Source of the DNA: Desulforudis sp.
Lineage (GTDB): Bacteria > Bacillota > Desulfotomaculia > Desulfotomaculales > Desulforudaceae
Assembly: GCA_003604975.1 (NCBI GenBank)
Contig: QZIR01000015.1
Location: forward strand, 1-47,682
Reading direction: 5' to 3'
Length of the DNA: 47,682 nucleotides
Each line of letters opens with the position of its first letter. The stretch's first letter is position 1. A program made the position numbers and the translations under genes. Positions 1-47,682 of this stretch are shown in pieces. The notes under the pieces are model-generated. The model saw only the letters and a program-made list of their open reading frames with translations, was not told the origin of the DNA and made no database searches.

Positions 1-207
1 CTCTAGCGCAAAGGCAATCTTACCGGGTCAGTCCGCAGTACTCCGCTCCGGAGCGGGCGCTTGGGTCAGTAAGCTCGTCACTCCCGGCCCAGGCGTTCCC
101 CCAGACCTCACCGTTACCAGTGACGCCCTTGCTTACGGGTTTCTTCCCGCTGGTTAGGCGACAGGGTTTCTTTCAACCCATCGGCGCGGCAGACATGCCG
201 GGCGTAC
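1..207 (-). mobile_element. Group II intron, probable class IIC, 5' part (domain I), cut by window edge
   Basis: Read on the minus strand from 207 downwards, the sequence starts GTACGCCCGGCATG and continues with the motifs CCTAACCAGC, GTAAGCAAGGGCGTC, GGTAACGGTGA and GGTCTG followed by GGGAA. From memory, the Oceanobacillus iheyensis group IIC intron starts GUGUGCCCGGCAUG and carries GCAAGGGUGUC, a short GUGGCGAC-like stretch and AAUCUGAAGGAAGC in the same order, so the match is structural as well as local. The element lies directly behind a terminator hairpin and its T-run (209-240), the classic insertion site of class IIC introns. The third base is A where GUGYG is usual. The reverse transcriptase ORF and domains V/VI would lie outside the window, so activity cannot be judged. 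Confidence 0.7.
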
Positions 208-208
208 T

Positions 209-240
209 AAAAAAGCGGCCGGGGCAAATGCTCCGACCGC
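209..240 (-). terminator. Rho-independent terminator, minus strand
   Basis: The stem GCGGTCGG/CCGGCCGC (one G-T pair, 215-222 with 233-240) is followed on the minus strand by six T (214-209). It would end transcription of the minus-strand unit holding the small ORF and the adenine methylase. It is also the apparent insertion target of the group II intron that starts one base after the T-run. Confidence 0.75.
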
Positions 241-279
241 TGACCACTGGTGTCTTAACTCTAAGGGTCTTAACCTTAA

Positions 280-498
280 TTAAGAATGATCTCGCTTAAC
301 AACGCTGTGAGGGATACCGTTGGCGGATTCCTCTTCTTTCTGGCGTTCATACTCCGGACGATACTCTTCCCACGCGTTCATTGTATGCTCTTTAAAGGCC
401 TCCCACCTACCTAGCTCGTCCTGGTACAGACATTTACCTGTATTAACAACTTCCAGGCAGACCATCACCGATGTTCGCGCCAGGGCAAGGGCGTGCAC
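280..498 (-). CDS. Small hypothetical protein, start uncertain
   Basis: A 72-codon frame from a GTG at 498 encodes a hydrophilic protein with an acidic and aromatic C-terminal half (WEAFKEHTMNAWEEYRPEYE). I recognise no family. The same frame stays open upstream to about 597, with plausible protein-like sequence (SDFDLAYIAGERDIDPGDFE) but no ATG, GTG or TTG near a ribosome binding site. The true start may therefore be lost, or this may be a displaced C-terminal part of the upstream broken gene. It ends 40 bases before the terminator at 240, consistent with being the last gene of that transcript. Confidence 0.35.
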   Translation of the reverse strand: MHALALARTSVMVCLEVVNTGKCLYQDELGRWEAFKEHTMNAWEEYRPEYERQKEEESANGIPHSVVKRDHS

Positions 499-572
499 CC
501 GCGCCGGCGCGAGGGGTTGAAAGACGCTCTCGAAATCACCGGGGTCGATATCCCGCTCGCCGGCAATATAGG

Positions 573-1474
573 CTAGATCAAAATCCGAATTAGAGTAATT
601 CGGGGCCCACTAGCTCCGATCCCGCCTTCCGTTTCATCGAACAGGACGAGATTTTGGGGGCTTAGTGTAGACGCTGCCACACGGTTCAACCAAAGAACCT
701 CAACCCGCCGCTTACCGTTCTGAGCGCAGGCCTGGGACTCATAGCGATCCCAACATCTAAGACGCTCATCGTACAAATCGCACCCGTACCCGGAGACTAG
801 GACCGGTCCCGGGTGATTATCCAAAGCATCGAGCAGCTCTAGATGGTCAGCGTCCGTCATTTCGTCGGCGTACTGTCGTTTCGATCTAGTAGATAAGGAA
901 TATGGAGGATCTGCGTAGATCAGCACTTCGCGGTATCTATATCGACTGATTAGCTCAATTGCTGGAAGTTGCTCGATCTGAGCTTCTTTAAGTCGCTCAG
1001 CTGCAATCAGGATGCGTTCGGCAAGCCATTCCACACTTTCGGCAGGCACGTTCCCTTTCGGCCTTGGACATCATTCGCCCAACCTGCCCGATCACTCAGC
1101 TTTGCGCCGTAAGCCATCCAACAACGTATCAAAAAGCGCCGGGCATCCTCAACGGAATCACCGGTCCGGTAATAACTCTCGTAGTACTCCTGGCGGCTCC
1201 AAGGTGTCATGGCAATGAGCCGGATCAGCTGGTCCGACTGACCACGAATTACTTTAAACAAATTGACCACTTCTCCGTTTATGTCGTTAATCGTCTCGAT
1301 ATGTGAGGGTCGCTTGCAGAAAAAGACAGCACCCGATCCAAAAAACGGCTCCAGATACGTGCGGTGTCTCGGAAGGTGATTACAGATCCATTCAGCCAAG
1401 TTCCACTTAGAGCCTGGGTACTTCAATACCGGTTTTGCCTGGTGTATTCCGAATCCACCGTGCAGTTCCTCCAC
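573..1474 (-). pseudogene. DNA adenine methylase (Dam/DpnIIA, D12 class), frameshifted
   Basis: Two overlapping frames together make one D12-class N6-adenine methyltransferase of about 300 residues, the usual family length. The first frame (1474 to 1007) has the SAM-binding start LKYPGSKW and EPFFGSGAVFF, and DINGEVVNLFKVIR. The second (from about 1040 to 573) has the catalytic YADPPY motif (DPPY) and the downstream VLVSGYGCDLYDE. The frames switch by one base near 1035-1050, in the stretch where family members continue smoothly from RKGTCLP to ESVEWLAERIL. The GTG start at 1474 is preceded by GAGGAGG. Single-gene methylases of this kind are common in prophages and mobile islands. Either the gene is dead or the frameshift is a sequencing error; both halves are otherwise well kept. 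Confidence 0.8.
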
Positions 1475-1565
1475 TCCCTCACCTCCTCGTAGGCCGATTA
1501 TGCGAATCTCTTCCTTCCTGCAGGCAACCTAAGCCGCTTCCGGGTCAAACGCTTCTCCTTGCCTA

Positions 1566-2495
1566 TTACATCAAAAAACGGAAAGAAATCATTTCTCCGC
1601 CGAGGCTAAGTATCGAGCAGTTAAATACAAGATCATCCAACAATACACCAGGTAGCTTTCGTTGAACATTCTCTAAGCTAAATGAGATCCTTGGGGTAAG
1701 TCCTAATACATCGAGAGTTGCTGCCTTTTTAAGTGATGGTCTGACTGGGAGATCGGACAGTAGTGTCCTACTGCTTACGTACAGTAGTGTCCTGCTGCTT
1801 ACTTCAAGGTCGATCGTTGGAATGGGCCAAACATCCCGCGTCTCCTGTCTTGCCTTCTCTGGAGGCACGCGATCTAGATAATATCCCTCTCGGGTTTGGA
1901 TGCGCCACAAGAGGTATTTAATCGCGAGTAACGATCCTGGATTGACACGGGATGTTTGAATATGTTCATGGGCTGTAACATGAGAATTGATAAATTGTTT
2001 GGCATCTTCTTTGGTTTCCAGCCCATTTCTTTCCGAAATGTCTTTTGAGTGGCCGGCTAACAACTTAATAAGGGATAGTGCATCATCGGATGTGAATTCC
2101 CGAATGTCTGGGCTTGGTGCACTCCAAGTGGCCAGGAGCTGGGCAGCACAACAGGCAAAACCTTGTAATACATTCTCATTCTCGATTAATCTACGTATAG
2201 AGTTTTCAAAGGCGTGGGTCTTGCAAAAAACATCGGATAAATACTCCTCAGTTGTGTTCCATATCTCAGGAACCCACTGAGGTACGGAAACGAACGGCTT
2301 AATACCTTTCGCCCATTACCGAGCCAGATCTTGAACCGCACTCTCCTTAACATGGCGTACAGCTGAAATGTAATTTGAAATGGTGCCGGTCGATATTCCT
2401 AATTCATGCGCCAGTTGATATGCGGGTATGGCCCACCAAGAAATCAAGAATGGCAAGGCATCCGAGAGGAATCCTTGCCATTTTTCTTTTCAGTA
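1566..2495 (-). pseudogene. Helix-turn-helix protein gene broken by an in-frame stop
   Basis: The minus-strand frame from about 2495 reads a helix-turn-helix-like stretch (AYQLAHELGISTGTISNYIS, then AVRHVKE), meets TAA at 2318-2316, and continues in the same frame for 250 codons with normal-looking protein (from WAKGIKPFVSVPQW to 1566). Sequence on both sides of the stop joins naturally, so this is one gene with a nonsense change rather than two genes. No ATG, GTG or TTG with a ribosome binding site is evident at the 5' end. The C-terminal third carries a 24-bp tandem duplication (1758-1805). I cannot name the family; a small DNA-binding regulator of a mobile or phage-like region is an inference from the HTH and the neighbouring methylase. 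Confidence 0.6.
1758..1805. repeat. 24-bp tandem repeat, each unit with a 6-bp inverted repeat
   Basis: Two adjacent 24-base units begin at 1758 and 1782. Each opens with CAGTAGTGTCC; in the first unit CAGTAG and CTACTG form a 6-bp inverted repeat around TGTC, and the second has one change (CTGCTG). Read on the minus strand inside the broken HTH gene it inserts eight codons twice (VSSRTLLY then VSSRTLLS). Confidence 0.8.
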
Positions 2496-2533
2496 AGTAT
2501 CGTGCTTGTCAATTGTCGTCAGCGGCCAATATG

Positions 2534-4855
2534 TTACCGGTCCTTTGAACGCCTGTCCCGCACGTAAACGCTGCCCGGCAGTGCCTTGGCGCGTTTCTTG
2601 AGCTGAGCAGCCGTCTCCGCCAGTGTCCGGTAGTCCTCATGGTCCTGACAGTCGACAATGGCCAGGGAGACTGATACCAGGGGCAACCACCCCTGCCGTC
2701 CGGCCCGGTCTTGACCGTAAAAGAATCCATTGTTCCTGTGTTCAGGGAGAAAACAGCTTCTGACCAAACGGTCAAACAGCTTCACAATCTTCCGGCTGAT
2801 CCGCTCCGCGCATTCCGGCTTGGTAATCACGATCAGATCGTCACCGCCGATGTGCCCGACAAAGTCTTCTTCGATACCGTATTTTCGGGTGCTGTGTAAA
2901 AGCACTTTGGCCAGAAGCATTATCATGTGGTCGCCGTTTTCGAATCCGTAGGTGTCGTTGTAGGCCTTGAACCGGTCCAGGTCAGCATAGATCACGCTAC
3001 TGATCTGGCTGTGACGGGCTCTTCTGGACAGCTCTTCCTCAATGGCCACGTTCCCGGGAAGGCCGGTCAGGGGGTTCGCCCCCTTGGCCAGTTCAATCTG
3101 CACCCGGGTCAGGGCATCGAGCAGCCTTTGTACCGACACTACTCCGACCAATGCTCCGTTTGCACCCACAACCACGAGATCGTCATACAGCTTATCCTGT
3201 TCACGGTTCATAGCCAGTTCCGCCACCTGCTCCACAATGGTGTTGGCGTCCACCACTAGCGGTGTATAATCCATCACGGTCGTTACCGGACGCCGGTAAT
3301 AGAGGGGTACACCATACTGGGAACCAAGTGTTCGGTACAGGTTTTGCCGCATCACAAGCCCTACGGTCTCCTGCCCTCTGACCACCACCAGGCCGCTGTT
3401 CGGTTGCTTGGTGGCATCCAGTTTCTCTTTGACCTCCGAAACCGGTGTTTCTTCGTCGACCACCAGAGCCGGTACGGTTAGGTCCCCGATACACAAGTTA
3501 CGCCGCCAGCCGGCTAGATCCCCGTTTCCCTGCCGCCGGATGTAGGTGGTCACGGTCTTTGCGGTAGCCGGCTTGGGAAATCCGGGGCGGGCCAGAAAAT
3601 AGCCCTGAGCGTAGTGCGCCCCCTCTAACAGCAGGGTATTGAGTTCATTCTGGGTCTCAATCCCCTCGGCAATAACCCGGCTGTTGATCTTCCTGGCCAG
3701 ATTGATCAGGGCATCCACGACGGCCTGCCGACTAGGATTTTTATCGATGTTACGTACCAGGGACATATCAATTTTGATGAAGTCCGGGCGGATCTCGGCT
3801 ATGGACTGCAGTCCGGAGAAACCGGCACCGACATCGTCAACTGCAATACGGTACCCCTGACTCCGATAGTGTTCCACCACCCGCTTAAAGGATTTGTAAT
3901 CCTTAATGCTGTGCCGCTCCGTGATTTCAAAAACGATGTTGTGGGGAACCAGACCATGTTCCCGCAACAGCTTCAAGGTTTCACCCTTAACGAAGCATGG
4001 GTCGCTCATCGTCCGCGGGTGGACGTTCAGGAAGAGCTTTTGTTCCGGCCCCAAGCCGTTGACGTTGCTGATCGCCTTTTCACGGCAGACCCTTTCCGTG
4101 GGAAACAACAACCCCACTTCTTCCGCAAAGCTGAAGATGATATCCGGTCGGCTGAAATAGCTGTCTTCCGGTCCGCGGGTAAGTGCTTCCCACCCCAGCA
4201 CTTCTCCGGATGATAGCGAGACAATCGGTTGGTAAAGGGCTCTCAGGTTCTTGTTGTGGAGTATTTCCTTAAACTCTTTGTTTAGCTTTACGGTATCCAG
4301 GTCAATAGCCCCTTTGGCTACTCTTTGGGCATCTCGTAGCGCGTTATACAGTTTTACTTCCGGCTTCAGGTCGCCGCGTGGCTCAATCACGGAACAGCCT
4401 AGGTGCAGCTCAAGTTCATAGCCTGCCAGCAGCATCAGCTTCGGGTTCAGTTCTTCCTTCAGGGATAAACGCAGGGCTATGGCCAGGTCTAAAAGATGCT
4501 CCTGTGAATGCACGTCTTCGAGGGTCAGCAAGACCACGAAATCATCGGCCCACAAGTGTTCAGTGGCCAAAACGCGGGCTTCGGGTAACAATTCTGCCAT
4601 TCTATGTCGGAGAGCCTCTTCCAGCAGAAACAGGATCCGGGTAGCCATTATCGAACCCTGCATCTGCTGTATTTCATGGAACTTCATGATATCCAGGAAG
4701 ATGACCCCAATCGGTTTGCCAGCGGCGAGTACCCGCTTCAGTTTGTCCACCAGGGACGCTTGATCAATGGACTGGTGAAGGACAAACATCCCGCGCGGGC
4801 GGTAGCGGAGCAGGTCGTTAACCATCCGACAGGTATTCTTGATAACAGTGATCAC
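2534..4855 (-). CDS. Cyclic-di-GMP signalling protein: degenerate GGDEF - EAL - CBS pair - GGDEF-like
   Basis: A 773-residue cytoplasmic protein with no membrane segment. Residues 20-190 look like a worn GGDEF domain with WADDF (102-106) at the signature. Residues 200-440 are an EAL phosphodiesterase domain with the expected catalytic residues visible: E223 (EAL), N277, E310 (EITER), D340/D341 (DDVGAGFS), K361 and E397 (AEGIE). Residues 455-585 resemble a CBS pair, a likely nucleotide sensor. Residues 595-760 are a second GGDEF-type domain with GGDDL at 670-674 and no RxxD inhibitory site in the usual position. The GTG start is set by GGAG about 10 bases upstream. Likely job: hydrolysis of c-di-GMP tuned by nucleotide binding; whether the C-terminal domain makes c-di-GMP is open. 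It is divergent from the next gene. Confidence 0.88.
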   Translation of the reverse strand: MITVIKNTCRMVNDLLRYRPRGMFVLHQSIDQASLVDKLKRVLAAGKPIGVIFLDIMKFHEIQQMQGSIMATRILFLLEEALRHRMAELLPEARVLATEHLWADDFVVLLTLEDVHSQEHLLDLAIALRLSLKEELNPKLMLLAGYELELHLGCSVIEPRGDLKPEVKLYNALRDAQRVAKGAIDLDTVKLNKEFKEILHNKNLRALYQPIVSLSSGEVLGWEALTRGPEDSYFSRPDIIFSFAEEVGLLFPTERVCREKAISNVNGLGPEQKLFLNVHPRTMSDPCFVKGETLKLLREHGLVPHNIVFEITERHSIKDYKSFKRVVEHYRSQGYRIAVDDVGAGFSGLQSIAEIRPDFIKIDMSLVRNIDKNPSRQAVVDALINLARKINSRVIAEGIETQNELNTLLLEGAHYAQGYFLARPGFPKPATAKTVTTYIRRQGNGDLAGWRRNLCIGDLTVPALVVDEETPVSEVKEKLDATKQPNSGLVVVRGQETVGLVMRQNLYRTLGSQYGVPLYYRRPVTTVMDYTPLVVDANTIVEQVAELAMNREQDKLYDDLVVVGANGALVGVVSVQRLLDALTRVQIELAKGANPLTGLPGNVAIEEELSRRARHSQISSVIYADLDRFKAYNDTYGFENGDHMIMLLAKVLLHSTRKYGIEEDFVGHIGGDDLIVITKPECAERISRKIVKLFDRLVRSCFLPEHRNNGFFYGQDRAGRQGWLPLVSVSLAIVDCQDHEDYRTLAETAAQLKKRAKALPGSVYVRDRRSKDR

Positions 4856-5053
4856 CCGGCATCATCTCCAACGCCCAGCAGGAATTTCCATGTTGGGTTA
4901 TGGCAACTATAGCATGCGATTGTTAATTGTTTGCTGTGCCCAGGTAAAAGTTTTGTTAGGATAGACTGCCGGCTTGCATAGAGCCAAACAACGGGATTAC
5001 ACTAACCTGAGGTGGGTATCACCGCCGAAACATCGGCACTTGGAGAAATGGAC

Positions 5054-5590
5054 ATGATTATCGGAATCGTCAGCGACACCCACGACAACCTTCACGGCTG
5101 GAACAGCGCCCTGGAGATCTTTCAGCGGGAAAAGGTCGAACTGATCCTGCACTGCGGAGATATCCTGGAGGCTCACGCCAAAGCTGAATCCTCCCTGTGC
5201 CGCGCAATGAACAGTTCGCCGATTCCGGTACTGGCCGTCAGGGGCAATGTGGACGCAAACGACCACGTTGCCCTTCTGAACTTCCCTGTAGTACCGCTGG
5301 TCCTGGTCCAGGACGGTCCAAACCGGATCATCGCCGTCCACGGCAACCTGTTGGCGGATAAGGCTTCGGCTTACCGGCAGGCCACTTCCCTGAGCGCACG
5401 GTTCCTGGTTCGGGGGCACACGCATATCCCGGAAATTGAAAGAAAGAACGGCGTGTACCTGTTGAATCCGGGCAGCGCCGGGAGCCCAAGGGGTTTCAGT
5501 CAGGCGTCAGTCATGGTCCTTTCACCGGAAAGAATTAAGTTGATCGCCCTTCATTCCGGGGAGATCATCAAGGATGAGCCTCTTTACTAA
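5054..5590 (+). CDS. YfcE/MJ0936-type metallophosphoesterase
   Basis: A 178-residue calcineurin-like phosphoesterase. The metal ligands of the family are present: D and H in GIVSDTHDN at the N-terminus, D in HCGDIL, N in RGNVDAND, H in AVHGN, and the pair in RGHTH. Family members hydrolyse phosphodiesters in vitro with Mn; physiological substrates are usually unknown. The frame is open from a GTG at 5012, but GGAG at 5042-5045 lies 8 bases before the ATG at 5054, and the fold starts right there (MIIGIVSDTH), so I place the start at 5054. A promoter for the next gene follows at once, so it is probably monocistronic. Confidence 0.88.
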   Translation: MIIGIVSDTHDNLHGWNSALEIFQREKVELILHCGDILEAHAKAESSLCRAMNSSPIPVLAVRGNVDANDHVALLNFPVVPLVLVQDGPNRIIAVHGNLLADKASAYRQATSLSARFLVRGHTHIPEIERKNGVYLLNPGSAGSPRGFSQASVMVLSPERIKLIALHSGEIIKDEPLY

Positions 5591-5596
5591 CACCGA

Positions 5597-5624
5597 TTGA
5601 CGTGGGAATTAAAGCGATTATAAT
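5597..5624 (+). promoter_or_regulatory. Sigma-A promoter for the thiazole synthase gene
   Basis: TTGACG (5597-5602), a 16-base spacer and a perfect TATAAT (5619-5624). The start codon lies at 5661, leaving a leader of about 30 bases, too short for a TPP riboswitch. Confidence 0.8.
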
Positions 5625-5660
5625 GTTTACAAGACAGATAATTTATGGAGGCATTTGACT

Positions 5661-6440
5661 ATGAAAATTGATGAAACTGTTGTCTCACGCGCGATTATCG
5701 AACGGTACACGCAGAAACTGCTATCGTGCCTTGACGTTGATGTGGAAATCGTGGGTGGTGGGCCGGCGGGTCTAACGGCTGCCCATTATCTGGCCAAGCA
5801 CGGCGTGAAGACCACCCTTTACGAACGCAAACTGAGCGTTGGCGGTGGCATGTGGGGCGGAGCGATAATGATGAACGAGATCGTGTTCCAGGAGCAGGCC
5901 CGCCCGCTCTTTGAGGAGTTCGGGATCCGGATCAACCCCTACTCGGACGGTTACTATACCGCTTCATCCGTCGAGTGTGTCGCGGCCCTCACCCTGCAGG
6001 CCTGTCAGGCTGGGGCAAATATCATCAACCTGATGACCGTGGAGGACGTAGTCCTGCACGAAGACCGTGTCTCCGGGCTGGTTCTGAACTGGACCGCCGT
6101 GGACATTGCCGGACTGCACGTGGACCCGATCGCCACGCGCTCCAAGTACGTGATCGACTGTACCGGCCACGATATGGAAGTAGCCAACATCCTGTCCTGC
6201 AAGGCCGGAGTCAAACTGGTCACTCCAAGCGGTGAGCCGGTGGGTGAAAAGCCGATGTGGGCCGACGTCGGCGAGAACCAACTGATCGGCCACACCATCG
6301 AGGTTTACCCAGGGCTGTTCGTGGCGGGCATGGCCGCGAACGCGGTAAACGGCGGCTACCGGATGGGCGCGATCTTCGGAGGCATGGTCCTCTCCGGCCG
6401 GCGAGCCGGCGAACTGATCCTTAAGCGTCTCCAGTCTTAA
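5661..6440 (+). CDS. thi4: Thi4 family sulfide-dependent adenosine diphosphate thiazole synthase
   Basis: A 259-residue flavoprotein-like fold with the Rossmann motif GGGPAGLTAAHYL near residue 33, followed by YERKLSVGGGMWGGA and, near the C-terminus, FVAGMAANAVNGGYRMG, all typical of the Thi4/THI1 family. Thi4 makes the thiazole half of thiamin from NAD and glycine. Prokaryotic members of this length usually lack the sulfur-donating cysteine of yeast Thi4 and take sulfide from solution, which suits an anaerobe. Here the region after the TGHD motif is MEVANILSC, so a cysteine lies near but seems two residues off; I would not call the suicidal type from this. A related archaeal use is ribose-1,5-bisphosphate isomerase, less likely. 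ATG at 5661 has GGAGG 9 bases upstream. Confidence 0.85.
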   Translation: MKIDETVVSRAIIERYTQKLLSCLDVDVEIVGGGPAGLTAAHYLAKHGVKTTLYERKLSVGGGMWGGAIMMNEIVFQEQARPLFEEFGIRINPYSDGYYTASSVECVAALTLQACQAGANIINLMTVEDVVLHEDRVSGLVLNWTAVDIAGLHVDPIATRSKYVIDCTGHDMEVANILSCKAGVKLVTPSGEPVGEKPMWADVGENQLIGHTIEVYPGLFVAGMAANAVNGGYRMGAIFGGMVLSGRRAGELILKRLQS

Positions 6441-6451
6441 GAAACAATGCC

Positions 6452-6485
6452 AATGACCCTGGCGCTTCGCCGGGGTCATTTATTG
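6452..6485 (+). terminator. Rho-independent terminator after thi4
   Basis: A 13-bp stem AATGACCCTGGCG/CGCCGGGGTCATT (one G-T pair) with a CTT loop, ending in TTTATT, 11 bases after the stop codon. Confidence 0.8.
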
Positions 6486-6508
6486 AATCAGGAGAGGAAT
6501 TGTCGTAG

Positions 6509-7009
6509 TTGAGGAGATTAACTGTTCACACCGTACCGCCTGGCCGTAACTCACTCTGGCAGTGGCCCAAGGCCAAACACCCGCTGCGGGTGATCTACAA
6601 CTTCCTGTTAATCACTATCTCGCGCTATATCCCTTCCTTACGGCTTAAGAACTTCATCCTGAGACGAACCGGAATGAAAATCGGCAAGGATGCCGCGGTG
6701 GGGGTCCAGGTTGTCTTTGACTACATGTGGCCGGAGTTGATCACCCTCGAAGACAACTGTATCATCGGCTACAACGCCACCATCCTCTGCCACGAGTTCC
6801 TGGTGGAAGAATACCGGACGGGACCGGTCGTCGTTGGTCACAGTGCGCTTGTCGCGGCAAACGCCACTGTGCTGGCCGGGGTGCGAGTCGGCGCCAACGC
6901 AGTGGTGTCCGCTGCCTCGCTCGTCAACCGGGATATCCCGGACAATGCCTTTGCCGGCGGCGTGCCGGCCAGGGTCATCAGGTTCCGCGACGGAGGCGTG
7001 ACACCTTGA
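6509..7009 (+). CDS. Left-handed beta-helix (hexapeptide) O-acyltransferase
   Basis: A 166-residue protein. The N-terminal 50 residues hold a short amphipathic or membrane-associated stretch (VIYNFLLITISRYIPSL). From residue 55 it shows irregular hexapeptide repeats (IGKDAAVGVQV, ITLEDNCIIGYN, VVVGHSALVAANATVLAGVR, VGANAVVSAAS) and the usual C-terminal GGVPARVIR of the NodL/LacA/CapG acetyltransferase group. The histidine of LCHEF (about residue 93) matches the catalytic His. The acceptor is unknown; a sugar or lipid-linked sugar is likely from the family. The TTG start at 6509 follows AGGAGAGG. It overlaps the next gene by four bases, so the two are translated together. Confidence 0.8.
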   Translation: MRRLTVHTVPPGRNSLWQWPKAKHPLRVIYNFLLITISRYIPSLRLKNFILRRTGMKIGKDAAVGVQVVFDYMWPELITLEDNCIIGYNATILCHEFLVEEYRTGPVVVGHSALVAANATVLAGVRVGANAVVSAASLVNRDIPDNAFAGGVPARVIRFRDGGVTP

Positions 7010-7602
7010 CGCGGGGAACCAATGCGCTGCTCGAATTTATCCTCGACCGGCCCTGGGTAATGGTCGCCCTGATCGCTGTGAACCTTAGCGGTACGGTCTA
7101 CGGGTTCTTCTGGTACAAGGACCAGTTAGCGGCAACCCCGTGGTACCTGTGGGTCTTCACGCCGGAATGCCCAAACCAGGCACTCCTCTTGGCGATCGTG
7201 CTCAGCCTGCGCCTGCTGGGTCGCTCGTACAACCTGCTGAACGCCTTGACCTTCCTGGGCCTGATCAAGTACGGCGCGTGGACGGTGCTGATCCTGGGAT
7301 ATCACGAACTGACCGGCGGTTCCCTGTCACCGCTTCAGTGGGGCCTGCTGATTTCACACGTGGGAATGGTTATTGAGGGCCTGATCTTTCTCCCCCTGAT
7401 CTATTCGACAACGTTACTGGCTCTTGTTCCCCTGTGGTTCGGATTCAATGATTTCCTCGACTATGTAGTCGGGATTCACCCGACACTTCCCGGCCCCAAC
7501 CAGTTCCAGCCAGCGCTGCTTTTTGCCCTTCTGGGAACGCTCTTTGCGGTCTTCTATCTGGTGCGTCTGGCAGCCCGTCACAACAGTCCGCGATACAATT
7601 GA
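7006..7602 (+). CDS. DUF1405 family membrane protein (YpjA-like)
   Basis: A 198-residue integral membrane protein with about six hydrophobic segments. The start WVMVALIAVNLSGTVYGFFW, the FTPECPNQAL loop and the GFNDFLDY stretch are the pattern of DUF1405, whose Bacillus member is YpjA. The function of the family is unknown. The start is TTG at 7006 with GGAGG 9 bases upstream, overlapping the acyltransferase stop as TTGA. The -35 box of the following tRNA promoter lies inside its stop codon region. Confidence 0.82.
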   Translation: MTRGTNALLEFILDRPWVMVALIAVNLSGTVYGFFWYKDQLAATPWYLWVFTPECPNQALLLAIVLSLRLLGRSYNLLNALTFLGLIKYGAWTVLILGYHELTGGSLSPLQWGLLISHVGMVIEGLIFLPLIYSTTLLALVPLWFGFNDFLDYVVGIHPTLPGPNQFQPALLFALLGTLFAVFYLVRLAARHNSPRYN

Positions 7603-7627
7603 CAAGGGTGATTCGGTGTGCTATCAT
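7599..7627 (+). promoter_or_regulatory. Promoter of tRNA-Leu
   Basis: A perfect TTGACA (7599-7604), 17-base spacer and TATCAT (7622-7627), 22 bases before the mature tRNA. The -35 box overlaps the 3' end of the DUF1405 gene. Confidence 0.8.
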
Positions 7628-7649
7628 ATCGTTTGTAGCTGAATTCTGT

Positions 7650-7736
7650 GCGGCAGTGGCGGAATGGCAGACGCGCTAGACTCAGGCTCTAGTGCCCGTT
7701 AAGGGTGTGGAGGTTCAAATCCTCTCTGCCGCACCA
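7650..7736 (+). tRNA. tRNA-Leu (anticodon CAG)
   Basis: An 87-base class II tRNA. The acceptor stem GCGGCAG/CTGCCGC pairs perfectly, CCA is encoded, the T arm contains GGTTCAAATCC, and a long variable arm is present as expected for leucine. The anticodon stem CTAGA/TCTAG encloses the loop CTCAGGC, giving anticodon CAG, which reads CUG codons. Confidence 0.97.
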
Positions 7737-7749
7737 AGCAAATCAAAGA

Positions 7750-7775
7750 CTCCCGCGATCGGGAGCCTTTTTTGT
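7750..7775 (+). terminator. Terminator of tRNA-Leu
   Basis: The perfect stem CTCCCG/CGGGAG with loop CGAT (7750-7765) is followed by CC and six T, 14 bases after the tRNA. The 150 bases beyond it hold no gene I can support. Confidence 0.9.
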
Positions 7776-7928
7776 TGGATTTATCACCCGGTAAGAGGGA
7801 CATCAAGACTGTGATGAAGACGGACTTGCCTACCCAAACTGGAACTACTGCCCTTCAGGAAAGCCTGGTTCACCCAGGCGACCGGGCACTACGAGAAGTC
7901 TGACGGGAAGAACCAGGTAATGCTGTAA

Positions 7929-8687
7929 TCACCATTGGCGCCGAACCTTCCTTGGGAATCTGACCTGGAGAGTTGCCTGAGCTATCCGAAGGCGCTTCAG
8001 GAAGTCGGGCGGAACACTGCGGATCCCGAAATCAGCCTGAAGGTCTTCCGAGACTTCCTTCATATACTGATCAGACACCCGGTCCAGGTTGAAAAGTCTA
8101 TTCACCAGATCCACACAAGTAGCCCGGTCATCAGGCACATCGTATTCCCAGTAGAGGCGGTTCAGGTAGTCGGCGTAGCTTAGGTGTACCGCCAGCCTTT
8201 CCTCTGCTCCCTGCTTAACAATGTATTCCCGCACCGAGGACGGCTCACCAGTTCCAGGTTCCCAACCACAGCACAAAGGAGAAACCCGCTGGACATAACC
8301 CCAAAAAGGGACGGGGCCGTTTTCGGCTTCAACCAGGCCCATGTAGGAACCGATCGGATGCAGTCGGCAGGTACCGGGACGGACAGTGTAGATGCCACAC
8401 AGCTGACCGGTCAGGAATGAACACGGACCGTCCAGGGCACCGCTTAAAAAGACATTGATCCAAAAGGCGCCTTCACTCTCAAGCAACAGTCGGGTGTGAC
8501 GGATTAAGAATTCTCCCGTGCTGATGCCCAGTTCCCGGGCCAGGTACCAGACATCCAGGGGGCTGAGTTGAATACCGATATTCCGGCAGCAGCTGCCGCA
8601 CTGGCGGCAGGAGAAGGTGAACTGGTCTGGCAGGCGTATATCGGACCTGAAGTACAAAGCAGGACACCTCCCGTGAGTATGGCTCAT
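7929..8687 (-). CDS. YkgJ family cysteine cluster protein
   Basis: A 252-residue protein. The N-terminal FSCRQCGSCCRNIGI and, about 65 residues later, GPCSFLTGQLCGIYTVRPGTC followed by RLHP are the paired cysteine motifs of the YkgJ (UPF0153) family, which binds zinc or an iron-sulfur centre. Function is unknown; some members sit with flagellar or methyltransferase genes. The C-terminal 100 residues are helical and poorly conserved. The ribosome binding site before the ATG at 8687 is weak, so the start is less sure than the family. It is alone on its strand here. Confidence 0.82.
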   Translation of the reverse strand: MSHTHGRCPALYFRSDIRLPDQFTFSCRQCGSCCRNIGIQLSPLDVWYLARELGISTGEFLIRHTRLLLESEGAFWINVFLSGALDGPCSFLTGQLCGIYTVRPGTCRLHPIGSYMGLVEAENGPVPFWGYVQRVSPLCCGWEPGTGEPSSVREYIVKQGAEERLAVHLSYADYLNRLYWEYDVPDDRATCVDLVNRLFNLDRVSDQYMKEVSEDLQADFGIRSVPPDFLKRLRIAQATLQVRFPRKVRRQW

Positions 8688-8978
8688 CTCTAAGGTGGGT
8701 CCTGCTCCATCTAAATAACAGTTTTTGCCCGTGAGCTACTGCTTCTTTGTCATATCTTACCAACGCATGAGGGACGTGTCCATCATGGATTTCATGGATT
8801 TACCATTTGAAGCCACGACTCTTTCAGTACCGCGATTTCCACTTCGGTCTCCTGGCATTATTTGGACCTTACCGACTGGATTATGAAGGATTTTGTATTC
8901 TGAGCGAGAAGAGTAGCGTTAGCGTAAAGAACATGCCATCATCACCATCATGCGGTGTAAAAGAAGGTACTATAGACC

Positions 8979-9911
8979 TTGAAAAAGACCTATCTGGCTT
9001 TACTGGCGTATCTCACGGTCTGTGTCGTCTGGGGTTCCACCTACCTGGCGATTCGGATCGGGGTTCAGGATATTTCTTTCCTGCTCTTTGCGGGGATCCG
9101 CTTCACCGTAGCCGGTTCCATAATGTTGATCGTCGCCCGCCTCAGCGGATGGGCGTTTCCAACGTCCTGGAGAGATTACCGGGCCCTGGCAATCGTCGGG
9201 CTTTTACTCCTCTTCGGCGGAAACGGCCTGGTTTGCTGGGCCGAACAGTGGCTGGACTCCGGCCTTACCGCACTGCTGATTGCCACCGTGCCCCTGTTTA
9301 TGGCCGGGATTGAGAACCTGCTGCCCGGTGGTCAACGCACCGGCAGGCTGGGCTGGGTGGGACTTTTCATCGGGTTCGCCGGTGTGGCCTCGCTGGTACA
9401 TCCCACGACCCACGTCGGCACCGACATTCTCCCGGCGATGCTCGGGGTCCTGGCAGCCTCGCTGATTTGGGCGATCGGCTCGATCTATTCGAGGCGGCAT
9501 ACCGTAACCGGGGCGATGCTCACCGGCGTCGGGGTCCAGATGCTGGCGGCTGGGATCTGTCTTTCAGTGGCGGCTATAATAAAGGGGGACACCTCGCTGG
9601 CCGGCGCCTCGTTAGAAAGCCTGGCGGCGCTGCTCTACCTGATCTTCATCGGTTCACTGTTGGCTTACAGCGCCTTTATGTACATGCTGAAGGTGCTTCC
9701 GGCGGCGAAAGCAGGCACCTACGCCTATGTTAACCCCGTGGTGGCCGTGTGCCTGGGCGCCGTAATTTTAAAGGAACCGATAACCGTGGAAACCGTCCTG
9801 GCAGCGGCGATCATTCTCGTCGGGGTGGTGCTGGTGCAGACATCCAAGGTCGCCCCGCCGCCGGAAATCGTGGATGAACAGCCGGTGCTGGCTCAGAAAG
9901 CCCAGGGATAG
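8979..9911 (+). CDS. EamA/DMT superfamily transporter
   Basis: A 310-residue inner-membrane protein with ten hydrophobic segments in two EamA repeats (about 8-140 and 150-290). The first segment carries the typical VVWGSTYLAIRIG, the second half GTYAYVNPVVAVCLGAVILK with EPIT, the standard EamA signature. Such proteins export metabolites or amino acids; the substrate cannot be read. The TTG start at 8979 has only a moderate AAGG-type site. The 291 bases upstream hold no convincing gene. Confidence 0.85.
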   Translation: MKKTYLALLAYLTVCVVWGSTYLAIRIGVQDISFLLFAGIRFTVAGSIMLIVARLSGWAFPTSWRDYRALAIVGLLLLFGGNGLVCWAEQWLDSGLTALLIATVPLFMAGIENLLPGGQRTGRLGWVGLFIGFAGVASLVHPTTHVGTDILPAMLGVLAASLIWAIGSIYSRRHTVTGAMLTGVGVQMLAAGICLSVAAIIKGDTSLAGASLESLAALLYLIFIGSLLAYSAFMYMLKVLPAAKAGTYAYVNPVVAVCLGAVILKEPITVETVLAAAIILVGVVLVQTSKVAPPPEIVDEQPVLAQKAQG

Positions 9912-9922
9912 GAGGCGTATCA

Positions 9923-10138
9923 ATGAACCCGTGGTTAAACCTCTTTCTAATGTTCCTGCTGATCGTCGCTGTGATCGGCTTCGCCATGCTGCTCTATGCC
10001 CGCTTTACACACTTTGTGCGTTGCCCTGAATGCGGCGAAGAAGAACGGATCAACAAGGAAGCTCTGGATTACCAATGCCGGAAGTGCGGGTCAAGCGTGC
10101 TCAAAGGGGGCAAGCCCGTACCGGAAAGGGATAAATAG
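9923..10138 (+). CDS. Small membrane protein with a C-terminal zinc ribbon
   Basis: A 71-residue protein with one N-terminal transmembrane helix (residues 5-27) and a cytoplasmic zinc ribbon formed by CPEC (34-37) and CRKC (52-55). AGGAGG lies 8 bases before the ATG. It begins 12 bases after the transporter gene and is probably co-transcribed. I do not recognise a named family; a membrane-anchored metal-binding adaptor is as much as can be said. Confidence 0.7.
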   Translation: MNPWLNLFLMFLLIVAVIGFAMLLYARFTHFVRCPECGEEERINKEALDYQCRKCGSSVLKGGKPVPERDK

Positions 10139-10202
10139 CCCGATCATATCCTAATTTCAAAGGGATGCTCCCCCCTGGTCCTGATTGTGATACTTTGCTT
10201 GG

Positions 10203-10233
10203 TTGGTCAAAAACACTCTGTTTTTGTTATACT
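10203..10233 (+). promoter_or_regulatory. Promoter with an inverted repeat in its spacer
   Basis: A TTGGTC box (10203-10208) and TATACT (10228-10233) are 19 bases apart; TGGTCA at 10204 would give 18. The spacer contains a perfect 7-bp inverted repeat, CAAAAAC (10208-10214) and GTTTTTG (10220-10226), a possible operator or structure for the downstream gene. Confidence 0.5.
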
Positions 10234-10265
10234 GGTTATTGAAAATACCTGCGGGGAGATGAAAA

Positions 10266-10598
10266 ATGGCTGGTAGAGGCAACGAGGAACCTCCAAGTCC
10301 CAAGGTTATTGTCGAATATCCCCAAGACCATGGTCCGGGCCGAGGGTCACAGGACGACGACTTCCCCCGAACCTATGTGCGGGAATACCGCTCCACCTCC
10401 GGGAAGGGTTCCGCATACAGCTACGTTTATTACGGTCCGCGGAAGGGTCGCCTGTCCACGGTAAAGCTCGGTTTGGTTCTGGCCGCGGTGATGGCGACGC
10501 TGTTTGTACTGGTAGCATTGGGAGGTCTGATCTTCCTGGGCCTGTTTACGGTACTGACCGTAGGCGCCGTTATCGGACGGATCTTTAGGCGAAAGTAA
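10266..10598 (+). CDS. Hypothetical membrane protein with basic, tyrosine-rich N-terminal tail
   Basis: A 110-residue protein. Residues 1-65 are hydrophilic with prolines, glycines and many tyrosines ([20 protein letters not shown]); residues 66-104 hold one or two tightly spaced transmembrane segments, ending in RIFRRK. GGGGAGATG precedes the ATG. It has its own promoter and terminator. No family recognised. Confidence 0.65.
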
Positions 10599-10615
10599 AC
10601 GTTTCTCAAGAATGA

Positions 10616-10650
10616 AACAACCCCCCGGTACAACCGGGGGGTTGTTTTCC
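10616..10650 (+). terminator. Strong rho-independent terminator
   Basis: A 13-bp perfect stem AACAACCCCCCGG/CCGGGGGGTTGTT (10616-10645) followed by TTCC, 17 bases after the stop of the preceding gene. It also separates this gene from the convergent rubredoxin remnant. Confidence 0.85.
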
Positions 10651-10658
10651 ATCTATGG

Positions 10659-10817
10659 CTAGTCTTTAAGCCGTGTAAACGCATCCTTTCCCAGGTCATA
10701 CAGCGGGCCAGCCAGTCGTCCGGCAGATCCTCAAACGCCGTCCCCGGCGTAATGCCCTCGGCTCCCTCGGCCGGGTTATAAATGTAACCGCAGACACACT
10801 CCCACTTTTGAGTTCAT
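10659..10817 (-). pseudogene. Rubredoxin pseudogene
   Basis: Missed by simple ORF calling because it is broken. The minus strand keeps a perfect GGAGG 8 bases before an ATG (10817-10815). A +1 shift just after the start leads to [18 protein letters not shown] and [13 protein letters not shown], unmistakable rubredoxin; the first metal motif is CxC because one codon is gone. A second shift leads to [11 protein letters not shown] and a stop at 10661, the rubredoxin C-terminus, but the second CPxCG is lost: where TGC and TGT are expected there are GGC and TAT. Three of the four features needed to bind iron are thus damaged, so this is true decay, not a sequencing slip. Confidence 0.85.
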
Positions 10818-10869
10818 AAAGAACACCTCCTACATCTTGTCTAATGTCCAGCAAAAGAGATTTGTATAA

Positions 10870-11805
10870 TCAAACCGCTTCGACTCCGGGCTCCGGTACG
10901 ATGAGGCGCCCGCGGTCAGCATCCAGTACGGCCTTAACCCCCAGCGGCAGCGTCGCCTTCTCTACCTCGTGCCCGAGCGCCAGTCCGTACACTGCGGGTA
11001 CGCCGACCCGGCCTAACACCTCTCGCAGGACCTCGAGTAACCCGACCCCTTTGGTGGCCCCCCCGGTGGAGTAGCCAAAGACAACGCCGGCGACCCCGTC
11101 GAATTTCCCGGCCAGCTTAAGATGCGTAAGCATCCGGTCCACTCGGTAGGCCTCTTCACCCACTTCTTCCAGGAAGAGGATGCGCCCTTTGGTTTCGATC
11201 TCAGAACTTGTTCCCAGGCTGGCCGCCACCAGGGTCAGATTACCCCCGGTCAGTGCGCCCACGGCCCGGCCGCCCACCAAGGTCTCCACCTTCTTCCCGT
11301 CACTAGGCCTCGTAATTTCCCCGACCACCCCCGGTGCCGTCACGGCCTTCCGGAAATGCTCGATTGTGTAAGCGGTTGCTCCGCCCCCGAAATCGGTGGC
11401 CAGCATCGGCCCATGAAAAGTGACAAAACCGCACAGGCGTTGAAAAGCCAGGTGCAGGGTGGTCATATCGCTGAAACCGATAAAGACCTTCGGGTTCTTT
11501 TTAATCAGTTGAAAATCGAGAAGCGGGATGAGGCGTATACTGCCGTATCCGCCCCGCAGGCAAAGGATGCCGTCCACTTCCGGATCCGCAAACATCTCCA
11601 TCAGGTCGCTGGCCCGTTCCGGATCCTTGCCGGCCAGATACCCCGATTTGCGGCCCCAGAAGCGGCCGGTCTTTACCCTGAATCCCATGCTCTGGAGCCG
11701 ACTGATCCCACGGTCGGTCATTTCCGGATTGGACGGGTACCCGGCCGGGGCCACCAGGCCCAGCATGCTGCCGGGCTTTAGCGCCGGTGGCTTGCGTAAA
11801 TCCAT
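10870..11805 (-). CDS. LD-carboxypeptidase / MccF-like serine peptidase (S66)
   Basis: A 311-residue S66 peptidase. The nucleophile serine is S112 in FIGFSDMTTLH, the acid is probably E213 in ILFLEEVGEE, and the histidine H279 in LALGHE; the N-terminal VAPAGYP and LRGGYGS motifs are also typical. Family members cleave the LD bond of murein tetrapeptides during cell-wall recycling (LdcA) or inactivate microcin C (MccF); context does not decide between them. Start: ATG with GGAGGAGG 8 bases upstream. No signal peptide, so it acts in the cytoplasm. Confidence 0.9.
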   Translation of the reverse strand: MDLRKPPALKPGSMLGLVAPAGYPSNPEMTDRGISRLQSMGFRVKTGRFWGRKSGYLAGKDPERASDLMEMFADPEVDGILCLRGGYGSIRLIPLLDFQLIKKNPKVFIGFSDMTTLHLAFQRLCGFVTFHGPMLATDFGGGATAYTIEHFRKAVTAPGVVGEITRPSDGKKVETLVGGRAVGALTGGNLTLVAASLGTSSEIETKGRILFLEEVGEEAYRVDRMLTHLKLAGKFDGVAGVVFGYSTGGATKGVGLLEVLREVLGRVGVPAVYGLALGHEVEKATLPLGVKAVLDADRGRLIVPEPGVEAV

Positions 11806-11830
11806 ACGCTTATCCTCCTCCCCGTATTCA

Positions 11831-12625
11831 TTAATGCATCGGGTGGGCTGTACCTGCTAGAGGCTTCGCAGGCGCCACCGGGACCGGTGCACCCATCCTG
11901 ATGATACGACTCAGTCCGTCACCGATGTGGTGCAGTTCCTCTTCCTGCCCAAGACCGAAGTGGCGGTTAACCTCGCCCAGGAGGGTGCGGAAGCACTCCA
12001 GACCCAGGACGAGTGCAGTCGTGATCAACTCCCCGTCATCCTCCCCGTCAATCCCGATCGGACGGTTATCGTTGACCAGTAGGAAGTGGTAGACCCCCGC
12101 CACGTTACCGTGGGTCATATCACAGGCTATTTTGTAGAGCGTCTTGTGTGGTTCGCTCATATGCACCCTTCGGGCGGTATCGGTGATCGTCAGCCCGCTC
12201 CAGTTGTTCGCCTTGGGATACCGCTCCTTCATGGCCTTGAAACGCTGCTCCACGACGTCCAGCGTGGCCTGGTCCTCATCGCGCAGGGCATCGGGATCGA
12301 CCTCCTGGATGAACTTCAGGTACTTGTAGTTGCGGATGTGGGCGTAGTCCAGATACAGCTGGGCTAGTTGATCCGGATCAGTGCCAATGTAGAGCAGGTT
12401 CAAGGTGTCTTCGTACAGCGCGCGTACCAGCATCATGGCCGGCTCGCCCAGGTCCTCGTTCGCCAACGCGGTGATGCCCTTAAAGGTCCTTCTTCCCCTG
12501 GAGAAGAAGAGCTGCAGCACCCTATCGTATGCCGAGGCATCCTGGATGATTACACTTGCCGTCCGCTCCGCTAGGTTCTCCAGTGTTTCCGCGAATTCTT
12601 TCACGTCCCTCAGTGTTTCGGTCAC
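11831..12625 (-). CDS. DUF5677-type protein, function unknown
   Basis: A 264-residue soluble, mostly helical protein. The central VRALYEDTLNLLYI and later DMTHGNVAGVYHFL, with spaced histidines and aspartates, fit the pattern of DUF5677-type proteins, for which no reaction is known. GTG at 12625 follows AAAGGAG. The gap to the LD-carboxypeptidase is 25 bases, so the two form an operon. The C-terminal tail rich in proline and alanine looks disordered. Confidence 0.65.
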   Translation of the reverse strand: MTETLRDVKEFAETLENLAERTASVIIQDASAYDRVLQLFFSRGRRTFKGITALANEDLGEPAMMLVRALYEDTLNLLYIGTDPDQLAQLYLDYAHIRNYKYLKFIQEVDPDALRDEDQATLDVVEQRFKAMKERYPKANNWSGLTITDTARRVHMSEPHKTLYKIACDMTHGNVAGVYHFLLVNDNRPIGIDGEDDGELITTALVLGLECFRTLLGEVNRHFGLGQEEELHHIGDGLSRIIRMGAPVPVAPAKPLAGTAHPMH

Positions 12626-12736
12626 GTCTTGCTCCTTTCGCTACGTCTTCCTTACCTTACTTATTCCTAACCAAACACGGGACAATCTATGTTTTTGGGT
12701 ATCCTAAGGACAGCTACCGGGAAAGGAGGGGAGTAC

Positions 12737-12862
12737 TTGCCAAAGTACAACAACCTGGATGAGGTCCCAATCGCCGAGCTGGGTGAAGATGAGCTCCGGG
12801 CAATCCGTGAGCTGGAGGCGCGTTTGGGCGACCGGTACTACCTGATCGCCTTCAAGCACTAG
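12737..12862 (+). CDS. Small hypothetical protein, 41 residues
   Basis: The TTG at 12737 is preceded by AAAGGAGG with 6-8 bases spacing, an excellent ribosome binding site. It encodes a compact acidic peptide (VPIAELGEDELRAIRELEAR, then a short aromatic end, RYYLIAFKH) predicted to form a helix. The strong site and amphipathic helix argue that it is real. No family recognised. Confidence 0.6.
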   Translation: MPKYNNLDEVPIAELGEDELRAIRELEARLGDRYYLIAFKH

Positions 12863-12980
12863 CCACCCGAAAAGAGAGTGGGATTCCTCCAGCAAACTGA
12901 TCCCGTAATAAAGGATTTCGGGGACCAGCAGCTAATATTACTATCCTTATGGGCTCGGTTTCGCCGTTGGAGGTATTGAA

Positions 12981-13673
12981 TTGATCGGGACGATTGTAAA
13001 TACGGTTGCCATCGTGGCCGGCACCCTGGTCGGAGTGGCTATCCGCAAAGGCATTCCTGATCGTATTGGAGACACGGTCATGCAGGGTCTCGGTCTCGCC
13101 GTGATCCTGATTGGCCTGCAAATGGCCTTCCAGACTCAAAACCCCCTAATCGTTATCGGCAGTATCGTCGTCGGGGCGATCATCGGAGAATTGATTGACA
13201 TTGAACGATGGCTGAACCGGTTCGGGACGTGGCTGGAGAGCCGCTTCGGGAATGGCGCGGAGGGTGGTATCGCACGGGGTTTTGTCACGGCCAGCCTGCT
13301 TTACTGTGTGGGGGCCATGGCCATTTTGGGCGCGCTCGAAGACGGGCTCACGGGCCAGCCCAATACCCTGTTCGCCAAGTCCATGCTGGACGGGGTCACC
13401 TCGGTGATCCTGTCCTCCACCCTGGGCATCGGGGTCTTGTTCTCGGCCGTGCCCGTTTTCGTCTACCAGGGGGCGATTACCCTTACGGCCTCTTCCGTGG
13501 CCCCGGTCCTAAGCACCTGGGTGATCGCAGAACTCACGGCCACCGGGGGCCTGTTGATTCTCGCCATCGGTATTAACATCCTGGGCATGGCCAGGATCCG
13601 GGTAGGAAACCTGCTGCCCGCCATCTTTATTGCCGTGTTTGCCACGATCATCATCGAGCGCTTCTTCGCCTGA
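12981..13673 (+). CDS. DUF554 family membrane protein
   Basis: A 230-residue membrane protein with about seven hydrophobic segments. The start MIGTIVNTVAIVAGTLVG, the GLGLAVILIGLQMA segment, GAIIGELIDIERWLNRFG, and YCVGAMAILGALEDGL are hallmarks of DUF554 (YdfK/YqgA). The family is thought to be a transporter or channel of unknown substrate. TTG start with GGAGG 7 bases upstream. Confidence 0.88.
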   Translation: MIGTIVNTVAIVAGTLVGVAIRKGIPDRIGDTVMQGLGLAVILIGLQMAFQTQNPLIVIGSIVVGAIIGELIDIERWLNRFGTWLESRFGNGAEGGIARGFVTASLLYCVGAMAILGALEDGLTGQPNTLFAKSMLDGVTSVILSSTLGIGVLFSAVPVFVYQGAITLTASSVAPVLSTWVIAELTATGGLLILAIGINILGMARIRVGNLLPAIFIAVFATIIIERFFA

Positions 13674-13739
13674 TTTGACAAACACATCCCGGATCATCGA
13701 CCATGGACATAAGGAAAAACCGGAACGGAGGTATACCGC

Positions 13740-13982
13740 ATGTCCCGGTTGGTAAAGGTCGCCACGTTTTTCAGTCCCGCTGAAGCCCACCTCTTTAAGG
13801 ACCTTCTCGACGCCCAAGGCATCACCGGGTACCTGTTTGACGAACAGTTGCAGGTGCTGATTCCTCATCCTATGGGCGGTATCAAGCTCATGGTTGCTGA
13901 GGAAGACCGGCAACGAGCCATAGAATTGATCCAGGAACTGGAACAGTCCGACGAAACAGAGATCCGCTACCTGGACGAATAG
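13740..13982 (+). CDS. DUF2007 family protein
   Basis: An 80-residue protein whose pattern (LVKVATFFSPAEAHLFKDLL, a short strand, and GGIKLMVAEEDRQRAIELI) fits DUF2007, a small ferredoxin-like fold annotated as putative signal-transducing protein. GGAGG lies 8 bases before the ATG. It stands 66 bases after the DUF554 gene and may share its transcript. It ends convergent with the methyltransferase. Confidence 0.8.
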   Translation: MSRLVKVATFFSPAEAHLFKDLLDAQGITGYLFDEQLQVLIPHPMGGIKLMVAEEDRQRAIELIQELEQSDETEIRYLDE

Positions 13983-13995
13983 CTTCTGTCTTCAA

Positions 13996-14583
13996 TCACC
14001 GGAGGGCCCTGATGACAAACACGTCCGCACCGTCCACCACATCCCGCACTTCAAAACCTGCATCCGTCAACATCGTCTGCATTATCGAAACAGGGGGAAG
14101 CATATCTTCGCCTACGGCGCCGCCTATCTGCCGATGCATGCGGTTTACCGCTTCGCGGCTGCTCGTATGGCAGATGACCAGAATACCGCCGGGTCTGAGA
14201 ACGCGGCTGATCTCCGTCAGGGCGGCCGCCTTGTCCGGAAAATGTGGAAAGACGTTATTGCAGATAGCAGCATCGAAAGCGGACGCCTCAAAGGGCAGTT
14301 GAGCGGCATCGGCCTCGACGAACCGCGCATTAGGTCCGAATTTCTTGGACCGGGCGTAAACAACCATTTCGCCGGCAAAGTCCACCCCCGTGACCTCTCC
14401 CGCTTCTCCTACCGCTTCGAGCAGAATAGGCGTTAGTATTCCTGTTCCACACCCCACGTCTAACACTCGAAAGCCTTTTCCAAGACCAGTGCCGGCGACG
14501 ATTCCGGTTAGTATGTCCGGGGCTTCCGGAGCGACCAAGTCGTCCCACTTTTCCGCCAGGTTGTTGAAAAACTCTTTCCGCAC
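13996..14583 (-). CDS. Class I SAM-dependent methyltransferase of the metal-uptake operon
   Basis: A 195-residue methyltransferase: FRVLDVGCGTGILTPIL (motif I), VTGVDFAGEMV, ARFVEADAAQLPF and ISRVLRPGGILVICH are the standard SAM-fold motifs. The GTG start follows the TAA of the permease gene without a gap, so translation is coupled. The position at the end of a metal ABC operon suggests a role linked to the metal, for example a zinc-dependent or metallophore-modifying enzyme, but substrate cannot be read. About 14 bases separate its end from the convergent DUF2007 gene. Confidence 0.8.
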   Translation of the reverse strand: MRKEFFNNLAEKWDDLVAPEAPDILTGIVAGTGLGKGFRVLDVGCGTGILTPILLEAVGEAGEVTGVDFAGEMVVYARSKKFGPNARFVEADAAQLPFEASAFDAAICNNVFPHFPDKAAALTEISRVLRPGGILVICHTSSREAVNRMHRQIGGAVGEDMLPPVSIMQTMLTDAGFEVRDVVDGADVFVIRALR

Positions 14584-15444
14584 TTACTGGATGCCCTCCG
14601 TTTCTGTCAGTTGTTTGACCCTGCGCTTTGGTGAGAAGACACTGGCCAGTACAAAGACCAGGGTGGAGAAGACAACAATCGTTGCCCCGCTCGGCAGATT
14701 GAACAGGTAGGCAAGGGCCAGCCCCGTCCAGCATGAAAGGACTCCGAAGCACCCGGCCAGTACGAAAAGCGCGCGCAGGCTGTATGTCAGCTGATAAGCC
14801 GCCGCCGCCGGGTTAAGGATCAGGCTGAAGATCAGGAGACCGCCAATCGGTTGCAGAGATACGGTCACCGTCAGACCGGTCAATAGCAGCAGCCCGTAGA
14901 GGGTCCAAGTAGCAGGCAGGCCGACCGCCAGGGCGATCTCCCGGCTGAAAATAACGGCCTGTACCTCTTTAAAAAACACCGTCACCGTTCCAAGAACCAG
15001 GACCGCCGCAACTCCCAATAAGACAAGATGCTCAGGGGTTACGGTGAGGATGCTTCCCCACATCAAACCCAGCGCCTGGGTCTTCGGCCCTGGCATTAAC
15101 CCGAGAAACAGAAACGATAACCCCAGCATCAGCGAGAATACAATGCCCAGTGAGGTGTCAGGGTTGAAATCACCCCGGTCAGCCAACGGCCCGATTGCCG
15201 CTGCTGCCCCCAGGCTGAACACGAAGGCTCCCGCCACCGGGTTAAACCCAAAAAACAAAGCAATGATCGCCCCGGCAAAGGCTGCGTGAGACAGGCAAAC
15301 CCCGATGAAAGACAGATGCATACTGACCACGAAGACCCCTACCAGGGAGCAGGCAATGCCGCCGAGCAAGCCGGCAAGCAAGGCATTCCGCATAAACTCG
15401 TACTCAAATAAGCCTAAGCCGGTCAGCCTCCTCTTCGTGTTCAT
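14584..15444 (-). CDS. znuB: Metal ABC transporter permease (ZnuB/MntB family)
   Basis: A 286-residue ABC-3 family permease with eight to nine hydrophobic segments; EYEFMRNALLAGLLGGIACS, IGVCLSHAAFAGAIIALFFG and VSLQPIGGLLIFSLILNPAA are the conserved blocks. It forms the channel for zinc or manganese with the ATPase and binding protein. The frame overlaps the ATPase gene by 41 bases if it starts at ATG 15444. The family usually starts close to EYEFM, and GAGGAGG at about 15430 has no good start 5-10 bases after it, so the start is uncertain; ATG 15393 is another option. Confidence 0.88.
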   Translation of the reverse strand: MNTKRRLTGLGLFEYEFMRNALLAGLLGGIACSLVGVFVVSMHLSFIGVCLSHAAFAGAIIALFFGFNPVAGAFVFSLGAAAAIGPLADRGDFNPDTSLGIVFSLMLGLSFLFLGLMPGPKTQALGLMWGSILTVTPEHLVLLGVAAVLVLGTVTVFFKEVQAVIFSREIALAVGLPATWTLYGLLLLTGLTVTVSLQPIGGLLIFSLILNPAAAAYQLTYSLRALFVLAGCFGVLSCWTGLALAYLFNLPSGATIVVFSTLVFVLASVFSPKRRVKQLTETEGIQ

Positions 15445-16240
15445 GGTTGTGAACGTGACCGGGAGCGTGGCAACACAGCGGACTTATCCCGTACACTTCC
15501 TGTATGTTTGCATCGGACAACACCACTTCGGGCGACCCGCCGGCAAAGACTAAACCCTGCCGCATCAGGACCACCCGATCGCACAGGTGGAAGGTCTCGC
15601 GCGGGTCGTGACTGACCAGCAGGGTGGTCAAACCCCGGGCACGGTGTATGGAGTACATCAGTTCCAGCACATCCTGGCGTGAACGCCAGTCCAGCGATGC
15701 CGTCGGCTCGTCAAGAAGCAATATTTCAGGTTCTTGGGCCAGGGCCCGGGCAATTGCCGTCCTCTGCTGCTCTCCGCCTGAGAGATGTCCGAAAGGCCGC
15801 CCTGCGAGGGGTGTCATCCCGACCAGTTCAATCAATTCGTCAACCAGCTGCCAATCCTCCCTTTTCGGACGCCGCCCAAGGCCCATTTGCCCATAGCGCC
15901 CGATCATCACCGCTTCACGTACGTTTACGGGCAAACGGGGATCCACATTTTGTCCCTGGGGTACAAATCCGATGCGCGTCCGCATCCGGCGTGCGGCATT
16001 ACCGAGACGGAAGTCGCGCCCCCGCCGTCCGGCCTGCATGCGGTAACCCAGGACTGTTGCCTCTCCGTGCAGCAAGCGGCCGAGCCCGTTAATCACGGTC
16101 AGGATGGTGGTCTTTCCGGCCCCGTTGGGGCCGACAATACCCACCATCTCGCCCTTCCCGATCTCCAGCGAAACCCTTCGCAGCGCCACATCCTCGCGAT
16201 ATGAAACGGTCACATCCCGGAGAACAATCGCAGTCTCCAC
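15404..16240 (-). CDS. znuC: Metal ABC transporter ATP-binding protein (ZnuC/MntA family)
   Basis: A 278-residue ABC ATPase: Walker A GPNGAGKT, Q-loop FVPQGQNVDP, signature LSGGEQQR, Walker B ILLLDEP and the switch histidine in LLVSHD are all present. The C-terminus carries a metal-binding-like tail, CCHAPGHVHNHEHEEE, as seen in several zinc or nickel proteins. A GTG start lies at 16240. It sits between the binding protein (39 bases upstream) and the permease (overlapping) in one operon. Confidence 0.9.
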   Translation of the reverse strand: METAIVLRDVTVSYREDVALRRVSLEIGKGEMVGIVGPNGAGKTTILTVINGLGRLLHGEATVLGYRMQAGRRGRDFRLGNAARRMRTRIGFVPQGQNVDPRLPVNVREAVMIGRYGQMGLGRRPKREDWQLVDELIELVGMTPLAGRPFGHLSGGEQQRTAIARALAQEPEILLLDEPTASLDWRSRQDVLELMYSIHRARGLTTLLVSHDPRETFHLCDRVVLMRQGLVFAGGSPEVVLSDANIQEVYGISPLCCHAPGHVHNHEHEEEADRLRLI

Positions 16241-16279
16241 CCCAATAAGCCCCCGTTCTACCCGCAGTTCCCGTGAGAT

Positions 16280-17164
16280 CTAAGACTGTATAGTGTTTAA
16301 AAGCAGATCTACATTGCGCTGGATGGTAAGTGCCCAGGTCTCGGTACCATCAAAGCCGCCCGGGAAGTTGGAGAGGACCACGTGCCTCGCACCCATCTCG
16401 TGGGCAATGCTCTTCCCGGCTTCGTGACCGCTTTGCAGGTTATCTACCACTAGAGTAACACCCGACTCCCGCCCTAAAGCCATCAATTGTTCCATATCTT
16501 TTGGGCTTGTGTCCTCGGGTCTGCCAAAGGAACCGACCACCTCAAACCCGGCCCACTTTATAAACCCGGTCTGCATTTCGCTAACCAGTACCTTGATCTC
16601 GTCCACACCGGCAGCACTGAGACGCTCCTTCATCTCCTGCCCGGTGACCGTCACCGTTTCCTTCAACGCGGCGGCGTTCTGTTCATAGAAGGCTGTATGG
16701 TCGGGATCGGCCTTGGCCAATTCAGCGGCAATCTTAGTGATCGCCTCTTGCTGGACATCCGGGACCAGCCAGTTGCCCTGGACAGCCAGTACGGCCTTCT
16801 CCAACTGATCGTTCCGTGCCGAACGAATCAAATCGTCGGTGAAGAGTTCTCCCTGCCAGTTGTGAACGAAAAAGAGCTTTGCGTCCGCCAGAACCATCAT
16901 GTCCGCCGGTTTCACATCGAAATGCCCGGGACAAGACGCAGGCGGGATGATGTTCAAAACTTCCACCCGATCTTTCCCCACCTCTTCAACGATATGCGCC
17001 ATAAGCGTAGTCGTGGTTACCACTTTCAATCTGGAGGTATCCGTTTCTGTGCTTTCTGAAGCCCCCCCCTGAACACCAGCATTTTGACCGCATCCTGCGG
17101 TCATCGAGATCAGGACGACGAGTGCGACCAACCAACAAAACCGAACCATCAGCTTCTTCCTCAA
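16280..17164 (-). CDS. znuA: Metal ABC transporter substrate-binding lipoprotein (ZnuA/TroA family)
   Basis: A 294-residue secreted lipoprotein. The signal peptide runs from the start to a lipobox at ISMTAGC; after a short Ser/Thr linker comes the TroA-like domain with VVTTTTLMAHIVEEVG, the metal-ligand histidine region CPGHFDVKPADM, FVHNWQGELF and VVDNLQSGHEAGK. It catches zinc or manganese outside the membrane for ZnuBC. I place the start at TTG 17164 because AAGGGGG lies 8 bases before it; the longer frame to 17215 would spoil the signal peptide. The metal cannot be fixed from sequence; the cysteine in the ligand loop is unusual. Confidence 0.85.
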   Translation of the reverse strand: MRKKLMVRFCWLVALVVLISMTAGCGQNAGVQGGASESTETDTSRLKVVTTTTLMAHIVEEVGKDRVEVLNIIPPASCPGHFDVKPADMMVLADAKLFFVHNWQGELFTDDLIRSARNDQLEKAVLAVQGNWLVPDVQQEAITKIAAELAKADPDHTAFYEQNAAALKETVTVTGQEMKERLSAAGVDEIKVLVSEMQTGFIKWAGFEVVGSFGRPEDTSPKDMEQLMALGRESGVTLVVDNLQSGHEAGKSIAHEMGARHVVLSNFPGGFDGTETWALTIQRNVDLLLNTIQS

Positions 17165-17189
17165 CCCACAAACCCCCTTAGAAATAATA

Positions 17190-17236
17190 GACCACGAAGC
17201 AATGCCTTCGGGCATTCAAAACCTTCGTGGTTAAGT
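17190..17236 (-). promoter_or_regulatory. Nested hairpin in the leader of the metal-uptake operon
   Basis: On the minus strand ACCACGAAG pairs with CTTCGTGGT, and between them AATGCC and GGCATT form an inner hairpin, about 25 bases before the znuA start. There is no T-run, so it is not a plain terminator. It could shield or stabilise the leader RNA. A second hairpin, AGGCGGC TGAA GCCGCCT (17271-17288), lies nearer the transcription start. Confidence 0.5.
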
Positions 17237-17304
17237 CCGACATATTAAGCTGGCTTGATAAACAACACCTAGGCGGCTTCAGCCGCCTGTTTAACTTATC
17301 CATA

Positions 17305-17333
17305 ATTATAGGCGATGGCTCACCTGCTGTAAA
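17305..17333 (-). promoter_or_regulatory. Promoter of the metal-uptake operon
   Basis: On the minus strand TTTACA (17333-17328), a 17-base spacer and a perfect TATAAT (17310-17305). This predicts a leader of about 130 bases before znuA, holding two hairpins. Confidence 0.75.
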
Positions 17334-17349
17334 CAGTCATCTTTCGACC

Positions 17350-17385
17350 AACCTGATTTTAAACCTGATTTTCAAAATAAGGTTT
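17350..17385. promoter_or_regulatory. 25-bp palindrome plus extra half-site, candidate operator
   Basis: 17361-17385 is a near-perfect odd palindrome: AAACCT at one end and AGGTTT at the other, ATTTT and AAAAT inside, one mismatched pair and a central base. A further copy of ACCTGATTTT lies at 17351-17360, repeating 17363-17372. The site starts 28 bases upstream of the -35 box of the znu promoter. It does not match the Bacillus Zur or MntR boxes I know, so the regulator is unknown. Confidence 0.6.
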
Positions 17386-17469
17386 ACAGCTTTCCCTACC
17401 GGGTTTATAATTGGTTCAATACGGTAGCTGAAGTTGCCGAGAACTTTGTTATCCTGTTTTGATACGTGT

Positions 17470-17527
17470 ACCACGGAGGTACAAATCCGCCGTAACGGCC
17501 GGGCCTCCGTGGTATTTTGTTTTTTTC
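17470..17527 (+). terminator. Orphan terminator-like hairpin, plus strand
   Basis: ACCACGGAGG (17470-17479) and CCTCCGTGGT (17504-17513) form a perfect 10-bp stem around a 24-base GC-rich loop, followed on the plus strand by ATTTTGTTTTTTT. No plus-strand gene precedes it: 17228-17470 holds no supported coding sequence. Either it ends a small RNA divergent from znuA or it is left from a lost gene. Confidence 0.6.
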
Positions 17528-17565
17528 AATGGTGTATCTATTCCCTCCTCTACATAAATAGGGAT

Positions 17566-17761
17566 GCCGGCAGCCGAGAAAAAAGAAGGCTGCCGGCCCT
17601 TCCCGCCCTTTCCGAGGCTGGGGACGGCTCCCAAAGGTTGCAGGCCTCTCATCCAGAGGCTTCATAATGAGAATAAACAGCAACGGAGGGCTAGAACCAT
17701 ACAACTAGCTTAGTTCTGGCCAATGAAAAGCCGCCGTTTCCGCGATTGCGGAGGCGGCGGC
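17566..17761. repeat. Hairpin-rich gene-free stretch
   Basis: Two further perfect or near-perfect hairpins: GCCGGCAGCC (17566-17575) with GGCTGCCGGC (17588-17597) around an A-rich loop, and a GCCGCC/GGCGGC stem (17730-17761) enclosing CCGCGATTGCGG. Neither has a strong T-run. No coding sequence is supported between 17521 and 17772. Confidence 0.5.
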
Positions 17762-17772
17762 CTTGTAATTAG

Positions 17773-17903
17773 GAATATTCTTAGGTACCAACCACCTCTT
17801 CCAGGCTGGCGCGCTGCTGGCCTTTATGGTCTACGGCCCCATGCTGGATCTGAAAAACACCTTTATGTTGCTCAGTCTTTTCAAGATCAGGTTTGTGGAT
17901 TGA
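17773..17903 (+). pseudogene. C-terminal remnant of a YcgR-type (DUF318/UPF0718) permease
   Basis: Only about 40 codons survive: from LGTNHLFQAGALLAF through VYGPMLDLKNTFMLL to SLFKIRFVD and a TGA at 17901-17903. The GPMLD-K-NTxMLL pattern is the last membrane segment of the UPF0718 permease. The frame is closed upstream by a TAA, so the first 85-90 percent of the gene is gone. Its stop overlaps the start of the following gene remnant, as in intact pairs. Confidence 0.7.
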
Positions 17904-18220
17904 CGCTTTTCTGCGTTTTCTCACCCTCATCCTGCTGGCCTGGTGGACCCATTCCCTGGTGGCATCCGGCAAGATTGCGGTCCTGATCCACCCGCGCTTC
18001 TTCGGGCTGGTTCAGGTGGCGGCGGTTATGCTGTTTCTTGTTGGCATTGGCACAAGCCTTCAGAATAAACCGGTGTGCTGAACCACCCCGTGCAGCGGGA
18101 TGGGGACTGCTCATCCTGATGATCCCGGTTACTTTCGGTGTGGCCTTCCCTTTGCATCCTTTCGCCTTCATCATAGACGCCCGGAACCTTACATATACCC
18201 CAAGCCGTTGTAACCGTGGC
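17893..18220 (+). pseudogene. YcgQ-type (TIGR03943/DUF1980) protein, frameshifted and truncated
   Basis: From TTG 17893 the frame gives a membrane N-terminus typical of DUF1980: FLRFLTLILLAWWTHSLVAS, then GKIAVLIHPRFFGLVQVAAVM. Near 18036 the reading shifts: the original frame ends soon, while the neighbouring frame continues with LALAQAFRINRCAEP and a second membrane segment, GWGLLILMIPVTFGVAFP. After about 18220 the similarity fades. The family works with the YcgR permease; being beside a zinc-type ABC operon it may once have shared the same metal response (inference). Confidence 0.7.
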
Positions 18221-18389
18221 CGTCCTCCGGTCAGAAGCGGCGGGGCATCAGCATTAGGCGGGCCACACCCCAGGGTCGGATCGCGGCGTGGGGGCTGGAG
18301 CAAACAATCCCAGTATTGGACATAGGGCAGAAAAGTATTGGCAGCCGGAAAAGGCTCTGCTAGCATGGCAATAGAAGGAGATGATTAGA

Positions 18390-19106
18390 GTGCAGCAATA
18401 CGTGATTCACCCGCTGGTCGTCGGCGCCAACCAGACCGACCAGGGAATTATGACCTACCTGCGCGGCTACGGAAGGCGGATCTGGATCCCCATCTACGTG
18501 TTCTACCTGGAGGGAGGCGGCCAGAAGATCCTGGTGGATACCGGACTGGAGCAGTTCATGGTGCCGCCGGAAATCGGTGAGCAGTATGGGCTCGACATCC
18601 TGGATTTCGAGTCAGCCCTGGCCAGGGTCGGGCTCAAGCCTGAAGAGATCGACATTATCATCCACACCCACCTGCACAACGACCACTGTGAAAACGACTA
18701 CAAATGCCCAAACGCCAAGGTGTACGTGCAAAAGGCGGAGTACGAGTTCTTTAAGAACCCGCATCCCATCGACCACCGCTACTACCCCGACGTGTTGGAC
18801 GACGTGGATCTGGTCATCATCGACGGTGACCAGGAGATCGTGGATGGTATCAGTGTGATGCTCACCCCCGGTCACTCTCCCGGCGGCCAGTCCGTAGTAG
18901 TAAACACGGCGGCCGGCAAGGCCATCATCACCGGGTTCTGCTGCAACCAGGAGAACTTCCCCAAACAGGGACCGGTGGTGACACCGGGCGTGCACCTTAA
19001 CGCCATCGACGCCTATGAAAGCGCCCAGCGGGTGCGTAAGGCCGCGGGCATCCTGATCCCGCTGCACGACCTTAGCGTCGGCCGCCGGGTCTGGGGACTG
19101 AAGTAA
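18390..19106 (+). CDS. MBL-fold hydrolase, N-acyl homoserine lactonase-like family
   Basis: A 238-residue metallo-beta-lactamase fold protein. Metal ligands are visible in HTHLHNDHCEND (HxHxDH), the third-site histidine in TPGHSPGGQ and the late histidine in IPLHD. The bridging aspartate usually found in a GDAxY-type motif is absent: the matching stretch is IITGFCCNQENF. Related proteins are annotated as AHL lactonases, but many hydrolyse other esters or lactones. GAAGGAG abuts the ATG at 18381 and lies 9 bases from the GTG at 18390, so I choose GTG. It appears monocistronic. Confidence 0.8.
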   Translation: MQQYVIHPLVVGANQTDQGIMTYLRGYGRRIWIPIYVFYLEGGGQKILVDTGLEQFMVPPEIGEQYGLDILDFESALARVGLKPEEIDIIIHTHLHNDHCENDYKCPNAKVYVQKAEYEFFKNPHPIDHRYYPDVLDDVDLVIIDGDQEIVDGISVMLTPGHSPGGQSVVVNTAAGKAIITGFCCNQENFPKQGPVVTPGVHLNAIDAYESAQRVRKAAGILIPLHDLSVGRRVWGLK

Positions 19107-19116
19107 AAAGTCAAAA

Positions 19117-19150
19117 AAGGGGTCAGGCACCTAAGTTAAAGATTTTTTTG
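19117..19150. repeat. Copy of a dispersed GGGGTCAGGCACC-type motif
   Basis: The gap between two converging genes holds AAAAAAGGGGTCAGGCACC followed by TTAAAGATTTTTTT. From memory, very similar GGGGTCAGGCACC or GGTGCCTGACCCC strings are scattered between genes in many bacteria, often near REP-like or IS-derived sequences. No terminator hairpin for the cobalamin operon is visible in 19107-19206. Confidence 0.4.
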
Positions 19151-19206
19151 CTTGAGCCTGGAAAAACCTCACTGCAATGATGTACTTCTCTCCCAAAGAA
19201 GGCCAA

Positions 19207-19941
19207 TCAGGAGATGAGCGCCAGGAAGAACAGGACGACGATCATTGAGACCTCCGAGTGGGCGCCCAGGAGGTCTCCCGTGACCCCGCCGTAGCGTACC
19301 CGGCACCACCGGCCGAAAACCAGGACCACCGCGGCGGACAACGCGAGTCCCGCGACACCAGCCCAGCCGGCCAGCGCACAGATAGCGAGGGCGAGCAGCC
19401 AGCCGACGGTCATCCCGGGCCAGCTTCCGCCACCGGTAACGGCGGCGCCGGTCCCGCCTTCGGGCCGGGCGTAGGGCTGGGACGCGGCCAAGTGTGCCGT
19501 GGCCTGGCGTGAAGCCACGAAGGCGACCGCGATCAGGACCCAGCCGCCCGCCAGACCCAGCAGAAACGAGTAGACCACCCACTTCAGGAGTAGGGCCAGG
19601 ACGATAGCCACCACCCCGAAGCTGCCCTGGCAGGAATCCTTCATTATCGCCAGCGCCCGCTGCCGGTCCCGTCCCGCCCCCAGGGAATCGGCCGTGTCGC
19701 CCAAACCGTCGGTGTGCAGGGCGCCGGTTAACACCATTTCCAGGACGAGCACCAGTGCCGCCGCTCCGGCCGCCCATCCCGGGGCCAGGCTTAAAAACCC
19801 CAGACCGGCCAGTGACACGGTAAGACCCAAGAGCGCCCCGACCAGGGGGAAGTAGGGCAACGAATCGGAGATCCGCTGGGCGTCCCGCCCCGGCACGGGC
19901 AGGATCGTCAGGGTACGCAGGGCCGTGATCAGACCGCGCAT
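19207..19941 (-). CDS. cobS: Adenosylcobinamide-GDP ribazoletransferase (cobalamin synthase)
   Basis: A 244-residue membrane enzyme that joins adenosylcobinamide-GDP to alpha-ribazole (phosphate), the last assembly step. Visible: ALRTLTILPVPGRD at the N-terminus, the catalytic acidic motif GALHTDGLGDTADSLGAG, and multiple membrane segments through to the C-terminus. It is the last gene of the cobalamin operon, 3 bases after cobT. Confidence 0.95.
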   Translation of the reverse strand: MRGLITALRTLTILPVPGRDAQRISDSLPYFPLVGALLGLTVSLAGLGFLSLAPGWAAGAAALVLVLEMVLTGALHTDGLGDTADSLGAGRDRQRALAIMKDSCQGSFGVVAIVLALLLKWVVYSFLLGLAGGWVLIAVAFVASRQATAHLAASQPYARPEGGTGAAVTGGGSWPGMTVGWLLALAICALAGWAGVAGLALSAAVVLVFGRWCRVRYGGVTGDLLGAHSEVSMIVVLFFLALIS

Positions 19942-19944
19942 CGC

Positions 19945-20994
19945 CTAGGCTCCCGCCTCGATCCCGAGGTCCTGGAAGGTGGCCATCTCGTTGTAGATCG
20001 CCACCGCGTCTTCAATAATCTGTATCCCGATGGCCGCCCCCGTACCCTCGCCCAGGCGCATGTCCAGATCAAGCATCGGGCGTAAGCCCTCACTTTCAAA
20101 GTACAGGCGGTGACCGGCCTCGGCCGAAAGGTGGGAAAAGAACAGGTAGTCCCGTACAGAAGGCGCCATGCGCATGGCCACCAGCGCGCCGGCGCCGGAG
20201 ATGAAGCCGTCCACCACCACGGGCAGCCCGTGGGCCGCCCCCCCTAGACACAGCCCGGCGATGCCTGCGATCTCAAGCCCCCCGACCGCAGCCAGTATGG
20301 AGAGCGGATCGTGCATCCGTTCCCGGTTTACGTCCAGGGCCTGCTTGACCACGGCCACCTTGCGCTTCAAGCCGGCTTCATCCAGCCCGGTCCCGCGCCC
20401 CGCGGTCTTCCCGGGATCATGCGGCAACAGCGCCGCATAGAGGGCGGCCGAAGGCGTAGTGTTGCCGATTCCCATTTCACCGGTGGCCAGCAGAGTACTG
20501 CCTTCGGCCCGGGCCTGTCCAGCCATCTCAATCCCTACTGACAGGGCCTGCCGCGCCTCCTCAAGGATCATCGCCGGTCCCCTGGCGATATTCGCCGCAC
20601 CCCGGCGCACGTTGCGCCCAATCAGGCCGGGCAAAGAGACCTCGTCCCGCATCCCCACGTCCACCACGCGTACCTCGGCCCCTGCGCGCCGGGCCAGGAC
20701 GTTGATCGCCGCGCCACCGCCAAGGAAGTTGTGGACCATCAGCGTAGTGACCTCCGGTGGGTAGGCTGAAACACCCTCCTCGTTCACGGCGTGGTCACCG
20801 ACAAACACGTAAATCCGGGGATTACGGACGGCGGGCTTTGTCTCTTCGGTTAGGGCCGCCATCCGTGCGGCGATCTCTTCCAGCACACCCAGGCTCCGCC
20901 GCGGTTTGGTCAGGTTATCCAGGTGGGCCTGGGCGGCCTCCATGCGCTCGTGTGGAACGGGACGAATACGTTGAATTACTTCATTAATGGACAT
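19945..20994 (-). CDS. cobT: Nicotinate-nucleotide--dimethylbenzimidazole phosphoribosyltransferase
   Basis: A 349-residue CobT. Conserved features: LTKPRRSLGVLEEIA, FVGDHAVNEEGVSAYP, LLATGEMGIGNTTPSAAL, and near the C-terminus LGEGTGAAIGIQI, which holds the catalytic glutamate. It activates the lower-ligand base to its alpha-ribotide. CobT accepts several bases, so the true lower ligand is not shown by sequence; no benzimidazole synthesis gene (bza) is present. It is 21 bases after cobU. Confidence 0.96.
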   Translation of the reverse strand: MSINEVIQRIRPVPHERMEAAQAHLDNLTKPRRSLGVLEEIAARMAALTEETKPAVRNPRIYVFVGDHAVNEEGVSAYPPEVTTLMVHNFLGGGAAINVLARRAGAEVRVVDVGMRDEVSLPGLIGRNVRRGAANIARGPAMILEEARQALSVGIEMAGQARAEGSTLLATGEMGIGNTTPSAALYAALLPHDPGKTAGRGTGLDEAGLKRKVAVVKQALDVNRERMHDPLSILAAVGGLEIAGIAGLCLGGAAHGLPVVVDGFISGAGALVAMRMAPSVRDYLFFSHLSAEAGHRLYFESEGLRPMLDLDMRLGEGTGAAIGIQIIEDAVAIYNEMATFQDLGIEAGA

Positions 20995-21015
20995 TTGAAC
21001 AGCATCTCCTCTCTC

Positions 21016-21555
21016 TTACTTCAAAACCAGGGGCAAACCGGCCGCCACGAACACCACACGTTCGCTGAGGGCCGCCACCCGCTGGTTCAGCATTCCGGCC
21101 AAATCGCGAAACTGCCGGCCCAGCCCGGAGTCCGGCACAATCCCCATTCCGACCTCGTTGGAGACCAGCACCAGGGAGCAGGGCGGTTGGCGCAGGACCC
21201 TACACAGTTCGTCAATACGCCTTTCCACGGCGGCGCCTTCGGTTAGGAGGACGTTGGTGAGCCACATGGTCAGGCAGTCCACCAGCACCGCATCAGCCTC
21301 AAGCTCACCCGCACCCCGGGTCAGGGCTCTTACAATTTCTTGTGGTTCCTCGACCAATCCCCAGCCCGAACCTCTTTCCCGCCGGTGCCAGGCAATTCGT
21401 TCCTCCATTTCACGGTCCCCGGCCTGCGCCGTAGCCAAAAAGACGGGTTTGTGGTACCTTTCCTCGACGTACCGGCGGGCCCAGCCGCTTTTTCCGCTGC
21501 GGGTCCCCCCGAGTACCAGCATGACCTCCGGCTTTAATTGTGCATTGCCGTCCAC
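21016..21555 (-). CDS. cobU: Adenosylcobinamide kinase / GTP:adenosylcobinamide-phosphate guanylyltransferase
   Basis: A 179-residue bifunctional CobU. P-loop GGTRSGKS, the guanylylated-histidine region in RIAWHRRERG, VDCLTMWLTN and VSNEVGMGIVPDSGLGRQFR are all in place. It phosphorylates adenosylcobinamide and then transfers GMP to it. The GTG start lies 18 bases after cbiB. Confidence 0.95.
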   Translation of the reverse strand: MDGNAQLKPEVMLVLGGTRSGKSGWARRYVEERYHKPVFLATAQAGDREMEERIAWHRRERGSGWGLVEEPQEIVRALTRGAGELEADAVLVDCLTMWLTNVLLTEGAAVERRIDELCRVLRQPPCSLVLVSNEVGMGIVPDSGLGRQFRDLAGMLNQRVAALSERVVFVAAGLPLVLK

Positions 21556-21573
21556 TAAACCACCCCTTTCCGC

Positions 21574-22539
21574 TTACTCAAACGCTGCCGCTAGTGCCAA
21601 CACTGTCACCACCGCGGCCGTGAAGAGCCAGGTGGTCATCCAGAGGAGGGTGACCGACTGTCGCAGCGCCTCCGGTCCAGGCGGCGCAAACTCCCCGCCC
21701 AGGTACGGCTTCTCCGAGACAACACCGCCGTAACTGGACGGTCCGCCCAGGCGGACGCCTAAGGCCCCGGCAAACAGCGCCTCTCCGTGACCGGCGTTCG
21801 GACTGGAATGCGCCAGGCGGTCACGCCATCCCACACGCCAGGCGTCACGGGCCGAAAAACCGGCTGCCTTGGCGGCTATCGGCACCAAAAAAAGGGCCAG
21901 CCTAGCCGGTAAAAAGGCGGTCAGGTCATCCAGGCGGGCACCGGCCCAGCCAAACTGACGGTAACGCTCGTTCTTGCACCCAACCATGGAATCAAGGGTG
22001 CTTGCGGCCTTGTAAACCCAGGCGCCCACGGCCCCGAAAAGGACGGTGTAGAAAAGGGGGCAGAGCACCCCGTCCACGGTGTTCTCACTCACCGTCTCCA
22101 CGGCGGCGCGCCGCACTCCCTGCTCATCCAGCCGGTCGGTGTCCCGGCCCACGATCATCGCCAGCCGTGCCCGCGCCCCCGGCAGGTCATTCCGCCGAAG
22201 GTGCCCGTCCACCGCCAGCGCTTCAGCGGCCAGGCTGCGTGGGGCGATCGCCAAATAGACCAGCAAAGTCTCCGTAGCCAATCTCCACCAGAGACCGCCT
22301 TGGTAGGCCAGGTGCAGCAGTCCCCAGGCCGAGAGCCCCGCAACGGCCACCACCCCTGCCGCCATGAGGGCGCCCGATAGCTTCAGGGGCAACGGCAGCA
22401 GGCGTGCCTTCTCACCGGCGCTAATCAGCAGGCCGATCAGCCGGACCGGGTGCGGCAGCCACCGCGGATCGCCCAGGAAGCGGTCGAGGACCACCGCCGC
22501 AAGGATTACGCCCGCCCTATAGGCCAAGTATTCCGTCAA
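21574..22539 (-). CDS. cbiB: Adenosylcobinamide-phosphate synthase
   Basis: A 321-residue membrane protein that attaches aminopropanol (phosphate) to adenosylcobyric acid. Typical blocks: LAAVVLDRFLGDPRWLPHPVRLIG at the start, IVGRDTDRLDEQGVRRA, VSENTVDGVLCPLFY, YKAASTLDSMVGCKNERY and AHSSPNAGHGEALFAGALGV. The open frame runs on upstream, but the family sequence begins at TTG 22539, which overlaps the end of cbiP by 23 bases; a GGGGTGG stretch precedes it. Confidence 0.94.
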   Translation of the reverse strand: MTEYLAYRAGVILAAVVLDRFLGDPRWLPHPVRLIGLLISAGEKARLLPLPLKLSGALMAAGVVAVAGLSAWGLLHLAYQGGLWWRLATETLLVYLAIAPRSLAAEALAVDGHLRRNDLPGARARLAMIVGRDTDRLDEQGVRRAAVETVSENTVDGVLCPLFYTVLFGAVGAWVYKAASTLDSMVGCKNERYRQFGWAGARLDDLTAFLPARLALFLVPIAAKAAGFSARDAWRVGWRDRLAHSSPNAGHGEALFAGALGVRLGGPSSYGGVVSEKPYLGGEFAPPGPEALRQSVTLLWMTTWLFTAAVVTVLALAAAFE

Positions 22540-24007
22540 GCCTGTCCACCCCGATCCTGGTCTCCAGAAGGTCGGCAACCCGTTCCAGGTCCTGTTGTCG
22601 GCGTACGGCATATCCGGTTTCGGTTGCGGCACGGGGCGGCAGCCCGGCCAGGCGGCGCATTTCGGCCACCCACTTTTCCCGGTAGCGGTCGTGGTCGAAG
22701 CATCCGTGCAGGTAAGTCCCGGCGACGAGACCGCTTTCCGAGGCACAGCCTTCGGGTAGCATCTCCCCGCCGTCTTCGCCCAACAAGAAGAGCGGGTTTC
22801 CCCCGAATACCCGGGAGACCCCCATGTGGATCTCGTAGCCCCTGACGGGCAGCCCGCCGGGTATACCCCAGGGACCGTCCGCCGTAACCCCGCGAACCTG
22901 GACGGTGCGCTTTTCTACTTCAAACCAGGTAGTGAGCGGCAAAAGGCCCAGTCCGGGAACCTCACGGGGCCCGTCCCGGATGGTCTCGCCTAGCATCTGG
23001 TAGCCGCCGCAGATTCCCAGTAGGGGCCTGCCACGGCCGACGAACTCCGCCAGGGCCAAGTCCAGCCCGTGCCGTCGCAGCCACTCCAAGTCGGACAGAG
23101 TCTCCTTGCTGCCGGGGATGATAACGACGTGGGCCGAGGCCAGGTCGGAGGGCCGGTCGACATAGCACACGGCCACCCCCTCCGTCGTCTCCAGAGGGAG
23201 GAAATCCGTGTAATTGGCTATTCGCGGCAGCCTAACCACGGCTACCACAAGGTCTCCGGGAGTGGGTGCCCCGCCGCGTCCGGTAAGGCCCACCGAGTCT
23301 TCTTCATCCAGGCAGAGGTCGGTCAGGTAGGGCAGAACCCCCAGAACCGGCCGGCCCGTTCGCTCCCGGACCAGTTCCAGTCCGGGTTCCAGGAGGCGTT
23401 CATCCCCGCGGAACTTGTTGATCACGTAACCGGCCACCAGATCTTGCTCCCGTTCCGCCAGCAGTCCCATCGTGCCCAGCAGGGCTGCAAACAGGCCCCC
23501 GCGTTCGATGTCGCCCACGATCAGGACGGGCGCCTGCGCGTAAAGCGCCACTTCCATATTGGCGATGTCGTGCCGCCGGATATTGATCTCCGCCGGGCTG
23601 CCCGCCCCTTCGGCAAACACAATATCGTAGCCATCCCGCAGCCGGTCCAGGGCTCCGGTCACCACCGGCCACAGCTCTTCCTTAAGGGCATAGTATTCGT
23701 GCACGGTGTAAACCCCGCGTGGCCTGCCAAGTACGACCACCTGGCTGCCCTTCTCTCCCGTGGGTTTTAGAAGGACCGGGTTCATGTCCACGTGGGGCGC
23801 CACCCCCGCCGCTTCGGCCTGGAGGGCCTGGGCGCGCCCGATCTCTCCCCCGGCCGGGGTGGCAAAGGAGTTTAAGGCCATGTTCTGACTCTTGAACGGC
23901 GCTACCGAAAAACCCCGGCGTGCGTACAGGCGGCAGAGACCGGCCACGACGAGGCTTTTCCCTGCCGAGGAGGCCGTCCCCTGGACCATCAGTACCCGCG
24001 CCGTCAT
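22517..24007 (-). CDS. cbiP: Cobyric acid synthase (adenosylcobyrinic acid a,c-diamide amidase)
   Basis: A 496-residue amidotransferase. The ATP-binding N-terminal domain opens with MVQGTASSAGKSLVVAGLCR and includes FKSQNMALNSF; the C-terminal glutaminase has the nucleophile cysteine in LLGICGGYQMLGE and the histidine in GTYLHGCFDHD. It amidates four side chains of adenosylcobyrinic diamide using glutamine. It overlaps the upstream aminotransferase gene by four bases. Confidence 0.96.
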   Translation of the reverse strand: MTARVLMVQGTASSAGKSLVVAGLCRLYARRGFSVAPFKSQNMALNSFATPAGGEIGRAQALQAEAAGVAPHVDMNPVLLKPTGEKGSQVVVLGRPRGVYTVHEYYALKEELWPVVTGALDRLRDGYDIVFAEGAGSPAEINIRRHDIANMEVALYAQAPVLIVGDIERGGLFAALLGTMGLLAEREQDLVAGYVINKFRGDERLLEPGLELVRERTGRPVLGVLPYLTDLCLDEEDSVGLTGRGGAPTPGDLVVAVVRLPRIANYTDFLPLETTEGVAVCYVDRPSDLASAHVVIIPGSKETLSDLEWLRRHGLDLALAEFVGRGRPLLGICGGYQMLGETIRDGPREVPGLGLLPLTTWFEVEKRTVQVRGVTADGPWGIPGGLPVRGYEIHMGVSRVFGGNPLFLLGEDGGEMLPEGCASESGLVAGTYLHGCFDHDRYREKWVAEMRRLAGLPPRAATETGYAVRRQQDLERVADLLETRIGVDRLDGILGL

Positions 24008-25044
24008 TGATACTCACCCCGAACAAACCCGGCCAGGGCCGCAATCAGCCGGTCATTCTCCGGCGCCGTGCGCAGCCCCATCCGGAAATGCCGCTCATTC
24101 AGACCAACAAAGGTGGAGGCGTTGCGTACCACCATCCCCTGTCGTTTCAGGCAGGTGTTCAGGGCTTCTACCGTCTTTCCCTCCGGGAGCAGACCGAGCA
24201 GGAAATTGGCCTCTCCGGGATAGACCCGGACACCGGTCTTGCACCGTAAGGCCCCAGCCACCCGTACCCGCTCGGCGCTGATAAATTGCCGGGTACGATC
24301 CGCGTAGGCCCGGTCGGCCAGCAGCAGACCGGTCAGGTGTTCGGCCAGGCCATTCACGCTCCAGGGATCCTTGGCCGCCACCAGCCTGGTCACATTTTCG
24401 CGCGCCGCGATCAGGTAGCCGAGACGCAGCCCGGGGATGGCGTAAAACTTGGTCAGGGAGCGCACCGCGATTACCCCCGGCCGTGGGGGCACCGCTGTTG
24501 AGGACGGCCCTGACGGGTCGCTAAAGGCCAGGAAGGACTCGTCCAAAACCCAGTGCACTCCGTCCGTGTTCAACAGGCTCTCCAACTGCCGCCGGTCTGG
24601 AAACTGCCCGGTGGGGTTGTTCGGGTAACCCAAGAAAACCATGTCTCCCGCCACCGGTCGCAGCGCCTCCCACATCGGCTCAAAGCGCTCACCCACCACC
24701 TGATAGGGCAGGCGCATAACCGGGACGCTACAGGATTCCGCCGCCGCCCGGTATTCGGAGTAGCAGGGCTCGACCACCCAGACCCGGCCCGGGCGCAGCA
24801 CCCTGACCAGCAGGCTGATCAGCTCGGTGGCGCCATTTCCGACAAGCACCTCCGCGAAATCCAGGCCAAGCCGGGCAGCAATGGCTCGGCGGGCCGGTTC
24901 CGCGTCCAGGGACGGGTAGCGCGTCAGTAGCTGCAGGGCGTGGGCCAGGGCCGCGGCGACGCAGGCCGGCGGCCCGAGCGGGTTGATGCTTACGCTGAAG
25001 TCCAGGAGCCCTTCCGTGTAGCGCCCGCCGTGGTCCGTGTTCAT
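24004..25044 (-). CDS. cobD: Threonine-phosphate decarboxylase / histidinol-phosphate aminotransferase-like (CobC/CobD)
   Basis: A 346-residue fold-type I PLP enzyme. FSVSINPLGPP, VGNGATELISLL, FLGYPNNPTGQ and the PLP lysine motif SLTKFYAIPGLRLGY match threonine-phosphate decarboxylase, which makes (R)-1-amino-2-propanol phosphate for the nucleotide loop. The symbol follows Salmonella usage (CobC in Pseudomonas). Placed between cbiA and cbiP with four-base overlaps on both sides, which excludes a histidine-pathway role. Confidence 0.93.
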   Translation of the reverse strand: MNTDHGGRYTEGLLDFSVSINPLGPPACVAAALAHALQLLTRYPSLDAEPARRAIAARLGLDFAEVLVGNGATELISLLVRVLRPGRVWVVEPCYSEYRAAAESCSVPVMRLPYQVVGERFEPMWEALRPVAGDMVFLGYPNNPTGQFPDRRQLESLLNTDGVHWVLDESFLAFSDPSGPSSTAVPPRPGVIAVRSLTKFYAIPGLRLGYLIAARENVTRLVAAKDPWSVNGLAEHLTGLLLADRAYADRTRQFISAERVRVAGALRCKTGVRVYPGEANFLLGLLPEGKTVEALNTCLKRQGMVVRNASTFVGLNERHFRMGLRTAPENDRLIAALAGFVRGEYQ

Positions 25045-26444
25045 GCGCTTCCCCCCAGCAGACGCCGCAGCACGTGCGGCGCCGAAGCAAAATGCAGGTG
25101 CAGGTAGGAGGCGAAGACCGATCCTGCCTGCCAGCCTTCCCGGCGCACCATTGTCCCGGCCGCCTGGTGAACGGTCAGGCAGGTCTCACCCCCCGGTAGG
25201 GTTTCCGCTTCAGAATAATGGAACAGGTGGGCACGCACCTCTTCCCCGCAGCCGAGGATCCCCGAATCGGTCTCCGCCCGCGCCATCACGTAACCGAGAG
25301 ACAGCCTTCGCCCGGCCATCCTGGTACGTACGGGAAGCAGACCGGCCATTTGATGATCGTCCCCGTCCAGGTCCGCCAGCCCCTTCCCCAGGTACATCAG
25401 GCCCCCGCACTCGCCGTAGATCCTGCCCCCGCTTTGAGCAAACGCCCGGACAGAGTTCAGCATCGACCGGTTCGCCGTCAGGGTGCGGGCGTGCAGTTCG
25501 GGATAGCCGCCGCCGAAGTAAAGCAGTGTGCATCCGGGAGGGACGCCCTGGTCTCGCAGGGGGCTGAAGAACACCAGTTCCGCACCGCTATGGCGCATCT
25601 GGTCCAGGTTGTCCGCGTATAGGAAATTGAAGGCCTCATCCAGGGCCACCCCGACCCGACAGACTACACGGTCCGGGACGGGGGCAAAAAGCCGTTTTGT
25701 TGCCGTGGGTAGCGGCGGAGCCTCCGCAGCCAGCCGCAGGAGTAACTCCACGTGGACATACCGCTCGATACTCGAGGCCAGCCGGTCATAAACCGCTTCC
25801 CAGGACTGCTCTACTCCCGTGTGGAGTCCCAGGTGCCGTTCCGGGATCACCAGCTCCTCTCCCCGGGGGATCGCCCCGAGCACCGGAATACCACAGCGTT
25901 TTGTTATGGCCTGTTCAATCAGCGAGGCGTGCCGGTGGGAGCCGACCCGGTTCAGGATCAGGCCGGCAATCCGTACCGTCGGGTCAAAGCTCTGGAAACC
26001 AAGCACCGTCGCCGCCGCGCTCACTCCCTGGTGGGCAACGTCGACCACCAGGATCACCGGAAGTGCCAACAATCCCGCCATCTCCGCACTGGAAGCGCGT
26101 AAGGAACCGTCGGCCAATCCGTCAAAAAGACCCATCACGCCTTCCACTATGGAGATGTCCGCGCCCGTCGCCGCCCGCTGAAAAAGCTCCTGCGAGGCGG
26201 CGGAACCGATCAGCCAGCCGTCCAGGTTGCGGGAGGTCCGCCCGGCCGCCCGAGTGTGGTGACCGGGGTCGATGTAGTCGGGCCCGACCTTGAAGGGCTG
26301 CACCGCAAGACCACGGCGGGACAGGGCACGCAGAAGCCCGAGTGTGACCGTGGTTTTGCCCTGGCCGCTGGACGGCGCGGCGATCAGCAACCGCGGGTAA
26401 TGTTGTATCCTCTCGCTTCTCACCTCTAACATCTTACTTCTCAC
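25041..26444 (-). CDS. cbiA: Cobyrinic acid a,c-diamide synthase
   Basis: A 467-residue glutamine amidotransferase. The N-terminal PRLLIAAPSSGQGKTTVTLG binds ATP; VGPDYIDPGHH and NLDGWLI follow; the glutaminase domain has the cysteine in YGECGGLMYLG and the histidine in FASYLHLHF. It amidates carboxylates a and c of cobyrinic acid. The start is uncertain by a few codons: the 5' end lies in a purine-rich low-complexity run and ATG 26444, ATG 26432 and a nearby GTG are all possible. Confidence 0.95.
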   Translation of the reverse strand: MRSKMLEVRSERIQHYPRLLIAAPSSGQGKTTVTLGLLRALSRRGLAVQPFKVGPDYIDPGHHTRAAGRTSRNLDGWLIGSAASQELFQRAATGADISIVEGVMGLFDGLADGSLRASSAEMAGLLALPVILVVDVAHQGVSAAATVLGFQSFDPTVRIAGLILNRVGSHRHASLIEQAITKRCGIPVLGAIPRGEELVIPERHLGLHTGVEQSWEAVYDRLASSIERYVHVELLLRLAAEAPPLPTATKRLFAPVPDRVVCRVGVALDEAFNFLYADNLDQMRHSGAELVFFSPLRDQGVPPGCTLLYFGGGYPELHARTLTANRSMLNSVRAFAQSGGRIYGECGGLMYLGKGLADLDGDDHQMAGLLPVRTRMAGRRLSLGYVMARAETDSGILGCGEEVRAHLFHYSEAETLPGGETCLTVHQAAGTMVRREGWQAGSVFASYLHLHFASAPHVLRRLLGGSA

Positions 26445-26450
26445 TTCCTA
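26400..26450. repeat. Low-complexity purine run at the cbiH-cbiA junction
   Basis: On the minus strand the junction consists of repeated AGAAGTGAGAAGTAAG-, AGAGGTGAGAAGCGAGAGG-like words. It spans the end of cbiH and the first codons of cbiA, so it adds variable residues to the start of CbiA. It looks like slippage-type expansion. Confidence 0.5.
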
Positions 26451-27165
26451 AACAGTACCCCCGAGGCGTGATCATGTAACCCCGCCAGACGAAGGTTTGG
26501 CTGGAGCCCACCACCAGCAGGGTGAGCATATCCGCGTCGTCAAGGGTGAGTTCCCGCAGGGTGATCACACGCCGTTCCTGCCCCTCGCGGAAGGCGTTGC
26601 GTACGATTCCCACCGGTGTATCGGACGGGCGGGTTTCCCGCAGGATCGCCAGCGCCGCCTCGAAGGGCGCCGTCCGCGTCCGGGAGCGGACGTTGTAGAG
26701 GGCCAGCACGAAGTCGGCCTCCGCTGCCGCCCGTACCCGCCGTTCAATCAGCTCAATGGGCGTGAGCAGGTCAGACAGGGAGATCACCGCATGGTCGTGG
26801 GCCAGGGGGGCACCCAGGAGCGCGGATGCCGCCAGGGACGCGGTCACCCCCGGTACCACCCGGAAGGGCAGAACCAGGTCGCGCTGGGCCAGTTCCTCCA
26901 GCACCAGGCCGGCCAGCCCGTAGACACCGGCATCCCCGCTGGAGACCACACAGACCCTCCGCCCCTCTTCCGCCGCCGCCACGGCGGCCCGTACACGCTC
27001 CACCTCGCGCCGCATACCGCTGGCAATCAGTTGCTTACCGGCCAGTTGGTCACGGATCAAATCCAGATACAGGCCGTACCCGGCCACCACGTCCGCTTCC
27101 GCCAGCGCCTCCCGGGCGGCCGGTGTTAAGTGGACCGCGGCACCCGGCCCGATCCCGGCGACCAC
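26434..27165 (-). CDS. cbiH: Cobalt-precorrin-3 C17-methyltransferase (CbiH/CobJ type)
   Basis: A 243-residue SAM methyltransferase of the tetrapyrrole methylase fold. It starts VVAGIGPGAAVHLTPAA and has VAGYGLYLDLI, VVSSGDAGVYGLAGLVLE, VVPGVTASLAASALLGAPLA and a C-terminal LLVVGSSQTF. It carries out the C17 methylation with ring contraction. The family start maps to GTG 27165 behind GAGG, overlapping the end of cbiG by 40 bases. Confidence 0.93.
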   Translation of the reverse strand: MVAGIGPGAAVHLTPAAREALAEADVVAGYGLYLDLIRDQLAGKQLIASGMRREVERVRAAVAAAEEGRRVCVVSSGDAGVYGLAGLVLEELAQRDLVLPFRVVPGVTASLAASALLGAPLAHDHAVISLSDLLTPIELIERRVRAAAEADFVLALYNVRSRTRTAPFEAALAILRETRPSDTPVGIVRNAFREGQERRVITLRELTLDDADMLTLLVVGSSQTFVWRGYMITPRGYCLGSEK

Positions 27166-27962
27166 AAGCGATCCTCGGCCAGAGCTACCGTCACCTCGTC
27201 CGCCACCAGGCGCGGCAGGATGATTCGCCCGTTGTGTACTGCCAGAAAGGCACATGGTTCCGCCACTCCTCCCACGTCAAAATACTTGCGCGCACACCGT
27301 GATTCCCCGAACAGGCCGTCGACACTCCGGATGGCCTCGCGGTTGAAAACCCGGAGCCCGATACCCAACTCCGTACAGACCTGGTGCAGACCGGGTTCGT
27401 GGGCCTTAAAATCGGCCGTGGCTGCTACCCGGATCGACTCCTTACCCCGGCCGACCGCGGCCAGTCCCCTTTCGACGGCCTCCATTATCCGGGGGGCTTC
27501 CACGCCCCGCCGGCAGCCCAGGCCGACGGCCAGCGTCCGACGCCCCTCGCTGCCGGTGGTCACCACCGGCTCGGCGCCGACCACTGCCGCCACGCGGTAG
27601 GCCAGGGCGTTCGCGCCGCCCTCGTGCCCAGCCAGCAGGCTGACGGCATAGCGGGCCGCGGTGTCCAGGACAACCACCGGGGGGTCAACCCGCTTGTCCA
27701 CGGGCAGGCCCGACAGGAGACGGACGGCGATACCCACCGCCATCACCAGCACCAGGCCCTGTCCGGCCCGGAACAGGCGAGTGACCAGTTCGCCAGGCGG
27801 CTCCGTGTAACCCACGTTCTGACCACCGTCAGGCGGCAATTCCCGGCCGCTGATCGGCGCCGGAAGGTACAGCGTGGCGGAAAGTCTCCCGGCCACCGCT
27901 GCTCCGGCTGTGTACCCGGCCTCGTTGATTAACACCACGGCCAGCGGCCGGCTACCGGTCAT
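27126..27962 (-). CDS. cbiG: Cobalt-precorrin-5A hydrolase
   Basis: A 278-residue CbiG, which opens the delta-lactone of cobalt-precorrin-5A and releases acetaldehyde. Recognised by the N-terminal domain ending in GLVLVMAVGIAVRLL, the central VLDTAARYAVSLLAGHEGGA plus NALA, and the C-terminal VGLGCRRGVE domain with GEAAC-like ending EPCAFLA. It overlaps cbiF by 11 bases. Confidence 0.93.
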   Translation of the reverse strand: MTGSRPLAVVLINEAGYTAGAAVAGRLSATLYLPAPISGRELPPDGGQNVGYTEPPGELVTRLFRAGQGLVLVMAVGIAVRLLSGLPVDKRVDPPVVVLDTAARYAVSLLAGHEGGANALAYRVAAVVGAEPVVTTGSEGRRTLAVGLGCRRGVEAPRIMEAVERGLAAVGRGKESIRVAATADFKAHEPGLHQVCTELGIGLRVFNREAIRSVDGLFGESRCARKYFDVGGVAEPCAFLAVHNGRIILPRLVADEVTVALAEDRLWSPGSGRVPRST

Positions 27963-28695
27963 TCTGCACCCGCTCCTCGGAATAAAGGTAGCTCTCCCGG
28001 CCGTCCTGGTCCAGGAAGGACCCTACCAAGATCAGGGCGTGCCGCCTCAGACCGGCCTTCCGCACGGTAGCGGCCAGCTCGGACAGCCGGCAGTGCAGGA
28101 TCTGCTGGTCCGGCCAGGTGGCACGGTAGACCACCGCCACCGGACAATCCGGACCGTAAGCGGGGAGTAACTCGGCCTCCACCCCTTCCGTAGCCCCCGC
28201 GCTCAGGTAAAGGACCATAGCCGCTCCAGCCTCCGCCAGTCGCGGCAGGCTCTCGGTTTCCGGCACGGGGGTACGGCCCGACCGCCGCGTAAGGATCAGG
28301 GTTTGCGTTCCCCCGGGCAGGGTATACTCCAGGCCCAGTGCCGCCGCCGCCGCGAAGCAGGCGCTCACCCCCGGCACCAATTCATAGGGAATACCAAGGC
28401 GGCGGAGCCCGCGGATCTGCTCCGCAATTGCCCCGTAGAGGGAGGGGTCCCCGGTATGCAGCCGTGCCACGTCCAGCCCGGCGGCATTAGCCTCTGCCAT
28501 CAGGGACAGCTGTTTATCCAGGTCCAGTCCGCTGGAATCATGCCTGGCCGCGTCGGCCCGTGCCCAGCGCAGGATTTCCGGGTCAACCAGGCTGCCCGCG
28601 TAGATCACCACCGGGCAGCGTTCCAACAGTCGCCGGCCCTTTACCGTGATCAGTTCCGGATCACCCGGCCCGGCCCCGATAAAATAGACGGTCAC
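27952..28695 (-). CDS. cbiF: Cobalt-precorrin-4 C11-methyltransferase
   Basis: A 247-residue SAM methyltransferase. MTVYFIGAGPGDPELITVKG, VIYAGSLVDPEIL, RLHTGDPSLYGAIAEQI, ELVPGVSACFAAAAALG and PGGTQTLILTRR are the CbiF/CobM pattern. Start and stop overlap neighbours by 4 and 11 bases, part of the tightly packed corrin-ring block. Confidence 0.96.
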   Translation of the reverse strand: MTVYFIGAGPGDPELITVKGRRLLERCPVVIYAGSLVDPEILRWARADAARHDSSGLDLDKQLSLMAEANAAGLDVARLHTGDPSLYGAIAEQIRGLRRLGIPYELVPGVSACFAAAAALGLEYTLPGGTQTLILTRRSGRTPVPETESLPRLAEAGAAMVLYLSAGATEGVEAELLPAYGPDCPVAVVYRATWPDQQILHCRLSELAATVRKAGLRRHALILVGSFLDQDGRESYLYSEERVQNDR

Positions 28696-29420
28696 CGACC
28701 GTCACCTCCTCGTCTGCGTACCAGAATCACTGAGAGGTAACCCCTTTCGTTATCGAGCAGTGACGCCAGATCCCGCGTGATGAACTCGCCGTCCTGGGAC
28801 ACGTGACTGGCAAAAACGGCCTGCCCGTCCAGCCCCATTTCCTGCAGCAAGCGCACCACCGCCGGGAGCTGCTTGGCTACCTTCATCAGCACCACCGTGT
28901 CGTACTCCTCCAGTGCCCGCCGCACCGGACCCAGGTCTCCGCGCGGCACCGGCACGACCGCGATCCGCTCGTCCTTCTCCCCCAGCGAGAAGCTGGTCGC
29001 CGCCGCCGCAGCCGCGAAACTGGTTACCCCCGGCACCGAGTGGATGACGGACTCTGGCAGCGTCTTTCGGAGTTCCTGCAACACATAGCAATAAGTGCTG
29101 TAGGTGAGACAGTCCCCCAGAGTCAGAAAAACCACCCGTTCCCCGCGTCCCACCCGGTCCGCGATTTCAGCGGCCGCCGCCGCCCAGTACGGCGCCAGCT
29201 CCCTTTCGTTGCGGCGCATGGGGAATTCGAACTGGAGCACCGGCTTGTCTCCCACGAACGGCCGCGCGATCTCCAGGGCCAAGCTCTCACCCGCGATGCT
29301 GGACTTGGGCACTACGATGCAGTCCGCTTCCTGAATCAGGCGCCGGGCCTTCAGCGTAACCAGCTCCGGATCCCCCGGACCAAGCCCGAGGCCCCAGAAC
29401 GTACCCTGTCTTCCATCCAT
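28692..29420 (-). CDS. cbiL: Cobalt-factor II / precorrin-2 C20-methyltransferase
   Basis: A 242-residue SAM methyltransferase: FWGLGLGPGDPELVTLKARR, then ADCIVVPKSS, FLTLGDCLTYSTYCYVLQEL, SVPGVTSFAAAAAATSFSL and TVVLMKV are the CbiL/CobI features. It adds the C20 methyl group, the first ring methylation after cobalt insertion. Separated from cbiE by six bases. Confidence 0.95.
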   Translation of the reverse strand: MDGRQGTFWGLGLGPGDPELVTLKARRLIQEADCIVVPKSSIAGESLALEIARPFVGDKPVLQFEFPMRRNERELAPYWAAAAAEIADRVGRGERVVFLTLGDCLTYSTYCYVLQELRKTLPESVIHSVPGVTSFAAAAAATSFSLGEKDERIAVVPVPRGDLGPVRRALEEYDTVVLMKVAKQLPAVVRLLQEMGLDGQAVFASHVSQDGEFITRDLASLLDNERGYLSVILVRRRGGDGR

Positions 29421-29426
29421 TTCGTG

Positions 29427-30071
29427 TTAATCCTCCGTCAGTATCACTAGGCTCCGTCCCGACCCCTGCGCCCAGAGGGCAAGATTGGCCACCCGGCCGC
29501 TGATCCGGTATTCCGAGGAGCGCCCGAGGTCGGACAGTACATGCACGGTCCGGTAACCCGCCACGTCGGCAATCTGCTCCAGCACCCGCCGGGGCGTCCA
29601 GGTAGGCGAACAGAGTAACGCCCCCACGGGGGCAACGCTAAACTGCTGCAAAATGGCCGGGACAAGCTCCTCACGAACGCCATGCAGGCTGAAGAACCGT
29701 GCCTGTTCCCAGGGCAGGGCCAGGTGCGCAAAGGCCAGCTGCGTCGAGCTGATCCCCGGCACAATCTGGACCCGGTCCCGTCCCAGAAGGCGTATTACCG
29801 GCTGGGCCAGGCTGTGCAACCCCGGATCGCCGGTGACCAGCAGCACTACCCTGTAGGCCTCAATCTTAGAGCCGACCAGATCGACCACCTGCCAGGCGTC
29901 GGCGCCCACCACCACCCGCTGGGTTTTCGCCCCCGGGAAGAGGTCGAGCAGAAACTGCGGCCCGCACAGCAGTTCCGCCTTCTGTACGGCCAGGCCCGCC
30001 TGTACGGTCAAGTATTCCCGTCCGCCCGGCCCGCAGCCCACGATGGTCAGTTTCCCCCGTACCGGGTTCAG
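29427..30071 (-). CDS. cbiE: Cobalt-precorrin-7 C5-methyltransferase, CbiE domain only
   Basis: A SAM methyltransferase of the CbiE type: TIVGCGPGGREYLTVQA, LLCGPQFLLDLFPG, VLLVTGDPGLHSLAQPV, QIVPGISSTQLAFAHLAL and FFSLHG. There is no CbiT part, neither fused nor following. The start is odd: a GTG at 30041 would cut off the first beta strand; the only complete version begins at a CTG (30071-30069) overlapping the cbiD stop, giving 214 residues. Function itself is clear. Confidence 0.88.
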   Translation of the reverse strand: MNPVRGKLTIVGCGPGGREYLTVQAGLAVQKAELLCGPQFLLDLFPGAKTQRVVVGADAWQVVDLVGSKIEAYRVVLLVTGDPGLHSLAQPVIRLLGRDRVQIVPGISSTQLAFAHLALPWEQARFFSLHGVREELVPAILQQFSVAPVGALLCSPTWTPRRVLEQIADVAGYRTVHVLSDLGRSSEYRISGRVANLALWAQGSGRSLVILTED

Positions 30072-31183
30072 CGGGCCTCACCGACGATGTTTCCGGCAAA
30101 GTCGCAGAGATGGACCGACACTTCCACTTCCCCTTTCAATCGTTCCCGTACCAGTTCCCGGATCCGCCCGGCCAGCATCGCGGGCAGATCGGCGTGGCCA
30201 CGCTGGATTACGGCCTGCTGAATGGCCTCCACGGTCGGGAGTACCTTTAACTCCTGGACAAGGGCCCGGGGCAGGCCGAACCCGGCGAAACATTCCACCA
30301 CGGCGGCGTTCGCCATCGGAGCATACTTGCTGTGCGTCTGCCATTCCCCGTTTAGGACCTTAGCCAGCTTCCCCGGGTGGCCCACCAGGGTGATCGCGGT
30401 AAAGCCGCGTTCGTACGCCTTGTCCAGCATGAACCCGAGAAAATCGCTGATCTCTACAATCTGGGCCTCCGCCGGCGGCGGCTGAAGGCGGCGCGCCGCG
30501 CGGTGCCCGATATTGCCCGGCACCAGGCACACCGTCCGGTAACCGGCCGCCCGGACGATATCCAGGAGCGGCGGCAGGGAGCGGCGCAGGGCGTCCAGGC
30601 TGCGCGGCTCGACATAACCGGTGGTACCCAGGATCGAGATCCCACCGATAATGCCCAACCGCCCGTTGAAGGTACGACTAGCCAGCTCCACCCCGCCCGG
30701 CACGATAATCGTGACCTTCCAACCCGCTCCGTCGGGAACCAGGTCGGCCAGCGCCGCGGCGATCATCCCCCGTGGTACGGGGTTGATCGCCGCCTCTCCC
30801 ACCGGTACCGCCAGGCCCGGCAAGGTGACCCGCCCTACGCCCTCGCCCCCGTCCAGGCTGACTCCGGAAGAGGCCGCGAATTCCACGCAGGCGTGGATGG
30901 CCGCGCCGTTGGTTACGTCCGGGTCATCCCCCGCGTCCTTGATCACGCAGCAGCGGGCCGCCGTTTCACTCCGGCAGACTCCCTGCACCGGCAGGACAAC
31001 CTCATCCCCGACCGGAAGCCGGATCGTAACCCGATCCGGGCAACGCCTCTGCGTGAGCCAGAGGGCCGCACCCCGGGCGGCCGCGGCGGCACAGATTCCC
31101 GTGGTATAACCGCGCCGCAACTGCCGTTGGGCCTCCGCCGGGGGGCCCTGTTCTTTCACCCTCTCGGCCATCCCGACCACCAC
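30068..31183 (-). CDS. cbiD: Cobalt-precorrin-5B C1-methyltransferase
   Basis: A 371-residue CbiD, marker of the anaerobic pathway. Conserved: LRRGYTTGICAAAAARGA, KDAGDDPDVTNGA, INPVPRGMI, PGGVELASRTFNGRLGI followed by GGISILGTTGYVEP, and LVGHPGKLAKVLNG. It methylates C1. ATG at about 31171 (MAERVKEQ) or GTG 31183 may be the start. It stands six bases after cbiX. Confidence 0.96.
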   Translation of the reverse strand: MVVGMAERVKEQGPPAEAQRQLRRGYTTGICAAAAARGAALWLTQRRCPDRVTIRLPVGDEVVLPVQGVCRSETAARCCVIKDAGDDPDVTNGAAIHACVEFAASSGVSLDGGEGVGRVTLPGLAVPVGEAAINPVPRGMIAAALADLVPDGAGWKVTIIVPGGVELASRTFNGRLGIIGGISILGTTGYVEPRSLDALRRSLPPLLDIVRAAGYRTVCLVPGNIGHRAARRLQPPPAEAQIVEISDFLGFMLDKAYERGFTAITLVGHPGKLAKVLNGEWQTHSKYAPMANAAVVECFAGFGLPRALVQELKVLPTVEAIQQAVIQRGHADLPAMLAGRIRELVRERLKGEVEVSVHLCDFAGNIVGEAR

Positions 31184-31189
31184 CCTTGC

Positions 31190-31648
31190 CTATTTGTCCG
31201 GGATTACCTCCACAAACTCCCCCTGGCCGGGCGGCACCGGGTAGTTCGCCCGGTCAGGCACCTTGATCTCCCGCACATCCGGGAAACCCAACGATTCATC
31301 CACGCGTCGCGCCAGGAGCTCGGCCAGGACATCGTCATAGCCCAAGTGCTTTCCAAAAACGATCCGTGTCCGGGGATACTCGGCCGCCAGCTTCTGCAGT
31401 TCCTCCGGAATGTCCACCAGGATGTGCAGTCCCGAATGCAGGAAGTAGGGGATCACCATAATCTCCGTGGCACCCTCCGTCACGCAGGCCTCCAGGGTCT
31501 CGGGCAGGTGCGGCCCCAGCCGGGACAGGAAACAGACCTTAACCAGGGATACCCCGATCAGTTCACGCAACCGGTCGGCCAGCCCTTCCATTTCCCAGGC
31601 CGCTCCCGCCACACGGCTGCCGTGACCCAGTAAAATAATCGCACGCAT
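31190..31648 (-). CDS. cbiX: Sirohydrochlorin cobaltochelatase, short form (CbiX-S)
   Basis: A 152-residue single-domain chelatase that inserts cobalt into sirohydrochlorin. The catalytic histidines are in LLGHGSR and in FLHSGLHILVDIPEEL. The protein is about 25 residues longer than the shortest CbiX-S because of a C-terminal tail (DVREIKVPDRANYPVPPGQ) of unknown role. The ATG at 31648 has GAAGGAG 8-9 bases upstream; the longer open frame is spurious. Confidence 0.92.
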   Translation of the reverse strand: MRAIILLGHGSRVAGAAWEMEGLADRLRELIGVSLVKVCFLSRLGPHLPETLEACVTEGATEIMVIPYFLHSGLHILVDIPEELQKLAAEYPRTRIVFGKHLGYDDVLAELLARRVDESLGFPDVREIKVPDRANYPVPPGQGEFVEVIPDK

Positions 31649-31685
31649 CAATAAAACTCCTTCGTTATAGAACAGATTCCAATAG

Positions 31686-33290
31686 TTACCCAGATTCACC
31701 GTTTCCGCTACCCAGGATGGCCAGGGCATGCAGGGCCGCCACCGCCAGGCTGCTTCCCCCGCGCCGGCCGGCCACACAGATCCAGGGCACGTCTAATTCC
31801 ATCAGTTCGTCCTTACTCTCCTCCACATGCACAAACCCCACCGGCATTCCCACGACCAGGGCGGGACGGACCTCACCCTCACGGATCATCCGGTTTAGTT
31901 CCAGCAGGGCCACCGGGGCGTTGCCGATCAGAACGATCCCCCCGTCCAGGAACGGGCGCGCCTGCCGCACGGCAAAAAGGGAACGGGGCAGCCCTGCCGC
32001 CTGCGCCTCCTCCGCCACCGCCGGGTCGGCCACCAGGCAATGGACGTCCCCGGACGTGTAGCTGGCGTAAACCCGGTTTAACCGGGCCAAGGAAAGCCCG
32101 GCCCGAATCATATTCGCGTCCGCGTAGATGGGCGCGCCCCGTCGCAGGGCCTCAACCCCTGCTTCGACGGCGCCCGGACTGAAACGTACGGCATCCACCA
32201 ACCCAAAGTCGGCCGTGGTGTGGATCAGCCGCCGCACCACCGCCCACTCCGCCGCCCGAAAGGTGTGGGCCGGTGCCTCAGCATCAATCCGGCGGAAGGA
32301 CTCGGCCTCGATCGCGGCGCCCGACATCGGTCGTTGGTAGAGGGTATAGATCCCCGGTGGTGCACCGGTCGGTGTCGTCTCACCAGCATCCTTGCCCACC
32401 TCAGGACCACTCAGTCGGCCGTTCTGGCACCGGTACCCCTGCTCCAGGGCCTCCAGGAGTTCATATCGGGTAAGCGGGGGTTGACCGTCCACCGCCAGAC
32501 CACGGCGACAGGCATCCGTAAAGACGTCCAGCACCCACGGCCGGGCCAGATTGGCCGAGTCCAGGAGCGCGTCGTCCCGAAAAACGGCAGCCGGCGGACC
32601 CTCCCCGACCAGACGTCCTCCGGCCAACACCAGGCACCAATCGGCCAGGGTCCAGGCCAGGTCAACGTCATGCGTGGAGAAGATCACGGTGGTGCCGTTG
32701 TCCCGCAGCCGCCGCAGCAGATCGGCCATCTGCACCGCCCCCCGCGGGTCCAGCCCCGCTGTCGGTTCGTCGCAGATCAGGACTTTCGGTTCCATCGCCA
32801 ACACCCCGGCTAGGGCAACCCGCTTTTTCTCACCGTGGGACAGGGCGTGGGTGGGACGCCCGGCCAGCTCCGCGAGACCCACCGTAGCCAGTACCTGCTC
32901 TACGCGCTGGCGTACCTCGTTTTCCGGAAGACCAAGGTTCAAGGGGCCAAAAGAGATGTCCTGGTAGACACTGGCGGAAAACAGCTGAGCGTCGGGGTCC
33001 TGAAAGACCATCCCCACCTCACGGCGCAGGGCTTTCAGCGCCCGATGGTCGTAGGACAGGGGGCGACCCTGGAAAGATACCGTGCCAGCGGTCGGCCGGT
33101 GCACACCGACCAGGTGCATAAAAAGGGTCGTCTTACCGGCCCCGTTGGCGCCCAGCACGGTAATGGTCCGGCCCCGACGCAGGGACACGGTTACGCCCCG
33201 TAGCCCCGTCGTTCCGTCGGCATAGGTGAAATTCAGATCCCGTAACTCGAATACGGTGTCGTCCAAAGATGCACTCGCTCCCTCAAACAC
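31686..33290 (-). CDS. Fusion of cobalt importer ATPase CbiO with precorrin-8X methylmutase CbiC
   Basis: A 534-residue protein in one uninterrupted frame. Residues 12-285 are an ECF-type ATPase: Walker A GANGAGKT (47-54), VFQDPDAQLFSASVYQDI, signature SHGEKK (151-156), Walker B LICDEPTAGLD and switch H207. Residues 286-312 are a Gly/Pro/Thr-rich linker. Residues 313-534 are CbiC: QRPMSGAAIEAESFRRID, catalytic His H357 in RRLIHTTADF, VDAVRFSPGA, YADANMIRAG, GNAPVALLEL and VGMPVGFVHVEESK. CbiO powers cobalt import with CbiMNQ; CbiC moves the C11 methyl to C12 to give cobyrinic acid. The gene sits between cbiQ and cbiX; no separate cbiO or cbiC exists in the operon, so both roles rest on this protein. 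Confidence 0.92.
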   Translation of the reverse strand: MFEGASASLDDTVFELRDLNFTYADGTTGLRGVTVSLRRGRTITVLGANGAGKTTLFMHLVGVHRPTAGTVSFQGRPLSYDHRALKALRREVGMVFQDPDAQLFSASVYQDISFGPLNLGLPENEVRQRVEQVLATVGLAELAGRPTHALSHGEKKRVALAGVLAMEPKVLICDEPTAGLDPRGAVQMADLLRRLRDNGTTVIFSTHDVDLAWTLADWCLVLAGGRLVGEGPPAAVFRDDALLDSANLARPWVLDVFTDACRRGLAVDGQPPLTRYELLEALEQGYRCQNGRLSGPEVGKDAGETTPTGAPPGIYTLYQRPMSGAAIEAESFRRIDAEAPAHTFRAAEWAVVRRLIHTTADFGLVDAVRFSPGAVEAGVEALRRGAPIYADANMIRAGLSLARLNRVYASYTSGDVHCLVADPAVAEEAQAAGLPRSLFAVRQARPFLDGGIVLIGNAPVALLELNRMIREGEVRPALVVGMPVGFVHVEESKDELMELDVPWICVAGRRGGSSLAVAALHALAILGSGNGESG

Positions 33291-33359
33291 CCACCAGGTG
33301 CTTTCTCTATCCGATCGCCACTAAAGGTTGCCCACGGCGCTCTCAGCCGACCCGGCCCC

Positions 33360-34121
33360 TCAGACGGTTACCGCCAGGAACAACAGGCTCCCCCCCAGGG
33401 CCGCCGCTAACACCACGTTTCCGGGAGACAGCCGGCGTGGTGCTTCCAGCACATTGAGACCGCCGTCGTACCCCCGCAGGGAGAGAGCAACGAAAAGTTC
33501 CCGGGCCCGCTGATGCGCGCGCAGCAGGAGGTTGGCCAGCAGGGCACCCCACGCCCGGTAGCTTGTCCCCAGGCTGGTATACCCGAGGCGCAGGGCCTGG
33601 GCCCGGCGCATTTCCAGGGCCGTCTCCAAGAGTACAAAGACAAAGCGGTACACCAAGGCCAGAATCTCCAGGAAGAGAGCTGGTACCCGGCCGCGCCGCA
33701 GCAGCGCGAGGACGTCCGGCAGCGGCGTGGACAGGGCTAGGAAATACAGGCAGGAAACCCCACCCAGCGTCCGGACGAGAATATCCCGGGCGACGGCCAA
33801 CCCGGCCTGGGTAAACCCAAGATACAACCCGTAAACCTCAAACCAGCGCCCTTCCGGTGTCTGACCGGTAGTCACCGTGAGCGCCACAGCCGGCAGCCCG
33901 GCCGCGAGAAACACCACCGGAACCAGGAGCATCCGTGTATAGACAGGCCAGGGTGTCCGCCCCGCCGCTACAGTTAAGGCGGCCATCAACCCAAACACCA
34001 GCAGGGGCACCCACCAGGTCCGTGCCACCAGGCAGGCCGCCAGCGCCAGGACCACCAGCAGACCCTTTTCCGCCGGGTGCCGTACCGCCAGCGGACTGGC
34101 ATAGGCAATCCGGTCAATCAA
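33360..34121 (-). CDS. cbiQ: Cobalt ECF transporter transmembrane protein CbiQ
   Basis: A 253-residue membrane protein with about five to six hydrophobic segments. The C-terminal coupling motifs are visible: EMRRAQALRLGY and ARELFVALSLRGYDG match the two A-R-G helices by which T components grip the ATPase. I set the start at TTG 34121 ([15 protein letters not shown]), with AAGGGG 9 bases upstream, overlapping the cbiN stop as TTGA; the longer frame reads through cbiN out of frame. Confidence 0.92.
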   Translation of the reverse strand: MIDRIAYASPLAVRHPAEKGLLVVLALAACLVARTWWVPLLVFGLMAALTVAAGRTPWPVYTRMLLVPVVFLAAGLPAVALTVTTGQTPEGRWFEVYGLYLGFTQAGLAVARDILVRTLGGVSCLYFLALSTPLPDVLALLRRGRVPALFLEILALVYRFVFVLLETALEMRRAQALRLGYTSLGTSYRAWGALLANLLLRAHQRARELFVALSLRGYDGGLNVLEAPRRLSPGNVVLAAALGGSLLFLAVTV

Positions 34122-34411
34122 CGGGACGTACCCCTTTTCCGTCCGAAGTAGTAACCGATAAATCCCGCGCCCAGTGCTGACTGCAGGGCAAACAGCAGGC
34201 TCTCCACCTCGCCTGACGGCGGCGCCCATATCGGTTCGGCCCAGGGCTCATAATCGGGCCGGATCTCCGCAATCAGTTCTTTCGCCTGGTTATCGACCCC
34301 TACGAACATCTCGGCCCCCGGGCTGCCGGAACCGGACACCAGGAAAAGGGGCAGAGCCGCCAGAAGGATGACCCCCAGTACAAGCAAAAGGTTACCGCGC
34401 AGGATTTTCAA
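34118..34411 (-). CDS. cbiN: Cobalt transport protein CbiN
   Basis: A 97-residue protein with two transmembrane helices (residues 7-27 and about 70-90) and an external loop with [20 protein letters not shown] and YEPWAEPIW, the CbiN signature. It helps load cobalt into CbiM. It overlaps cbiM by 20 bases and cbiQ by four. Confidence 0.95.
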
Positions 34412-35081
34412 GCATTACACCTCCAGGGAGCACCGACAGGTCCTCCAGTTCTTTGCGGCTGTATTTCTGAAGACCATTAAATATGATCACCGTCAAGAGT
34501 CCGGAGCTTATGGCCAACGGGATCTGGGTCACGGCGAAGACCGCCCCGAACTTGGCAAAGGACGCGGCAAAACCGCCGACCGGGTCCGGAAAGGCCAGGG
34601 CCAGCTGGAATGACGTCGTTACATAGGTCATCAGGTCGCCTCCGGCCGCTGCCGTGAACACCGACACCGTAAAGGGCAGCCGTAAAAACTGACAGACGCG
34701 GAAGAGCGCAAAAGCGGCGAAGGGACCGACTACCGCCATGGAAAAGGTATTGGCGCCGAGTGTGGTAATCCCCCCGTGGGCCAATAGCAGCGCCTGCAAG
34801 ACAAGGACCACACAGCCCACAACGGCCATAACGGACGGGCCAAACAGAATTGTACCCAATCCGATCCCCGTAGGATGGGAACTGCTGCCCGTAACCGATG
34901 GGATCTTAAGTGCAGACAGGACAAAGGTGAAGGCGCCCGCCAGGCCCAGGAGCATCTTGGCCTCCGGGTTGGCACGGACTTTCCGGCTTATAGAGTACAG
35001 ACCGTAGGTCACAAAAGGCGCCGATGCTGCCGTCCAGCCGACAGCATGGCTGATGGGTAGGAATCCTTCCATAATATGCAC
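34392..35081 (-). CDS. cbiM: Cobalt ECF transporter substrate-specific protein CbiM
   Basis: A 229-residue membrane protein, the cobalt-binding S component. The N-terminal MHIMEGFLP holds the metal-binding His2 and the amino-terminal ligand; [18 protein letters not shown] with its histidine and [18 protein letters not shown] are fully conserved. It is the first gene after the riboswitch. Confidence 0.96.
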
Positions 35082-35140
35082 AGGATCGTATAACCTCCTC
35101 TAGCTGACTCCCAAGCCTGGAAGTCCAGTTTTATCTCCCA

Positions 35141-35181
35141 AAAACAAAATCCCTGACCCGTCAGACAACGAGCCAGGGATT
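35141..35181 (-). terminator. Terminator of the riboswitch expression platform
   Basis: On the minus strand AATCCCTG (35181-35174) pairs with CAGGGATT (35155-35148), followed by TTGTTTT. It lies between the aptamer and cbiM, so it would stop transcription of the whole operon when coenzyme B12 is bound. Confidence 0.8.
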
Positions 35182-35241
35182 ACGTATTCAATCCTGGTAT
35201 AACATTCACACCCCCTTATTCCGCGAGGCGGGTATGGGTTC

Positions 35242-35420
35242 CACTCTGGGCAGGTCTTCTGACTCCCGGATCATCCTACCGGTCACACCTTCCCGGCGGC
35301 CTGTCCACCAGTGGTTGGTCGTGACTTTCGTTCCCGGTCACAGCGGCGGGTCCGTACCGGATTCGCACCGGTTTCCCTATTCTCCCCACCGAACCGGGAG
35401 GTCCGGGGGCACCCAGAATG
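35242..35420 (-). ncRNA. Adenosylcobalamin (B12) riboswitch
   Basis: On the minus strand the aptamer reads GGGAAACCGGTGCGAATCC, GACCCGCCGCTGTGACCGGG, then an ACCACTGG-containing B12 box region, CCGCCGGGAAGG and finally GAGTCAGAAGACCTGCCC, the standard order of the cobalamin riboswitch. The closing stem P1 is CATTCTGGG (35420-35412) with CCCAGAGTG (35250-35242), one G-U pair. It controls the 18-gene operon downstream. Confidence 0.95.
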
Positions 35421-35482
35421 TTTTTCCTATTTAATTAGAGAATACCCGGTAATTGCCGGTTACCCTCCCAAGAATATACTTC

Positions 35483-35512
35483 ATTATAGTAAGTCCGAAA
35501 GAGAACTGTCAA
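35483..35512 (-). promoter_or_regulatory. Promoter of the cobalamin operon
   Basis: On the minus strand a perfect TTGACA (35512-35507), an 18-base spacer and a perfect TATAAT (35488-35483), about 60 bases before the riboswitch aptamer. Confidence 0.88.
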
Positions 35513-35630
35513 GACACTATGCAATGAATCCGACAAGCGCTCTACCGGGCCAAGTCCGAAGGCCGGAACCAGGTTGACTAGTATTCCGGGCGTCCTTCCG
35601 TATAGGATCGGTGTTTCAGCGCCTGTAGCG

Positions 35631-38600
35631 TTAGGCCGGATGGCCAAACCCCCGGTTGGCGCCTTTCAGGGCGACAGTACGGATCGGAGAGCACCGGATT
35701 TCCTTTTCGGTCGGCATATCCACCTTCAGTTCGGCCACGGTCCGAACACCCTTCAAATAGGCGCCGAACTCATAACGCAGGTTCTCGATGGGGTTGTTCT
35801 CCACCGCCCCGGTCGGCCTGATCACGATCGCGTCCAAATGGTACCGCCCGGTTCGGTAAGCCACAGCGGCCCGACCGTGCCCGTCCAGGAGGTACCGCTT
35901 GCCCTGGTCCCACACCAGCAGCACCGGCACCCGGTTCTCCTTCAGCAAGCAGAGCTTTTCCCTCGTCTCCCAAACACGGTAATGCAGGTCGTGGGTCGGC
36001 CTCAGTTCACGGACATCGACCCTTTCCACCCCTACCCTGATGTTCGCCCCATAGATTTGGCGGTACACCTTATTCAGCAAAACCTGAACCAAGCCGTTCA
36101 GCATCCTCTGCTGTCCGCGGAAACCGGACACCTGCTGGATGATATGGGCCGCGGTGTCACAGAGGGCCCGCTCCTCGTCCTTCTCGCCGTGTACGGCATG
36201 GCTCACGAATTCGTGGTAGAACACGGCCAGCTGCTCAACCTCGGATAAGGTAAAGAAGCTTGGATGGATGAAAACGCTGCCGGCATCAATGTCCGCTTCC
36301 GCCACCCAGTCGATATCCGGGGTGATTATCAGCCTGAACCGGCAACCACCCTGGCGACAACGGGACAGGTCACGCCGGGCAGCCGGGACGGTGTAACTCA
36401 GGAGCATCCTTAAGACTTGGCGTTGACGCTCATCGAGTTCTCCTTCCTGGAGGGTCAACCGCGAGCGGTCACCCTGGATACCGATTTCCGCACGGACCGT
36501 GGACCACCCGCGGAAGCACCGCTTCTGCAGCAGAGGGACACGATATGGATAGGCCAGGTGGGCCTCCCCCAAGGTTCGAAACGGCCCCTCCGGCTCGTAA
36601 CGGACACCGGAGAAGATTGGGACACCGCATTCGGCAGCCTTCTGGGCAATGAGACGCCGGGCTTTCTTCAGGGCCACAAGAACCTCGGACGGTGCCACGA
36701 GCAACCTGGGGTTCTTCAGATCAGCCGCCAGCAAGTACTGGGCCAGTTTGGGTTCGTTCACGGAGACGAAATCGATGGACCGGCGAATGTACCGCTCCAT
36801 AAGCAGTACGTTGGCGGGAATGGCGATCTCCATCCCGACCGCGATACTGCCCAGTCCCTCCTCGGCGATGATCGCCAGGGCTCGATCCAGTTCCTTCAGG
36901 GTTCTGATCTGGGTCAGCTCCAAGCGCAGGGGTAGACCCCGGGCGATCACCGAGCGCAGGGCGCGCAATTCCCAGCGGAAGAAAGGCTCGTAGGCCGGAT
37001 CAGTCCACCGTGCCAACCCGGAAAACCCCATCAGCGGGTTCTCATCCGGGCTCTCCAGCCGTGTTCCCCCCCTGAGCCTGTAAAAACCCGGAGTGTCCAG
37101 ATCGTTAGTGCTGTAAACCGGCGCCGTGCCTGGGAGCCGGCGCTCGCAAGCCGTAATCAGCGCCTCGCGGAACACGCCTGTGTAGAACTGCTCGGGATCT
37201 GGGTGTTCGGACGCCAGGTCCAGCGGATGGCAGCCGATCGTCTTGAGGATCTCGTTGGCCCTGATCCGGGTGCACGGCAGTTCCCGGGGCGCAATCCCGG
37301 TATAGCCGCATGTAGGAAGCCCCGGTTTAGCCGGTTCGGAACCCAGGGGGCCGGGAGAGGCGGCCAGTTTGGTTTCGGCCTGGGCCACCGCCCGGACAAC
37401 TTGCAGGTAGCTGGTGTCCGCAACGCCTATCGAATCTATACCCATTCGGACCAGAAGCTCGGCAAAGGCGGGATCGTTGGACGGCCTTTGCCCACAAAGT
37501 CCCGTCTTCACCCCGAGGCGCCGGGCGGTCTTGATGACCTGCTCCAGGGCCTTGACCACCGCTGGCTCGGTCTCATCAAAAACCGCGTGCATCCGGTCGT
37601 TGTCCCGGCCTACCGCCAGCACAAACTGGGTCAGGTCATTGGAGCCAATGGAGATGAAGTCGAGCCGTGGGCGGCCGGCGGCATCGGTCAGGAAAGCCTC
37701 CAGGTCCAAGGCGTTGTATGGCACCTCGACCATCATACCGATCTGCAGGCCGTCATCACCGCGGTGCAGTCCCTCCGCGGCCAAAAACTCCAGCGTTTTC
37801 TCCAGTTCGGCGGGGGTCCTTACCACCGGGAACATCACGGCGATATTCCGGTAGCCCATCCCCCTGGCCAGCTTGATTGCTTCGAGCTCCCACCCGAACA
37901 CGGCCGCGTAGGAAGGATCGATCATACGCCCCTCGCCACGGAATCCCAGCATCGGGTTATCCTCCCGCTGCTCGAACAGGTAACCGCCCCACATATCGTG
38001 GTACTCATTACTCTTAAAGTCCGTGGTACGGTAAATCACGACCTGGTCCAGGGACTGGGTGACCGCGATGGACGCAATGGCCCGGCCCAGAGTCTCGACG
38101 TAAAACTGACGGCCGCTGGTATAGCCCCGGATAACCTCGGCAATCTTGTCTCTCAGCTGGTACAGGGCGGCAAAGCGCCCTCCCTCCGCAAAATCACCTG
38201 CGTCATAGGCATACAGGGCCTGGGGGTGCACCTCCATCCGGGCCAGCACAAACTCTGCCCGGAGGAGGCTCACGCCGTAGTGCGAACGGTAGCCGGCAAT
38301 AGGGAAACGCCGCGCCACGAAGGGGTTCGCCAGAATCAGGCCGATCTTGGTCCTCGTCTCCGGTAGCTCGTCGATGTCCACGCTTTCCCCGGTCTCCACC
38401 AGGACGTCCTCCAGAGGGAAGGGATGCCGATACACCCGTCCCGCTTCACCGTCCACGGTAACGGTCACGTCCGGGATTTCCTGCAGCACCTGGCGCAGGG
38501 TTTCCAACGCCGTCTTCCCCACCCCGACCACCGCCGGTTTACGCAGTTCCCGCGCCACAATCGCGGCATGCGAGGTGGATCCGCCTACTGCGGTAATGAA

Positions 38601-39911
38601 CCCCCCCACTACCTGCATCGCCGGAACCATATCCGGAGTGGTGAACTCCGCACAGAGGATATCCCCCGGTCTGACCCGGCTCATCTGGGCGGACAGTTCC
38701 AGGGGATCACGGGCGTCGATCATCACCAACCGTCCGGAGGCCGCTCCCGAACCCGGAGTGCCGGAACACAGGAGCTCCGCCTGCTTCATCATGTCACGGC
38801 GAACGATCTTCTTCTTCTGTTTGATAATCCGCGGTTCCTCGCCGGCAAACACGGTTTCCGGCCGCGCCTGGGTGATCCAGAGTTGATCCCGGTCATCGAT
38901 GGCGAATTCGATGTCCCGCATGTCTCCGTAGTGTTCCGAAACAGAGAGCACCACCCGGGCAATCTCCCTCGCCTTCTCGTCCGTAACCGAGAATTTCCGT
39001 CGCAACGCCTCCGGCACATTGAGCGTCCTGGTGCCCCCGGCCTGTTCGTCAAAGACCACCATTTCTTCCTTGGCACCCAGGCGCTTCTCCAGGATCTCGA
39101 GCTGCCCGTCCGGCGCTACCGCCAGCAGGTAGTTGTCCGGTGTCTGACGCCCGCTGACGATGCCTTCGCCCAGGCCTTCACCGACGTCCAGGTACACCAC
39201 CCCGGCGGTGGTACCGTGTCTGGCGCTCCAGCCGGTTTCAATGTCTACGCTGAAGGCCGTTCCGGATTTTACGCTCCGGATCATGCGCTGGACGACGACG
39301 GCCATCTCCACCTGCAGGTGGTCGTACTTCTTTTCGAGGCGGTAACTGATCGCCCGGTCTGTAAACAGAGACGCCCAGCACTTCCGGACCGCATCGAGCA
39401 CGGCCTCTTCACCGCGGACGTTTAAGTAGGTATCCTGCTGCCCGGCGAAAGAGGCGTCGGGTAGATCCTCCGCCGAAGCCGAACTCCGTACCGCGACCGG
39501 GAGGTCCGGCATATGCGCCTTATCGGCCAGGCGGCCGTACCTCTGCCTGATCTCCTGCACAATACAGTCCGGAATCACGGCACCCGGCTGACGAATGATG
39601 TCCCTGATCTGCTTTCCCGCTACAGCTACCTTAGAAATGTAGTCCGGGTCAGACAGATTCAAGTCCCGCAGCAGGGCACGGATAGCCTCGCCGAGACGGC
39701 TGTCGCTCTGGAGAAAACAGCGGTAGGCCGCAGTCGTGACGATAAACCCGGACGGCACCGCAATCTCCGATATCCCGGTCAGTTCCCCCAGGTTGGCACC
39801 CTTCCCGCCGGCCAGGAGAACATCCCCGGCCCGTACCTCTTCGAACTGCACAGCCAAGCGCCCGGGTTCGCACCCCTTCGGTTCCGGCCAAGCCGCAATT
39901 GAAATCCCCAC
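35631..39911 (-). CDS. PEP synthase-like multidomain protein with second, degenerate PEP barrel and unique C-terminus
   Basis: A 1426-residue soluble protein. Residues 20-355: pyruvate/ATP-grasp domain with AVRSSASAEDLPDASFAGQQ. 375-500: phosphohistidine domain, catalytic H448 in GGSTSHAAIVAREL. 520-840: PEP-binding barrel with GFRGEGRMID, ISIGSNDLTQF and active-site C806 in TGLCGQRPS. So far this is a complete PEP synthase (about 800 residues). 870-1130 repeats the barrel: ENPLMGFSGLARWTDPAYEPF copies DNPMLGFRGEGRMIDPSYAAV, but the CGQ motif is gone. 1150-1426 is new: HEFVSHAVH (H1233, E1234, H1238, H1241) and a ParB-like YLLDGHGRAAVAY (1340-1352). The first half may make PEP from pyruvate or phosphorylate another substrate. 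GTG start, AGGGGAGG 9 bases upstream; single gene with its own promoter. Confidence 0.85.
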   Translation of the reverse strand: MGISIAAWPEPKGCEPGRLAVQFEEVRAGDVLLAGGKGANLGELTGISEIAVPSGFIVTTAAYRCFLQSDSRLGEAIRALLRDLNLSDPDYISKVAVAGKQIRDIIRQPGAVIPDCIVQEIRQRYGRLADKAHMPDLPVAVRSSASAEDLPDASFAGQQDTYLNVRGEEAVLDAVRKCWASLFTDRAISYRLEKKYDHLQVEMAVVVQRMIRSVKSGTAFSVDIETGWSARHGTTAGVVYLDVGEGLGEGIVSGRQTPDNYLLAVAPDGQLEILEKRLGAKEEMVVFDEQAGGTRTLNVPEALRRKFSVTDEKAREIARVVLSVSEHYGDMRDIEFAIDDRDQLWITQARPETVFAGEEPRIIKQKKKIVRRDMMKQAELLCSGTPGSGAASGRLVMIDARDPLELSAQMSRVRPGDILCAEFTTPDMVPAMQVVGGFITAVGGSTSHAAIVARELRKPAVVGVGKTALETLRQVLQEIPDVTVTVDGEAGRVYRHPFPLEDVLVETGESVDIDELPETRTKIGLILANPFVARRFPIAGYRSHYGVSLLRAEFVLARMEVHPQALYAYDAGDFAEGGRFAALYQLRDKIAEVIRGYTSGRQFYVETLGRAIASIAVTQSLDQVVIYRTTDFKSNEYHDMWGGYLFEQREDNPMLGFRGEGRMIDPSYAAVFGWELEAIKLARGMGYRNIAVMFPVVRTPAELEKTLEFLAAEGLHRGDDGLQIGMMVEVPYNALDLEAFLTDAAGRPRLDFISIGSNDLTQFVLAVGRDNDRMHAVFDETEPAVVKALEQVIKTARRLGVKTGLCGQRPSNDPAFAELLVRMGIDSIGVADTSYLQVVRAVAQAETKLAASPGPLGSEPAKPGLPTCGYTGIAPRELPCTRIRANEILKTIGCHPLDLASEHPDPEQFYTGVFREALITACERRLPGTAPVYSTNDLDTPGFYRLRGGTRLESPDENPLMGFSGLARWTDPAYEPFFRWELRALRSVIARGLPLRLELTQIRTLKELDRALAIIAEEGLGSIAVGMEIAIPANVLLMERYIRRSIDFVSVNEPKLAQYLLAADLKNPRLLVAPSEVLVALKKARRLIAQKAAECGVPIFSGVRYEPEGPFRTLGEAHLAYPYRVPLLQKRCFRGWSTVRAEIGIQGDRSRLTLQEGELDERQRQVLRMLLSYTVPAARRDLSRCRQGGCRFRLIITPDIDWVAEADIDAGSVFIHPSFFTLSEVEQLAVFYHEFVSHAVHGEKDEERALCDTAAHIIQQVSGFRGQQRMLNGLVQVLLNKVYRQIYGANIRVGVERVDVRELRPTHDLHYRVWETREKLCLLKENRVPVLLVWDQGKRYLLDGHGRAAVAYRTGRYHLDAIVIRPTGAVENNPIENLRYEFGAYLKGVRTVAELKVDMPTEKEIRCSPIRTVALKGANRGFGHPA

Positions 39912-39923
39912 CGTATAAGACCT

Positions 39924-39985
39924 CCCCTAAAAAACAAATTGACCCCCCTGGCGCCACCTCGGCTCCAAAAAGGGTGTCAATCAAT
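39924..39985 (-). terminator. Terminator inside the leader of the PEP synthase-like gene
   Basis: On the minus strand ATTGACACCC pairs with GGGGGGTCAAT (one mismatch) around a loop holding GGCGCC, followed by TTGTTTTTT, and only then comes the AGGGGAGG ribosome binding site. The position before the gene, after its own promoter, suggests attenuation rather than the end of another gene. Confidence 0.6.
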
Positions 39986-40051
39986 GCGGGAGATCCTTTC
40001 CTGAACAAGCTCAGCAACCGGGCCTGACTTTTTCTTGTCGAACTGCCACAA
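39977..40051 (-). CDS. Possible 24-residue leader peptide
   Basis: TTG at 40051 with AAAGG about 10 bases upstream opens a 25-codon frame with protein-like composition (WQFDKKKSGPVAELVQERIS) and a TGA at 39979-39977. The stop lies inside the 5' arm of the leader terminator, so translation would disturb that hairpin. No homologue recognised; it could be chance or the remnant of a gene. Confidence 0.35.
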   Translation of the reverse strand: MWQFDKKKSGPVAELVQERISRID

Positions 40052-40071
40052 CAGGATGGTGCCTTTCTACC

Positions 40072-40100
40072 AATATATCACTATTGGAGAGATATGTAAA
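40072..40100 (-). promoter_or_regulatory. Promoter of the PEP synthase-like gene
   Basis: On the minus strand TTTACA (40100-40095), a 17-base spacer and TATATT (40077-40072) in an AT-rich stretch. The predicted leader is about 155 bases. Confidence 0.65.
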
Positions 40101-40204
40101 CACAAATCCCGTTATGACGTTAAATATAATACACTATTAGTAACTTACAGGTTAATCTGTATGTCACATTTAAAGGATATAGGGTACTCCAGTGGCCTCA
40201 GTCA

Positions 40205-41242
40205 TCAAGGCATAACCACAATGTTCGTCGGCAGCATCCGCTGTTTGCCGTCCGAGGGGCGATTCATGATCTCGTTACCGAAGACGAAGACGCTTGATCC
40301 ACCGCCGTCCAGGTTGTAAGCGTCAACCACGCCAAACTTAATCAGAGTGACCTGTAGGTCTTCCAGGGTCACCCCGCTCGACCAGTCGGCCTGTCGGCCG
40401 TCGACGACGATAAAGATCATATCCCCGTTGGCATACTCCCCGACGATGGTGCGCGGCTGACGCTGGTTTTGCCACTTCTGCGGGATGGGCACCGGCTTCT
40501 GGTCGTGGATCAGGATTGGCACGAAACTGACCCCCTGCCGCGCGCCGAGCCTGGTCAGGTCACTTTGATCGTGGCAGATAGCACCCACCAGCTTCCCTCT
40601 CCCATCAAACCCAATAAAGAAGATGTCCTCTTTGGATGGCTGGAAACCCCTGATCAGCTTGCCGTCCACCATCGTGTTCCCGATCGGGATGACGTGCATC
40701 TTGCCGCCGCCCGGGGCTTGGAAGAAGCCGCCCCCGTTAATGCCGAAGATCGCCCCGGTGCGACGTACGGCGCCAAGGGTGGTCTCGCCGTCCACCGGGT
40801 TGTGCACCACCCTCAGCACCGTCGGGTCAAACGGCTTAACCTTGGCGATGTAGCCCCGGTAACCAATCCCCTTCAAGTGAAAGACCTTTACCTCCACCCG
40901 GGCCGAGCGGTGCACCCGAACCGGCGGCCCGAGCTTGTCCTGGATATGCTGCTCGTAGACGTCATCCGAAAGGTTCTTCTGGATGACCGTCTTTTGGGAG
41001 AGCTGTTCCAGGATCCGTTGCTGTTCTTCAAGGTTCTGTTGCTGTTCTTCCAACGACTCGTGCATGAAACCGACCGCATACTGCAGGTTGTATGATTCGT
41101 CCTTCAGCGTAGTTACCGCCATGTTCAATTCCCGCGTGGGCAACACCATACCTCCGGCCGTCTGCCCGAAAGCCGAAACAGTGATCAGGATCCCGATCAG
41201 CGGTGCCGCCACGAAAAGAAAGAGCAGGTTAATTCTTAACAT
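40205..41242 (-). CDS. Phosphodiester glycosidase (NAGPA/DUF2233) family protein, membrane-anchored
   Basis: A 345-residue protein. Residues 5-25 form a signal anchor; about 50-95 a Gln/Glu-rich coiled coil (EEQQQNLEEQQRILEQLSQK); the rest is the NAGPA domain, with GAIFGINGGGFFQAPGGG near the middle, GEYANGDMIFIVVDGRQ and the C-terminal AYNLDGGGSSVFVF. Family members cleave N-acetylglucosamine-phosphodiesters or act on exopolysaccharide outside the cell. It overlaps the upstream membrane coiled-coil gene by 14 bases, so both proteins probably act together at the cell surface. Confidence 0.85.
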   Translation of the reverse strand: MLRINLLFLFVAAPLIGILITVSAFGQTAGGMVLPTRELNMAVTTLKDESYNLQYAVGFMHESLEEQQQNLEEQQRILEQLSQKTVIQKNLSDDVYEQHIQDKLGPPVRVHRSARVEVKVFHLKGIGYRGYIAKVKPFDPTVLRVVHNPVDGETTLGAVRRTGAIFGINGGGFFQAPGGGKMHVIPIGNTMVDGKLIRGFQPSKEDIFFIGFDGRGKLVGAICHDQSDLTRLGARQGVSFVPILIHDQKPVPIPQKWQNQRQPRTIVGEYANGDMIFIVVDGRQADWSSGVTLEDLQVTLIKFGVVDAYNLDGGGSSVFVFGNEIMNRPSDGKQRMLPTNIVVMP

Positions 41243-41660
41243 CAGGTGACTTCCTTAGTACGTTCAGGCTTTGCTCCAACTGGGCCAGCTGACGGTCTAA
41301 TTCCGTAATCCGTCGCGAGAGCGCCTCCCGGGTGGAATCCGAACTAGCCAGCGTTTTGTCGGCGTCCTCCAGGGCCCCCTTTACACCCTTCAGTTCGACC
41401 TGGATCGCATCGAGGCGTTCGTTGAGGGACTGCATGTGCAAGGCGTTGGTCTCCTGCACCGTCCGAATCGAGCGGTCGATGTAGTCCGTCGCGTAATAGT
41501 AGGCGCCGTAGAGGAGACCGCCCCAGACGGCCACTGACAAAACCGATAATAGGAGGGGCTTGACCCAGGGCTTTGCAGTCCTAGCCTTCCGGCGCCTGGG
41601 TTCAGAGGAAATACCCTCCGGAGTTGGCGAATCCATGTCCATCATACCTTCCTTTCTCAA
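41229..41660 (-). CDS. Membrane-anchored coiled-coil protein
   Basis: About 137-143 residues: a basic, proline-containing N-terminus, one transmembrane helix (PLLLSVLSVAVWGGLLYGAY) and a long coiled coil of heptads to the C-terminus (from about residue 75). No enzyme motif. The exact start is one of several close codons: GGAAGG best suits the ATG at 41642 or 41636. Operon partner of the phosphodiester glycosidase, which also has a coiled coil; the two may pair through these helices (inference). Confidence 0.7.
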   Translation of the reverse strand: MRKEGMMDMDSPTPEGISSEPRRRKARTAKPWVKPLLLSVLSVAVWGGLLYGAYYYATDYIDRSIRTVQETNALHMQSLNERLDAIQVELKGVKGALEDADKTLASSDSTREALSRRITELDRQLAQLEQSLNVLRKSPDVKN

Positions 41661-41765
41661 TTATACCTTCTTGCCGAAAATTGTCGACTCATAAATAGAC
41701 CCCGGTGCCTGTGCAACGGGGGCCAATTATTACCAATTGTATCAGAGTAAAACGGCGCGGGCGTT

Positions 41766-42419
41766 CTAGTTAATGTAGAGGACGTAGCGCAACATCATCC
41801 AAAAGTGGCTAAAACTCCCGGCGATCACGAAGAGGTGAAAGATCTCGTGAAACCCAAACACACCCGGAATTAGGTTTGGACGTTTCAGGCCGTAGATAAC
41901 GGCCCCGACCGTATAGAATAGCCCGCCAACAGCCATCCAGATTACTCCCCCCGGGGGAACGGTCTGGATCAGCGGCCAGAAGGCCACCACGATCAGCCAG
42001 CCCATGAACAGGTAAATCCCCGTGGAAAGCCAGCGCGGCGCCTGCAACCAGAAGAGCTTCAGGACCACACCGGCCAGCGCCAGGGTCCAGACCGAAACCA
42101 GGAGGCTCCAACCCCAGCCCCCGCGCAGCGGAATTAGGCAAACCGGGGTGTAGGTGCCGGCGATCAGCAGAAAGATCATAATGTGATCCAGGCGCCGAAG
42201 TACCCTGTTCCCCCGCTCTGAAAGCGGCAGCAGATGGTACAGGGAACTGGCGGTATAGAGGAGAATCAGGCTGGCCCCGAAGATGGCAAAGGCTACCACG
42301 TGCCAGGCCGTACCAATCCGGACAGCCAAGCAGACCAAAAGCACCAGGGCGACCACAGACAACAACGCCCCGGCCAGATGCGTAAGACCGCTTACCGGAT
42401 CCTTGAGCTTCAAGAGCAA
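41766..42419 (-). CDS. Hemolysin III family (PAQR/YqfA-like) membrane protein
   Basis: A 217-residue protein with seven hydrophobic segments. The PAQR metal-site motifs are visible: SSLYHLLP, RLDHIMIFLLIAGTYTP and HEIFHLFVIAGSFSHF, supplying the conserved histidines, aspartate and serine. Family members are membrane hydrolase-like proteins affecting lipid metabolism; true hemolysis is doubtful. TTG at 42419 follows AAGGGATAA. Monocistronic. Confidence 0.9.
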   Translation of the reverse strand: MLLKLKDPVSGLTHLAGALLSVVALVLLVCLAVRIGTAWHVVAFAIFGASLILLYTASSLYHLLPLSERGNRVLRRLDHIMIFLLIAGTYTPVCLIPLRGGWGWSLLVSVWTLALAGVVLKLFWLQAPRWLSTGIYLFMGWLIVVAFWPLIQTVPPGGVIWMAVGGLFYTVGAVIYGLKRPNLIPGVFGFHEIFHLFVIAGSFSHFWMMLRYVLYIN

Positions 42420-42628
42420 TTATCCCTTCATTACAGTATCACCAGGCGCAAACCCGCTCTACCCCACATGGATACGCCGGAGATCCACATTGTCCTGCTT
42501 GTTTACTCCCGAAACCGGGAGAATTTGGCTGTCTGCACACATCAGGGGCTCGCGACGTACGATAAAACGTCGGAAGATCAGGCCGTACGGACCGCTTTCG
42601 TTCGTCCGCCTAGAAGGGGGGCCAGGCG

Positions 42629-42904
42629 ATGTTGAAGAGCAGGCAACAATCCCGTTCAAGCAGGCCGGTCAGGGATCTGGCTTCCCTTCCCGTAGGTAGC
42701 ACGGCGGTCATTGAAGAACTGCACACATCCACGGAGTTCCGGCGACGGTTGCTCGACCTCGGGTTTGTTCCCGGAACGGTAGTCGAGACCGTCCGCAAGA
42801 GCCCCGCCGGCGATCCGATCGCAATTCGCCTTCGCGGCACGACCATCGCCCTGCGACTGGCAGACGCCAGACAGGTTGCGGTAAGGATACTCCCGATCAG
42901 GTGA
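42629..42904 (+). CDS. feoA: Ferrous iron transport protein FeoA
   Basis: A 91-residue SH3-like protein: ASLPVGSTAVIEELH, RRLLDLGFVPGTVVETVRKS and the C-terminal GTTIALRLADARQVAV are typical FeoA. It binds and tunes FeoB. AAGGGGGG precedes the ATG. The gene is followed after 33 bases by the FeoB G-domain gene. I see no clear Fur or FNR box in 42420-42628, only a CTCCCG/CGGGAG hairpin near 42523. Confidence 0.92.
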   Translation: MLKSRQQSRSSRPVRDLASLPVGSTAVIEELHTSTEFRRRLLDLGFVPGTVVETVRKSPAGDPIAIRLRGTTIALRLADARQVAVRILPIR

Positions 42905-42937
42905 CCAAAAGCCCAACTGAGAGGAGTGACCGGGCAA

Positions 42938-43714
42938 GTGGAACCGGCTGGCGAATCCCGTGCCTTCATATACAAAGGGAACCTCTTTGACCGCGGTTTT
43001 AGGGACCGCAAGCACCCGGTGGTGGCCCTGGCAGGGAATCCCAACACTGGCAAGAGCACCGTTTTCAACGCCCTGACCGGACTCCGGCAGCATACCGGGA
43101 ACTGGCCCGGGAAAACGGTACTGCTGGCCAGGGGACTTTACACGCATCGGGGCCGGATCTACGAACTGGTCGACCTGCCGGGCAGTTACTCCCTTCACGC
43201 TAACTCACCCGACGAAGAGGTCACCAGGGACTTTATCTGCTGGAGCCGCCCCGACGCCACGATTATCGTGGTCGATGCGACCTGCCTTGAACGTAATTTG
43301 AACCTGGTCTTACAGATCCTCGAAATCAACGACCGGGTCGCCGTCTGCCTTAACCTGATCGATGAAGCGGGTAAAAAGCACGTCAACATTGACCACACGT
43401 TACTGGAGCAGGAACTCGGGGTTCCGGTGGTGCCATGTACGGCCCGGGTCGGGATTGGCCTGAAAGACCTGATAACCGCCGTGGCCCGGTTGATTGACGG
43501 AAAGCTTATTACCCGGCCATATCGGATCCGGTATCCGAACGAGGTCGAAGCGGCCCTCGAGATCGTGGAGCCCAGGATCCGGCACCTGGTGCCCCTGCAT
43601 CTACGGTCCCGCTGGGTCGCGCTGCGCCTGTTGACCGGGGATGTTGCCTTCTACAACGCTTGGAAAGAATGGTTCGGCCAGGAACCCCCGATCCAGGAGG
43701 TGACCACCGGGTGA
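42938..43714 (+). CDS. feoB: FeoB G-protein domain, separate gene
   Basis: A 258-residue soluble GTPase equal to the N-terminal third of FeoB. G1 GNPNTGKST, G2 region TGNWPGKT, G3 DLPGSY, G4 NLID (FeoB-like in place of NKxD) and G5 PCTARVG are present, followed by a helical GDI-like segment. It ends at TGA 43714 where normal FeoB would run into its membrane part. GAGGAG at 42921 supports GTG 42938 rather than GTG 42926, which it overlaps. Confidence 0.88.
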   Translation: MEPAGESRAFIYKGNLFDRGFRDRKHPVVALAGNPNTGKSTVFNALTGLRQHTGNWPGKTVLLARGLYTHRGRIYELVDLPGSYSLHANSPDEEVTRDFICWSRPDATIIVVDATCLERNLNLVLQILEINDRVAVCLNLIDEAGKKHVNIDHTLLEQELGVPVVPCTARVGIGLKDLITAVARLIDGKLITRPYRIRYPNEVEAALEIVEPRIRHLVPLHLRSRWVALRLLTGDVAFYNAWKEWFGQEPPIQEVTTG

Positions 43715-45099
43715 ATGGTGAAGGCATCCCCAGCCTCGCGACTCTGACCAGGAATACCGCAGTCGAGCCCTCTTACGTGCACGACCGGATCGTGGAAAAC
43801 ATTTACCGGGAGGCCAACCTCATCACCACCCACGTAGCATCGAAAGCGGAAACGGGCCCGGACCTGGACCTAAAACTGGACAACGTCCTCACATCCCGCT
43901 GGCTGGGCTTCCCGATAATGCTCCTGATACTGGGACTGGTGTTTTGGATCACGGTCACCGGGGCCAACTACCCGTCCCAGGCTCTGACGACGGTCTTCTT
44001 CTGGGGTCAGGATCGGTTGGCCGAACTGTTTACCTGGCTGGGAGCCCCGGTCTGGCTCAAGGGTTTGCTTGTGGACGGCGTTTACGGCACCCTGGCCTGG
44101 GTGGTATCGGTTATGCTCCCGCCTATGGCCATCTTCTTTCCCCTGTTTACGCTCCTGGAGGACCTGGGCTACCTCCCCCGGGTAGCCTTCAACCTGGATC
44201 GGTTCTTTAAAAAGGTCGGTGCGCACGGTAAGCAGTCCCTGACCATGGCCATGGGCTTCGGCTGCAATGCCGCAGGCGTGATTGCCTGCCGGATTATCGA
44301 CTCACCCCGGGAGAGGCTGATTGCGGTCCTGACCAACAACTTTGTCCCTTGTAACGGCCGGTTTCCCACACTCATCGCCCTCTCCCTGATCTTTGTCGGG
44401 GGCAGTGTCGGCGCCCACTACGCCAGCACCGTCGCCGCCGCCTGTACCGTCGGTATCGTGTTGGTCGGGGTAGTGGCCACCCTGGCCGTCTCCTGGATCC
44501 TGTCCCGCACCGTCCTCCGGGGCTTGCCGTCTTCGTTTACCCTGGAATTGCCGCCCTACCGGATGCCGCAGGTCGGTACGGTCATCGTCCGATCCTTCCT
44601 GGACCGCACCCTGTTCGTCCTGCGCCGGGCCGTCTACGTGGCCGCGCCCGCCGGGGCCACGATCTGGATCGCGGCCAACATTCACGTGGGCGAGGCCAGC
44701 ATTCTGGGGCACTTCGTCGGATTCCTGGACCCGTTCGCACAAGCCATCGGCCTTGACGGGCATATCCTGGGCGCTTTCATCCTGGGGCTGCCCGCCAACG
44801 AGATCGTCCTTCCGATCCTAATCATGAGCTACGTCGCCGAGACTTCCATGATCGAGCTGGACAGCTTGGAGGCTTTACGTGACCTGCTGGTTGTAAACCA
44901 CGGCTGGACCTGGGTGACGGCGCTCTGCACCATGCTCTTCTCCCTGCTCCACTTCCCCTGCGCCACCACGCTGTATACCATTTGGAAAGAAAACAAGAAT
45001 CTGAAGTGGGCCATCCTCGCCGCGCTGATCCCCCTGACCGTGGCCATCACCGTCTGCTTTGCCGTCGCCCAGACTGCCCGGCTTCTCGGACTGGTCTGA
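43711..45099 (+). CDS. feoB: FeoB membrane permease domain, separate gene
   Basis: A 462-residue membrane protein with about nine hydrophobic segments, the C-terminal two thirds of FeoB. Conserved stretches: LLEDLGYLPRVAFNLDRFF, MAMGFGCNAAGVIACRII, FVPCNGRFPTLIAL with the cysteine-containing gating region, and LHFPCATTLYTIWKENKNLK near the end. The start is GTG 43711, which shares GTGA with the stop of the G-domain gene; AGGAGGTG lies 8 bases before it. A real ribosome binding site at the split argues against a frameshift. Together the two proteins import Fe(II). Confidence 0.88.
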   Translation: MNGEGIPSLATLTRNTAVEPSYVHDRIVENIYREANLITTHVASKAETGPDLDLKLDNVLTSRWLGFPIMLLILGLVFWITVTGANYPSQALTTVFFWGQDRLAELFTWLGAPVWLKGLLVDGVYGTLAWVVSVMLPPMAIFFPLFTLLEDLGYLPRVAFNLDRFFKKVGAHGKQSLTMAMGFGCNAAGVIACRIIDSPRERLIAVLTNNFVPCNGRFPTLIALSLIFVGGSVGAHYASTVAAACTVGIVLVGVVATLAVSWILSRTVLRGLPSSFTLELPPYRMPQVGTVIVRSFLDRTLFVLRRAVYVAAPAGATIWIAANIHVGEASILGHFVGFLDPFAQAIGLDGHILGAFILGLPANEIVLPILIMSYVAETSMIELDSLEALRDLLVVNHGWTWVTALCTMLFSLLHFPCATTLYTIWKENKNLKWAILAALIPLTVAITVCFAVAQTARLLGLV

Positions 45100-45266
45100 A
45101 CCATAGTAAACCGCCACGATAGTGACATACTAATACCTGATCCACAGTGGACAACGGTTGGCAATAAATGCAATATGGCAAGAACGCCGGAGGCTTCCCG
45201 GTTTGGGATAAGGGGAGTCCACCGAACACAGAATATAACGAACAATACTCGAAAGAGGTGCAAAAA

Positions 45267-45434
45267 ATGCCCAGAAACCGTAAGCCCGTAGAGGATGAAC
45301 AGAAGTTTGTGGCTGCGGTCGACGTCCCCCCTGCCAAGGGGAAAAAAGTCCGACCGGATACCACCGCCTTTCATTCTGGGGCCAAGACCGTAGGCAGGGA
45401 GTTCACCAATCCCGAAAACAAAGGAAACCGCTAA
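45267..45434 (+). CDS. Small basic, disordered hypothetical protein
   Basis: A 55-residue protein rich in Lys, Arg, Pro and Asp (PRNRKPVEDEQKFVAAVDVP). AGAGG lies 10 bases before the ATG at 45267; the open frame runs further upstream without a better start. A perfect hairpin GCCACCCC/GGGGTGGC (45466-45486) follows 32 bases after the stop but lacks a T-run. No family recognised. Confidence 0.55.
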   Translation: MPRNRKPVEDEQKFVAAVDVPPAKGKKVRPDTTAFHSGAKTVGREFTNPENKGNR

Positions 45435-45547
45435 ACCTGCGGCTTGCAAACATGCGCCCCGTGCGGCCACCCCAACCCGGGGTGGCTTCTACGGTTCTGC
45501 CCGATGACCTAAAGGCCCACCTTTCAGGAATGTAGTATCACTTTTGC

Positions 45548-46050
45548 TCAAAACCAGTTCCGCGTGATCCAATCCATAGCAGGCTTCAGTTCGTAATCCT
45601 GGGCCAAGCTTACCAAGTGGGGAACCTGCTTGTAGTCGTCCAGGGAAACAGCCTTGGGCAGTGTCGGGTTGAGACGAAAATAACGACCCCCTAAGAGCTG
45701 AGAACTAAAAAGTACGTCCGCCCGAACCATACCATCAAACAGGACTGTAATCAGGGGGACCGGTGGGTCAAGGTTCAATACCCACTGAACGGCGCCCCAG
45801 TCCGTAGTGTCCTCTACAATCTGCTGGGGAAAGAACCCCGTTCCGATGGAAAGCAGACAGATGTCGGCGAGTTTCTGTTTCACCGCATTTTCATCAATAG
45901 CCAGAGCGATAGCGGCTGTACTGGGGTTGTTGGCGATCACTCCCCGTCGATATGGTTCTGGTAGGACGGAAAGTAAACCGGCGCCGCGCTGCCGGTCAGG
46001 GCGCCCCGGACCCCTCCCCCATCAAATGTTAGAATCTGGAATATGCTCAC
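45548..46050 (-). pseudogene. Patatin-like phospholipase gene with internal deletion and frameshift
   Basis: The minus strand has a good start (GTG 46050 behind GGAG) and the patatin opening FQILTFDGGGVRGA, containing the oxyanion motif. The next residues are already those of the distal part: LTGSAAPVYFPSYQNHIDG, skipping 100 or more residues including the GxSxG nucleophile. At 45941-45945 one G is missing from a run, so IDG-GVIANNPS is split between frames. The rest to 45548 is intact patatin C-terminal sequence (IDENAVKQKLADICLLSIGT, ending WITRNWF). Without the serine the product cannot be active. Confidence 0.85.
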
Positions 46051-46373
46051 GGGTACCACTCCGTTGATCATATTAGTTACCGTAAAGTACCTGTGATAGG
46101 TTATGCATTTACAGAATGGCTTGCGCCAAAGCCACGCGTGTACTTTGTCAGATTAGGGAGAATACGTCTTAATCCGAGGAAATACGGGGCAGAGGGTTCG
46201 TGATACTACGGGTGACAGGTCCGGCTGGATCTACCAGTGTAACTCTCGAAAAACAATACCATCGGACTTGCTCACATCCCTACTGGGCGGTGTATATATG
46301 GACATGGGAATACTAGCCATTCTGGCCTTCTTTATCCCTGTGTCAACTACATAGATGCCCGAGAGATTTAAGG
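46051..46373. other. Gene-free stretch
   Basis: No ORF of useful length, tRNA or clear terminator is seen. Base composition moves here from GC-rich to AT-rich, consistent with the border of a transferred segment. Confidence 0.4.
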
Positions 46374-46382
46374 GTGATTCTG

Positions 46383-46979
46383 ATGACAAAAGAAGCTAAT
46401 ATTTTGCCTAATGGTAGTTTCATTGTAGGCAAAAGGGAAAGGTTGTTTAAGCAAAAGAGCTATGTACTCTGGTTTACGGGCCTTTCGGGAGCGGGGAAAT
46501 CAACATTAGCATATCAAGTGAAGAAAGAACTGCATAAGCTGGGGTTACATTCATATGTTCTAGACGGAGATAAGATGAGATGTGGGCTGAACAAAGACCT
46601 TGGCTTTACCCCGAAGGATAGAACAGAGAATATCCGCAGAATAGCCGAAGTCGCAAAGTTATTTGTTGATGTAGGTCTAATTGCTTTGGTGGCAGTTATT
46701 TCTCCATACGAAAGTGACAGACAAATATCCCGTACGCTATTTAAGCAAGGCCAATTCCTGGAGATATATGTGAAATGTTCATTAAGGGAGTGCGAGGCGC
46801 GAGATCCAAAAGGTCTGTATAAAAAGGTCCGAGAAGGCCATATCAAAGAATTTACAGGTATTACATCCCCTTATGAACATCCCCGGGAACCGGATTTAGC
46901 AATCGACACTGAACAAATGACAGTAGAAGAATCCGTCCATATCGTTCTTAGTTTGTTAAGAACGGAAAAACTAATTTGA
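46383..46979 (+). CDS. cysC: Adenylylsulfate kinase
   Basis: A 198-residue APS kinase that phosphorylates adenylyl sulfate to PAPS. P-loop GLSGAGKST, VLDGDKMRCGLNKDLGF, the VGLIALVAVISPYESDR stretch and ARDPKGLYKKVREGHIKEFT are all conserved. AAGGG lies about 9 bases before ATG 46383. The DNA is much richer in A and T than the rest of the window, with AAA/AGA codons, suggesting recent transfer. No sulfate-assimilation neighbours occur; PAPS here more likely serves a sulfotransferase that decorates a surface glycan, given the next gene (inference). Confidence 0.92.
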   Translation: MTKEANILPNGSFIVGKRERLFKQKSYVLWFTGLSGAGKSTLAYQVKKELHKLGLHSYVLDGDKMRCGLNKDLGFTPKDRTENIRRIAEVAKLFVDVGLIALVAVISPYESDRQISRTLFKQGQFLEIYVKCSLRECEARDPKGLYKKVREGHIKEFTGITSPYEHPREPDLAIDTEQMTVEESVHIVLSLLRTEKLI

Positions 46980-46994
46980 TTAGGGGGCGAAAAC

Positions 46995-47621
46995 TTGTTT
47001 CAGTATGACGATTGTACAGTGTTAGTCACATGCTGCAACCTTGCAGGTGGGTTGTACCGAATTACCTTTAAGGAGCAATCATATACAATTGATCGGATAC
47101 TATATGAAGACTGCAGGGGAATTGCACAATATAATGATAATTATGTCCTGGCTTCAAGTACTAATGGTATTCTATTGTTAAATAATAACTTATATGAAAC
47201 TAAAAGAAATCAACCAGAGGCAGATTTAGATTTTCATGGGGTGGCCGTTCATGACGGTAAGGCGTATATAGTTGAAACCAGTAGAAATACCATAGGGATT
47301 TATAGCTTGCCTCACCTGATAAGAATCGGCGAAATAAATATATCCCCCGAGGAAACTAACACTAAGCATATAAACGATATTTGCATCATTAATGAAAGTA
47401 TTTATCTTACAATGTTCTGCAAGCATGGTGAATGGAGAGAAGCAACCACATTTTCTGGTGTTCTAATGGAATATTCTTTAATTGATGACAAACATCCTAA
47501 AACACATTTCAGTTGGCTAAAACAACCACATAGCGTGGTAGTTGATAATGGGAGAATACTATATTGTAATTCGGCAGGGTTTGACTTGACTTTGACACCC
47601 TGCCCCACGGAAATCCAGTGA
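46995..47621 (+). CDS. DUF4915/TIGR03032-like beta-propeller protein, probably 3'-truncated
   Basis: A 208-residue frame with repeating beta-strand units (LVTCCNLAGGLYRITF, DLDFHGVAVHDGKAYIVETS, KHINDICIINESIYLTMFC, KQPHSVVVDNGRILYCNSAG), the pattern of DUF4915/TIGR03032 proteins, which often accompany sulfotransferases. The sequence changes abruptly after CNSAG: the last ten residues come from a hairpin that looks foreign. The gene is therefore probably cut at about 47572. TTG start behind AGGGGGCG, 15 bases after cysC, same AT-rich composition. Confidence 0.7.
   Translation: MFQYDDCTVLVTCCNLAGGLYRITFKEQSYTIDRILYEDCRGIAQYNDNYVLASSTNGILLLNNNLYETKRNQPEADLDFHGVAVHDGKAYIVETSRNTIGIYSLPHLIRIGEINISPEETNTKHINDICIINESIYLTMFCKHGEWREATTFSGVLMEYSLIDDKHPKTHFSWLKQPHSVVVDNGRILYCNSAGFDLTLTPCPTEIQ
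47573..47604. repeat. 8-bp perfect inverted repeat at the truncation point
   Basis: GGCAGGGT (47573-47580) and ACCCTGCC (47597-47604) flank 16 bases made of TTGACTTGACTTTGAC. It coincides with the point where the propeller protein loses its family pattern, as expected for the end of an inserted or deleted element. 47622-47682 holds no gene I can support. Confidence 0.6.
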
Positions 47622-47682
47622 ACTCAAGGCTTTCAGGGCATGTAAAAGAGACGTATCACTACATTCCCCCAATATATGCCAG

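Follow-up and report, generated by a model that had tools for sequence, protein, structure and literature searches.

CbiC acts at the end of corrin ring construction, rearranging a methyl group on an intermediate that in the anaerobic pathway already carries cobalt. CbiC/CobH enzymes (PDB 1v9c, 2afr, 1f2v) are usually stand-alone proteins of about 210–230 aa, and CobH is dimeric (PMC8123684). On the import side, CbiO is the ATPase of the CbiMNQO cobalt ECF transporters (PDB 5x3x, 5x40; 3gfo), in which CbiM, CbiQ and CbiO occur at 1:1:2, i.e. two CbiO per complex (PMC7689651), and the CbiO chains listed from the PDB have 275–292 residues with no C-terminal enzyme. The present study analyzes a locus at which the two are joined, in a stretch of 47,682 nucleotides from Desulforudis sp. 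(contig QZIR01000015.1; hereafter the window). The fused protein is like CbiO of these transporters in fold, motifs, family model and cbiMNQ neighbours but carries an enzyme at its C-terminus; its CbiC half is like CbiC/CobH in fold and catalytic histidine but is joined to an ABC ATPase and is phylogenetically foreign to the host order. Taken as a whole, we hold it quite probable that this is a real bifunctional fusion of single origin and mixed ancestry, and that it reflects adjacency and operon compaction rather than a hand-off of cobalt.

Architecture and operon context of the fused chain

The fusion frame (Table 1) runs unbroken for 534 codons from a GTG at 33290. An alternative TTG at 33266 would give 526 codons and has GAGGGAG upstream at a long 11-nt spacing, and either codon may be the true start. 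Pfam placed ABC_tran at residues 30–178 (E=4.8e-33) and CbiC at residues 327–524 (E=2.5e-69), the latter covering profile positions 2–194 of 196 and thus a full-length domain, and the CbiO half passed the NCBIfam cbiO model TIGR01166 (262.6 bits; cut-off 211.8). All ABC motifs of the CbiO half were intact (Walker A GANGAGKTT, signature LSHGE, Walker B CDEPTAGLD and H-loop STHD), and the CbiC half contained an HTTADF histidine that aligned to the IHATADF motif of 1v9c and was invariant across five fusions; the motifs as a set were likewise invariant in these five save for single substitutions adjoining Walker B and the CbiC histidine. The AlphaFold model, built from an 80-row alignment, had a mean pLDDT of 92.8, with two confident domains and a poor stretch at 285–295, and its pTM of 0.62 leaves the relative orientation of the halves undefined. 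By Foldseek the CbiO half matched CbiO 5x40 (target-normalised TM 0.93) and 5x3x, and the CbiC half matched CbiC 2afr/1v9c with TM about 0.9. A sequence-only reading of the window had described one uninterrupted frame leading from a CbiO with Walker A, Walker B, signature and switch histidine through a linker of 27 residues to a full CbiC with its catalytic histidine; frame, domains and motifs were all borne out, as was the presence of a linker, which is nearer 29 residues here. The chain is one genuine polypeptide, putatively bifunctional, with a CbiO ATPase and a CbiC methylmutase on a disordered tether, and both halves are probably active. It contains no CbiX domain, the N-terminal half being ABC_tran and CbiX a separate gene (Pfam, NCBIfam), so it lacks the N-terminal CbiX of the CbiX-CbiC bifunctional enzyme (NF004449/PRK05782). 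There was also no Pfam match in the fusion to the MerR DNA-binding domain of a CoaR-type sensor.

Table 1. Features of the cobalamin operon in the window (positions of the whole stretch)
Feature	Coordinates	Strand	Evidence or remark
Cobalamin riboswitch (RF00174), heading the operon	35232..35431	-	121.3 bits
cbiM	34392..35081	-	Pfam, NCBIfam; only CbiM of the window genome
cbiN	34118..34411	-	Pfam, NCBIfam
cbiQ	33360..34229	-	Pfam, NCBIfam
CbiO-CbiC fusion ORF	31686..33290	-	ORF reading, Pfam, NCBIfam, alignment, AlphaFold, Foldseek
CbiO half (cobalt ECF transporter ATPase)	32439..33263	-	Pfam/NCBIfam, Foldseek to 5x40/5x3x, tree
Flexible linker, ~29 aa	32352..32438	-	Alignment, low pLDDT 285-295, raised dN/dS
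CbiC half (precorrin-8X / cobalt-precorrin-8 methylmutase)	31689..32351	-	Pfam, PDB alignments, Foldseek, tree
Conserved His codon of CbiC half	32220-32222	-	
cbiX, short cobalt chelatase	31190..31648	-	Pfam, locus comparison; closest to Thermodesulfobacteriota copies in loci compared
cbiD	30068..31183	-	Pfam, NCBIfam
cbiE, tetrapyrrole methylase	29427..30041	-	Named by sequence similarity and gene order
cbiL, tetrapyrrole methylase	28692..29420	-	Named by sequence similarity and gene order
cbiF	27952..28695	-	
cbiG	27126..27962	-	
cbiH	26434..27255	-	
cbiA	25041..26444	-	
Aminotransferase-fold protein, cobD/cobC-like	24004..25044	-	
cbiP	22517..24007	-	
cbiB	21574..22746	-	Pfam match starts only at residue 82, hence a true start probably near 22500
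cobT	19945..20994	-	
cobS	19207..19941	-	

The CbiO half is encoded beside cbiM, cbiN and cbiQ, and the operon reads riboswitch, M-N-Q-(O.C)-X-D-E-L-F-G-H-A-aminotransferase-P-B, with T-S at some distance after. The order from M to H was common to all five fusion genomes; the stretches compared for G001 and G004 stop short of the operon's final genes. None of the five has a CbiC other than the fused one. The rest of the ring pathway was present in these genomes, with two ring steps lacking a recognised enzyme: none of the five whole genomes yielded a CbiJ, or a CbiT scoring above cut-off. Unrecognised replacements are likely, possibly non-orthologous ones, and an alternative CbiJ has been mentioned for Dehalobacter (PMC4285132). 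The operon of G004 contains a further fusion: CbiE and CbiL share an ORF of 463 aa, in which there are two tetrapyrrole methylase domains (L122:8224-9612). Just upstream of the riboswitch in the window, the minus strand at 35634-39911 encodes a 1426-aa PEP synthase-like protein, two stretches of which match the PEP-binding domain; its long C-terminal extension matches nothing in Pfam.

Conservation and continuity of the frame

The architecture was sought in 113 genomes of the order, as the earlier reading had proposed, and was seen in five: the window genome (G000, a draft of 75 contigs), G001, G002 (a single contig of 2,349,476 bp), G004 and G012. These make up a small set of Desulforudis-related Firmicutes from the deep subsurface. 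Pairwise identity among the five fusions was 68–84%, and their linkers were 24, 29, 40, 41 and 86 aa long, all in frame. Estimates of dN/dS were 0.15–0.21 for CbiO, 0.11–0.24 for CbiC and, where estimable and based on 14–41 codons, 0.30–1.49 for the linker; both domains are under strong purifying selection and selection on the linker is relaxed. In the linker of the G004 fusion there was a 7-bp tandem repeat, GGTGGTC, in 7.6 copies (L122:12197-12249), and gain or loss of copies would throw the CbiC half out of frame and so silence it, which could make it phase-variable.

Patterns of this kind bear on two explanations that would make the fusion less than it seems. An artefact of assembly or sequencing might be entertained given the draft state of the window genome, but the frame is open in four further genomes, one of them the 2.35-Mb single contig, at the sequence divergence given above; a local frameshift, which the earlier reading had named among the things that would undo the fusion, is thereby ruled out, as is an assembly error, and the probability of such an artefact is practically nil. 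A second explanation is that two proteins result in practice, with an internal start or proteolysis of the linker freeing CbiC. An ATG or GTG immediately 5′ of CbiC is indeed conserved in frame in all five genomes, and the linker is predicted by AlphaFold to be disordered, but no Shine-Dalgarno sequence precedes the boundary codon in any of the five, and linker length always preserves the frame. The earlier reading had named a ribosome binding site used near residue 313 as evidence that would count against the fusion, and no such site was seen. Moreover, there is no stop codon between the halves, so that full-length fusion would be made regardless, and the most an internal start could do is supply some short CbiC alongside it. 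We regard this second explanation as improbable. Sequencing error and split translation are unlikely because in-frame linkers occur in four other genomes and purifying selection acts on both domains and is relaxed between them.

Ancestry of the two halves and proposed movement between hosts

The fusion arose once, from halves that do not share a history. On the CbiC side, the tree united the five fusions in one clade (100/100), which was nested in a larger clade (100/100) that includes Thermodesulfobacteriota, Verrucomicrobiota, Nitrospinota and Acidobacteriota, among others, and lay apart from CbiC of the same order. In the CbiO tree the five were again monophyletic but fell within a Firmicutes CbiO clade. 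The neighbouring CbiX also looks acquired, with 56% identity to non-Firmicutes loci versus 38% to same-order loci; most other operon genes were without a clear donor signal, and the imported block may be limited to C-X. Gene order in the non-Firmicutes loci was A-C-X-(M-Q-O)-D-E-L-F-G-H, or A-C-X-D-E-L-F-G-H in L073 and L090, while same-order Firmicutes loci end in X-C; in Geobacter metallireducens the order is cbiM-cbiQ-cbiO-cbiX-cobH-cbiD (PMC2700814). From the placement of CbiC in the tree, the similarity of CbiX and these gene orders, we infer that the fusion formed where cbiMNQO meets an acquired C-X(-D...) block. A block starting cbiC-cbiX-cbiD, or at least cbiC-cbiX, would have come from a Thermodesulfobacteriota-like source and been inserted directly behind the resident cbiMNQO, where its first gene would have become joined to cbiO, and the fused operon may subsequently have spread among Desulfotomaculia-type hosts.

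Comparison of RpoB with the fusions is relevant to this last step. G002 and G004 had 94% identity in RpoB and 68% in the fusions, G002 and G012 had 82% and 84%, and G000 and G004 had 81% in both. Because RpoB and fusion identities disagree, the sequences suggest that the fused operon moved horizontally between hosts. The sampled flanks of the G012 operon were unlike those of G002 or G004, but the contig carrying the G012 operon may still be mis-binned.

Other cbiO fusions and the possible role of the tether

Fusions of CbiO with a second corrin enzyme were found elsewhere in the Firmicutes. In a phylum sample of 299 genomes, of which 129 bear CbiD, reading of long frames identified CbiO-CbiD fusions in 10 of the 129 CbiD-bearing genomes (G159 is among the carriers), with one further example, L128, within the order; the loci are L124, L125, L128, L136–L139 and L142–L145, of which L124, L125 and L128 had been CbiO-CbiC candidates before they turned out to be CbiO-CbiD. 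On the CbiO tree, the CbiO-CbiD fusions require three or more separate placements if supported branches are counted, and five under parsimony, with gains indistinguishable from losses. There were no CbiO-CbiC fusions outside this lineage among 127 CbiC-bearing genomes of a phylum sample, nor any save L060 in 47 CbiC loci from GTDB contigs, scanned with two peptide patterns that reach close relatives only. The earlier reading knew of no characterised example, and our full-text literature search, with most subscription journals outside its scope, likewise found nothing relevant on a published CbiO-CbiC or CbiO-CbiD fusion. Long frames at L008, L009, L127 and L130 were rejected as CbiO fusions since they were N-terminal read-through of an open frame. 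Several other joined genes were encountered: CbiD with a divergent ABC ATPase, perhaps a decaying CbiO, that the CbiO profile missed at 1e-30 (L140:1068-2963, G146); CbiD joined to the end of a VTT-domain (TVP38-like) membrane protein (L141:510-2375, G117); and a CbiH-CbiC fusion of 592 aa (L131:1439-3214, G131).

Most likely, the CbiO-CbiC fusion reflects gene adjacency within the B12 operon and is not a device for delivering cobalt to an enzyme. Adjacency is favoured over a specific pairing of import with methylmutase because CbiO is also fused to CbiD and because, in the loci whose gene order was examined, the fused enzyme is the one whose gene stands first among the corrin genes behind cbiO, a position that CbiD holds in the Firmicutes loci. 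It appears that cbiO fuses with whichever corrin gene comes next, a pattern drawn from some loci rather than a census. In the working we propose, two CbiO halves would pair beneath CbiQ/CbiM and their ATP hydrolysis would power cobalt import, while the two tethered CbiC halves would form the usual CbiC/CobH dimer, a 2:2 symmetry that is plausible given two CbiO per CbiMQO and the CobH dimer. The CbiC halves would perform the late methyl shift giving cobyrinic acid, in parallel with import and with no cobalt passed between; the metal is already in the ring when CbiC acts, which makes a hand-off from importer to CbiC unlikely. The immediate benefit would probably be operon compaction and fixed 1:1 expression, with membrane-bound CbiC as a by-product. 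The earlier reading had tied import to ring synthesis by tethering at the membrane. This stands to the extent that CbiC would be tied to CbiO in a membrane complex if assembly is like that of other CbiMNQO; the purpose it implied is weakened by the late position of CbiC, by the CbiD fusions and by the way partners follow gene order.

Membrane tethering or feedback is nevertheless possible. One alternative, which we consider less probable but worth serious attention, is that a corrin enzyme on the importer, whether CbiC or CbiD, places ring synthesis at the membrane near incoming cobalt and that this proximity keeps the fusion. Retention across several divergent hosts and the independent, recurrent fusion of CbiO with two different corrin enzymes count against adjacency, and tethering itself could have been selected; but in the gene orders examined cbiO is joined to the corrin gene that comes directly behind it and not to that of CbiX, the chelatase that uses the metal, both CbiC and CbiD act after cobalt insertion, the linker is conserved in neither sequence nor length, and relatives exist in which cbiO and cbiD are adjacent and even overlap unfused (L135). 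It is doubtful, more so than proximity, that the CbiC half also responds to a corrin product or intermediate by slowing the CbiO ATPase, matching cobalt import to demand. Such coupling has a parallel in the cobalt sensor CoaR, with a CbiC/CobH-like tetrapyrrole-binding domain and a response that needs predicted tetrapyrrole-binding residues (PMC7689651), and a MerR regulator-precorrin isomerase protein was among the PDB matches to the CbiC domain. However, the catalytic histidine and sole-copy status of the CbiC half indicate that its enzymatic role dominates, a linker this long and this poorly conserved would be ill suited to carrying an allosteric signal, and the CbiD fusions do not fit such logic. 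A broader version, in which tethered CbiC or CbiD is both a regulatory and a spatial module, occupancy by corrin intermediates tuning the importer ATPase and CbiO being a platform to which the corrin pathway has docked repeatedly, strikes us as a long shot; if true, it would mean direct product feedback on cobalt import in bacteria.

With adjacency as the preferred reading, the locus still places the motor of a metal importer and a late enzyme of the pathway using that metal in one chain. Its evolutionary record is unusually clear and points to a fusion at the join of a resident transporter with B12 genes gained by horizontal transfer, apparently carried between hosts. CbiO-CbiC and the independent CbiO-CbiD fusions are a natural construct set for studying membrane organisation of B12 synthesis, usually a matter of speculation. 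If tethering is irrelevant, they are a warning against inferring function from Rosetta-stone fusions that track gene order.

Among known systems, the CbiO-CbiD fusions are similar in that a cobalt importer ATPase carries a corrin-ring enzyme at its C-terminus, but the enzyme is the C1-methyltransferase CbiD and the origins are separate from that of CbiO-CbiC. In CbiX-CbiC (NF004449) and CbiH-CbiC fusions (L131–L134 for the two kinds together), CbiC is likewise joined to a neighbouring B12 gene, although the partner is another corrin enzyme and not a transporter subunit. CoaR, a MerR-type cobalt sensor, shares with the present fusion the physical joining of a CbiC-like domain to a cobalt-handling protein, but it is a transcription factor controlling export, and its CbiC-like domain is described as tetrapyrrole-binding rather than catalytic (PMC7689651).
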